From Elusimicrobiota bacterium (GTDB lineage Bacteria; Elusimicrobiota; Elusimicrobia; UBA1565): 42,927 nt of DNA. Positions 1 through 42,927 of this stretch are shown one piece after another (the stretch's first letter is position 1; the number at the start of each line of letters is the position of its first letter). The stretch is from NCBI GenBank assembly GCA_016218495.1, contig JACRDU010000022.1:1-42927 (forward strand), written 5' to 3'. A program made the position numbers and the translations under genes. The notes beneath the pieces are model-generated. The model worked only from the letters and a program-made list of their open reading frames with translations, was not told the DNA's origin and searched no databases.

Positions 1-240
1 ACGGGGTGGCGACGGCGAACATCCAGGACGGGGCGGTGACCAGCGCGAAGCTGCCGGCGAACGGGGTGGCGACGGCGAACATCCAGGACGGGGCGGTGAC
101 CAGCGCGAAGCTGGCGGCGAACGGGGTGGCGACGGCGAACATCCAAGACGGGGCGGTGACCAGCGCGAAGCTGACGGCGAACGGTGTGGCTACGGCCAAC
201 ATCCAGGACGGGGCGGTGACCAGCGCAAAAATCCTCAACG
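1..240 (+). repeat. Tandem 60-bp repeat, about four copies
   Basis: Units begin at 1, 61, 121 and 181. Copies 1-3 differ at only a few positions; copy 4 has more changes and then decays into related codons. Each unit encodes one 20-residue fibre repeat. The array probably extends upstream beyond the window. Confidence 0.95.
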
Positions 241-818
241 GCGCGGTGGACAGCGCGAGGTTGGCGACGGACGCGGTGGCGAGCGCGAACATCCAGGCGG
301 GGGCTATCATCACGGCCAAGATTGCCGACGGCGTGATTACAACAGCCAAGCTGGTCGCCGAGGCGAAGGGGCCTTGGCAGTTCCTGGGACGCCAAATTCT
401 GGGGGGGGCGGCCCCTGGGATTAGCGTCGTCGTTCCGCCGAAGCGCTACTACAAGGCTCAGCTCTATTTGGCGGGGAAGAGCGGATCGACAAGCACCGCG
501 CTGCGTTTCAATGGGGACACTGCGACGAACTACAGCTACAACTACATCGTCAATGCCGGGGCTGCCGTCACCGGAGTCGGCGTCGCAAGGCTCCAGGTCG
601 ACCAGGCTTCCGTCGCGGCAGAATTCATCACCTTCGAGGTCGCTTCGATTGCCGGGAGCACGGCGGTGACCGGAGCGGTCATGGAGGGATTGAGCCCGCC
701 CAGCATGTCCAGATTCGTCGGATTTTACAACGGCAACGTCGGAACGTCCATAGACGTCGACGGCGGCGGCAGCAACTTCCAAGCCGGGTCGGAGCTGGTC
801 GTGTACGGCGGTGACTGA
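1..818 (+). CDS. Phage tail-fibre-like repeat protein, 5' partial
   Basis: The reading frame is already open at the window edge, so the N-terminus is missing; GTG at position 6 is only the first start-like codon inside. About 110 residues are repeats of the type NGVATANIQDGAVTSAKL, the first four encoded by near-identical 60-bp units and the later ones more degenerate. Such 'DGAVTSAKL' repeats are typical of phage tail fibres and trimeric surface fibres. The last 150 residues form a compact beta-rich head with a stretch LRFNGDTATNYSYNY, as seen in phage minor structural and C1q/TNF-like knobs. It ends 24 bp before the start of the giant protein and is probably co-transcribed with it. It may be a surface fibre rather than a phage gene, because no other phage gene is nearby. 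Confidence 0.7.
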   Translation, partial: GVATANIQDGAVTSAKLPANGVATANIQDGAVTSAKLAANGVATANIQDGAVTSAKLTANGVATANIQDGAVTSAKILNGAVDSARLATDAVASANIQAGAIITAKIADGVITTAKLVAEAKGPWQFLGRQILGGAAPGISVVVPPKRYYKAQLYLAGKSGSTSTALRFNGDTATNYSYNYIVNAGAAVTGVGVARLQVDQASVAAEFITFEVASIAGSTAVTGAVMEGLSPPSMSRFVGFYNGNVGTSIDVDGGGSNFQAGSELVVYGGD

Positions 819-830
819 ATTGCAGGTTAG

Positions 831-845
831 GGAGGAGCTGCTCTG
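831..845 (+). promoter_or_regulatory. Strong Shine-Dalgarno before a CTG start
   Basis: GGAGGAG (831-837) lies 5 nt before CTG at 843. An in-frame TAG sits at 828-830. The only start-like codons between it and 864 are CTG 843, CTG 852 and TTG 864, and only 843 is well spaced from this site. Confidence 0.6.
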
Positions 846-3800
846 AAGAGCCTGCGCCGGCCGTTGGGCCCGCTCCTGATCGCCGCCATCCTGGCGGCGG
901 GCGGCAGCGCGTCGGCGGCCGGGCTCAAGTCCTTCGGGACGACCGAGGTCCCCGACGACCTTACCAGCGGCTCCTCGGGCGGGCAGGGGATGACGGACGG
1001 GACGGCGGAGGTGGAGGGGGCCTTCGGGCAGGCGGCGGCCGGGGACGCGGCGTCGGGCTCCAGCGAAGTGGAGGCGGGCTACTTCGCCCGGGCCGTCACC
1101 GCCCCCACCAACGTCTCTTGGGACGTCTGGCAGTCCACCCTGACGCTGAAGTGGTCCGACGCGGCGGTGCCCAACCCCGCCGGGACGCTCTATACCGCCG
1201 AGTTCTCCACGGCGCCCGACTTCTCCGGCACCCTGCGTTCGTCGCAGACGACTGGTTTCCTCGTCACCATCGCCACCTTGGCCGCCAACTCGACCCACTA
1301 CGCGCGCATCATGGCGGAATTCGGAGGCACCGAGGTCTTCGCTTATGTGTACGCCTCCACCGTAAGCGCCATCGAGATGCCCGGCACCGTCTACATCGAC
1401 GAGGTCAGCAGCCACGCAATCGTGGCGGCGGCATTCGTGGGGGGGACGTCCTTCTCAAGCATGACGGCGGGGCTGTCCGGGACGAACATCTTCAGCACGG
1501 CCATCAACGATTACGGGGGGTGGCGGAAGGAAGGCTGGACGACCCTCGCTCCGGCACCGGCTATGAACGCCAGGAACCAGGTGGCCGGGGCGGTCCTAGG
1601 GGGGAAATTCTATACCCTAGGAGGGTCGTTCGCCGCGGCGACCGGCGATACCCAGGAGTACGACCCGGTCTCCAACGCCTGGACCTCGCGGGCCTCTATG
1701 AGGCCGCGCAATCTCCCGGCGGCGGCCGTTTACGGCGGGCGGATTTATGTGATCGGCGGCTTCGACGGGTCGCCGCTTACGGCCAACCAGCGCTACGACC
1801 CGGAGAGCAACGCCTGGACCTGGCTCAGTTCCATGCCCGTAGCGGGACGCTCCGGCGCCGCGGCGGCGGTCGCGGCGGGGGAGATCTTCGTCATCGGCGG
1901 CAACGCCGGGGTCGGGGACGTCGACACGGTCCAGAGCTACGACCCGGAGGCCGACACCTGGACAGCGCGTTCGCCCATGCCCACGGCGCGGTCCGGGGTC
2001 CGCGCCGTCGAGCTGGGAGGGATGATATACGCCATCGGCGGCAACGGCCCGCTCAGCGCCAACGAGGTCTATAACCCGGGCACCGGAGACTGGGCGAGTC
2101 GGGCTCCGATGATCTCGTCGCGCGCCGCCGTCGCCCTGGTGCGACTGGGCGGGAAGATCATCGCTGCGGGAGGGGACCTCGGTGGGTCGGAGTCGGGGGA
2201 CACCGACGAGTACGACGCCGCGGCGGACACCTGGACGCGGCGCGCGTCGCTGATGCCGAAGAAGCGCTACAACGCCGCCGCCGGAGTCCTAGGCGGCCGC
2301 CTCTTCGTCGCCGGCGGCTGGAACACGGTGAGCGGCTCGCTGTCCCAGACCGACCTCTTCGACCCCGGGACGACGCAGAAGTTCGCCGGCCTGACGGCGA
2401 ACACGCAGTACTTCTTCACGGCCAAAGCCCGGAACTCGGCCGGGGTCGAGACCGCCGAGGCGCCGACCGTCTCTACCTACACCTTGGCCATGGCCACGAT
2501 GCCGGCCGGAGCGCTCTTCAGCGCGGTGTACACGGCCAGCGTCACCGTGAACTGGTCGGACGGCGGCGGCGGGGCGGGCGCCTCCTTCCTCGTCCAGGCC
2601 TCCACCATGGCCACCTTCATCCCCGCGGCGTCGTCGATGACGACCGGGGCGCTCTCCGCCACCCTGACCGGCCTCTTCACGAACGCCAGGCACTATTTCC
2701 GGGTGCGGGCCTACAATTCCGTCGGGGGCAGCGACCTGTCCTGGTTCGTGCTGGGCTCCACCGTGACGGCCATCGAGACGCCGACCAACATCTACTTCGA
2801 TGAGATATCGAGCACGGCCATCACGGCGGCGGCTTACGCTCCCAATCCGGCGTTCTCGAGCATGACGGTGGGCTTGTCGGGGACCAACATCGCCATCGCA
2901 GGGAATTACCGGGGCTGGCACGGGGAGGGGTGGACGACCGGGTTGTGGCCCATGACGACGGCCCGCGACGGGGGCGCCGTGGAAGGGTTGGGCGGGCACA
3001 TCTACGTCAGGGGCGGGAACACGGGGGGGGCCACCGACGCCAACGAGCGCTATGACCCGGTGACGAACAGTTGGAGCGTCGCTACCGTCCTGCCCGCCGC
3101 GCGCTACAAGAGCCCCGGTTCGGCGGTGGCGGGGGGGCGCATCTATGTCCTCGGCGGCGCGAACACGCTCGGGAACCCGGTGGCGACCAACTATGAATAT
3201 GACCCGGAAGGCAACGTGTGGGACACGCGCACCGCCATGCCGACGCCCCGAGACCATGTCGGCGTCGCGGCGGTAGGCGGCAGGATCTTCGCCATCGGCG
3301 GGGCCGACCCGGCCCGGGTCGCGCTCAATGCGGTCTACGACGTGGCGACGGATTCCTGGACGATGAAGGCCGCGATGTCCGGCCCGCGGGACGGAGTGCG
3401 GGCCGTCGCCGTCTCGGGGAAAGTCTATGTGTTCGGCGGCAGCGACGGCGCGGCTTCCGGGAAGACCGAGGAGTACGATCCCGCCACGGACTTCTGGGCC
3501 ACCAAGGCGTCGATGACCGTCGCGCGGTGGGATTTCGGGGCGGCGCTGCTGGGCGGGAAGATCTACGCGCTGGGAGGCAACAACCCGGGGTTGGTGTCGG
3601 TCACGGAGGCCTACGACCCTCTGTCGGATACCTGGACCGCGCGCAGCCCGATCCCCACTCCGCGGGCTACGCCCATGACGGCGCAGGTCGGCGGGCGCCT
3701 CTACGCCATCGGGGGCAACAACGGGCCGAAGCTGGACACCAACGAGAGGTTCGACGCCGGCGTCGCCTCCTCTTTCACCGCCCTGCTCCCCAACACCCTC

Positions 3801-6800
3801 TACGACTTCACCGCCAAGGCCCGCAACAGCATCGGCGTCGAGACCGCGGAGACGGGGCTCGTCTCCACCTACACCTACGCCGCCGTCCCCGGCCAGCACG
3901 CGAATCCGTTCCCGCAGGTCTTCATATCCTCGGTGCAGGTGCAATGGCTGCAGAACGGCAACCCCTCTCCGGCCACGAAGTACCGCGTCCAGGCATCCAC
4001 CGCCTCCGACTTCAACGCGGCCGCCGCCGGCGCCGTCGTGGACTGGGACACGGCGTTCTCCACCTACGCCGTGGGCTTGACGGGGAACACCACCTACTAT
4101 TTCCGAGTCCAGGCCCGGAACGTGCACGGCGTCCAGACGGGCTATCTGGTGATGGGACAAGCGGCCACGACGCCGTTCCCTCCGGCCGGCGCCGTCTCCA
4201 CATTCTCGGCGGTCTTCGGCACCTCGCTGGACCTGTCCTGGGACGCGAACGGCAACGGCTCCGGCACCCTCTACGAGGCGGTGGTGTCGACCCAGCCCCT
4301 GCCCAACGCCCTGACCAACGTCAGCGTTACGACCCGCCCGGCGGGGGCGCTGTCGGTGACGATGAGCCCGCTCATCTCCAACGCTACCTACTACGCCGCG
4401 GTGCGCGCCATCTCGCACTCCGGCGCCCCCACGGCATTCACCGCGCTGGGCTCCACGCTCACGCGGGTCAACCCCCCCGTGACGGCCGTCACGACCTTCA
4501 CGGCCGTCTACCAGTCCTCGTTCACCACTGCCTGGGGCGGCAACGGGAACAACGTCGGCACCCGCTACGAGACGGTGGCGTCCACGGCGACGCCGCTCGA
4601 CCTTGCCGACCCCGCCAATGTCCCCATCTCGACGGAGCCTTTCGGGGCGGAAGGCGCGGACATCGCCGGGCTTGGCGCGAACACGACCTACTACTTCTTC
4701 GTCGCGGCGCGGGCGCGGACGGGGGAACTAACCCCCTACACGGCGCTGGGTTCTACGGTGACCTCCGCGGCCGTGCCGGCCAGCGCCGCCAGTACCTTCA
4801 CTCTGGTCGAGTCCTCGTCGCTGATGGTGTCCTGGTCGGCCAACGCGAACGCCCTGGGGACGCCCTACACGGCCGTCCTCTCCACGCAGACCCCGCTGAC
4901 GCTCGGATTGCCCGGCAACAAGACGGTCAGCACCGCCCCCTGGGGGCCGCCGTCGGCCGCGATGACGGGCCTGCTCGACAACACCACCTATTTCCTTTTC
5001 GCGGCTGCCTTCGACCGGGCCGGGGCTCCGACGGCCTTCACGGCGCTGGGCTCCACCGTCACCGACGCCGCGACGCCAAGCGAGGTCTATTTTGACTCTG
5101 TTTCGAGCTATTCTCTGGTCGCCGTTGCGTCCGGGCCGGCGGGCGGCTATACGAACCTCGCCGTTTCGAGCTCGGCCATCGGATTCTCCAGCGGCGGAGT
5201 ATTCCAAGGCTGGGTGTCGGGCAGCTCCGTAGCGGTGTTCTCCGGCCTGATCCCGAACAGCTCCTACACCTTCACCGCCAAGGCCCGCAACCAGGCCGGC
5301 ACCGAGACGCCGGAATCGCCGTCCGTTTCGACCTACACCCTCGCCGCGGTGCCCAGCTCTCAGACGGCGACCTTCACCGCCATCTGGCAGAGCTCGGCGG
5401 CCTTCCAGTGGGCCGCGGGCGGCAACCCCGCGGGCACCGAGTTCGAGGCGTCGGCCTCCACGGATTCCCTGTTCGGGGGCGGCTCGTCGGTATTCGTCTC
5501 CACCTGGCAGGTCGCGCTCTCCACGGCCTTCTCCGGCCTCACCGTCAACGCCACGTATTACTTCCGGGCCCGGGCCCGGAACTTCTACGGGAATCCCACC
5601 GCCTATCAGTTCCTGGGCTCGACGGTGACCGGGGCGTCCGTCCCGGCGGGGCCCTCGGGGGCCGCCTCCACCTTCACGGCCGTAGGCTCGACCTACATGA
5701 CGGTGAACTGGGACGCAAACGGCAACCCGGCGGGGACCCAATACCTCGCCCGCCTGTCCACCGCGGCGAGCTTCGGGGGCGGAGCCCAGGTCATCGAGTA
5801 CGCCTGGACGACGCTCTCCTCGGAGACCTTCGTCAACCTCTCCACCGACACCGTCTACTACGCGGCGGTCCGGGCGCGCAACCACGCGCTGGTGGAGTCG
5901 GATTTCCACTTCCTGGGCTCGACGGCCACTCCCGTGGCTATTCCCGCGGCGTCCACCGCGCCGTTCCATTCCGTGGGCGTGACTTCGGTGACGGTCCAAT
6001 GGACTTCCAATGGGAACCCGCCGAGCACCCTCTACGAGGTCCTGACCGCCACCTCGACGAGCTTCACCGGCTGGGGCTGGAGCTCCGGCTTCGGCGCCAT
6101 GCTCTCGACGACGACGCCCAGCCTCTTCGGCGACACGACCTACTATTGGCGCGTCCGGGCGAAGGGCGTGTCGGGGACCATCACCGACGTCCTGCACCTC
6201 GGCTCGACGGTGACCTTGGCGGCGCCTCCGCTGACGCCGGCGCTGCGCTCGGTGGGTCCGTCCTCGGTGCGCCTGGACTGGGGGACGGGGGGCAACCGCG
6301 AGGCCGATGCGCTCTCCGCCTGGGCCTTCGACCGGCAGCTGCCCCAGGGGCGCGAGCGGCACGGGGCGGCGTGGGTGAACGGGCGGGTCTATGTCATCGG
6401 AGGAATCGTCTCCGGTGTGCCTTCAGCCGAGGTCTGGTCGGCGTCGGCCGCCGCGGACGGCACGCTGGGCGTCTGGAGGGCCGAGGCCTCCCTGCCCGCG
6501 GCGCGGGAATCCCATGCGGTGGCGGCCTTCGCCGGCCGCCTCTATGTCGTCGGGGGCTTCGACGGGGTGCCCAAGAAGACCGTCTACTGGGCCTCGGTCG
6601 GGACAGACGGGATGCTGGGGGACTGGTTCCAGGGCAGCGACCTGCCGGCGGCGCGCTACAAGCTGGCTGCGGCCGCGGACGGGGGCTGGCTGTATGCCCT
6701 GGGCGGGGACAACGGCATCGTCTCCCAGACGGCGGTCTACGCCGCCCCGCTGGCCTCAGACGGCGCGGTGGGGACCTGGGCATTGGCCGGGAACCTGCCC

Positions 6801-9800
6801 TCTGCGCGCAACAGCCACGCCGCGGCGGCGGCGGGCGGTCGGGTCTTCGTCGCCGGCGGCCTGGGCGCGGGGGTGGAGGCGTCGGTCTGGTCCGTCCCTC
6901 TCGCCGGCCCCGGCCTCGGGGTCTGGAGCACCGGGGCGGACATGGGCATCGCGGTGTTCCGGCATGCTCTGGTGGCCACGCCGGGAGCGCTGCTGTCCAT
7001 CGGAGGGCATGACGGGAACGCCGGGGTCTCTACGGTGCAGGCCGCGCCGGTGGACGCCGCGGGTGCGGTGGGCGCCTGGAGCTCGCGCAGCCTCCTCAAC
7101 CAGGCGCGCTTCGGGCATGCGGCGGTCTGGGACGGGCGCGCGCTGCTGGCCTTCGGCGGCTCGGACGGGGCGGCGGCGCTTTCCTCCACCGAGCTCGCAG
7201 CGCCCGCGGGTGCGGAGTACCTGGCCGAGCGTGCGCGCGACACCGGCTTCTCCACCGACTACGCCTCCTCGAGCTGGCGCGGGGGCTCGGCGGCCGAGCT
7301 GGGAGGGCTGACCCCAAACACGACCTACTACTTCCAGGTCCGCTCGCGTTCCCGGACGGGCGCGGCGGGCCCGCCGGTCTCGGCGGGTTCCACCGTGACC
7401 CTGGCAGCCGCGCCGCTCTCGGTCGCTTCGACCTTCACTTTGGTCGAGGCAGGCTCTATCACGGTGAACTGGGCCGGCGGCGGGAACCCGGCGGGGACCG
7501 AGTTCCTGACCGCCCTGGCCACGGCCACCGTCTCCTTCGGGCCCTTACCGTCGAGCGGCTGGACCACGGCCCTGTCCAGCGCGGTCTTCGGCCTGAATCC
7601 CAACACCACCTACTACGCGCTGGCCGTGGCCCGCAATTCGCTGCAGGCCGTGACCCCGGCCGTGTTCCTCGGCTCCACGGTGACTCTGGCGGCGGTGCCC
7701 ACGGGGGTGGACTTCGACTCCGTCCAGGCCGCGGGCTTCAGGGTCTTCTGGTCCACGGCGGGCAACCCGGCCGGGACGCGCTACGAGGCCCAGGCCTCCA
7801 CCGTCGCAGCGTTTACGACGCTGGATTCCTCCACCGTGACGACGTCCTCTTCGGCCGTGTTGAGCGGGCTCTTGGGGGCCGCCACCTACTACCTGCGCGT
7901 GAGGGCCTTCAACTGGACCGGGACGGCCGGCGCCTTCTCGCTGACGGCCTCGACCGTCACCGGCCAGGACCTTGTCGCACCGGGGGCGGCGACGGACCTG
8001 ACCGCGAACCCCACGGAGACGCCCGGCACTATGACGGCGGCCTGGACCGTCTCCGGGGACGACGGCGCCTCCGGCGCGCTCACGGCGGGCAGCCGCTTCT
8101 ATGTGCAGTGGGCCGCCGCGCCTGCGGCTTCCGTCTCATGGAGCACGGCCAACGCGCAGGTCAGCGCTTCGACGGGTCCGGTCCAGCCCGGCGCCCGGGC
8201 CGGCCTGCTGGTCACCGGGCTGCCGGTGGGCTCCTGGGTGTCCATGCGCGTGTGGACCCTCGACGAGGTCGGCAACGTCTCCGCGCTGTCGAACGCGGCC
8301 TACGCCCTGGTCTCTCCCTTCACTCTGTCGGTGCTGGACGGTGCGGGGACGGACGCCGGGCGCGGCGCCTCCCTGGCCTTGGACCGCACCGGGAACGCCC
8401 ATGCGGCCTATACGGCCGGGACGGCTGCGCAGGAATTGCGCTATATGACCAGTTCCGGGGGCATCTGGAGCGCGGCGGAGTCCCCGGACCCGGGGACCCC
8501 TTCCGGAGAGCCCGTCATCGCGCAGGGGCCGGGCGTTCCGAATATCGTCTTCCGCAACACGGCCACGGGGCAGCTGCGCCACGCCAGGCGTGCGGGGGCC
8601 TGGGCCGCCGCGGCGGTGGCTTCCGGAGACCTCTTCCCCGGCGGGCTGGCCGTCGACTCCACCGGCTACGCCCACCTCAGCTATTATGACCGTGCCGCCG
8701 GCGACCTGCGCTATGCTTACTGGGACGGCACGGCGTGGCAGACCGAGGCGGTGGCGACGGCCGGAGACGTCGGGAAATTCTCGAGCCTGGCGCTCGACCC
8801 CAAGTCGCGCCCGGTGGTCGTCTATTTTGACCCCGCGAACGCCAGGCTGATGTTCGCCACCCGCTCCGTTGTCGGGCTCTGGAGCGGCTCGGTGGTGGAC
8901 GCGGGGGTGGGAGTGGGCAGCACCCCGGTCGTCGCCCTGGGCCCGAGTGGGGAGCCGTTCGTCGCCTACATCGACGACGGGGCGAAGCTCCTGAAGGCCG
9001 CGGCGTGGGACGGCACCGCCTGGTCTGTCCAGATCGTGGATTCTTTCGCCGGCGGGGCCTCGGTGGGCGGGGCCGCCTTGGACGGGGCGGGGAACCTGCT
9101 GGTCTCCTATCACGACGCCTCGGGCGGCGACCTGCGCCTAGCGCGCTGGACGGGAACAGGCTGGAGCACGGGCACCATCGCATCGTTGGGTTCCGTCGGA
9201 GAGGATTCGGACCTGGCCGTCGACGCCTCCGGCGGATTAAGCATGCTCTTCTACGACGCCTCGGCCGGGGATTTGAAGGCGGCCTCCTGGGCCGCGGGTC
9301 TGGCCGTGCCGGCGGGGGGGAACTCGCGCGGCAGCCTCGGCGCCCCCTCGGCCTTCAGCGGCACGGTGGCGTCGTCGAATACCGTGCAGTGGCTCTGGAC
9401 GGATTCCGCCGCCAACGAGGTCGGCTGGAGGATTTACGGCGGCCTGAGCTCGACGGGGCCGTTCTCGCTCGTGGCATCCACCACAGCGCTGCCCGGGGCG
9501 GCGGGCCTCGGCACCCAGTTCGTCTACAACGAGACCGGGCTGACCTCGGGGACGACCTATTTCCGCTACGCCGTGGCCGTGACCTCGGGCGGGGCCGTGA
9601 TGTCGCCGATGGCCGCGGCCGTGCCGATGAATACGGCCGATGTCACGCCGCCGACCATCACCCCGAACCAGTCGGGCGACGCCGTCTGGCGCAAGGCCGA
9701 CGGCGCGACCTACGACGTCGACTTCGTCGACCCTGGCGGGTCGGGGCTGGCGAGCTTCTCCGTCAAGGCTTCGACCCGCTCCGGAGGTGTGGGGCCGGAC

Positions 9801-12200
9801 CTCATCGGTTTCACGGCCGTCGCCTCCGGCGGCCTGGGCGAGGCCTACAGCGCGAATTGGGCTCTGCCGGCCGGCGTGTTCACGGCCCTGCTCGAGGGCG
9901 TTACGAACTACATCACGGTGCAAGCCATAGACGGCAACGGCAACACCTCCGTCCGGACGGACGCCTTCTATGTACTCAAGGACACCACCGTCCCGACCGT
10001 CGACGACTTCCAGGGGGACGACGCGACGCCGCGCTCCGCGGGGGGGACGCTCTACAACGTCGACGCGCGCGACGCGGGCGCCGGCCTCGAGCGTTTCCAA
10101 TATAGCGTCAGCACGACGCCCCTGGCCGCAGACGGCGCCGTGCTCGCTTGGACCGACATCTCCCTGGCTGCGGGGACGACGCGCTACGCGGCCGACTGGT
10201 CCATTTCGTTCGCCCCGCTCCTCTCGGGGACCTCGAACTTCGTTTCGGTCAGGGCCATCGACCGGGCCGGCAGCACGACGACCGTCGTGGACGCCTTCTT
10301 CGTGCGCAAGGATACGACCGGCCCCAGCATCGCCGTCTCGACCCCCGCGGCGGGCTTCCCGTCGGTGCTGGGGCCCCTGTCGGGCACGGCGGCGGACCCT
10401 TCGGGCATCGCGTCCGTCCTGGTAGCCATTCAGTCAGGAGGGCTGTGGTGGGACGGCGCGCTGTTCGCCTCGGTTTCGCAGACCTGGCTGGCGGCTTCGG
10501 GAACGGCCGCCTGGACCTACGCCTCGGTCCCCGCATGGACCGACGGGACGGCCTACCGGGTCATCGCCCGGGCCAGCGACACCGCGGGAAACTTCTCGGC
10601 GCTGTACTCCACGAGGGATTTTACCCTCGATGCGTCTTCGCCGGCCGTCTCGCTCACCGTCCCCGCTCCCGAGGCGGCCCTGTCGAGCCTGGCATCCCTT
10701 TCGGGGACGGCCGCCGACGCCGGGGCGGGCTTGGCCTGGATCAGGGTCTCGCTACGGCGGGCCTCCGACGCGGCGTCCTGGGATTGGAACGCCTCGGGTT
10801 GGAGCGCTGCGGCCGTCTCGACGACGCCGGCCTTGGCGGCATCGTGGACCCTGCCGGTCAGCGAGGCGCTGCGTTCGAGCCTGGCCAACGGGGCCAGCTA
10901 TTTCGTCTCGGCCTGGGCCGCCGACCTGGCCGTCCCGGCGAACACCGGGGGGCTGGCTTCCGGCGCGACGGCCTTCCATTGGTCCGACTCCGTCCCGCCC
11001 GCGGCGGTCACGGACCTGACGGCGCTGAGCGGTTCGGCCCCGGCGAGCATCTCCCTGTCCTGGACGGCTCCCGGAGACGACGGCCAAGCGGGCACGGTCG
11101 CCACAGGGGAATTCCGGGTCCATTACTCCAGCGCCGAGCCGGTGGCCTTCTCCAGCGCTGCGGCGGGGGCGGTCCTCTCGACGGCGGCGGTGGTCCCGGG
11201 CTCGCGCCACGGGACGGTGCTGACAGGGCTCGAGGCGGGCGCCACCTATTTCCTGCGCGTGTTCTTCTCCGATGACTCCGGCAATTGGTCCACGCTCTCG
11301 AACGGCGCGACGGCGATGGCCACGCCCGAACCCTTCAACCAGATCTGGGGCCATGTGGTGAAGACCTCCAGCGAAGGCATCACCGGCGTGCTGGTGGAGG
11401 CCTACGACGCGGCCGGGACCCTGGTCTCGAGCACGAACACGGTCAACGATTCCAGCGGCACCTTCAAGCTCCGCAACATCCCGGCCGGGGCCTTCAAGGT
11501 CCAGGCCACCTGGACGGCGGGGGACATCACCAGCTCGGTCTGGCTCGACGGCATCGCCCAGGGTTCCGTCAATGTCGACTTCATTCTGCAAATCAATTAC
11601 ACTTTGGCCACGTTGACCGGGACGATCGGATCGCAGGCCGCGCAGGCGGCCTCGCCGGCGGGATTCCTGGCTCGGGCGGCCGAGGACGGCTTCCGGCAGA
11701 GCCGGGTCGAACTGCTCCGCAACGGCCGTTCCATCGTTGAAACGACCCCCGACCCCACCGGACGCTGGACCATCTCGAACCTGCTGCCGGGCCGCTACGC
11801 GGTCCGGGCCTTCAACGGGCTCGAATACACGGAGCCCCAGGACGTGGAGCTCGGGGAGGGAGAGACCCGCGAGGTCGTCTTGGTCTTCGACCCGCTGCCG
11901 GAGGCCCAGGTCTTCGCCTTCCCGAACCCGGCGCGCGAGCGCACCACGGTCCGCTTCGTCTCGGGGCTCCCTGGGCTCGAGGCCCAGGTCTCCATCTTCG
12001 ACATCGCGGGGGTCCTCGTGCGCGAGATCCCTGGCTCGTCCATGGTCCCCAAGCCCGGCGGCCTCTACCACGCCGCCTGGGATCTGGCCAATGACCGGGG
12101 CGAGGCCGTGGCCTCCGGAGTCTATCTTGTCATGGTGAAGGTGCGCGGCTCGAACGGACAATCCGGCAAGGTAATCAAGAAACTGGCGGTGGTGCGATGA
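843..12200 (+). CDS. Giant secreted FN3/Kelch adhesin-like protein with C-terminal sorting-like domain
   Basis: About 3,785 residues. Starting at CTG 843 gives a signal peptide with a basic N-region (KSLRRP), a hydrophobic core and an SASAA cleavage region; TTG 864 would remove the basic residues. From N to C: a linker; an FN3-like domain split by a Kelch propeller (nt ~1,540-2,340); a second split domain (~2,930-3,740); a run of FN3 repeats; a third Kelch-type propeller (~6,340-7,190); more FN3; a different propeller with repeated 'GDLRYAYWDGTAW' blades (~8,320-9,290); Ig-like domains; two carboxypeptidase-regulatory-like domains (~11,335-11,890). The last ~95 residues have FPNP, YD/FDIAG, SGVYLV and KKLAVVR signatures, like T9SS type-A sorting domains. 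It is presumably a surface or extracellular adhesin; the ligand is unknown. Its stop overlaps the next gene by ATGA. Confidence 0.9.
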   Translation: MKSLRRPLGPLLIAAILAAGGSASAAGLKSFGTTEVPDDLTSGSSGGQGMTDGTAEVEGAFGQAAAGDAASGSSEVEAGYFARAVTAPTNVSWDVWQSTLTLKWSDAAVPNPAGTLYTAEFSTAPDFSGTLRSSQTTGFLVTIATLAANSTHYARIMAEFGGTEVFAYVYASTVSAIEMPGTVYIDEVSSHAIVAAAFVGGTSFSSMTAGLSGTNIFSTAINDYGGWRKEGWTTLAPAPAMNARNQVAGAVLGGKFYTLGGSFAAATGDTQEYDPVSNAWTSRASMRPRNLPAAAVYGGRIYVIGGFDGSPLTANQRYDPESNAWTWLSSMPVAGRSGAAAAVAAGEIFVIGGNAGVGDVDTVQSYDPEADTWTARSPMPTARSGVRAVELGGMIYAIGGNGPLSANEVYNPGTGDWASRAPMISSRAAVALVRLGGKIIAAGGDLGGSESGDTDEYDAAADTWTRRASLMPKKRYNAAAGVLGGRLFVAGGWNTVSGSLSQTDLFDPGTTQKFAGLTANTQYFFTAKARNSAGVETAEAPTVSTYTLAMATMPAGALFSAVYTASVTVNWSDGGGGAGASFLVQASTMATFIPAASSMTTGALSATLTGLFTNARHYFRVRAYNSVGGSDLSWFVLGSTVTAIETPTNIYFDEISSTAITAAAYAPNPAFSSMTVGLSGTNIAIAGNYRGWHGEGWTTGLWPMTTARDGGAVEGLGGHIYVRGGNTGGATDANERYDPVTNSWSVATVLPAARYKSPGSAVAGGRIYVLGGANTLGNPVATNYEYDPEGNVWDTRTAMPTPRDHVGVAAVGGRIFAIGGADPARVALNAVYDVATDSWTMKAAMSGPRDGVRAVAVSGKVYVFGGSDGAASGKTEEYDPATDFWATKASMTVARWDFGAALLGGKIYALGGNNPGLVSVTEAYDPLSDTWTARSPIPTPRATPMTAQVGGRLYAIGGNNGPKLDTNERFDAGVASSFTALLPNTLYDFTAKARNSIGVETAETGLVSTYTYAAVPGQHANPFPQVFISSVQVQWLQNGNPSPATKYRVQASTASDFNAAAAGAVVDWDTAFSTYAVGLTGNTTYYFRVQARNVHGVQTGYLVMGQAATTPFPPAGAVSTFSAVFGTSLDLSWDANGNGSGTLYEAVVSTQPLPNALTNVSVTTRPAGALSVTMSPLISNATYYAAVRAISHSGAPTAFTALGSTLTRVNPPVTAVTTFTAVYQSSFTTAWGGNGNNVGTRYETVASTATPLDLADPANVPISTEPFGAEGADIAGLGANTTYYFFVAARARTGELTPYTALGSTVTSAAVPASAASTFTLVESSSLMVSWSANANALGTPYTAVLSTQTPLTLGLPGNKTVSTAPWGPPSAAMTGLLDNTTYFLFAAAFDRAGAPTAFTALGSTVTDAATPSEVYFDSVSSYSLVAVASGPAGGYTNLAVSSSAIGFSSGGVFQGWVSGSSVAVFSGLIPNSSYTFTAKARNQAGTETPESPSVSTYTLAAVPSSQTATFTAIWQSSAAFQWAAGGNPAGTEFEASASTDSLFGGGSSVFVSTWQVALSTAFSGLTVNATYYFRARARNFYGNPTAYQFLGSTVTGASVPAGPSGAASTFTAVGSTYMTVNWDANGNPAGTQYLARLSTAASFGGGAQVIEYAWTTLSSETFVNLSTDTVYYAAVRARNHALVESDFHFLGSTATPVAIPAASTAPFHSVGVTSVTVQWTSNGNPPSTLYEVLTATSTSFTGWGWSSGFGAMLSTTTPSLFGDTTYYWRVRAKGVSGTITDVLHLGSTVTLAAPPLTPALRSVGPSSVRLDWGTGGNREADALSAWAFDRQLPQGRERHGAAWVNGRVYVIGGIVSGVPSAEVWSASAAADGTLGVWRAEASLPAARESHAVAAFAGRLYVVGGFDGVPKKTVYWASVGTDGMLGDWFQGSDLPAARYKLAAAADGGWLYALGGDNGIVSQTAVYAAPLASDGAVGTWALAGNLPSARNSHAAAAAGGRVFVAGGLGAGVEASVWSVPLAGPGLGVWSTGADMGIAVFRHALVATPGALLSIGGHDGNAGVSTVQAAPVDAAGAVGAWSSRSLLNQARFGHAAVWDGRALLAFGGSDGAAALSSTELAAPAGAEYLAERARDTGFSTDYASSSWRGGSAAELGGLTPNTTYYFQVRSRSRTGAAGPPVSAGSTVTLAAAPLSVASTFTLVEAGSITVNWAGGGNPAGTEFLTALATATVSFGPLPSSGWTTALSSAVFGLNPNTTYYALAVARNSLQAVTPAVFLGSTVTLAAVPTGVDFDSVQAAGFRVFWSTAGNPAGTRYEAQASTVAAFTTLDSSTVTTSSSAVLSGLLGAATYYLRVRAFNWTGTAGAFSLTASTVTGQDLVAPGAATDLTANPTETPGTMTAAWTVSGDDGASGALTAGSRFYVQWAAAPAASVSWSTANAQVSASTGPVQPGARAGLLVTGLPVGSWVSMRVWTLDEVGNVSALSNAAYALVSPFTLSVLDGAGTDAGRGASLALDRTGNAHAAYTAGTAAQELRYMTSSGGIWSAAESPDPGTPSGEPVIAQGPGVPNIVFRNTATGQLRHARRAGAWAAAAVASGDLFPGGLAVDSTGYAHLSYYDRAAGDLRYAYWDGTAWQTEAVATAGDVGKFSSLALDPKSRPVVVYFDPANARLMFATRSVVGLWSGSVVDAGVGVGSTPVVALGPSGEPFVAYIDDGAKLLKAAAWDGTAWSVQIVDSFAGGASVGGAALDGAGNLLVSYHDASGGDLRLARWTGTGWSTGTIASLGSVGEDSDLAVDASGGLSMLFYDASAGDLKAASWAAGLAVPAGGNSRGSLGAPSAFSGTVASSNTVQWLWTDSAANEVGWRIYGGLSSTGPFSLVASTTALPGAAGLGTQFVYNETGLTSGTTYFRYAVAVTSGGAVMSPMAAAVPMNTADVTPPTITPNQSGDAVWRKADGATYDVDFVDPGGSGLASFSVKASTRSGGVGPDLIGFTAVASGGLGEAYSANWALPAGVFTALLEGVTNYITVQAIDGNGNTSVRTDAFYVLKDTTVPTVDDFQGDDATPRSAGGTLYNVDARDAGAGLERFQYSVSTTPLAADGAVLAWTDISLAAGTTRYAADWSISFAPLLSGTSNFVSVRAIDRAGSTTTVVDAFFVRKDTTGPSIAVSTPAAGFPSVLGPLSGTAADPSGIASVLVAIQSGGLWWDGALFASVSQTWLAASGTAAWTYASVPAWTDGTAYRVIARASDTAGNFSALYSTRDFTLDASSPAVSLTVPAPEAALSSLASLSGTAADAGAGLAWIRVSLRRASDAASWDWNASGWSAAAVSTTPALAASWTLPVSEALRSSLANGASYFVSAWAADLAVPANTGGLASGATAFHWSDSVPPAAVTDLTALSGSAPASISLSWTAPGDDGQAGTVATGEFRVHYSSAEPVAFSSAAAGAVLSTAAVVPGSRHGTVLTGLEAGATYFLRVFFSDDSGNWSTLSNGATAMATPEPFNQIWGHVVKTSSEGITGVLVEAYDAAGTLVSSTNTVNDSSGTFKLRNIPAGAFKVQATWTAGDITSSVWLDGIAQGSVNVDFILQINYTLATLTGTIGSQAAQAASPAGFLARAAEDGFRQSRVELLRNGRSIVETTPDPTGRWTISNLLPGRYAVRAFNGLEYTEPQDVELGEGETREVVLVFDPLPEAQVFAFPNPARERTTVRFVSGLPGLEAQVSIFDIAGVLVREIPGSSMVPKPGGLYHAAWDLANDRGEAVASGVYLVMVKVRGSNGQSGKVIKKLAVVR

Positions 12201-13921
12201 CCAGGACAATCCTCCGGTGTTTGGCGCCGCTGCTTCTCCTCGCGGGGCCGGCGGCGGCGGGGCTGATAACGCCGGGCGGCATCTTCGTGAAGGACCTGGC
12301 CGGCAACGACCGGAACTCCGTCTCGAACAACGAGCGCATCTCTCTGACGGTGAAGCTCAACAACGCCGCGGCGTCGGCGGACCGCATCCGCCACCTCTTC
12401 ACCATCGCCAACCCGGCCGGGTCGAACGTGTTCACCCATTCGGGGAATTCCGTGCCCGGGAGCGTGGGGAACTCCGCCAGCCAGGTGTCGGGCATCCCGG
12501 TCTCCCAGTTCTTCACCGGCCCGGGGGTCTACACCTTCACGGCCAACGCCACCCTCGACGCCCAGACCGTCAGCCAGACGCTGGCTTTCACCGTCTCCTC
12601 CCCCAACATCATCCTCATCTATCCGCCCAGCGGCGCCCAGAACGTGGCGGACAAGCCGCTGACATTCCGTTGGGTGTCCAGCGGCGCCAGCAAGTACCGG
12701 CTGACGGTGAGCGACGGGGCCGGGTTCACGCGCAAGGTCTTCGAGCAGACCACGTCGGGGGGGGAGAACTTCATGTCGTACTCGGAGGGCGGCGGCGCGG
12801 CGCAAGGGATCGGGGCGGGCCAGGTGCACTACTGGAAGGTCGAGGGCCTCGACGCGGCCGGGAACATCGTCTCCCAGAGCGAGGTCCCCTATTCCTTCAG
12901 CATGCTGGCGGGGGCGCTCACGCGGGACATGGCGATCACCTCGCTGGAGCCCACGGGGACGTCGGGCGGGAACATCTCGTTCGCCGTCCTCGCGGCGAAC
13001 CAGGGAGGCACGAACGAGAGCAACGTAACCCTGCGCTTCAGCCTGGGAGGGCTCCCGGCGGCTGGCTCCCCCGTCGTCATCGCCGGCATGGCTTCCGGAG
13101 AAACCAGGGAGTTCCAGTTCACGGCCGCGCTGCCGACCGACCAGGCCCAGAGCCTGGCCATAGCCTGCCTCGACTTCTTCGACGACAACGTGCCCAACAA
13201 CTGCAAGAGCCTCCAGGTGACCCGGCCGGCGGGGACTACGGCCGACACCGGCTTCGGCACGGGCTGCTCCAGCTCGAAGCCGGACCTCGTCGGCGCCATC
13301 CAGGAGAAGCTCAAGTCGATGGGCTACGGCGACTACGACACGGGCGACCTCGGGAACATGAGCCTCGACGACCTGTGCGCGCTCCTCTCTCAGCTCAACG
13401 AGAACCAGGTCCAGATCTCCTATACCGGGAACCCCGCGGCCGCCGCGCTCCCTCCTCCGGCCGCGCCCCCGCCCACGGCCTCCGCCCCGCCCCCGGCTCC
13501 GGCCGGGAGCGCCGCGCCGCTGCCGTCGGTGGAGCAGGAGCCCAACGCTATCGGGCGGGAGTTCGCGGGGGTCTCCCTGGGCAGCCTCGGCAAGGACGGG
13601 GTGAAGGACCTGGTGCGCGACAAGAAGGCGTTCAAGAGGCTTTGGAAGCGCCTCTCCAACGAGGACGCGCCGGACCTGGACTTCAAGAAGGTCATGGTCG
13701 TGGCGCTGGCGGCCGGCGATGAAGAGGCGACGGAGCGCTTCGAGGTGGAGGACGTGGTCGAGGGGCTCTCCGGGCTCGTCGTGCGCTATCGGGCGCACGG
13801 CGAGGGAGGCGCGGCGGCAGCGCCCAAGAAGAAGCGCGCCGGAGCCCCCTATATGCTGAAGGTGGTGCGCAGTTCGGGATTGGACGTGAAATTCGAGCAG
13901 GTAGGCGGGGAGGGGAGATGA
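12197..13921 (+). CDS. Secreted protein with CARDB-like and PrcB-like domains
   Basis: 574 residues. A clear signal peptide (MTRTILRCLAPLLLLAGPAAA) is followed by a beta-sandwich region (~25-135), an FN3-like segment (~135-235) containing YPPSGAQNVADKPLTFRW, and a CARDB-like domain (~240-345) with a DDNVPNNCKS turn. A short helical segment (~350-410) and a Pro/Ala-rich linker (~415-445) follow. The last ~130 residues (FKRLWKRL, DFKKVMVVALAAGD, then a Py-x-lKVV strand) resemble the C-terminal domain of PrcB, the dentilisin-complex protein of Treponema. The PrcB match is by eye and moderate. The gene overlaps its upstream and downstream neighbours by ATGA, so it is translationally coupled within the surface operon. 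It probably acts in the periplasm or at the cell surface. Confidence 0.8.
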   Translation: MTRTILRCLAPLLLLAGPAAAGLITPGGIFVKDLAGNDRNSVSNNERISLTVKLNNAAASADRIRHLFTIANPAGSNVFTHSGNSVPGSVGNSASQVSGIPVSQFFTGPGVYTFTANATLDAQTVSQTLAFTVSSPNIILIYPPSGAQNVADKPLTFRWVSSGASKYRLTVSDGAGFTRKVFEQTTSGGENFMSYSEGGGAAQGIGAGQVHYWKVEGLDAAGNIVSQSEVPYSFSMLAGALTRDMAITSLEPTGTSGGNISFAVLAANQGGTNESNVTLRFSLGGLPAAGSPVVIAGMASGETREFQFTAALPTDQAQSLAIACLDFFDDNVPNNCKSLQVTRPAGTTADTGFGTGCSSSKPDLVGAIQEKLKSMGYGDYDTGDLGNMSLDDLCALLSQLNENQVQISYTGNPAAAALPPPAAPPPTASAPPPAPAGSAAPLPSVEQEPNAIGREFAGVSLGSLGKDGVKDLVRDKKAFKRLWKRLSNEDAPDLDFKKVMVVALAAGDEEATERFEVEDVVEGLSGLVVRYRAHGEGGAAAAPKKKRAGAPYMLKVVRSSGLDVKFEQVGGEGR

Positions 13922-14667
13922 ATCAGAACGATGCCGGATTGAAGAGGGGCCTCGGGTCCCTGACCGTAGCGGCGCTGGGCGCGGTGCTGGCCGTCTGCAT
14001 CCAGGCGGCCCCGACGCCCCGGCCGGTGGCGGGGGTCGTCGTGGACCTGAAGGGAAAGCCGACGCTGAAGTCGGCGGCGGACGGCAAGAGCGCGCGCGTC
14101 GCGCTCAATCAGTTCGTCTACAACGGGGACTCGGTCAAGACCGGGACGGGGGAGGCGGCCGCCATCGCCTTCGTGGGCGGGGCCGAGATGCGCATCAACG
14201 CGGACTCGGAGTTCGTGATCGACTCCGGCGGCGGGGCCAAGCCCACCAGCGTCTCGACCAAGGTCGGGCAGGCCTGGACGCGCCTGCTGCACGGCAAGTC
14301 CCAGATGGAGGTCCATACGCCGTTGGCCGTCGCCGCGGTGCGCGGGACCGAGGCCGATGTCGACGTCGACCAGCGCCTGTCGGTCAAGGTCTATGAGGGC
14401 CTGGTCGACGTCCAGAACCAGTTCGGCTCGCAGTCCCTGCGCGCCGGCATGATGACGGAGGTCTCGGGAGCGGGTCAGGCGCCCCAGGCCCCCAAGACCA
14501 TGAAGCCCGAGGACTACGCCAAGTGGCAGGAAGACCTGAGCCCCAAGGACCTGGAGAACGCGCTCAAGAAGCTCGACGCCGAGGCAGAGCGCACCGGCGT
14601 CTTGAACCTCAAGTTCCGGGGCAAGGACGGGACGGAGAAGTCGTTGGACCTCAAGAAGGGGAAATAG
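13918..14667 (+). CDS. FecR-domain periplasmic protein
   Basis: 249 residues. The N-terminal signal/anchor sequence (residues ~10-31) is followed by a FecR domain (~35-185): VVVDLKGKPTLK, the GDSVKTGTGEAAAIAF motif, a MRINADSEFVID strand, and TPLAVAAVRGTEADVDV, which is the family's signature for the second half. The C-terminal ~60 residues are helical and charged. No anti-sigma N-terminal region or paired ECF sigma factor is visible, so this is not a classical FecR regulator. Free-standing FecR-domain proteins often occur with large surface proteins and LysM or outer-membrane proteins. It overlaps the upstream gene by ATGA and is followed after 3 nt by the outer-membrane protein gene. Confidence 0.85.
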   Translation: MNQNDAGLKRGLGSLTVAALGAVLAVCIQAAPTPRPVAGVVVDLKGKPTLKSAADGKSARVALNQFVYNGDSVKTGTGEAAAIAFVGGAEMRINADSEFVIDSGGGAKPTSVSTKVGQAWTRLLHGKSQMEVHTPLAVAAVRGTEADVDVDQRLSVKVYEGLVDVQNQFGSQSLRAGMMTEVSGAGQAPQAPKTMKPEDYAKWQEDLSPKDLENALKKLDAEAERTGVLNLKFRGKDGTEKSLDLKKGK

Positions 14668-14670
14668 CGC

Positions 14671-16584
14671 ATGGGGCTCCGGCCCGCAGCGATAGCCGCC
14701 GCGCTCCTCTTGGGGGGCGCGGCGGCCGCGCGGGCGTTCGACGCCGCCTCGCTGCAGTTCACCGTCCCGGCCCCGGACCCGGTGCAGGCGGGCGAGACGG
14801 TCGCGCTGCAGGCCTTGGCCGTCAACACGGGCGACACGGCCTGGGTTCCGGGCACCTACTACTGGGTGGGAGAGGTCTACGACCTCGAGGAGAAACTGGT
14901 CGGGCGCACCGAACCCGTCTCTCCCCAGGACACGGTGGCCGCGGGGGCCGTCGCGTCCATCTCCCTGCCGTTCCGCGTGCCTGAGACGGATACCGGCCGC
15001 CGGCTCTACCGCGTGCTGCTGGTCAAGGACTCCCAGACCCTGGTCGCGTCCCAGCTCAAGCCGTTCGTCATCGTCGAGAAGGCCGTGCCCGAGCCGCCGA
15101 AGAACGTCGACTACCGGGTCGAGGGGAACGTGACGGTCTCCTACAAGAACGGAAGCAGGGACGGCTGGGCCAAACACACCGGAGCCACGACGGTGAACAC
15201 GGTCGGCAAGGTCAAGGAGTCGTCTTACCTCTTCAACTCCTACATCCTGCACGAGACGGGCGACGTCTTCAACCCGTTCGTCATCCTCTTCACGTTCTAT
15301 GCGCCCTGGGGCACCGTCTACGGCGGCGACATCTCGCCCACCCTCAGCGAGCTGTCCGTGAACGGGCACGGGGCCCGCGGAGGCATGTTCGAGCAACGCC
15401 GGGGCGAATGGGACTGGCTGGTGCTCGGCGGCCAGACCGTGGAGAGCCAGGCGGGCACGGCCACGACCAACGGCCGGTTCGCGCGTTCCATCTACGCGGG
15501 CAAGGCCGGCCGGCGCCTGCCGTGGGACCTCTATTCCAGCGTGAACTACTTCTTGAGCTCGGACGAGACCGCCTCGCTGTCCACCGACCCGAAGTCGGCC
15601 AACTTCCGCGGGCCGACGCTCAAGCCGCAGAAGAACTCGGGCTACGGGCTGAGCCTGGCCTGGGAGCCGGCCCCTAAGCTCAAGTTCCTGGCGGACTGGC
15701 AGGCCAACACCTACCAATCCGACACCTCCAAGGCGGCGGTGAAGGACTCGGCCTACAAGGGCGAGGTGCGCTGGGAGCGCAAGCTCTTCAAGCTCAAGAC
15801 CTACATGCGCCGGGCCGGGCCCAACTTCGTGTCGTTCGGCTCCCCCGGCATCGTCGGCGACCGGCTGACATACGACGCGAACCTGGGGCTCTATCCGGCG
15901 TCCTGGTACACCCTGAGCCTGGCCGTCAACCAATACAAGGACAACCTGGCCGGCAACAAGGCCAAGGCGACGACGACCCAGCGCTTCGTCTCCGTCGGGA
16001 ACGCGTTCCAGTTCAAGACCGGGACGAACATCAGCGTCAACATGTCCCAGACCGCCGCGAAGGCCCAGCCGTCCACGGTGCTCGACAACCAGACCCAGAC
16101 CATGGGGCTCGGCCTCTCCCAGGCCATCGGCCGCAACAGCGTCTCGCTGAGCGCCCAGAACAGCCGCTTCAAGGACAAGAACAAGCTGGCCCACGACCTG
16201 GACACGAACACGGTCTCTTTGTCCTCGACCTTCTTCCTGCCCCGGAACATGGGAGCCGCCTTCGGGGTCTCGCAGTCCTCGACCAAGGACAAGAACGACG
16301 GCTCCAAGCGTTCGTCGTTGACGGTCTCCCCGAGCCTGTCCCAGAGGCTGGCGACGCGCTGGACGGCGCAGTACTGGGGGACGATGTCGAACACCAAGAA
16401 CACCTCCTTGCTCTTCCCTTCCGACACCACGACCACGACCCTGAACACGGAGTTCACCTGGGCGCAGAGCCAGGTGGCCAGCCTGACCTTCGGGGTGGGC
16501 TACAACAAGACCGACGACAAGCTCAAGCCCGCGAACAAGACCAGCGAGGTCCTGGTCTCGACCCGTTATTCCTATTCCTTCTGA
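14671..16584 (+). CDS. Predicted beta-barrel outer-membrane protein
   Basis: 637 residues with a signal peptide (cleavage near ARAFDA). Residues ~22-125 form an Ig-like domain. The remaining ~500 residues alternate short amphipathic strands and turns rich in Asn, Ser, Thr, Tyr and Lys. The protein ends in TRYSYSF, with aromatic residues and a terminal Phe as recognised by the BAM machinery. I do not recognise a specific family. It is the last gene of the + strand operon, so it may be the outer-membrane partner of the FecR protein and the secreted proteins. Its stop codon lies inside the 3' end of the convergent TPR gene (13-bp overlap), so no terminator separates the two operons. Confidence 0.8.
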   Translation: MGLRPAAIAAALLLGGAAAARAFDAASLQFTVPAPDPVQAGETVALQALAVNTGDTAWVPGTYYWVGEVYDLEEKLVGRTEPVSPQDTVAAGAVASISLPFRVPETDTGRRLYRVLLVKDSQTLVASQLKPFVIVEKAVPEPPKNVDYRVEGNVTVSYKNGSRDGWAKHTGATTVNTVGKVKESSYLFNSYILHETGDVFNPFVILFTFYAPWGTVYGGDISPTLSELSVNGHGARGGMFEQRRGEWDWLVLGGQTVESQAGTATTNGRFARSIYAGKAGRRLPWDLYSSVNYFLSSDETASLSTDPKSANFRGPTLKPQKNSGYGLSLAWEPAPKLKFLADWQANTYQSDTSKAAVKDSAYKGEVRWERKLFKLKTYMRRAGPNFVSFGSPGIVGDRLTYDANLGLYPASWYTLSLAVNQYKDNLAGNKAKATTTQRFVSVGNAFQFKTGTNISVNMSQTAAKAQPSTVLDNQTQTMGLGLSQAIGRNSVSLSAQNSRFKDKNKLAHDLDTNTVSLSSTFFLPRNMGAAFGVSQSSTKDKNDGSKRSSLTVSPSLSQRLATRWTAQYWGTMSNTKNTSLLFPSDTTTTTLNTEFTWAQSQVASLTFGVGYNKTDDKLKPANKTSEVLVSTRYSYSF

Positions 16585-17447
16585 GGGGAGGAGCCGAGCC
16601 GGTTCAGGAACCCTTCGAGCTCGGCGTCTTTCTCGGCATTGAGGTCCTGGGCCTTCTTCCAGAACTCGCGGGCCTTCGCCTCGTTCTGCAGAGCGTAGTA
16701 GGCCGAGCCCAGCCGCTTGAGGGCGGTGACGTCTTCCGGGTTGATGCGCACCACGCGCTCGAGCAGGGCGGCGGCGCGGGCATAGCGCCCGTCGTAGATG
16801 AGCCCCAGCGCCGTGTCGGTCTTGTACTGCAGGACCCCCGCGCCGGGCGGCACGGCGTCCTGGGACAGGGAGGGGGCGTCGGTCAGCAGAAGGGCTATGA
16901 GGCGCGAGAAGCGGACCTCGTCGGGCTCGAGCTCCCGGGCCCAGCGCAGGCCGTCGTAGGCCAGGTCCAGCTCGTCTTTGGGGCCGAGGTAGCCGGGCAG
17001 GCTGCGGGTCACCGCCTGCCAGGCCTTCGTGGCGGTGGAGGCCTGCGGGACGACGAAGGAGACCCGGTCCAGGCGCGCCTGCAGGAGGTTGTAGTACGGA
17101 TGCATGGGGTCCGCTTCGAGGAGCGGCTGCAGGGCCACCAGGGCGTCGGCATAGCCGCCTTCGGCGATGCGCTGGTGGACCGTCCGCTGACGCTCCTTGT
17201 CCCGCTTGTCTATCTCCGCGCGCGCCACCTCGATCCACTTCTCCGCGCTGCTCTGGTCCGGGGCCTTGTTGAGGACCTCCCGCCAGACGCCGATGGCCCG
17301 GCTGTACTCCGCCTTCTTGTAGTGCTGCATGGCGGTCTCGTAGAGGATGGAGAGCTCGGCCGAGCGGACCTTCTGGGCGTCCTCCGGGGCCGAGGAGGCG
17401 CCCGCGGCGGGCAGGGCCAGGAGCGCCGCGAGCAGGCCCGCGTTCAC
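16572..17447 (-). CDS. Exported TPR-repeat protein of the rotary-motor operon
   Basis: 291 residues from GTG at 17,447, which overlaps the stop of the upstream MotB-like gene as GTGA. The start is supported by the signal peptide that follows it (AGLLAALLALPAAGASSA). A longer in-frame extension upstream reads as low-complexity nonsense over the MotB gene and is rejected. The body consists of helical TPR-like pairs: residues ~35-75 (YETAMQHYKKAEYSRAIGVWREVL), a central region, and ~210-280 (AARAAALLERVV, ALKRLGSAYYALQNEAKAREFWKKA). It is probably a periplasmic scaffold for the motor proteins encoded with it. TPR lipoproteins accompany several Mot/Tol/Exb and gliding systems; which partner it binds cannot be seen. 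Confidence 0.8.
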   Translation of the reverse strand: MNAGLLAALLALPAAGASSAPEDAQKVRSAELSILYETAMQHYKKAEYSRAIGVWREVLNKAPDQSSAEKWIEVARAEIDKRDKERQRTVHQRIAEGGYADALVALQPLLEADPMHPYYNLLQARLDRVSFVVPQASTATKAWQAVTRSLPGYLGPKDELDLAYDGLRWARELEPDEVRFSRLIALLLTDAPSLSQDAVPPGAGVLQYKTDTALGLIYDGRYARAAALLERVVRINPEDVTALKRLGSAYYALQNEAKAREFWKKAQDLNAEKDAELEGFLNRLGSSPQKE

Positions 17448-18106
17448 GAGGACCCGTCCCGGACCAGGCTGAGCTCGATGCGCCGGTTGCGGGCGCGGCC
17501 TTGCGCGGTGGCGTTGTCGGCCGCGGGGTGGAACTCCCCGTAGCCGCGGGCCCGGAAGCGCCCGGCCTGCAGGCCCTGCGCGCGGAAGAACTCGATGACG
17601 GCGAACGCCCGCGCCGCGGAGAGCTCCCAGTTGGTCTTGTGGCGGCCGCCGACGATGGGCAGCGGGTCGGTGTGCCCGGAGACCAGCACCGGGTTCGGGA
17701 CGCCGGAGAGCAGCTTGGCCAGCGGGGTGAGCGCGCGCAGCCCCTCGGCCGACAACCGGTCCGAGCCCTCCGCGAAGAGCACCGGGGCGGGCAGGGTGAG
17801 GTGGATGTAGCGGCGCGTGACGCGCACCCCCATCTCGTCGAGGGTCAGGCCGGCCATGGCCTTTTCCAGCTCGACGGCGAGCTTGGACTCCGTCAGGCGC
17901 TTTGCCGCGGCCGCGGCGTCCGAGGGGCGGGCCATCTCGGCCTGGACCTGGCTCAGGGCCTTGTCGGCGGCGGCGCCGTGCCTGGCGTAGGAGGTCACGA
18001 AGAGGGCCAGGAAGAGGATCATCAGGTTGCTCATGAGGTCCGCGTACGGGACCATCCAGAGCCCGGGGTTGAGCTCCTGAGGGACCCGTTCGGCGTCGCG
18101 GGCCAT
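17444..18106 (-). CDS. MotB-like stator protein, second copy (OmpA/MotB family)
   Basis: 220 residues. The start ATG overlaps the upstream stop by 1 nt (TGATG). One N-terminal membrane helix (~15-37) reads WMVPYADLMSNLMILFLALFV; Asp23 occupies the place of the proton-binding Asp (D32 in E. coli MotB). A helical linker leads to a C-terminal OmpA-like peptidoglycan-binding domain with SGHTDPLPIVGG, NWELSAARAFAVIEF and NRRIEL motifs. It differs in sequence from the neighbouring MotB-like protein, so the operon supplies two non-identical B subunits for one MotA. A heterodimeric stator plug is possible, or alternative stators. Confidence 0.88.
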   Translation of the reverse strand: MARDAERVPQELNPGLWMVPYADLMSNLMILFLALFVTSYARHGAAADKALSQVQAEMARPSDAAAAAKRLTESKLAVELEKAMAGLTLDEMGVRVTRRYIHLTLPAPVLFAEGSDRLSAEGLRALTPLAKLLSGVPNPVLVSGHTDPLPIVGGRHKTNWELSAARAFAVIEFFRAQGLQAGRFRARGYGEFHPAADNATAQGRARNRRIELSLVRDGSS

Positions 18107-18771
18107 CAGTCCTCCTCCGGGCGCAGCACGAGCAGCTCCACGCGCCGGTTCGCCGCCCGTCCCTCGGGGGTGGCGTTGGACGCGGAGGGGAGGAACTCCC
18201 CGTAGCCCGCGGCCACGAGTCGTCCGGGCGCCAGCCCTTCGGCCGCCAAGCGCTCCAGCACGGCATGGGAACGGGCGACGGAGAGCTCCCAGTTGGAGCG
18301 GTATTGGCCGCCGAGGACGGGCCTGTCGTCGGTATGGCCTTCGACCACGACCTCGTGCGGCGCGCCCTTGAGGGCCCGGGCGATGACGCCGAGCGGGAGG
18401 GCCGCCCCGGGCTCGAGGACGGCCCCGGCCGTCGGGAAGAGCATCGCGTCGCGCAGGCGGACCCGCACGCCGCGCTCGGTCCTCTGCAGCTCCACCTCGG
18501 CCGCCAGCCCGGCGGCCTCCAGCGCGCGGCGCAGGGCCGTCTCGGGGTCGGCGGAGGGTTCCGGGGAGGCGACGGGGGGCGCGGGGACGACGGCCTCCTC
18601 CGCGCGGAAGGCGCGCTCGAATGACGCCTTGGCCTCGGCGCCCTGCAGGGTGAGGGCGAACATGGCCAGGAAGAAGAGCATCAGGTTCGTCATCATGTCG
18701 CAGAGCACGATCAGCCACAGCGGGTTCTCTTCCATGCTCTCGGGGGAGACCCGGTGGAGGAAGGGAATCAT
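18106..18771 (-). CDS. MotB-like stator protein, first copy (OmpA/MotB family)
   Basis: 221 residues. The membrane helix (~17-42) contains LWLIVLCDMMTNLMLFFLAM, with Asp25 as the likely ion-binding residue. A Pro/Ala-rich linker (~55-75) precedes a helical region and the OmpA-like domain (~95-218) with EGHTDDRPVLGG, SNWELSVARSHAVLERL and NRRVEL, the residues expected to bind diaminopimelate of peptidoglycan. It begins 6 nt after the MotA stop. The presence of the OmpA domain argues for a MotB-type anchored stator and against ExbD/TolR. Confidence 0.88.
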   Translation of the reverse strand: MIPFLHRVSPESMEENPLWLIVLCDMMTNLMLFFLAMFALTLQGAEAKASFERAFRAEEAVVPAPPVASPEPSADPETALRRALEAAGLAAEVELQRTERGVRVRLRDAMLFPTAGAVLEPGAALPLGVIARALKGAPHEVVVEGHTDDRPVLGGQYRSNWELSVARSHAVLERLAAEGLAPGRLVAAGYGEFLPSASNATPEGRAANRRVELLVLRPEED

Positions 18772-18777
18772 GCGGGC

Positions 18778-19563
18778 TCAGGCCGGGACGCGATAGCCCT
18801 TGGCGCCGCCCTGGCGCAGCTGGAAGGAGAGGTAGGCCTCGAGCTTCTTGGCGATGAGCCAGGGGACCTCGCCGCGCACCAGGCACAGGGTCCCCTTGGC
18901 GATGAGCTCGCGGGCCAGGACCTCCTCGTCGGAATAGAAGTTCAGTTTGCTGGCGATGGGGAGGAACAGGAAGTTGGCCGCGAAGATGCCGTAGAAGGAC
19001 GCCGTCATCGCCACGGCCATCGACGCGCCCATCTCGTCGGGCTTGGTGATGTTGCGCAGGACGGCGACGACGCCGATCAGGGTGCCCAGGAGCCCGAAGA
19101 TGGGGGAGTAGGTGCCGGCGGCCTTGAAGATGCCGCTGACCTGGAGATGGCGGTGGCGCGTGGCCACGATGTCGCGCTCGCAGCGGTCGTTGATGGTCTC
19201 CTCGTCGAGCCCGTCGAGGACCATCTGCAGGCAGTCGCCCATGAACGGGTGCGGGAGCCCGCGCAATTCCGCGGCCAACGCGTCGGTCCCGTTGCGGCGC
19301 GCCGATTCGGCCAGGCGCACGAAGGTGCTGATGAGGAGGTTCGCGGGCGGGCGCTTGGGGGGGAAGAGCATCATCTTCACGGCGTTGGGGATGTGCTGGA
19401 TGGCCGACCAGGGGTAGCTGATCATGATCGACCCGACCGTGCCGCCGAAGATGAGGACGAAGGCCTCGAAGTTCAGCAGGTACTTCTGCATGTCCCCGTG
19501 GATGATGACGAACAGCACGACCCCGCCGCCGATGGCCGTCCCGAGCACCGTCATCAGGTCCAT
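18778..19563 (-). CDS. motA: MotA-like stator channel protein
   Basis: 261 residues, the size of flagellar MotA, with four predicted membrane helices (~8-23, ~30-50, ~145-170, ~182-205). It keeps the channel prolines in TYSPIFGLLGTLIG (Pro154) and FLPIASKL (Pro202), matching Pro173 and Pro222 of E. coli MotA. The cytoplasmic loop contains RLAESARRNGTDAL. By eye, Arg89 aligns with torque residue Arg90, while the position of Glu98 is Ala97, with Glu99 nearby. ATG starts 3 nt after the FliF-FliG fusion stop. The presence of rotor and stator genes in one operon supports a rotary function rather than a Tol/Exb energiser. Confidence 0.9.
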   Translation of the reverse strand: MDLMTVLGTAIGGGVVLFVIIHGDMQKYLLNFEAFVLIFGGTVGSIMISYPWSAIQHIPNAVKMMLFPPKRPPANLLISTFVRLAESARRNGTDALAAELRGLPHPFMGDCLQMVLDGLDEETINDRCERDIVATRHRHLQVSGIFKAAGTYSPIFGLLGTLIGVVAVLRNITKPDEMGASMAVAMTASFYGIFAANFLFLPIASKLNFYSDEEVLARELIAKGTLCLVRGEVPWLIAKKLEAYLSFQLRQGGAKGYRVPA

Positions 19564-19566
19564 GGG

Positions 19567-20979
19567 CTAGACCTGCGCTCCGGAGGCGGCGGGCGGGGGG
19601 AGCGCCGCCGGGGCGTCGTCGGGGCGCTGCAGGCGGACGGCCCCCTCCTTGACGAGCTGGGCCAAAGTGGTGAGGACGCGCTTCTGCTCCGAGGCCAGGC
19701 GGTCCCCGGAGAGCTCGGCCGCCAGCTCGATCTCCTGGCCCAGCCAGGCGCCCAGGCCGGCGGTGAGCTTCGGCATGACGCGGCCCTTGAGCTCCTGGTC
19801 CGAACGCAGGACGGCGGCCAGGCTGCGGATGGGGACGCGGCGGGAGAGGGTCTTGAGGTCGTTGGCGTCGAGCCAGGCGATGTCCTCCAGGCGGACGATG
19901 CGCCGCCCCAGGCGGGCCGCCGCCTCGGGGTCCTCTCCGCGCACGGCGTCCAGCATCTCCTGCTGCAGGGCGGCAGGGGCCTGGTCGAGGATCTCGGCCA
20001 GCTTGTCCTCGCCGCCCATCAGATAATCGATGCGCGCGCGCAGGGAATCCTCGATCTGGCGCACATTCTCCTCTTCGAGCTGGACCACCTTGCTCATGGC
20101 GCGGGCGACGTCCTGACGGGTCCCCAGGGGGAGGGCGCCGAGGACCTCTGTGGCCAGGACGGCCGGGAGATAATGGACGATGACGGCGGCGGTCTTGCCG
20201 GGGGCCTTGCGCAGCAAGAATTTGAGCATGGGGACGTGCCGTTCGCGCAGGAAGGAGAACGGCAGGTCTTCGTCTTCGGGCGGCGGCAGGGCCTCGCGCG
20301 GCTGGGGAGCGGCCTCGAGGGGGGGAGGAGGGCCGGTGTTGTCGACGGCGGCCCCGGGGATGGCCTGGACGGACTGGGGAGTGGAGCGGGCCATCCCGAC
20401 CTCGCGCAGCACGCCCAGCAGGGGGCGCAGGAAGCGTCCGTAGAGCAGGCCGACCCCCAGTACGGCGGCGAAGAGCCAGAGCAGGGAGACCACGGGGGCG
20501 GGCATCACCCAGTCCCGGGCGGCCGGGGCCGGCACGCCGACGGCGGCCTTGAGGGGCATCCGCTTGACCGTGACGGTGTCGCCCCTGGAAGACTCCAGCC
20601 CCAGCACGGATTCGGCGGTGCTCTGGACCAGGACGTCGGTGTCCGTCGGGACCGATTTGTCGAGGATGACCGTGGCGGAGATGCCCTTCACCATGGCCCG
20701 GTTGAGGGAAGCCAGGTCCTTGGCGATGGGCGTCTTGTCGAGGGGGACGCCGGGCAGGAGCTCGGTGATGCCGGACCTGGCCTCGGACGCCAGCGACAGG
20801 TCCACGATGACCAGCACATCGTCCGAGGCGAGGACCTTGCGCAGCACGCCCTGCAGGCGTGCCTCCTGGGCGCTCTCGAGCTGGACCTCCGTCTCCAGGT
20901 CTTGAGAAGCCTGGGCGCCGTGGGCGCAGGGCGCTCCCAAGGGCAACAGGGCCGCGGCGAGGGCTAGGTGTCGGGACAT
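19567..20979 (-). CDS. FliF (C-terminal part)-FliG fusion rotor protein
   Basis: 470 residues. A signal peptide (1-22) replaces the first membrane helix and the first ring-building domains of FliF. Residues ~30-145 match the C-terminal periplasmic part of FliF: a DVLVIVDLSLASEA strand, ISATVILDKSV, then SRGDTVTVKRMPL, the highly conserved end of that region. One membrane helix (~158-183) is followed by a Pro-rich cytoplasmic linker (~197-240). Residues ~248-345 resemble the FliG middle domain (AAVIVHYLP, ATEVLGALP, DKLAEILDQ). Residues ~346-450 resemble the FliG C-terminal domain (EDPEAAARLGRRIVRLEDIAWLDANDLKTL, EQKRVLTTLAQLVKEGAV). By eye, torque-helix charges of FliG (R281, D288, D289, R297) align with G, Q, E and S here. 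It is first in the motor operon, behind a strong promoter. Confidence 0.85.
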   Translation of the reverse strand: MSRHLALAAALLPLGAPCAHGAQASQDLETEVQLESAQEARLQGVLRKVLASDDVLVIVDLSLASEARSGITELLPGVPLDKTPIAKDLASLNRAMVKGISATVILDKSVPTDTDVLVQSTAESVLGLESSRGDTVTVKRMPLKAAVGVPAPAARDWVMPAPVVSLLWLFAAVLGVGLLYGRFLRPLLGVLREVGMARSTPQSVQAIPGAAVDNTGPPPPLEAAPQPREALPPPEDEDLPFSFLRERHVPMLKFLLRKAPGKTAAVIVHYLPAVLATEVLGALPLGTRQDVARAMSKVVQLEEENVRQIEDSLRARIDYLMGGEDKLAEILDQAPAALQQEMLDAVRGEDPEAAARLGRRIVRLEDIAWLDANDLKTLSRRVPIRSLAAVLRSDQELKGRVMPKLTAGLGAWLGQEIELAAELSGDRLASEQKRVLTTLAQLVKEGAVRLQRPDDAPAALPPPAASGAQV

Positions 20980-21014
20980 TGGTCGGGCGCCGGCCGGGCC
21001 GGTCCGCCCTCCCT

Positions 21015-21043
21015 TATATAGTCGGGTCGCGTTAAATTTTCAA
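21015..21043 (-). promoter_or_regulatory. Sigma-70-like promoter of the motor operon
   Basis: On the minus strand, TTGAAA (21,043-21,038), a 17-nt spacer and TATATA (21,020-21,015) lie upstream of the FliF-FliG gene. Transcription would start near 21,008, about 30 nt before ATG 20,979. The leader is GC-rich and has no well-spaced Shine-Dalgarno; GGGAGGG is too close to the predicted start point and too far from ATG. The AT-rich patch stands out from its surroundings. Confidence 0.75.
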
Positions 21044-21118
21044 GTCGCGATGGCGTCGGAGTTGTTTCATGGCTGGGAAGGCGTGGGCGCGAAGAAGGAC
21101 ATCCGAGGCCCGGGGCCC

Positions 21119-22012
21119 TCAGAAGCGGGCCGACAGCGACAGCCTCTGGGCATCGCCCAGGTCTCCGAAGGGCGTGAAGGAATAGTCCGCCCCGAAGGAC
21201 TTGAGCCTAAATCCCAGTCCCGCCCCAAGGCCCCCCAGCAACCCCATGGACGGCGAGCGGTTGCCCGAGTTGGCGGCGTAGCCGGCGCGTAGCGAGAGTG
21301 CCCCCAGGAAGGCGTACTCGGTGCCCAAAGCCAGCGAAGTACGCTTGTCGTGGGGCTCGTGACGGATGTCGAGGGCTAGGCCAAGCACGCCGGCCAGCCG
21401 GTAGGACGCCCCCGCCGAGACCATGAGCGGCAAGGCGTCCTCCTGCTCCAGGAACTTCATGCCCTGGCCGAGGTTCCGGACGGCCAGGCCGATGCTCAGC
21501 GGCCGTCCAGGAAGCTCCTTGCGCGCGCCTAGGTCCACCGCCACGGCCTGGGCCGAGTAGGGACCGATCTGGCTGCGCAGGAACTTGAGCGTCCCCCCGG
21601 CGGAGTACCCAGAGAAGCTCTTCGCCATCGTCACGCCGTAGGCGGCGTCCGAGGCGTCGAAGGACCCCGCGCGAGACCTGTCGGTGGCGCGCGCCTCGAT
21701 GCTCCCCACAGAGAGCCTCACAGCAGACACGCCCAAGCTCCCATACCTTGTGGGCGCCCCGAAGGCCAAGACGTCAAAGCGCGTCCCCGCCAGCCATTCG
21801 GCATGTCCCGCCGAGAGTTCGCGCCGTGCGAGCTTTGCCAGGCCCGCCGGGTTGAAGAAGACGCTGTCGGCCGAGCCCGCCGAGGCGCTCATGGCCCCGC
21901 CCAAAGCCGCCGAGCGGGCGGAGGGGTCTATTTTGAGGAAGGCAGCTACAGAGTCGAGCGAGGCCGCTGATGCAGTCACTCCAAACATCAAACAGAGGAA
22001 GATCGCCTTCAT
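21119..22012 (-). CDS. PorV/PorQ-family (UPF0164) outer-membrane protein
   Basis: 297 residues. The signal peptide (to ~16) is followed by the family signature: DPSARSAALGGAMSASAGSADSVFFNPAGLAKL, then repeated beta-barrel strands (YGSLGVSAVRLS, LSIGLAVRNLGQ, GVLGLALDIRHEP, LSLRAGYAANSG), ending LSLSARF with a terminal Phe. In Bacteroidota, PorV is the outer-membrane shuttle that receives type IX secretion cargo by its C-terminal domain; PorQ is related. The gene overlaps the stop of the giant cargo-like protein gene by ATGA, which fits a carrier encoded with its substrate. None of the other T9SS core genes (PorK, L, M, N, Sov) is in the window. Confidence 0.85.
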   Translation of the reverse strand: MKAIFLCLMFGVTASAASLDSVAAFLKIDPSARSAALGGAMSASAGSADSVFFNPAGLAKLARRELSAGHAEWLAGTRFDVLAFGAPTRYGSLGVSAVRLSVGSIEARATDRSRAGSFDASDAAYGVTMAKSFSGYSAGGTLKFLRSQIGPYSAQAVAVDLGARKELPGRPLSIGLAVRNLGQGMKFLEQEDALPLMVSAGASYRLAGVLGLALDIRHEPHDKRTSLALGTEYAFLGALSLRAGYAANSGNRSPSMGLLGGLGAGLGFRLKSFGADYSFTPFGDLGDAQRLSLSARF

Positions 22013-25000
22013 CGGACGACCGCCATTTTCCCAACACGCTTGATGGGGGCCTGCCCCGCCTTCTCCGCCGTCACGACGTAAAGATAGACCCCAGAGGGAA
22101 TGTGCCCGGCCCAGGAATACTCGTAGGCGAAGTGGGCGCCCATATCATCGTTCACCACCGACGGGCTGCCGTCCAAGGTCGTTTCGTGCACGGGAGTGCC
22201 CGCTATGTCGTAGATGCGGATGGTCACCCTGTCGGCCTTGCCCACGGCCACATGGATGGTGGGCTTCTGGCCGCCCACGGCGGGGTTGGGGAAGGCGTAG
22301 ACGGAGCGCAAAGAGAAGGTGGCCTCAGGGTCCGCCAAGAGGGACAAGGACCGGACGGGCGCCAGCACCTGATAGAGCGAGAAATGCGAGGTCTGTGCGC
22401 TGACGGTGTGGGCGTCCGCGTCGACGCGGGAAGCCAACGCCTCCCAAGCGCCCCTCTCCGCGTTCCAGTAATGGATTTTGAGTTCTTCCGGACGAAGGCC
22501 AGAAGCGAGGCCCGGGTCGTAGGGTAAGATGATGGTGACGGGCAGGGCGAAGAGCTGGCCGTGCGGTCCGAACTCGCGCGGGGCGGAAGCCGCGGTCAGG
22601 TTCTGGGAGGCCCGTTCGGCGACGCCGGCCTCGGGAGCCACCGCCACCGAGATGTCGAGGTCCTGGGCCAAGGCCCCTGCGGGGACTTCTACCGCCGCTC
22701 CGCCCGGCTCTTCAACGAAGCCGCCCTCCACGCGCCCCACCCGGGCCACCACGGGTTCCGCGCTCGCAGGCTCGGAGGCGTCCGAGGCCCGGAACCCGCC
22801 CTTGGGCTGGGTCATGGCGATGAGGACGGGGGTTCCAGGCAGGCCGAAGCCGGTGATTTGGTCTTCGTTGCGGTTCGCCACCAAGAGCTGTCCGTCGGCG
22901 GTGAAGACGGCCTGGGCGGGTTTGTGCAAGTCCGCTTGACCGAAGACAGCCAGCTCGCTCCCCAACGCCGCGTCGAAGGTTCTCACGCGGCCCGCCTTGG
23001 CATCCACCACGGCCAGGCAGGCGCCCGAGGGCGAAACGGCCAGGCCTTCGGGCCGCTCGAAGCCGGGGATGGTCTGGACGGGGTTGAAGTCGGCGTCGTA
23101 GCGCAGGACGCGCCTACCCTTCGAGTCGGCCACCCAGAACGCGCCTGAGCTTTCAGCCGCCAAGGCCATGGGGCGGGCTTCGTCTTCTTCCTCATCGTCG
23201 TCGTGCTCGCCGGCCGCTACGGTGGGCAGCGCCAGGCGCCTGAGCAGCGCTCCCGAGTCAGAGAAGACGACCACCTCCCCGGAATGCGCGTCGGCCACCA
23301 GGACTTTGCCTGGGACCAAGGCCACGGCCACGGGCTTCTCGAGGGATTTCTTCCCGCCGAATTCGAGCACTACCGTCCCGCTGGGGCTGAGCTTGACGAC
23401 TCTCTTGTTGTTCCGGTCCGCCACGAAGATGCTGCCCGAAGCATCGACCGCCAGGCCGCTGGGCTTGTTGAGCTTGAGGGAGCGGCGCTGGTCGCCGAAG
23501 GAGGCCAGGAGATTCCCCGAGGCATCGTAGACACGGACCAAGTCATGGCCCGTATCCGCCACATAGACCCTGTTGGGGGCCCAGGCCACGCCGCGCGGCT
23601 TGTTCAAGGCCTTCTTGCCGCCCAGGGCCAAGGTCTTGCTGGGCGCGCCGGCCTGCAAGAGCAGGGAAGCCGCAGCGGCGTTCTCGACGAGGTCCGAGGC
23701 CGTCAAGGTCAGCTCGAAGCTGCCCGTCTTGCCCGTGGCGTCCCAGACCCCGAGCAGGCCGTCGGTGTCCTGCGTGCCCGAGCCCAGCAGGGCCGGGCCG
23801 TCCTTGAGCGACCAACTCGCCATGTGGGCGTCGCTCACCGTGCCGCGCACCTGGACCCTGCCCTGGGCCAGGCGGCACAGGCCGGGCTCGTCGGGCCTGG
23901 GGAAGGCGAAGGCCGCGGCGGGCGGGGTGGCGTCGAGCACCAAAGCGGCGGCCTTGGGAGCCTCGGCGTTGCCGGCCCGGTCGGTGGAGAAGTACTGGAG
24001 CGCCTTGGCGCCGTCGGGGCCGGGCACCGCGAAGGTGCCCGAGTAGACCGTGTACTCTCCCAGTCCGAAGCGATAGCGCATATCGGCGACGCCGCTGGGG
24101 GCGCCCGACTCGGCACTGTCCTCGGCCGACAGCGACAGCGCGCTGGCCGCCGAGACCAAGGTCGAACCGTCGGGCAGACCGGCCTGGGGAGTCCCGACGA
24201 GGAGGGTCGTCTGAGGAGGGAGCGTGTCGCCCACGGCGACGCGCAGCACGAGCCCGGCGGCGTTGCCCAGGCGGTCGGCCGCGCTCAGCGCCAGCGTATG
24301 CAGCCCCGGTCCCAGCAACAGCCCTGCCGGGACCACGACGGGATTCCCGTCCAGGACGGCCGTGAAGGACGCCAAGCCCGAAGCGGCCCCGGCCGCCTCC
24401 GGGTCGGTTGCGCTCAGCGTCACGGTGACCGTGGCCGACAGGGTGCCGAAGCCGCCGGGGACGCTGAAGGTGCTCTGGTCGGCCGAGAATGTCAGGGTGG
24501 GGGGGGGTCCCGTCCACGAAGACGCGGGCTTCCTTGAGGGGTTCGGCGTTGCCGCTCCTGTCCAGGGAATGGAATTCAAGGTGGATGTCCCCCTCGGGCA
24601 AAGCGAAAGGCGCGTTATAAACGGTTTCCGGACCGACCCCTCCTCTATATCGGGTGGCGGCCACGCCCGAGGGCGTCCCCCCGAGGGGGGCTAGGTCCTG
24701 GGCGCTCAGGACCCCCGAGGAGCCTCCAACGGCGAACAGCCTGCCTTCGAGCACGGCGCTGGAGCCCAGGACAGAGAAGGCCGTGAGGGGAGGGGCGGTG
24801 TCGCGCACCATGGGGGCGTAGAGGGAGGTGTGGAGGATTTCGCCCGAGACCTGGTAGAGCCCGCTCTCTAGAAGGGCCAGGGTCTGGTTGAAGATGGAGG
24901 CAGTGGACCAGTTCATGGTCTGGATGTCGTAGGTATAGATGGCCACGGAGGCCGAGTCGACGAGGACCGGGTCGAAAGTGAAGCTGATGAGGGCGGGGGC

Positions 25001-28000
25001 GGCCGTTGAGAACACCAGGCCGCCGGTCAGCTCGTAGAACACCGAGCCGGCGGGGGTCAGGCCCTGCGAGGCGATGGCGACGGTGTAGGCTTGCGACTCG
25101 GTGACGGTCGAGACCACGGTGACCTCAGCGGGGACCGGCGAGGCCAAGGGGGCGACGTTGTCCGCCGACACCGCCACCGAGAAGGTGCGCGCGGCCGCGC
25201 CGGCGGGGTCCGACCAGTTCCCCGCGCTGTCGCGCGTGAGGACGGCGGCGAAGTAGGTCGTGCCCGGGGCGAGCCCAGAGAAGGCCTGCGTCAAGCGCAT
25301 TCCGACGGCCAAGGCCCCGGAAGAGAGGACGAGGCTCTGGGCCAGGCTGCCCGGGTCGGTGCCGAAGTCGAGCCGGACCGCCGCGTCATAGATGTCGCCG
25401 GAGGCCCCGTCATCGCCGGGCGCCGTCCAGGATACGGTGACGGCGGAGCTAGAGAGAGCCGCCATCGTCAGGTCGAGGGCGGCAGAAGGCGCGGTGGCGT
25501 CGAGCTTGAGGGAGGCCGTGACGGTGGAGCCCTGGGTCCCCAGGCGGTCGACGGCCCAGAGGGCCAGCGAACGCAGGCCCTCCGGCAGGGAGAAGGGCGC
25601 CGGGGATGCTTGCGCGTCCGCGCCGTCCACCGAAAGATAGACGACGCTCGTTCCGACCGCCAGGGCTGGGTAGTCGGTGGCGCTGATAAAGAGCGGGCCC
25701 AGGCCTTGGACGAAGACCGTCGTGGTGCCCAGCCAGGTCCTGAAGGGCACCTGATAGCCCAGGGCGACGGCCGGTCCCGTGCCGTCCACGGCCACCGAGG
25801 TCAGCTTGATCTCCTCCACATGCGCGACCCTGTCGGTACTGAAGTAGCGCAGGTCGTGGGCGGTCTGTGCGGTGATGCTGAAGGAGCTTTGGTAGTCCGT
25901 GAACAGGGAGGCGGAGTCGAGGGAGTAGGCGCTGCCCGCCACGCCCACCCCGGCCCCGTCGCCTTGCACGAGCAGGTCGTCGGTGGCCGACAAGGTCAAC
26001 GAGGTCTGGGGCGTGATGAAGAGGGTGGTCCCGGGGACCTGGGGCCCCGTCGCGACGAGCCGGGTCCTGGGGGGCAGGACGTCCTCGGCCAAGGTGCGGA
26101 CCGCCACCGGGGCCGAGGCGGGCGACCAGTTCCCGGCGGTGTCTTGCGTGTAGGCCGCGGCGTAGTAGAGGGTGTCCGGCGAGAGCCCGGCCGCCGTCCA
26201 GGACAGCCCGGCCCCGGCGCGCAGGGAGCCGGCGGCCGCGACCGTACCCGCCCCGCCTGTGGTCTGCGCTTCGAGCCGCGAGAACGCGACCCCCGCGGAC
26301 CCGTCGGCGATGTCGCCCGAGGCCCCGTCGTCGCCCGGCACCGTCCAGGTCAATCGGATTGCCGAAGTCGAGAGGGCCGTCCCGGCCAGGTCGGTGACGG
26401 CGGCGGGGGGCACGGCGTCCAGCTTCACCGCCGAGCTCTTGGCGATTTCGGCGTTGCCCACGGCGTCGACGCTCCTGAAACGGAGCGTGCTCCAGCCGGC
26501 GGGCGGGGCGACGAAGTCCCCGGCGGGCGCCTCGCTGCCCGCATCGACGGAGAAGAGGGTCTGGCCCAGGCCCGAGGCGGCGCCTTCCGGCCCGTCGGTG
26601 ACCGAGAAGGACACCGTCGGCACGCCCAGCACGTAGAGGTCCCCGTTGAAGGTGCGCGAGGCCGCCGCGACGACCAGCCGCGTGTCGGGCGGGGTCAGGT
26701 CCACGAAGAAGGCGGCCGAAGAGAGGGCCGTGTTCCCCGCGCGGTCGGCGGCCTCTGCCCTGGCCTCATGGGGGCCTTCGGGCAGGCCCTGAGCAAGGGC
26801 CAAGGCCGCGGCGGAGGCGACACCTGTGCGCAGGCCGCGCCAGCGCGCGTCGGCGACGGCGGCGTTGCCGGTGGTCATGCCGCCGCCGTAGTAGATGCCC
26901 TCGGCCGTGGCGGCGGCGGCCAAAGCGACGAGGGGCAGGTGCAGCGGCGCCTCGGCGCGCCAGGTCCCCAGCACCCCGTCCGTGCCCACCTCGGCCGAGT
27001 TGACCTCGGCGTGCGGCACGGCGGCCGCGTCCCAGCCGCCCAGGTAGTAGACCCGGCCCTGGACCGAGACCGCCTCGGCGCCGTAACGTCCGGCGGGCAG
27101 GTCGGGCTCGGCTCGCCAGGCGCCGAGCAGGCCCCCGGCCTGGACGGGGGCGGACCAGACCTTGTTGGTGATGCTGCTCAGCGCCGGCTGGGTGATGCCG
27201 CCCATCACATAGAGGCGCTGATTCCATTCGACGACCTCGGGGGAGCCCAGGGGCTCCGGCAAGAGGGTGGTCGCCGTCCAGCCGCCCGGGGCGCCGGAGG
27301 CGGGGTCGAGCGGGGCGACATAGACCTCGCGATGGGGCAGGCCGCCGGCGTCCTGGCCGCCCAGGGCGTAGAGATAGGGTCCGATGGAGCCCACGCCCAC
27401 GCCGACGGCGTCGAGGCCCGAGATGGCCTGGGGGAGCGCGGCGGCGGTGGTCCAGCCCGTGACGGTGCCTGCCGTCCCGACGAGGGAGCTGTAGTAGACC
27501 GTGTTGACGGCGGCCGTGCCGGTGCGTGCGCCGCCCAGGACATAGACCCGGCCGTTGACGGCCACGGCGCTGTGGCCGGCCAGGCGGGCGGGCAGGGCGG
27601 TGGTGGCGGTCCAGGCACCGGGGGCGCCGCCGGGCCCCAGCGGGCTGGCGAAGACCTCGGTGCGCACCTCGTCGCCGCCCAGGTTCACGTTCTTGTGGCC
27701 GCCCAGCGAGTAGAGGGTGCCCCCCAGGGCGGCCATGGCGTGGGAGACCACGGGGAAGGCCAGCGCGGGGGCCGTCTGCCAGCCCGTCCCCCCGGAGCCC
27801 TCGGTGAACGAGAGCGCCGGTTGCAAGCTGCCTCCTTCCCACGAAAGCCGGAGTTGCCCGGTGGCCAGGCCGGAGAGCCCGTCCGAGAAGCCGGCGGCGA
27901 ATTGGACCGTTGAGGACGAGAAGAACGCGCCGGGGGCGGGCGAGGACAACGCGACGGCGGGCGGCTCGGGGTCGAGGATGAAGTCGGCCGTGAGGCGTGC

Positions 28001-31000
28001 CTGGTTTCCGGCCAGGTCGCGCGCCGCCGCCTCCAGCGAATGGCGCCCCGGCGCGAAGGGGGGCGCGGGGGTGAAGCGGGCCTGGGCCGCCGAGACGGCG
28101 GCCTGGGTGGTCACATCCAGCCCGTCCAGGCTCAGGGTGACGCCGGACGGGTCGATGCCGCTGACCGCATCGGAGAAGGAAGCAACGAGTTCGGGCAAGG
28201 CGCCCGGCACGAAGGCGAGGGCGGCCGAGGAGAGCGCGGCCCCGGCCGCGCTCAGGGCAATCGCCGGAGGAGCGCCGTCAACGGTGACGAGGGCGGAGGC
28301 GGAAGTGGCGTTGCCCACCCGGTCCGTCCCGGCGGCCGTCAGGGTGTATTGGCCGTCGGCCAGGTCCTCCTCGGGGACGCCTTCCAGCCGCGCCGAGCCG
28401 GGGGTCCCCGCATCGACCCGGGTGAAGCGCGCGTCGGCGACGGCGGCGTTGCCGGCGGTCATGCCGCCGCCGTAGTAGATGCCCTCGGCCGTGGCGGCGG
28501 CGGCCAAAGCGACGAGGGGCAGGTGCAGCGGCGCCTCGGGCCGCCAGGCCCCCAGCACCCCGTCCGTGCCCACCTCGGCCGAGTTGACCTCGGCGTGCGG
28601 GACGGCGGCCGCGTCCCAGCCCCCCAGCGAGTAGACCCTCCCCATCGCCGAGACCGCCTCCGCCCCGTAGCGTCCGGCGGGCAGGTCGGGCTCGGCTCGC
28701 CAGGCGCCGAGCAGGCCCCCGGCCTGGACGGGGGCGGACCAGACCTTGTTGGTGATGCTGCTCAGCGCCGGCTGGGTGATGCCGCCCATCACATAGAGGC
28801 GTCGGTTCCACTCGACGACGCGCGGCGAGCCGAGAGGCTCCGGCAAGAGGGTGGTGGCTGTCCAGGAGCCCGGGGCGCCGCCGACCGGGTCCAAGGGCGC
28901 CACATAGACCTCCCTGTGCGTCTGGCCGGCGGCGTCCTGGCCGCCCAGGGCGTAGAGATAGGGTCCGATGGAGCCGACGCCCACGCCGACGGCGTCGAGG
29001 CCCGAGATGGCCTGGGGCAGGGCGGCCGCAGTGCTCCAGGTCCCGAGCGCGCCGTTGGGGCCGACGGGGGAGGCGAAGTAGACGGTGTTGACGGCGGCCG
29101 TGCCGGTGCGTGCGCCGCCCAGGACATAGAGCCGGCCGTTGACGGCCACGGCGCTGTGCCCGGCCAGGCGGGCGGGTAGGGCGGTGGTGGCGGTCCAGGC
29201 GCCGGGGGCGCCGCCGGGCCCCAGCGGGCTGGCGAAGACCTCGGTGCGCACCTCGTCGCCGCCCAGGTTCACGTTCTTGTGGCCGCCCAGCGAGTAGAGG
29301 AAGCCTCCCAAAGAGGCCATGGCGTGGGAGACCACGGGGAAGGACAGCGACGGCGCGGTCTGCCAGGCGGTCACCTTGCCGTCCCCGCCCTGCAGGACGG
29401 GAGACAGCGTCAGCGCCGGTCCGCCCAGGCTGAGCGAGAGCTGGCCGGTGGCCAGGCCCGAGAGTTGGTCGTTGAAGGCCGCCGCGAAGGTGGGCCTGGG
29501 CTGGGTGTAGTACGGGCCGGTGCTGAGCAGGGCGATGGAGGGCGGGGTGAGGTCGACCGTGAACGAAGTGACGGCTACGGCGGCATTCGCCACCCGGTCG
29601 GCGGCATGGAACGAGGCAAGATGGCTGCCTTCGCCGAGGGAGGCGTTCAGGGTGAGGGAGTCACCGGCCGGCACGGCGCCCGCCAGCTCCACGGCTCCGT
29701 CGAAGACCTTGAAGGCCCCCGGGTCGAGGCCGGAGCCGGGGAAGCCGGGGGCGGCCTCGGGGTCGGAGAACGAGGCGGAGAGGAAATGGGGCGCCTGGCC
29801 GATGTAGGTGCCGGAGGCGGGGAAGACGGCTAGCGGGGCGGGCGGGGTGTTGTCGACGGTTATTGAGGAGGTTTGGACGGGTTCGATGTTGCCGGCGACA
29901 TCGACGGCGGAGTAGGCCAGGTTTTTGGGACCTTCCTGGGCCAGGGAGAAGGAGGCGGAGGAGGCGAGAACGATGCTGGTGGAGCCGTCAATCGCGTAAG
30001 TGAGGGAGGCTACGCCGGAGAGGTCGTCGGTGGCCGCTAAGGAGATTACTGTCTGCGAACTTACAAATGACGGGTCGCCGAGTACAGAGGGCGGGCCTAA
30101 AGTGAGCTGGGTATGCGGAGGCGTGGAGTCCAGCGGGTGCACGATTTGGAACGGGACCGAATAGGCGGCGGTAGAGTTGAGCACCCAGTCCCGGGCCGTG
30201 ACCTCCAGGACCCAGGAGCCGTCGTCCAGCTCGGGGGCGAAGAAGAGCCGGCCCAGGGCCACGACTACGACGGTCGAACCGGAATTGGGCGTGCCCGTGT
30301 CTTCGAGCTGCATGAGGCGCGCCTGGGCGGTGGGGGCGGGGTCGAGGTCGTCTAAGAGGGTCCAGGCGACGGTGAAGCTGGAGACGGCGTCGCCGAAGGT
30401 GGCGCTGGAGGGGAACAAGGCGGTGATGACGGGGGGCTCGGCATCGACGAGGATGCGCCGGTGATGGGTCGGCTCCAGGTTGTTCTCCTCGTCCCAGCTC
30501 CGGAAGTGGATATCGACTTTCCCGCTGGGGAGGTTCAGCGCGCGCGCGGCGGCGAAGTAGGGGCCGGTCCCGAGCCGGTACTGGGTCATGAGGACGCCCG
30601 AGGCTTGGTCGCTCGCCGACAAAGGCGGCGCGGTGCCCCCGGCGACGACGGGGTCCCCCGCCGGGTCGAGCGGCGTCCCGGGGAGGAAGGCCGTGGCGGG
30701 CGGAACCCGGTCCGAACCCGTGGGCAGGAGCAGCTCGATGACGCCCAAAGCGTCGCTCAGCGCCGTGATGCGGCCGGCGGCCGGGTCGACCGAGTCCGTG
30801 ATGTTCTCTGGGCCGTTTCCGCTCCGGAGCCGGGCCTGCACGAAGGGCATGTCGGCCTGGGCCAGGGCGGGGTCGAGCGGCAGGGTCACCCTGGCCCGCC
30901 CGTTGAAGACCGGGTCGGCGCTCACGGCGGTGGCGACGACGCTGGCCGGGGGGGTGGCGGAGGCGTAGCCGCACGTCGGGTCGGGGTTGAGCAGGACGAG

Positions 31001-33631
31001 CGCCGCGGACGCCGTCCCGTCGGCGTTGACGCCGTCGGGGAACTCGACGGCGATGGCGCGGCCCTCAGGGTCCAGGACGGCCGAGGGGGAGCCGGGGCCG
31101 AAGGAGGCCCGGCTCGAGGTCATGGGGCCGTCGCCCGCCGAGACGACATGGGCGAGGTAATGGACGGCGTCCAGGCGGACGTCGCCGACCAGCGGCGAAG
31201 TGAAGCCGGGGAAGGTTCCGGCCGTGTTATGCTCCAGCTCGACGCGCAGGCGCAGCGCGCCTCCCGGCAGGAGCAGGCCGGGCGTGGGGGCGGTGAAGGT
31301 CCCCGAGGGCGGGGCGAAGAGGTCCAGGTACGAGGGGTCGTGGGGCGCCGCCGTGCGTACCGCCAGCGTGACGGTACCGTCCTGGGGGGAGCCCAGGGGC
31401 AGGCCGGTGAACGCCGCCGTCGTGGTGCCGAGCTCCACGCGCAGCGCCTTGATGAGCGTGCCGAGCGTCTCGACGCCGAAGAGCGGGTTCGAGACGATGC
31501 CGCTGGCCGAGCCGCTGCTGGCGAAGCTCCCGTCGGCGACCCGGCGCAACGACAAGAGGTCGGTCCCGCCTTGGAGGGCGACGCGGCAGTCGTAGGGCGC
31601 GCCGTCGCCGTTGATGGCGGTCTCTTGGAACTGGACGTTGAGCTCCTTTTGGGAGAGATGGCCGGCCGCGTCCATGGCGATGACGACGTACTGGTCTGCG
31701 CTCAGGCCGGTGAAGCTGAAGGCCGACGAGCGCTGCGCCTCGGGCACGGAAGGCTCCCCGGAGGAGATGGCGACGGCGGGCAGGCTCTCGTAGAGGGCCG
31801 GGGTCATGTCGGCGAAATTTATGTCTTGGAAGCGGAAGACGCGCGCTTCCTTGAGCCAGAAGCCATCGGACGCCGTTCCGTCGATGGCGTAGAGCGCGGG
31901 GCGGTCCAGCGCCGGGGAGGAGGAGAACTTGACGGAGCCCAGCGTGACCGAAGGGCTGGTGACGTCGACGTAGAAGGAGGCCCTGGTGGCCCTGCCGAGC
32001 GCGTCCAGGAGGTCCAGCTCGTAGAGCGAGCCTTCGCGAAGGGACATGGAGCCCGTCACCGGCACGGTGGAGGGCGGGGACGGGGCGGCGGAGAAGACGA
32101 GGAGGCCGTCCTCGAAGACCCGCGCGTCGGCCAGCCCGGAGCCGGCGTCGGAGAAGGAGAAGGAGAAGGAGCTGACGTCGAGCACGGGGGTGCTCAGCGC
32201 GACGGAGACGCGGTCGCCGACTATGGTGGCCGAGACCGCCGGCGGGACGGGGATGCCGGACGGTTGGAAGACGAGAAGGGCCGTGGGAGAGGAGCTATCA
32301 ATGGTAAAACTCACAGATGTGTCGAAGGCTCCCGCCGTCGAGGAACCGTTCCCGTCTATGTCGAGTTCTTGATTGTTCGTGTCCTGGCCAGGCCCGCACA
32401 AGACCTTTCTCGCTCTTACAGCGACCGTCACTTGACCGTCAGGAGCAGAGGCGGGTAGCGTCGTCGTGCCAGACCAATTGTCGTTTGGGAGAATCGTGCT
32501 GCCCCAATTTCCGCCACTGGTCACGTCTTGCGTCGAGCCGTCGGAGAAACGAAGTTGGACCTTAAAATCACCCCAACTGGAGTCCATTGGCTCTGAGAAC
32601 CGAAGATTAATCCGTATCGGACCTTGGCCCGCAAAGTCCGACTGCCCCGACGATCCCGGGTAATCGGAATTTTGGAAGGCACCTCCACTATCAGGGTTAT
32701 ATGGGTACACGCTCGCGAACTGATAGTGATAGAGAGACTTTGAAAAGCTGCCATTCCCGGCGGTATCTTGCTTCACATCCGCTATCACGAGACGTGGCGC
32801 GTTGTAGAGCCTCAAGTCGCCAGGATCGCGCGGGTTTGAGTCCGTGCGGTATACCACGCCATTGAATACCTGTGCGCCCGCCGCACCGACTGCCGCCGAC
32901 AGCGGGGCATTCCCATAGCCCGCGGCCGTCTCGTTCCGAATACCTGACATATTGCCGAAGATCGTCTTCGTTATGTCGAACCCAACGCTTTGGAAGAGCT
33001 GGCCCACGGGGCAAGTGGGAGTCAGCCCGATAAATCCCCGCGTGCGATGCTGCGCGTCGATGAATCCAGGCGCCAAGCTGACCGACTCGCAACCTTGAAC
33101 CTGGACAAGGGAGTGTTGGGTGACAAGCCGATTGATAAACGAGTTCTTAACCGCGATAGCGTACAAGGGGGGCGCACCCCCAGCAACACCGACAGGCCCT
33201 ACAAATGCCTCTCCGCTCTGAACCGTTCCATTGTTGAGGTAGGTGGCCAATTTAGCTTCGGCAAGCGCGAGATCGGAATAGGCCTCAACGGCCAGCGCAC
33301 CTTCGCCATTGGCGTGGCTCGATACAAAAAGAATGCCGGCCGGAGTCCCAAGGACAGTAATGAAATTGCCCAGGGTTACGGTCGGGTTGGGGCTAGGAGC
33401 TGCGGATTGGATGAAGGAAAGAGACTGTTGATATTGTAGGCAGGCTGGCCCAAGGCTGCCGAATGCGGAGACGATAAATACACTTTCTCCATTTTCGCCG
33501 GTCTGGAAATAGAATGGACTGAAAATCTGGGAAGTGCGGCGAGCAGGCAGTTCGGGTGGCACGAAGGCGAATGCTGACGACGAAAGAATCAGCACGAGTG
33601 CGCTGGCCCCGATTTTTCGTGAGGCGCTCAT
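22009..33631 (-). CDS. Giant secreted multi-domain protein, frame broken in a G9 run
   Basis: Two reading frames join if one base of the run at 24,499-24,507 is removed, giving 3,873 residues from ATG 33,631 (ATGA overlap with the upstream gene; a GTG at 33,649 is less likely). In order: signal peptide (~1-23); a caspase-like peptidase region (~45-260) with His106 in LFVSSHANG and Cys181 in VQGCES; Ig-like domains; a Kelch propeller (~1,424-1,734) and its near copy (~1,953-2,262), each set inside an Ig-like domain; FN3 and Ig-like repeats with 'VDGTPP' linkers; an NHL propeller (~3,330-3,590) with KPRGVAWAPNRVYVADTGHD; a ZU5-like domain (~3,630-3,755); a C-terminal sorting-like domain (FPNP, YDIAGTPV, SGVYLYVV, GKMAVVR). 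It is probably a surface or secreted protein. The first ~440 residues have lower GC than the rest. Confidence 0.85.
24499..24507 (-). other. G9/C9 homopolymer that breaks the reading frame
   Basis: On the coding strand, nine C follow GTGGACGGGA. The upstream frame reads VDGT-PPH and runs on into meaningless sequence; the downstream frame resumes at LTFSADQSTF. Eight C would read VDGTPPTLTFSADQ, matching other 'VDGTPP' linkers in this protein. It is either a homopolymer sequencing error or a slippage site. Confidence 0.85.
26847..27775. repeat. Kelch-propeller duplication, copy B
   Basis: Direct repeat of 28,431-29,359 at a constant offset of 1,584 bp (528 codons). Long tracts are identical base for base, for example about 27,090-27,215 against 28,674-28,800, including synonymous positions. 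Confidence 0.9.
28431..29359. repeat. Kelch-propeller duplication, copy A
   Basis: Partner of 26,847-27,775 inside the second giant gene. The flanking Ig-like segments are much less similar than the propeller, so the homogenised unit is the propeller. Confidence 0.9.
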
Positions 33632-34440
33632 TTTCTCTTTTGGGCCCACTCGCCTGCCATGTAGTTTGCGAGAACGTCGTAGGCGGCTATGCGATTCATT
33701 GGAAACACCTCTAGCATCGCACGCTCCCGGTCCTCTTTTGACAGGCTGCCCTTTTCCATAATCTCGACAACTTTGGCTCTTGGGTCCGCGATTCGCATGA
33801 CGCCGTTATCCGATGAAAAGAACAGGCAAACACCGCTGGCCAAGTCCCGCTCGTATTGATCAATCAGGCGCTTCTGCACTTCTTGTGGATCTACTGTGCC
33901 CTGAGCCTGCTTCTTTGTTTTTTGTGTCAGACCCTGGAACTGAAGCATGTGCATAAAGTGCTTGTCGCCTGCGAGTCTGAAGACCATGACCCGCTCACCT
34001 TCCCACTTTGCGTCAGCAACGACGCTGGGCTGTGATTTCACATATTGCAGAATTTCCTCGTGGCTCCGACGAGCCTCAAACATCTCTTTTGCACGAGCCT
34101 GTACGCGCTCGAGTTCGCGCAGGAGTTTTCGCCGATCATCTTTGACCAGGACGCGAACCTTCTCATCATCTTCAGCGGCAATTGGAGAAGGTACAAGTTG
34201 AACCCCGTTGACAAAGAGGGTCGAGCCGGCATACTTGAATCGATACGGCGGCCGCAGCGCGTGTCCATATGCGATGACCAGGCCGGCCGCGACCCCAGTG
34301 CTTTGATCCACCGGGGCAATCTTGACGCGACGGTCGCGCTCGCGCTCATGATCCCGGAGATTCGCGGCGTTACCATCTGCCGGGTGAAAGCCAATAGCCG
34401 CCAACGCTAGCAAACCCATCAGTACAGGTCTCTTATCCAT
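33628..34440 (-). CDS. Secreted protein of unknown function with a coiled-coil segment
   Basis: 270 residues; not recognised. A signal peptide (~1-26, ending DGNA) precedes a region with GVAAGLVIAYGHALRPPYRFKYAGSTLFVNGVQLVPSP, which looks like a small beta domain. A charged helical, probably coiled-coil segment (~90-135) follows, then a mixed domain with ERVMVFRLAGDKHFMHMLQFQG and a helical C-terminus. Its stop overlaps the giant protein start (ATGA), and its start overlaps the preceding small gene by 8 nt, so it is translated as part of that operon. GC content is clearly lower than in the giant genes. It may assist export, folding or processing of the giant protein; this is inference from position only. 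Confidence 0.75.
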   Translation of the reverse strand: MDKRPVLMGLLALAAIGFHPADGNAANLRDHERERDRRVKIAPVDQSTGVAAGLVIAYGHALRPPYRFKYAGSTLFVNGVQLVPSPIAAEDDEKVRVLVKDDRRKLLRELERVQARAKEMFEARRSHEEILQYVKSQPSVVADAKWEGERVMVFRLAGDKHFMHMLQFQGLTQKTKKQAQGTVDPQEVQKRLIDQYERDLASGVCLFFSSDNGVMRIADPRAKVVEIMEKGSLSKEDRERAMLEVFPMNRIAAYDVLANYMAGEWAQKRK

Positions 34441-34636
34441 TCTTCATCCGTGCAACTCGCCGCTCCTCTTCGACCTTCTGCATCCAGTCCGCCACGATGG
34501 CGATGCTGTCTCGAAGCTCCCAAAGATGGTGATTGAGCTCCCGAAAGTTGCGAGCCATGAGCCGCTGATAGGGGTCCTTGAGGGCCGCCTCATCTTTGTC
34601 CGGGTCCGGCGGATGCGTGTCTCTGGGTCGGGCCAT
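34433..34636 (-). CDS. Small hypothetical protein (67 aa), first gene of the PorV operon
   Basis: ATG 34,636 is chosen over TTG 34,648 because GGAGG lies 5 nt before it. The protein is hydrophilic: a Pro/Asp-rich start (residues ~1-20), then a helix with FRELNHHLWELRDSIAIVADWMQKVEEERRVARM, which could form a coiled coil. There is no signal peptide or membrane segment, so it should be cytoplasmic. It overlaps the secreted 270-residue protein gene by 8 nt. Function is unknown. Confidence 0.65.
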   Translation of the reverse strand: MARPRDTHPPDPDKDEAALKDPYQRLMARNFRELNHHLWELRDSIAIVADWMQKVEEERRVARMKNG

Positions 34637-34685
34637 CGCCTCCTCCAAGTACCCCTTAAGTGTGGAAGATGATTGTCCTTAAAAT

Positions 34686-34710
34686 GTCGTCATGACGAAG
34701 ATGTGACGAC
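34686..34710. promoter_or_regulatory. TGACGA half-site cluster, candidate response-regulator box
   Basis: TGACGA occurs at 34,693-34,698 and 34,704-34,709, exactly 11 bp apart, and as its complement at 34,687-34,692, making a perfect 12-bp palindrome TCGTCATGACGA (34,687-34,698). Direct repeats one helical turn apart are the usual target of OmpR/PhoB-family regulators, one of which is encoded next door. The cluster lies 50-75 bp before the first gene of the PorV operon. No confident -35/-10 pair follows. Confidence 0.5.
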
Positions 34711-34719
34711 CCCAGCATC

Positions 34720-34736
34720 ATTCCTCGTCGAGGAAT
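34720..34736. promoter_or_regulatory. Perfect 17-bp palindrome ATTCCTCG-T-CGAGGAAT
   Basis: Eight-base arms around one central base, between the response-regulator gene and the PorV operon. It could be a dimeric repressor site; as RNA it would make a poor hairpin because there is almost no loop. Confidence 0.5.
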
Positions 34737-34779
34737 TGGCTCCAGAAGAGTGTTGAGATTTCAGGCCAGGTCTTGACAA

Positions 34780-34800
34780 CATCCCGCAGGACGCGGGATG
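34780..34800 (-). terminator. Hairpin after the response-regulator gene, possible terminator
   Basis: Perfect 8-bp stem CATCCCGC/GCGGGATG with a 5-base loop, starting 9 nt after the regulator stop codon. It is followed on the minus strand by TTGTCAAG rather than a real T-run, so termination may be weak or the hairpin may protect the 3' end. Confidence 0.5.
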
Positions 34801-34809
34801 AATGCGGAA

Positions 34810-35532
34810 TCAGTTGCGGGAGACTTGCGGCTTCTCGTGAAGGACGTAACCCTGCCCGTAACGGGCTTCGATGCGCGCTCCCCATTCTCCAAGCGCCTTG
34901 CGGAGGTTGTGGATGTGCTTGCGCACGTCTTCCGGCGAGGTTTCGTCTGAGGCAGTAGAAATGGCGTCGGCGAGATAGTCCTGGGGGTGAACAACGCCGG
35001 GGCGCTCAAGGAGCAAGGCCAAGAGATCGAATTCCTTCGGTTGTAGATGAACTGGATTATCGACGAGCGTTACAGCCTTGGCTTTCATGCTGAGGCATAG
35101 CCCTTCGAGCGTGAACACGCCGCGATCCTCTTGAGCCATCCGCCAGCGCTCTAGGTGGTTGCGTAGCTTGAGGTAGAGCTCACGTTCGCGGAAGGGCTTC
35201 GTGAAATACTCGTCGGCGCGGGATTCTAGTGCAATATCCGCATCCTTGTCGCGCTGATTGCCTGTGACCATGAAAACGACGATGTTTCGGGTCTCCGGAT
35301 TGGCACGTATCCGCCGCAGCAGCGAAAGGCCGTCGGTGTCCGGCAGATGCCAGTCCAGCACGACAGCATCGATAGGCGGGGACGGGTGGCGCTTGAGCTG
35401 ATTGAGGGCCGCCTTGCCCGTTTTGGCTAGAAGCCCAATGAACTCGTCTTTGTGAAGTCGTCCGAAGAAGCTCTGGTAGAGCTCCTGATAGGACTCATCG
35501 TCCTCAACAACCAATACCCGAGCTCTAGCCAT
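34810..35532 (-). CDS. OmpR/PhoB-type response regulator
   Basis: 240 residues from ATG 35,532; a TTG at 35,571 is rejected because it falls in the promoter -35 box. The receiver domain (~1-125) has the acidic pair Asp11-Asp12, phosphoacceptor Asp60 (VVLDWHLPDTDG), the VTGN switch and FTKPF lysine. The winged-helix effector (~140-235) has LQPKEFDLLALLLERPGVV and the recognition segment DVRKHIHNLRKALGEWGARIEARYGQGYVL. No histidine kinase is in the window, so its input is unknown. Its gene is separated from the integrases upstream by its own promoter, and it may control the PorV operon downstream, whose upstream region carries 11-bp repeats. Confidence 0.92.
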   Translation of the reverse strand: MARARVLVVEDDESYQELYQSFFGRLHKDEFIGLLAKTGKAALNQLKRHPSPPIDAVVLDWHLPDTDGLSLLRRIRANPETRNIVVFMVTGNQRDKDADIALESRADEYFTKPFRERELYLKLRNHLERWRMAQEDRGVFTLEGLCLSMKAKAVTLVDNPVHLQPKEFDLLALLLERPGVVHPQDYLADAISTASDETSPEDVRKHIHNLRKALGEWGARIEARYGQGYVLHEKPQVSRN

Positions 35533-35535
35533 GGC

Positions 35536-35571
35536 CAGACTGATTTTAACAGTCTGCCAGCAGGGGGTCAA
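35536..35571 (-). promoter_or_regulatory. Promoter with embedded dyad, giving a near-leaderless mRNA
   Basis: On the minus strand, TTGACC (35,571-35,566), 17-nt spacer, TAAAAT (35,548-35,543). A perfect dyad CAGACTG (35,556-35,550)/CAGTCTG (35,542-35,536) flanks the -10 box. ATG 35,532 begins only 10 nt after the -10, so the transcript should have almost no 5' leader. A protein bound to the dyad would block the promoter. Confidence 0.7.
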
Positions 35572-35584
35572 CGAGCGTTTAATT

Positions 35585-36613
35585 TCAAGGCTTTTTCTGC
35601 TTTTCCCGCTTCTCGCGCGGGTGGTGCCGGTTGAAGTGCTTCCGCAGTCCGGTCAACGTGACCTTCGTGTAGACCTGCGTCGTGCTTAGCTTCTCGTGGC
35701 CCAGCAGTTCCTGGATGTAACGGATCTCCATCCCGTTCTCAAGCAGGTGCGAAGCGATAGAGTGCCGCAGCGTCATGGCCGTGACGTGCTTGTTGAGGCC
35801 GGCCAGCTTGACGTTCCGCCGGAAGAACTCCGTCAGGCGATCCTTGGTCATCTTGCCGCCCGTGTAGTTCAAGAAGAGCGTCCCGTCGTCCTTCACCCTT
35901 TGATGCTTCACGAAGCTCGGGCGGATCTTCTCGATGTACTCGCGCACGTAGCCCATCGCGACAGCGGGAACGGGGATGGCCCGGTCCTTCCGGTTCTTGC
36001 CTTGGCGCAGGCGCACGACGCGGGCCGGCACGTCGATATCCATGACCTTGAGCGTGAGGAGCTCCAAGGTCCGAATCCCCGTCGCGTAGAATAGCTCGAG
36101 GACGGCCTTGTCTCTGTAGCCGACGGGACTGCGAAGATTCGGCGCGTCGAGCAGCCGGCGCACTTCCCGCTGGGTTAGAATCAGGTGCGGCAGGTCCTGG
36201 GGCAGCTTGGGGACTTCCAACTCCTCGGCTGGATTGAAGAGGATGAGTCCTCGCTGAATCAGCCAACGGAAGAACCCTTTGAGCGCGACGAGCCGATAGT
36301 TGATGGCGCGAACGCTCGCAGGCTGCCCGTTCTTGAGTTCTCGAAGAGAAAGCGAGTAAGCTTCCAGCACCTCGGGCGTGATATCGGCCAGGCGGTCTAT
36401 GCCGTTGCGCTCGACATGACGGAAGAACCAGGAGAGGCACGCGTGCGCGCCCTTGATGGTGAACACCGAGAAGCCCGAAGCGGTGAGCCATTCGAGGTAT
36501 TGGTCCTTGAAGTCCCACAGCTCGCTGTCGCCGCGGTACGCCCGCGGCCCGGGGATTCTCTTCGGCTTGCCCGTCGTCTTGGCGATCGGGCGTTCCAGCA
36601 CTTGTTCAGTCAT
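35585..36613 (-). CDS. Tyrosine recombinase/integrase, second of a tandem pair
   Basis: 342 residues. An N-terminal SAM-like core-binding domain (~30-125) precedes the catalytic domain (~145-330). Visible catalytic residues are Arg181 (ATGIRTLELL), a Lys in QGKNRKDR (~206), Arg283 (MTLRHSIASHLLENG), His306 (LLGHEKLSTTQVY) and Tyr315. The first His of the usual HxxR box is Met280. The start overlaps the stop of the other recombinase by 8 nt (ATGACTGA), so the two are made together. Paired, divergent recombinases are typical of Tn554-like and related elements, where each acts on one strand exchange; a XerC/XerD chromosomal role is unlikely given this context. Confidence 0.93.
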   Translation of the reverse strand: MTEQVLERPIAKTTGKPKRIPGPRAYRGDSELWDFKDQYLEWLTASGFSVFTIKGAHACLSWFFRHVERNGIDRLADITPEVLEAYSLSLRELKNGQPASVRAINYRLVALKGFFRWLIQRGLILFNPAEELEVPKLPQDLPHLILTQREVRRLLDAPNLRSPVGYRDKAVLELFYATGIRTLELLTLKVMDIDVPARVVRLRQGKNRKDRAIPVPAVAMGYVREYIEKIRPSFVKHQRVKDDGTLFLNYTGGKMTKDRLTEFFRRNVKLAGLNKHVTAMTLRHSIASHLLENGMEIRYIQELLGHEKLSTTQVYTKVTLTGLRKHFNRHHPREKREKQKKP

Positions 36614-37688
36614 CGTCTTCCTCCTCGGCCGCGAAGGGACGCAGCCTGTTTCCGGCCTTCTCCAGCGGGTGGTAGCTCTTGAGCTGAGTCATCATGGACT
36701 TGCGCTCGACGTGGGTGTAGATCTGCGTGGTGTTGATGTTGGCGTGCCCGAGAAAGACCTGGACGTAGCGTACGTCCATGCCGCTCTCCATGAGGTGCGT
36801 GGCCACGGTGTGCCGGAAGCCGTGGACGGGACTGATGGGCCGGGTGATTCCGGCCGCGGTGAGGTAGCCCCGGAGCAGCTGCGTCAGCCAACAGGCCTGG
36901 AGGTGCCCGCCGTAAGCGGACAAGAAGAGGAGATTCCCGCCGGTCTGATACTTTTTGAGCCAGTTATTGCCGGCGGGCCTGATGCCCTGGGCCAGCTCGG
37001 GGCGCACGACGGCGAGGTAGCGCTCAAGGAAGCGACAGCAGGGGGTCGTCAACGGCACGAAGCGCTCCTTGGCGCCCTTGCCCTTCCTGACCCGCGCGAC
37101 CTTCTTCTCCAGGTTCACGTCCTGGACCTCGATGCTCGACACTTCGGCCGCGCGCATGCCCGTCGAATAGAGGACCTCCATGAGCGTGCGGTCGCGGTAG
37201 CCGACCAAGGTCTTAAGGTCCGGCTGCGCCATGACCTTGGCGATCTCCTGGGTGCTCATGACGCCTCGCGGCAGGCGCTTGACCCGGGGAGGCGGCTTCA
37301 CGTTCTCGATGGGGTTGGTAATGATGAAGCCTTTACGCTTGAGGTAGGCAAACCAACGTTGGACGATGAACAAGCGACCTCGGACCGTGTTGAAGTTTAG
37401 TGGCATGCCACGGCGGTTCTGAGAAGCCATAAGCTCCGCCTTGTACTGCTCGAAGGTCTCGCGGCCGACGCCATGGAGATTGGGGATGGACTTCCCTTCA
37501 AGCCAGGCGACGAAGAAACGGATGCCTTGCTCGCTCTGCCGGATGCTCAGCGTGGAGAGGTTGCGCAGGGTCAGGTGCTGCAAGTAAGCGACCTTGCAGG
37601 CCTCGAAATCCTGCGCCGACTTGGGCCTAAGGAGAGTCGGCGCGGCCCTGCCTCCCGTGATTTGTGCGTCTTGAACCCGTGGCGTCAT
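36606..37688 (-). CDS. Tyrosine recombinase/integrase, first of a tandem pair
   Basis: 360 residues with a complete active site: Arg179 (YSTGMRAAEVSSI), Lys204 (KGKGAKERFVPL), His289 and Arg292 (HGFRHTVATHLMESG), His315 (FLGHANINTTQIYTHV) and Tyr324. The core-binding domain lies at ~25-130. The C-terminus is acidic (EEEDDD). GGAGG seven nt before ATG 37,688 lies in the last codons of the primase-like gene, whose stop is only 3 nt upstream, so translation is coupled. Its sequence is distinct from the second recombinase, so the pair is not a recent duplication. Confidence 0.93.
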   Translation of the reverse strand: MTPRVQDAQITGGRAAPTLLRPKSAQDFEACKVAYLQHLTLRNLSTLSIRQSEQGIRFFVAWLEGKSIPNLHGVGRETFEQYKAELMASQNRRGMPLNFNTVRGRLFIVQRWFAYLKRKGFIITNPIENVKPPPRVKRLPRGVMSTQEIAKVMAQPDLKTLVGYRDRTLMEVLYSTGMRAAEVSSIEVQDVNLEKKVARVRKGKGAKERFVPLTTPCCRFLERYLAVVRPELAQGIRPAGNNWLKKYQTGGNLLFLSAYGGHLQACWLTQLLRGYLTAAGITRPISPVHGFRHTVATHLMESGMDVRYVQVFLGHANINTTQIYTHVERKSMMTQLKSYHPLEKAGNRLRPFAAEEEDDD

Positions 37689-37691
37689 GGT

Positions 37692-40070
37692 CTAACCTCC
37701 CCTGCCCTTATCCTTTCGGCCGTTTCGCCCTACTTTCAGACTTTCGACCCCATTTGTGCTGGAAATCCCGCCAGAATCATGGTCGCGAACCTCGACCAGA
37801 CCATACCCGACCATGCCAGACTTTCGGACCATCGCCGCCGCGTCCCCAAGCCCGCCTTTGCGAGCCAAGGCCCGGAGCTTGGCGGTATCCGTGAGCCCCG
37901 GCAGGCGCTTGCGCTCTAGGACCGCGTCTTCGTAAGCCAGCTCGTAGCGATAGGTCCGGCCTCGCTCCCCCTTCGAGACGAGCAGATATTCCAGGTTTTC
38001 GAGCTGGCTGATATGAGCCTTGATCTGGCTGTCGGACCAGCCCGTGAACTCCCGGATATCCCGCCGGTTGAATCGGACGGCTGCCGGCGAAACTCCGTTG
38101 GTTTTGGCCCGCTCCTCTACCATACGGCGAACGTGCCCCAAGAGTTCCCTCGATGGCCGGGCCAACTCGTCCCGGCCGGTGCCCAGGATCTCCGTCATGA
38201 GGCGATTGGCTTCCTCTATATCCTCGATAGCGGCCTCGATGCACTCCACCTCGCGGCCGTTGATCTCCGCTGTGAAGCGGCGCCGCTGATGCTGATGGAG
38301 AAGGGCGACGGCGTCGATAAGCGAGAGGTATTTCTCATGCTCCCGGCGCATCTGCAGGGGTTCGCTCGGAAAGTCCAGGTGCGGCGCGAAGGGATTGAGC
38401 ACGACGACTTTCCGGAGCATGCGCTGGACGTTGCGATGCATCCGCCTGAGCTCTTCCTTGACCGCGCGGTTCTCCAGCCCGATAGCGGTGCGACCATGCC
38501 TTTGCGCCTCGTGGATCATACGGGTCTGCTCTGGGCTTTCGTCCAGCGAGAGCATGAAGCAGCGCGTCGCGTTCTCGAAGTGGATCGAGGGCTTCGTCGT
38601 CGAGAACAGGAGGGCGATGGGGCCTTCGACCTCGTACTCCTCGATCTGGAATTTCCCGGTCTCGGACTCCCGGACGGGAGCTGCCAAGCGGATCTTCTTG
38701 GAGGAGATCAGCTCGCGCAAGGCGTAGTCCGACCCCGCAAGTCCCTCGTCCTCGCCGGACATGAGGACCTTGTTGCGCAGGCCCTTGTGGGCGCTGTAGT
38801 AGAGGGCCTGGGGCGTCATGCGAGTGAAGTTCGTCAGGTCCTCGGCCGGGATCATTTCCGCCAGGAGTTCCATAAGGCTCGATTTGCCAGAACCGGCGCG
38901 GCTCAGGATCACGCCGCAGAGCGGGCTCTCCAGCTTCCGGGAGATCGTGATGAGGTAGCCGATCCTCTTGTTGACCTCCTCGCCCAGGTAGCCCAGCTTC
39001 TCCATGTCCTGGATGATCCTGCCCAAGAGCCCCGGTCTGCTCAGGTACTCCAAGGCCTCGGCTTCCTCGTCGGCCGTCATGGAATAGCCGGCGTTCTTTC
39101 CCGCGCGCTTCCTGCGGTCAGCGGCGCGGATGGCCTCCATCTTGCGGATCATGAGGCAGAGATCGCCCTCCAAATCGCCTGCCGCGACTCCGAAGAGATT
39201 GGCCGCGGCCTTGGCGAAGTTGGCACGCGAGCGAGCGGCGTAGAGATCGAGCGTATCAAGGTGGAAGGCGCCGTTGCGGACGGCACGCAGGCGCACGCGC
39301 AAGCGCTCCGTATCCCTGGGGTCCAGGTCGGTGAGCTCGTACTCCCGCTCCTCACAGGTGAAGCGGACCAGCTCATCGAACACCTTGGCCGTGGCATCCT
39401 GGCCCACGTGCGAGGTAAAAGGTTCGGCCTTCTTGATGGCCTCGTTGATCTGCGTCGAGGTAGCCGGCCAGGCGATCTTGAGCCGATGGCAGGGGATTTC
39501 CAAACGCTGGAGCATCTTCAAACCGCCGGACTTGTCCATGTCGCAGAAAGCCTTCTGCGGGCGATTCTCGCGGATGAAGGCGTCCTCGGCTTCGAGAGCT
39601 TCTTCCGACAAAGGAAGCACCTCCACGATTCCGGCCTGCGCGTACAAGAGCGCCTTCAAGACGCTGTCCACTAAGACGGCCGGGCGGTTCCTCAACGGCT
39701 GGGGGTTCAACGCATGCAGAGGGAGATTGGCAGGGATGCGCTTCTCCTTCCCGCCTTGGTCGATAATGACGATACCGCGGATTTCGCCGCTGAGGTCGGG
39801 CACGGGCACGACCAAGCATCCTTCAATGGCCACCTTCCCTTGCTTCGTGAGCAAGCCCAGGTCGATCAGGGCGGCCCGCATGGGGCCTTTGCTGGGGATG
39901 ACGCTCAAGAGCGCATTTGTGGCAAAGCCCACGCGGAAGCGCTCGAAGAGACGCTCGTCTTGAAGCCCGAGCTTATCGGCAAAAGCCCGGCCACCCTTGT
40001 CTCGCTCAAGGGTCTTCGCGCAATAGAGGGCAAGCTGCGCCAGCAACCGGCTCGGTTCGATGGTATTCAT
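37692..40070 (-). CDS. Primase-like (degenerate TOPRIM)/AAA+ helicase protein of a mobile element
   Basis: 792 residues. ATG 40,070 is chosen for its perfect Shine-Dalgarno AGGAGGTGA 7 nt upstream; an upstream ATG at 40,118 lies in the promoter region. Residues ~1-190 resemble DnaG: FRVGFATNALL, a TOPRIM-like stretch RPAVLVDSVLKALLYAQAGI (~127-146) where the usual Glu-Gly is Asp-Ser, and FCDMDKSGG (~175-183). The DnaG zinc finger is absent. The ATPase region has Walker A SRAGSGKSS (~388-396), a Walker B-like VLMSGEDEG (~433) and LLFSTTKP. A winged helix (~667-710, RRDIREFTGWSDSQIKAHI) follows. It probably starts replication of the element; the missing catalytic residues make primer synthesis uncertain. 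Confidence 0.8.
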   Translation of the reverse strand: MNTIEPSRLLAQLALYCAKTLERDKGGRAFADKLGLQDERLFERFRVGFATNALLSVIPSKGPMRAALIDLGLLTKQGKVAIEGCLVVPVPDLSGEIRGIVIIDQGGKEKRIPANLPLHALNPQPLRNRPAVLVDSVLKALLYAQAGIVEVLPLSEEALEAEDAFIRENRPQKAFCDMDKSGGLKMLQRLEIPCHRLKIAWPATSTQINEAIKKAEPFTSHVGQDATAKVFDELVRFTCEEREYELTDLDPRDTERLRVRLRAVRNGAFHLDTLDLYAARSRANFAKAAANLFGVAAGDLEGDLCLMIRKMEAIRAADRRKRAGKNAGYSMTADEEAEALEYLSRPGLLGRIIQDMEKLGYLGEEVNKRIGYLITISRKLESPLCGVILSRAGSGKSSLMELLAEMIPAEDLTNFTRMTPQALYYSAHKGLRNKVLMSGEDEGLAGSDYALRELISSKKIRLAAPVRESETGKFQIEEYEVEGPIALLFSTTKPSIHFENATRCFMLSLDESPEQTRMIHEAQRHGRTAIGLENRAVKEELRRMHRNVQRMLRKVVVLNPFAPHLDFPSEPLQMRREHEKYLSLIDAVALLHQHQRRRFTAEINGREVECIEAAIEDIEEANRLMTEILGTGRDELARPSRELLGHVRRMVEERAKTNGVSPAAVRFNRRDIREFTGWSDSQIKAHISQLENLEYLLVSKGERGRTYRYELAYEDAVLERKRLPGLTDTAKLRALARKGGLGDAAAMVRKSGMVGYGLVEVRDHDSGGISSTNGVESLKVGRNGRKDKGRGG

Positions 40071-40077
40071 CGTTGTT

Positions 40078-40086
40078 TCACCTCCT
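40078..40086 (-). promoter_or_regulatory. Perfect Shine-Dalgarno that sets the primase-like start
   Basis: AGGAGGTGA, complementary to the 16S rRNA tail over nine bases, 7 nt before ATG 40,070. Confidence 0.9.
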
Positions 40087-40090
40087 ATAT

Positions 40091-40118
40091 ATTTAGCACA
40101 GTTATGTGTTAAATACAA
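40091..40118 (-). promoter_or_regulatory. Operator-like palindrome over a promoter, upstream of the primase-like gene
   Basis: A 24-bp dyad (40,091-40,114) with arms ATTTARCACA and TGTGYTAAAT, 9 of 10 pairs matching. It covers the spacer and -10 of a weak promoter read on the minus strand: TTGTAT (40,118-40,113), 17 nt, TAAATA (40,095-40,090). The arrangement is that of a self-repressed replication or mobility operon. No small repressor gene is seen nearby; the winged helix of the primase-like protein is one candidate binder. Confidence 0.65.
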
Positions 40119-40134
40119 GACCTACCCGTCTTCA

Positions 40135-41904
40135 TTAATGCGACCCCTGCCCCAGACGGCCACCTGCTTCTTGGCCGAAGTCGCATTCCTCAAGTATCGG
40201 CACGTCCGGGATGCCCCAATGCTTAAAGGTCTCCGACCACAGCCGGCGCAGTTGCATGAGTTGTGGGACAGTGGTCTTCGAGCCTCCCACGGAAGCCGTA
40301 TGGAAGCCGCAGACCGATATCCGCACTCCGTGGAGCTCCGGTTTCCCCGGAAGGGCCCCAAGCCACTCGGTGGGGTCCTCTGGGACTCGACGCTCAAAGT
40401 TCCAGCGCCCTGAGACCTGCCGAAGGTCGGTCATAATTACGAGCTCTTTATGCCCAGCCAGCCCTGATAGCCTGAATGAGGCCGCGTAGATGCCCTCAAG
40501 GATCGCGGAAGCGTTCCTCTTGGCCGGCAAGGCCGTCTCGAGAACGCGCTGACGGGCTGTTCGCAGCCATCGCCGACGGCTCTGGCTCAGAGGAGGCTGG
40601 AAGGACCGCGGTGCCGGCTCCGAGAGCGCCAGCTCCACGTCGTGGACCCCGCTGCCGATGATCATGACGTCGAACTGCCCCGCTCGGCTTTCCATCGCCT
40701 TGAGCGCCCAGGCGTCGAACGCCGCCGCAACCCGGGAGGGAGAGCAGGCCAGTTCCACGGAACTATCCGAACGGTCGCAGAGGACCAGGGTGTAGGCTGC
40801 CGGCCGGACCGGCTCTTCGGCATGGAGCACCGTGGCGACGGCCAGCAACGCCAAAGCGCCCATCACGCTCAAGACTAGCCAAGGAACGGGCTTGCACGCC
40901 GGCTCCTTGGTCCAGAAGCGGAAGGCGATGAGGCAGCGCGCCAACATTGCTCCGATCTGGCGTCTGGCTCCTCGGGCGAGCTGAGCCCTGCGGGCGTCCG
41001 CGAACGCCAGGTCCTGGTAGGCTTCGGTGAATTGATTGAGGGCGGCCTTGGCCATCTCATCGGCCTGCGTCCCTTTCGAGCGCAGCTCAGCGAGCTCCCC
41101 TTCGACATGGCGGAGGATTCCGAGGAAATACCGCTCTTCGGCCTTAAAGACCAGGTAGCTCCTCAACCTCGGCCACAGCCATTCGATCAACCGGGCCGTC
41201 ACGATGGGGGCGCCGAAGCTAATCCAGCACCACCACAGGTAGAAGGTCAGCTTGGTTCCCGAGTCGTCTGGAGCTTGGGAGGACCGAAGCTGGCCGATCA
41301 GAAGGCTGCTGACGACGAGCGCCGCCCCGCAGGTCGCCCGGACTCCGACCGGGTTAGACTCCTGCATTGCCTCGTGCGCCAGCAGGCCCAAGAAGCTCAG
41401 TACCACGGCGGCCGCGGAGCCGAGCCACAGCACCTTCGTGAAGTCCAGGTGCTCGACACCCATCCAATCCGCGAGAGGAGCCACGAGGAGATGCACCTCG
41501 CCGCAGACCGTCCCTAGGACCAAGCCGGCCAGGAGCAGGCTCACGATCAGGTCGAGTTGCCCATCGGCGCGTCGGTTTCTTAGGAAGACCAAGTGTGCGT
41601 TGACGGCTTTCTTGATATCGGCCTTGAGCGGCCCCATCGCCTCCTGGGCCGCCGCCGCGTCCCGTTGGGCGCGGCTCACCTGGCCGTTGACGTGTTGGAC
41701 GTAGCCCGCGCCCTTGAGATGGCATAAGGCTTGCTCGCCGGATAGGAGCTCGGCGGAATGGGACGACACCGAGTCCTCGTCCAGATCCTTGTCGCGCAGG
41801 ACCGGAGGCGCGTCGCGCCTGAGAATTTCCCGCATCAATCCAGTGAAGTCCTGCTGCGACATGCCGCTCGCCGCGGCCTGCCGCACTATCTGTTCATGCT
41901 CCAT
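40135..41904 (-). CDS. Membrane protein with C-terminal von Willebrand A-like domain
   Basis: 589 residues from ATG 41,904, which has GGAGGTGA 5 nt upstream and overlaps the preceding gene by 11 nt. A soluble N-terminus (~1-115) is followed by predicted membrane helices at ~118-143, ~157-176, ~188-205, ~220-240 and ~341-361, with a charged coiled-coil-like stretch (~255-320) between the fourth and fifth. The C-terminal domain (~370-545) reads YTLVLCDRSDSS, so Asp377-x-Ser-x-Ser matches a metal-ion-dependent adhesion site, and ELVIMTDLRQ may give its last Asp. I know no named family for this. In the operon with integrases and a primase-like protein, it may sense or anchor something for the element, or be defence-like cargo. 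Confidence 0.75.
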   Translation of the reverse strand: MEHEQIVRQAAASGMSQQDFTGLMREILRRDAPPVLRDKDLDEDSVSSHSAELLSGEQALCHLKGAGYVQHVNGQVSRAQRDAAAAQEAMGPLKADIKKAVNAHLVFLRNRRADGQLDLIVSLLLAGLVLGTVCGEVHLLVAPLADWMGVEHLDFTKVLWLGSAAAVVLSFLGLLAHEAMQESNPVGVRATCGAALVVSSLLIGQLRSSQAPDDSGTKLTFYLWWCWISFGAPIVTARLIEWLWPRLRSYLVFKAEERYFLGILRHVEGELAELRSKGTQADEMAKAALNQFTEAYQDLAFADARRAQLARGARRQIGAMLARCLIAFRFWTKEPACKPVPWLVLSVMGALALLAVATVLHAEEPVRPAAYTLVLCDRSDSSVELACSPSRVAAAFDAWALKAMESRAGQFDVMIIGSGVHDVELALSEPAPRSFQPPLSQSRRRWLRTARQRVLETALPAKRNASAILEGIYAASFRLSGLAGHKELVIMTDLRQVSGRWNFERRVPEDPTEWLGALPGKPELHGVRISVCGFHTASVGGSKTTVPQLMQLRRLWSETFKHWGIPDVPILEECDFGQEAGGRLGQGSH

Positions 41905-42781
41905 GGTTTTCACCTCCGGTCCGGCCATCGTTTTTCTCATCAGATTTGGTGCTGTCCAAAAATCCCGTCGAATATTCCGCTCCATTTCCATTGCCCAAAT
42001 CGTCTTTCCGCGCCGGAATAAAGTCAGTCGCGGGATAAAAGCGGATCGAGGACAGAAGTGGCTCCTTGAGGCAGGCGCGCAGGTAGGCGGCGCCTTCATC
42101 CAGATTGCCGGGGGGAAGCACGACCCATTGCTCCCGAATGCCGGCCTGGGCCCCTTTGAGCAACTGCTCCTCAAGCAGGGCCCACTTGCGGTTCAGGTGG
42201 ACCTCCACGCCGAAGGTCCGGTTTTTCGGGACGTCGTGGGCGAGGACATCCACTTTCTTGCGACCCTGGATGTCGGCCTCGATGACCGTCAGCATCCCTT
42301 GCGCCTGAAGCGTCTCGGCTATTGCTTTTTGAAGGAGCCGGTGTTCGATGGAACCCTTCCCCTTCAGAGGCTCGGCCTGCGTGGCGTCGGTGGCGCCCAG
42401 ATATTCAAGCCCTCGCTTGGTCAGCCGCAGGTGCATTTTAGGCTTGCCGCGGCCGCTGGACTCGCCCTTTGACTGCTCCACTAGTCCCATCGACAGCAAG
42501 TCGGCTTTGAGCCTGTCGCCCTTGTTGCGGCCCATTCCCAGCGCCTTGTAAAGCTCAGCGATTCCTAGGTCGGGATTATCCCTGACGAAACTCAACATGC
42601 TCTTCCACGCGGCCATAGGATCACAGGGCTGCCAGTACGGCGCTTCGCTTTCCTTTATAAGGGTGGTCAGGGCATTCTTTTCGACCACAGAGGTTTCCGT
42701 GATCGGCTCGGTTACCGGCTGGCCGCGACGGGGTACGACGAAGGCTTGAAGCTCGGCCAGCTTATCGCGGCAGGCAGTCAA
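41894..42781 (-). CDS. Winged-helix protein with PD-(D/E)XK-like domain
   Basis: Up to 295 residues. The start is unsure: TTG 42,781 is the first start-like codon after an in-frame stop, and a GTG near residue 33 is possible. A winged helix (~55-128: IAELYKALGMGRNKGDRLKADLLSMGLVEQ, LRLTKRGLEYLG) is followed by a nuclease-like fold: Glu146 (SIEHRLLQKAI), IEADIQGRKKVDVLA with Asp178, and FGVEVHL with Glu193-x-His195 in place of the usual Glu-x-Lys. Similar tails with 'KGKGS-EH' and 'KVDV...VEV' occur at the C-termini of HerA/DUF87-like ATPases of mobile elements. It may therefore be a cut-off C-terminal part of such a protein, next to an IS end. It overlaps the vWA gene. Confidence 0.65.
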   Translation of the reverse strand: MTACRDKLAELQAFVVPRRGQPVTEPITETSVVEKNALTTLIKESEAPYWQPCDPMAAWKSMLSFVRDNPDLGIAELYKALGMGRNKGDRLKADLLSMGLVEQSKGESSGRGKPKMHLRLTKRGLEYLGATDATQAEPLKGKGSIEHRLLQKAIAETLQAQGMLTVIEADIQGRKKVDVLAHDVPKNRTFGVEVHLNRKWALLEEQLLKGAQAGIREQWVVLPPGNLDEGAAYLRACLKEPLLSSIRFYPATDFIPARKDDLGNGNGAEYSTGFLDSTKSDEKNDGRTGGENHGA

Positions 42782-42791
42782 AACATCCGGC

Positions 42792-42927
42792 TCATGACGG
42801 GATACTGTGGGCTACCGTCCACGGCTTGAACTGAGCCATCCAGGGCGTACAAGCCTGGATGACCTTGAGCTTCATGTAGTCCTTGTCCCGGTAGCCATAG
42901 GCCCGGCGGATTACGTTCCGGGCCTTG
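42792..42927 (-). CDS. C-terminal end of an ISL3-like transposase, 5' partial
   Basis: The last 45 residues of a protein running in from outside the window. The segment RNVIRRAYGYRDKDYMKLKVIQAC corresponds to the C-terminus of ISL3-family (IS204/IS1001/IS1096/IS1165) transposases, where NKIKxIKRxAYGFRDxEYFxLKI is typical. The stop at 42,792-42,794 lies 10 nt before the first start codon of the next gene. The catalytic DDE residues are outside the window, so intactness cannot be judged, and no terminal inverted repeat is recognised. Confidence 0.65.
   Translation of the reverse strand, partial: KARNVIRRAYGYRDKDYMKLKVIQACTPWMAQFKPWTVAHSIPS

Follow-up and report, generated by a model that had tools for sequence, protein, structure and literature searches.

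What would a bacterium do with the rotor and the stator of a flagellar motor when the rest of the flagellum is missing? This question is raised by a window of 42,927 nucleotides, the whole stretch of DNA analysed, from an Elusimicrobiota genome (4.15 Mb, 95% complete). Between positions 16572 and 20979 of its minus strand, genes for a FliF-FliG fusion (FliFG), MotA, two MotB-like proteins (MotB1 and MotB2) and a TPR protein are all present, and no rod, hook or filament genes are seen within the window. With a probability of about 0.6, we propose that these genes belong to a nine-gene cell-surface machine in which a FliFG ring and MotAB stators act on a giant surface protein.

The motor operon

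The FliFG gene (19567..20979), recognized from its sequence, Pfam and predicted structure, is followed after a 3-nt gap by the gene of the stator subunit MotA (18778..19563) and after a further 6 nt by that of MotB1 (18106..18771). The MotB2 gene (17444..18106) overlaps MotB1 by 1 nt, and the gene of the exported TPR protein (16572..17447), which has a GTG start, overlaps MotB2 by 4 nt, all five being on the minus strand. The gaps, the two overlaps and the identity of the five genes agree with a sequence-only reading of the locus. Pfam matches exceed the curated cut-offs for FliG_M and FliG_C, MotA_ExbB, OmpA and MotB_plug (in both MotBs) and TPR. The search of related genomes that this reading had called for found the same five-gene order in three families, so the set cannot be ascribed to chance, and the TPR gene keeps its place as the last of the operon across orthologous loci. 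The single promoter proposed by the same reading is unconfirmed, since a promoter scan upstream of the operon found none. By eye, a TTGAAA-17 nt-TATATA arrangement is visible at 21043-21015 on the minus strand, outside the rule of the scan.

A putative minimal rotor made of one protein

The FliFG chain consists of a signal peptide, a periplasmic RBM3-like domain (residues 20-144 of the model), one transmembrane segment (161-197) and the M and C domains of FliG (246-445). Its AlphaFold model (pLDDT 74) has an N-terminal alpha-beta domain (residues 20-141), a transmembrane helix and a FliG-like helical part. In structure comparisons, residues 239-450 matched FliG (Z 14.9) and residues 20-144 the S-ring domain RBM3 of FliF (Z 11.2), other S-ring chains aligning at 2.4-3.0 A across about 100 residues; residues 363-449 matched the FliG of a MotAB-FliG complex (Z 11.6). 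The predicted architecture is therefore RBM3-TM-FliG(MC), a putative minimal rotor. The FliF part of the window protein is below threshold in Pfam (YscJ_FliF_C, E=0.015), and the same match reaches 1.5e-6 in orthologues and 1.6e-8 and 1e-7 in paralogues. Both sequence and predicted structure lack RBM1, RBM2 and the first transmembrane segment of FliF, the approximately 140 residues that precede the membrane helix being entirely taken by the signal and RBM3. Against the FliG equivalog TIGR00207, the protein scores 51.7 bits for a cut-off of 226.7 and thus does not classify as a canonical FliG; as the match begins only at position 126 of 338, the FliF-binding domain FliG_N is missing.

The stator-contact face was compared among 12 window-type FliFG sequences, with residue numbers that we take to be those of E. 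coli FliG. The R281 position is always Gly and R297 is lost, the D289 position is Glu in 12/12 and the K264 position is basic in 8/12. From these residues, the contact between FliG and the stator would be changed, not erased. A rotor of this fused kind is mechanically credible, because a FliF-FliG fusion in Salmonella leaves the cells motile, with a chemotactic defect, and FliF-FliG rings form in non-motile hosts (PMC6079021). Assembly of a FliFG ring is nevertheless not guaranteed, given that RBM1, RBM2 and the first FliF transmembrane segment are missing.

The stator proteins

The nearest solved relatives of MotA are flagellar MotA and PomA, and the conserved prolines of TM3 and TM4 are retained. 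MotB1 combines a plug and transmembrane segment carrying the ion-carrying Asp (CDMMTN) with an OmpA-type peptidoglycan-binding domain; MotB2 has the same layout, with its channel Asp within YADLMSN and its own OmpA domain. The locus thus encodes what defines a flagellar-type stator: a MotA/PomA-like MotA_ExbB protein, and MotB proteins with plug, channel Asp and OmpA domain. MotB1 and MotB2 form distinct orthologous groups in nearly all genomes, as if the stator needed both.

Absence of a flagellum

No FlhA is found in the host genome, and only 1/56 genomes of the order and 3/246 of the phylum have one; FliM and FliN are absent from all 56 genomes of the order, host included, the search controls being positive in both cases. 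FliG_C, for its part, occurs in 48/56 genomes of the order and 97/246 of the phylum; among the genomes that lack it, those of one family, small in size (1.3-1.7 Mb), are prominent. Published work describes the phylum as devoid of flagellar machinery and its isolates as non-motile (PMC11257099; also PMC7031533). Two genomes, G087 and G229, do contain flagellar clusters, with separate FliF (518 and 495 aa) and FliG (355 and 320 aa). G229 has in addition, on another contig, an intact FliFG operon of the type named type 1 below, which indicates that the flagellum and the FliFG machine are distinct. In G008, FlhA is paired with MotB, and no other flagellar genes are evident on its 16-kb contig.

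These data bear on one alternative, namely that a flagellum whose other genes lie elsewhere in the host genome takes its rotor and stator from this operon, as the domain content of the operon (that of fliF, fliG, motA and motB) would allow. Neither FlhA nor FliM/FliN is found in the 95%-complete host genome or in others of the genus, and the flagellated relatives carry fliF and fliG of their own. The sequence-only reading had held that a complete flagellar gene set lacking only its own fliF, fliG and motAB would overturn its proposal; the flagellated genomes have separate fliF and fliG. The idea of a flagellar spare part is rejected, its chance being negligible, and it is refuted, save in the case that the missing 5% of the host genome and of its relatives hides a set of flagellar genes. 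A non-flagellar use of the rotor and stator is on the contrary well supported, FlhA and FliM/FliN being absent genome-wide and nearly order-wide.

A convergent surface operon

On the plus strand, four genes run towards the motor operon. The first (864..12200) encodes a giant surface protein of 3778 aa with Kelch propellers, fn3 domains and carboxypeptidase-like repeats, and a weak C-terminal match to a sorting domain of the FlgD_ig/Por_Secre_tail kind (type IX-like). Its stop overlaps the start of the second gene (12197..13921), which encodes an exported protein with a weak CARDB match and is a conserved member of the operon. An exported FecR-domain protein identified by Pfam (13918..14667) and an exported protein of 637 aa (14671..16584) follow. 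From its sequence character, the last is probably an outer-membrane beta-barrel: it has an N-terminal Ig-like stretch and ends in SF, which is conserved in orthologues. It has no Pfam match, a profile search of solved structures returned only noise, and a single-sequence structure model (pLDDT 29) was uninformative. The TPR and barrel genes overlap tail to tail by 13 bp.

To evaluate this linkage, window-type FliFG was called by a profile score above 220 bits in the 56 genomes of the order. It is present in 15 of them and the barrel-like protein in 16; both occur together in 15, the barrel alone in one (G026) and neither in 40 (Fisher p 9.8e-13, a value that treats related genomes as independent and is not corrected for phylogeny). 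The barrel is the strictest co-occurring partner of the motor. Within the third family the presence of rotor and barrel is patchy, so that the two must have been gained or lost together several times. Rotor and barrel share one contig in 13 of the 15 genomes and are always convergent there, their tails ranging in most genomes from a 35 bp overlap to a few hundred bp apart and reaching 1-8 kb in four (G012, G006, G007 and G011). In G005, the barrel contig bears MotA, MotB1, MotB2 and TPR, and in G003 it stops at the barrel gene. Upstream of the barrel, orthologous loci have the FecR, CARDB and giant protein genes, and the C-terminal region of the giant is conserved in those that extend that far.

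This conserved convergent linkage, together with the co-occurrence of both operons, indicates that motor operon and surface operon make up one nine-gene module; a direct contact of motor and barrel would be a further step, as co-regulation can also produce such linkage. The five genes first read as a compact unit are therefore real as a set and incomplete as a machine, being half of the module. The proposed connection with surface proteins stands through the giant-CARDB-FecR-barrel operon and falls for the neighbours that had been named for it: a PorV/UPF0164-like outer-membrane protein gene upstream of the motor operon (21119..22012, minus strand) and a second giant surface protein gene with Kelch, Big_13 and fn3 domains (23543..33649, minus strand) are not conserved beside it and were rejected as fixed partners.

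The proximity of a giant protein calls for a force-free explanation to be weighed, in which the MotA/MotB ion channel, by sensing or exploiting the ion gradient, governs whether the giant is retained or released, FliFG being a static scaffold. SiiAB, which resembles MotAB, controls the retention of a 595-kDa adhesin in Salmonella in this sense (PMC6272769). MotAB-type channel genes here likewise adjoin a giant surface-protein gene, and the torque charges of FliG are only partly retained. However, the FliG M and C torque domain is retained in several classes throughout the phylum, which is hard to explain without turning, and SiiAB, to our knowledge, functions with neither FliG nor FliF; genes of a type I secretion system are not seen next to the locus. 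We consider such gating unlikely.

A family of sister motors

Besides the window operon, the host genome contains three further FliFG-MotA-MotB clusters, so that the operon has at least three paralogous sisters in the same genome. In the type-1 cluster, the order is PorV/TPR, FliFG-TPR, a long coiled-coil protein, FlbD, MotA, MotB and a lipoprotein. Searched with the type-1 rotor, named genomes gave 42 loci, all from Elusimicrobia/Elusimicrobiota or from plain 'bacterium' entries. A PorV-family gene lies directly upstream in 37/37 of the loci with room upstream, and downstream the coiled-coil gene is found in 24/24 and MotA in 23/24; the type-1 PorV protein belongs to its family above NCBI's cut-off. 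Pairing with surface proteins thus recurs in the motor family. In a second class, a histidine kinase is fused to FliF-FliG (L017, 814 aa) and PorV is preceded by a giant surface gene; a third class is found on C109. The FliG_C matches on C33 come from three tiny tandem ORFs and were set aside as something else.

In a phylogeny built on the M and C domains of FliG, with a midpoint root and several long branches, type 1, the window type, the kinase type together with the C109 type, and others form separate supported groups, and the phylum's flagellar FliG stands apart from FliFG (support 95/96). This tree bears on a further explanation, in which the genes are left over from a flagellum that was lost, and persist through drift or serve only as a scaffold in the membrane. 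Flagellar parts were once present in the phylum, as the FlhA of three genomes and the flagellar cluster of at least two attest. Against a remnant, many lineages retain intact FliFG, MotA and MotB, which have multiplied into several conserved operons with fixed partners, FliFG has been fused to kinases, and the flagellar FliG forms the separate group just described, with the same root and branches; drift or scaffolding is thus very improbable.

The PorV genes that precede the sister operons recall type IX secretion, and the motor could be imagined in place of GldL and GldM, driving the export of C-terminal-domain proteins through a SprA-like pore with PorV. The weak Por_Secre_tail/FlgD_ig matches at the C-termini of the giants are in agreement with this, and a divergent SprA-like protein of 1855 aa exists, with matches in 8/56 genomes. 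In the host genome, no SprA/Sov was detected with a profile or with the protein of a relative, a search of limited sensitivity to divergent forms, and SprA was found in none of the 8 genomes of the family, which all have FliG_C. With the pore not found, a type IX-like energiser is quite improbable.

Proposed mechanism and comparison with known machines

In the nine-gene machine that we favour, FliFG subunits would assemble into a ring of a single protein in the inner membrane, the RBM3 domains forming a periplasmic S-ring and the fused FliG domains a cytoplasmic torque ring. FliM, FliN, FliG_N and the export gate would then be dispensable, because FliFG alone would make both rings. MotA, MotB1 and MotB2 would form ion-driven stators, anchored to peptidoglycan via their OmpA domains and turning against the FliG ring. 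Across the periplasm, the TPR, FecR and CARDB proteins could pass the force of the turning ring on to the barrel in the outer membrane, and the barrel so driven may move, export, expose or retain the giant Kelch/fn3 protein, its presumed cargo. Surface adhesion or gliding is the outcome that we favour, gliding, export and retention all being compatible with the sequence.

Compared with the flagellar motor, of which the type-1 sister operon retains even FlbD, FliF is here cut to RBM3 and one transmembrane segment and fused to FliG; FliG_N, FliM, FliN and the export gate are missing, and two MotBs are present. Genes of surface proteins are paired with the motor, and in a sister class the rotor is fused to a histidine kinase. 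The Agl-Glt machinery of Myxococcus (AglR, AglQ, AglS and Glt) comprises MotA-class and MotB-class proteins, a TPR protein, outer-membrane proteins and an adhesin. The module resembles it in having one MotA-class and two MotB-class genes, and in the association of a periplasmic TPR protein, outer-membrane proteins and a surface adhesin. As far as we know, Agl-Glt has neither FliG nor FliF, and AglQ and AglS have no OmpA domain; both MotBs here, in contrast, bear OmpA domains and are not of the AglQ/AglS type. With the type IX and gliding motor (GldL, GldM, PorV, SprA), the family shares an ion-driven 5:2-type stator linked to PorV-family proteins of the outer membrane and to large surface proteins whose C-terminal domains are type IX-like, but MotAB and FliG take the place of GldLM. 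SiiA/SiiB-SiiE of Salmonella likewise ties a MotAB-like proton channel genetically to a giant surface adhesin; however, Sii has no rotor, and SiiE leaves by a type I system. We know of no use of FliG in Agl-Glt, in T9SS/GldLM or in SiiAB. A role as stator is documented for the Agl-Glt proteins (PMC13104615).

Significance

According to a survey published in 2025, 11% of non-motile species possess FliG, FliM or FliN, proteins of the rotor, and no proteins of the filament; the survey posed the use of half a motor as an open question, its text being silent on Elusimicrobiota (PMC12199754). In the literature that we searched, with incomplete coverage and an earlier mention being possible, we came across no account of a non-flagellar FliG machine, of a kinase-FliG fusion or of gliding in Elusimicrobia. 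The consistent pairing of the motor gene set with genes of outer-membrane and giant proteins points to an undescribed machine in which a flagellar motor is put to work at the cell surface. We regard it as a variant of the flagellar motor, and the chance that it constitutes a separate family of machines is substantial. More tentatively, and at slightly less than an even chance, such non-flagellar rotary machines may exist phylum-wide, in which one-protein FliF-FliG rotors, each with its own MotAB stators, turn and thereby move or deploy giant proteins of the cell surface, in classes with TPR, fused histidine kinase or PorV-type partners, and serving gliding or surface-protein transport.

The fusions of kinase and rotor hint at a direct control of the rotor without CheY and FliM. 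To the question of what half a motor is for, the family offers a testable answer: a rotor and a stator that persist without the export gate, have multiplied and are linked to outer-membrane proteins and giant surface proteins. It bears on the origin or reuse of the flagellar motor, and on the way in which members of a phylum said to have neither flagella nor motility (PMC11257099) may act on surfaces.

Flagellar genes and other rotor-like proteins in Elusimicrobiota

Flagellar gene clusters are present in a few Elusimicrobiota (L135-L138 in the related genomes G087 and G229, and L139 in G254), and they contradict the published claim that there are none in the phylum (PMC11257099). The genome G008, which has the window-type module, also contains a MotB-FlhA gene pair (L116:2889-5881), and no further flagellar genes were evident on the 16-kb contig carrying the pair. 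Polysaccharide genes and a CpaB-like gene adjoin the gene for a divergent, 1855-aa SprA-like protein (L115:5176-10743), which has matches in 8 of the 56 genomes of the order.

Within the own genome, three very small ORFs of 85, 115 and 85 aa lie in tandem among cytochrome genes on contig C33 (L016:9723-10687), each scarcely exceeding one isolated FliG C-terminal domain. On contig C69, a divergent FliG_C protein truncated by the contig end (L019:1-2237) is followed by TPR and coiled-coil proteins. Since no MotA or MotB gene adjoins the orthologous cluster in G006 (L130), the protein may resemble a rotor but lack a stator of its own.

Finally, histidine kinase domains, FliF-RBM3 and FliG are joined in a single protein of 814-835 aa at five loci (L017:8429-10873, L110, L111, L112 and L128), where MotA and MotB adjoin the fusion gene and a response-regulator-like gene is often also nearby. 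It is possible that in this fusion a sensor acts directly on rotor control.
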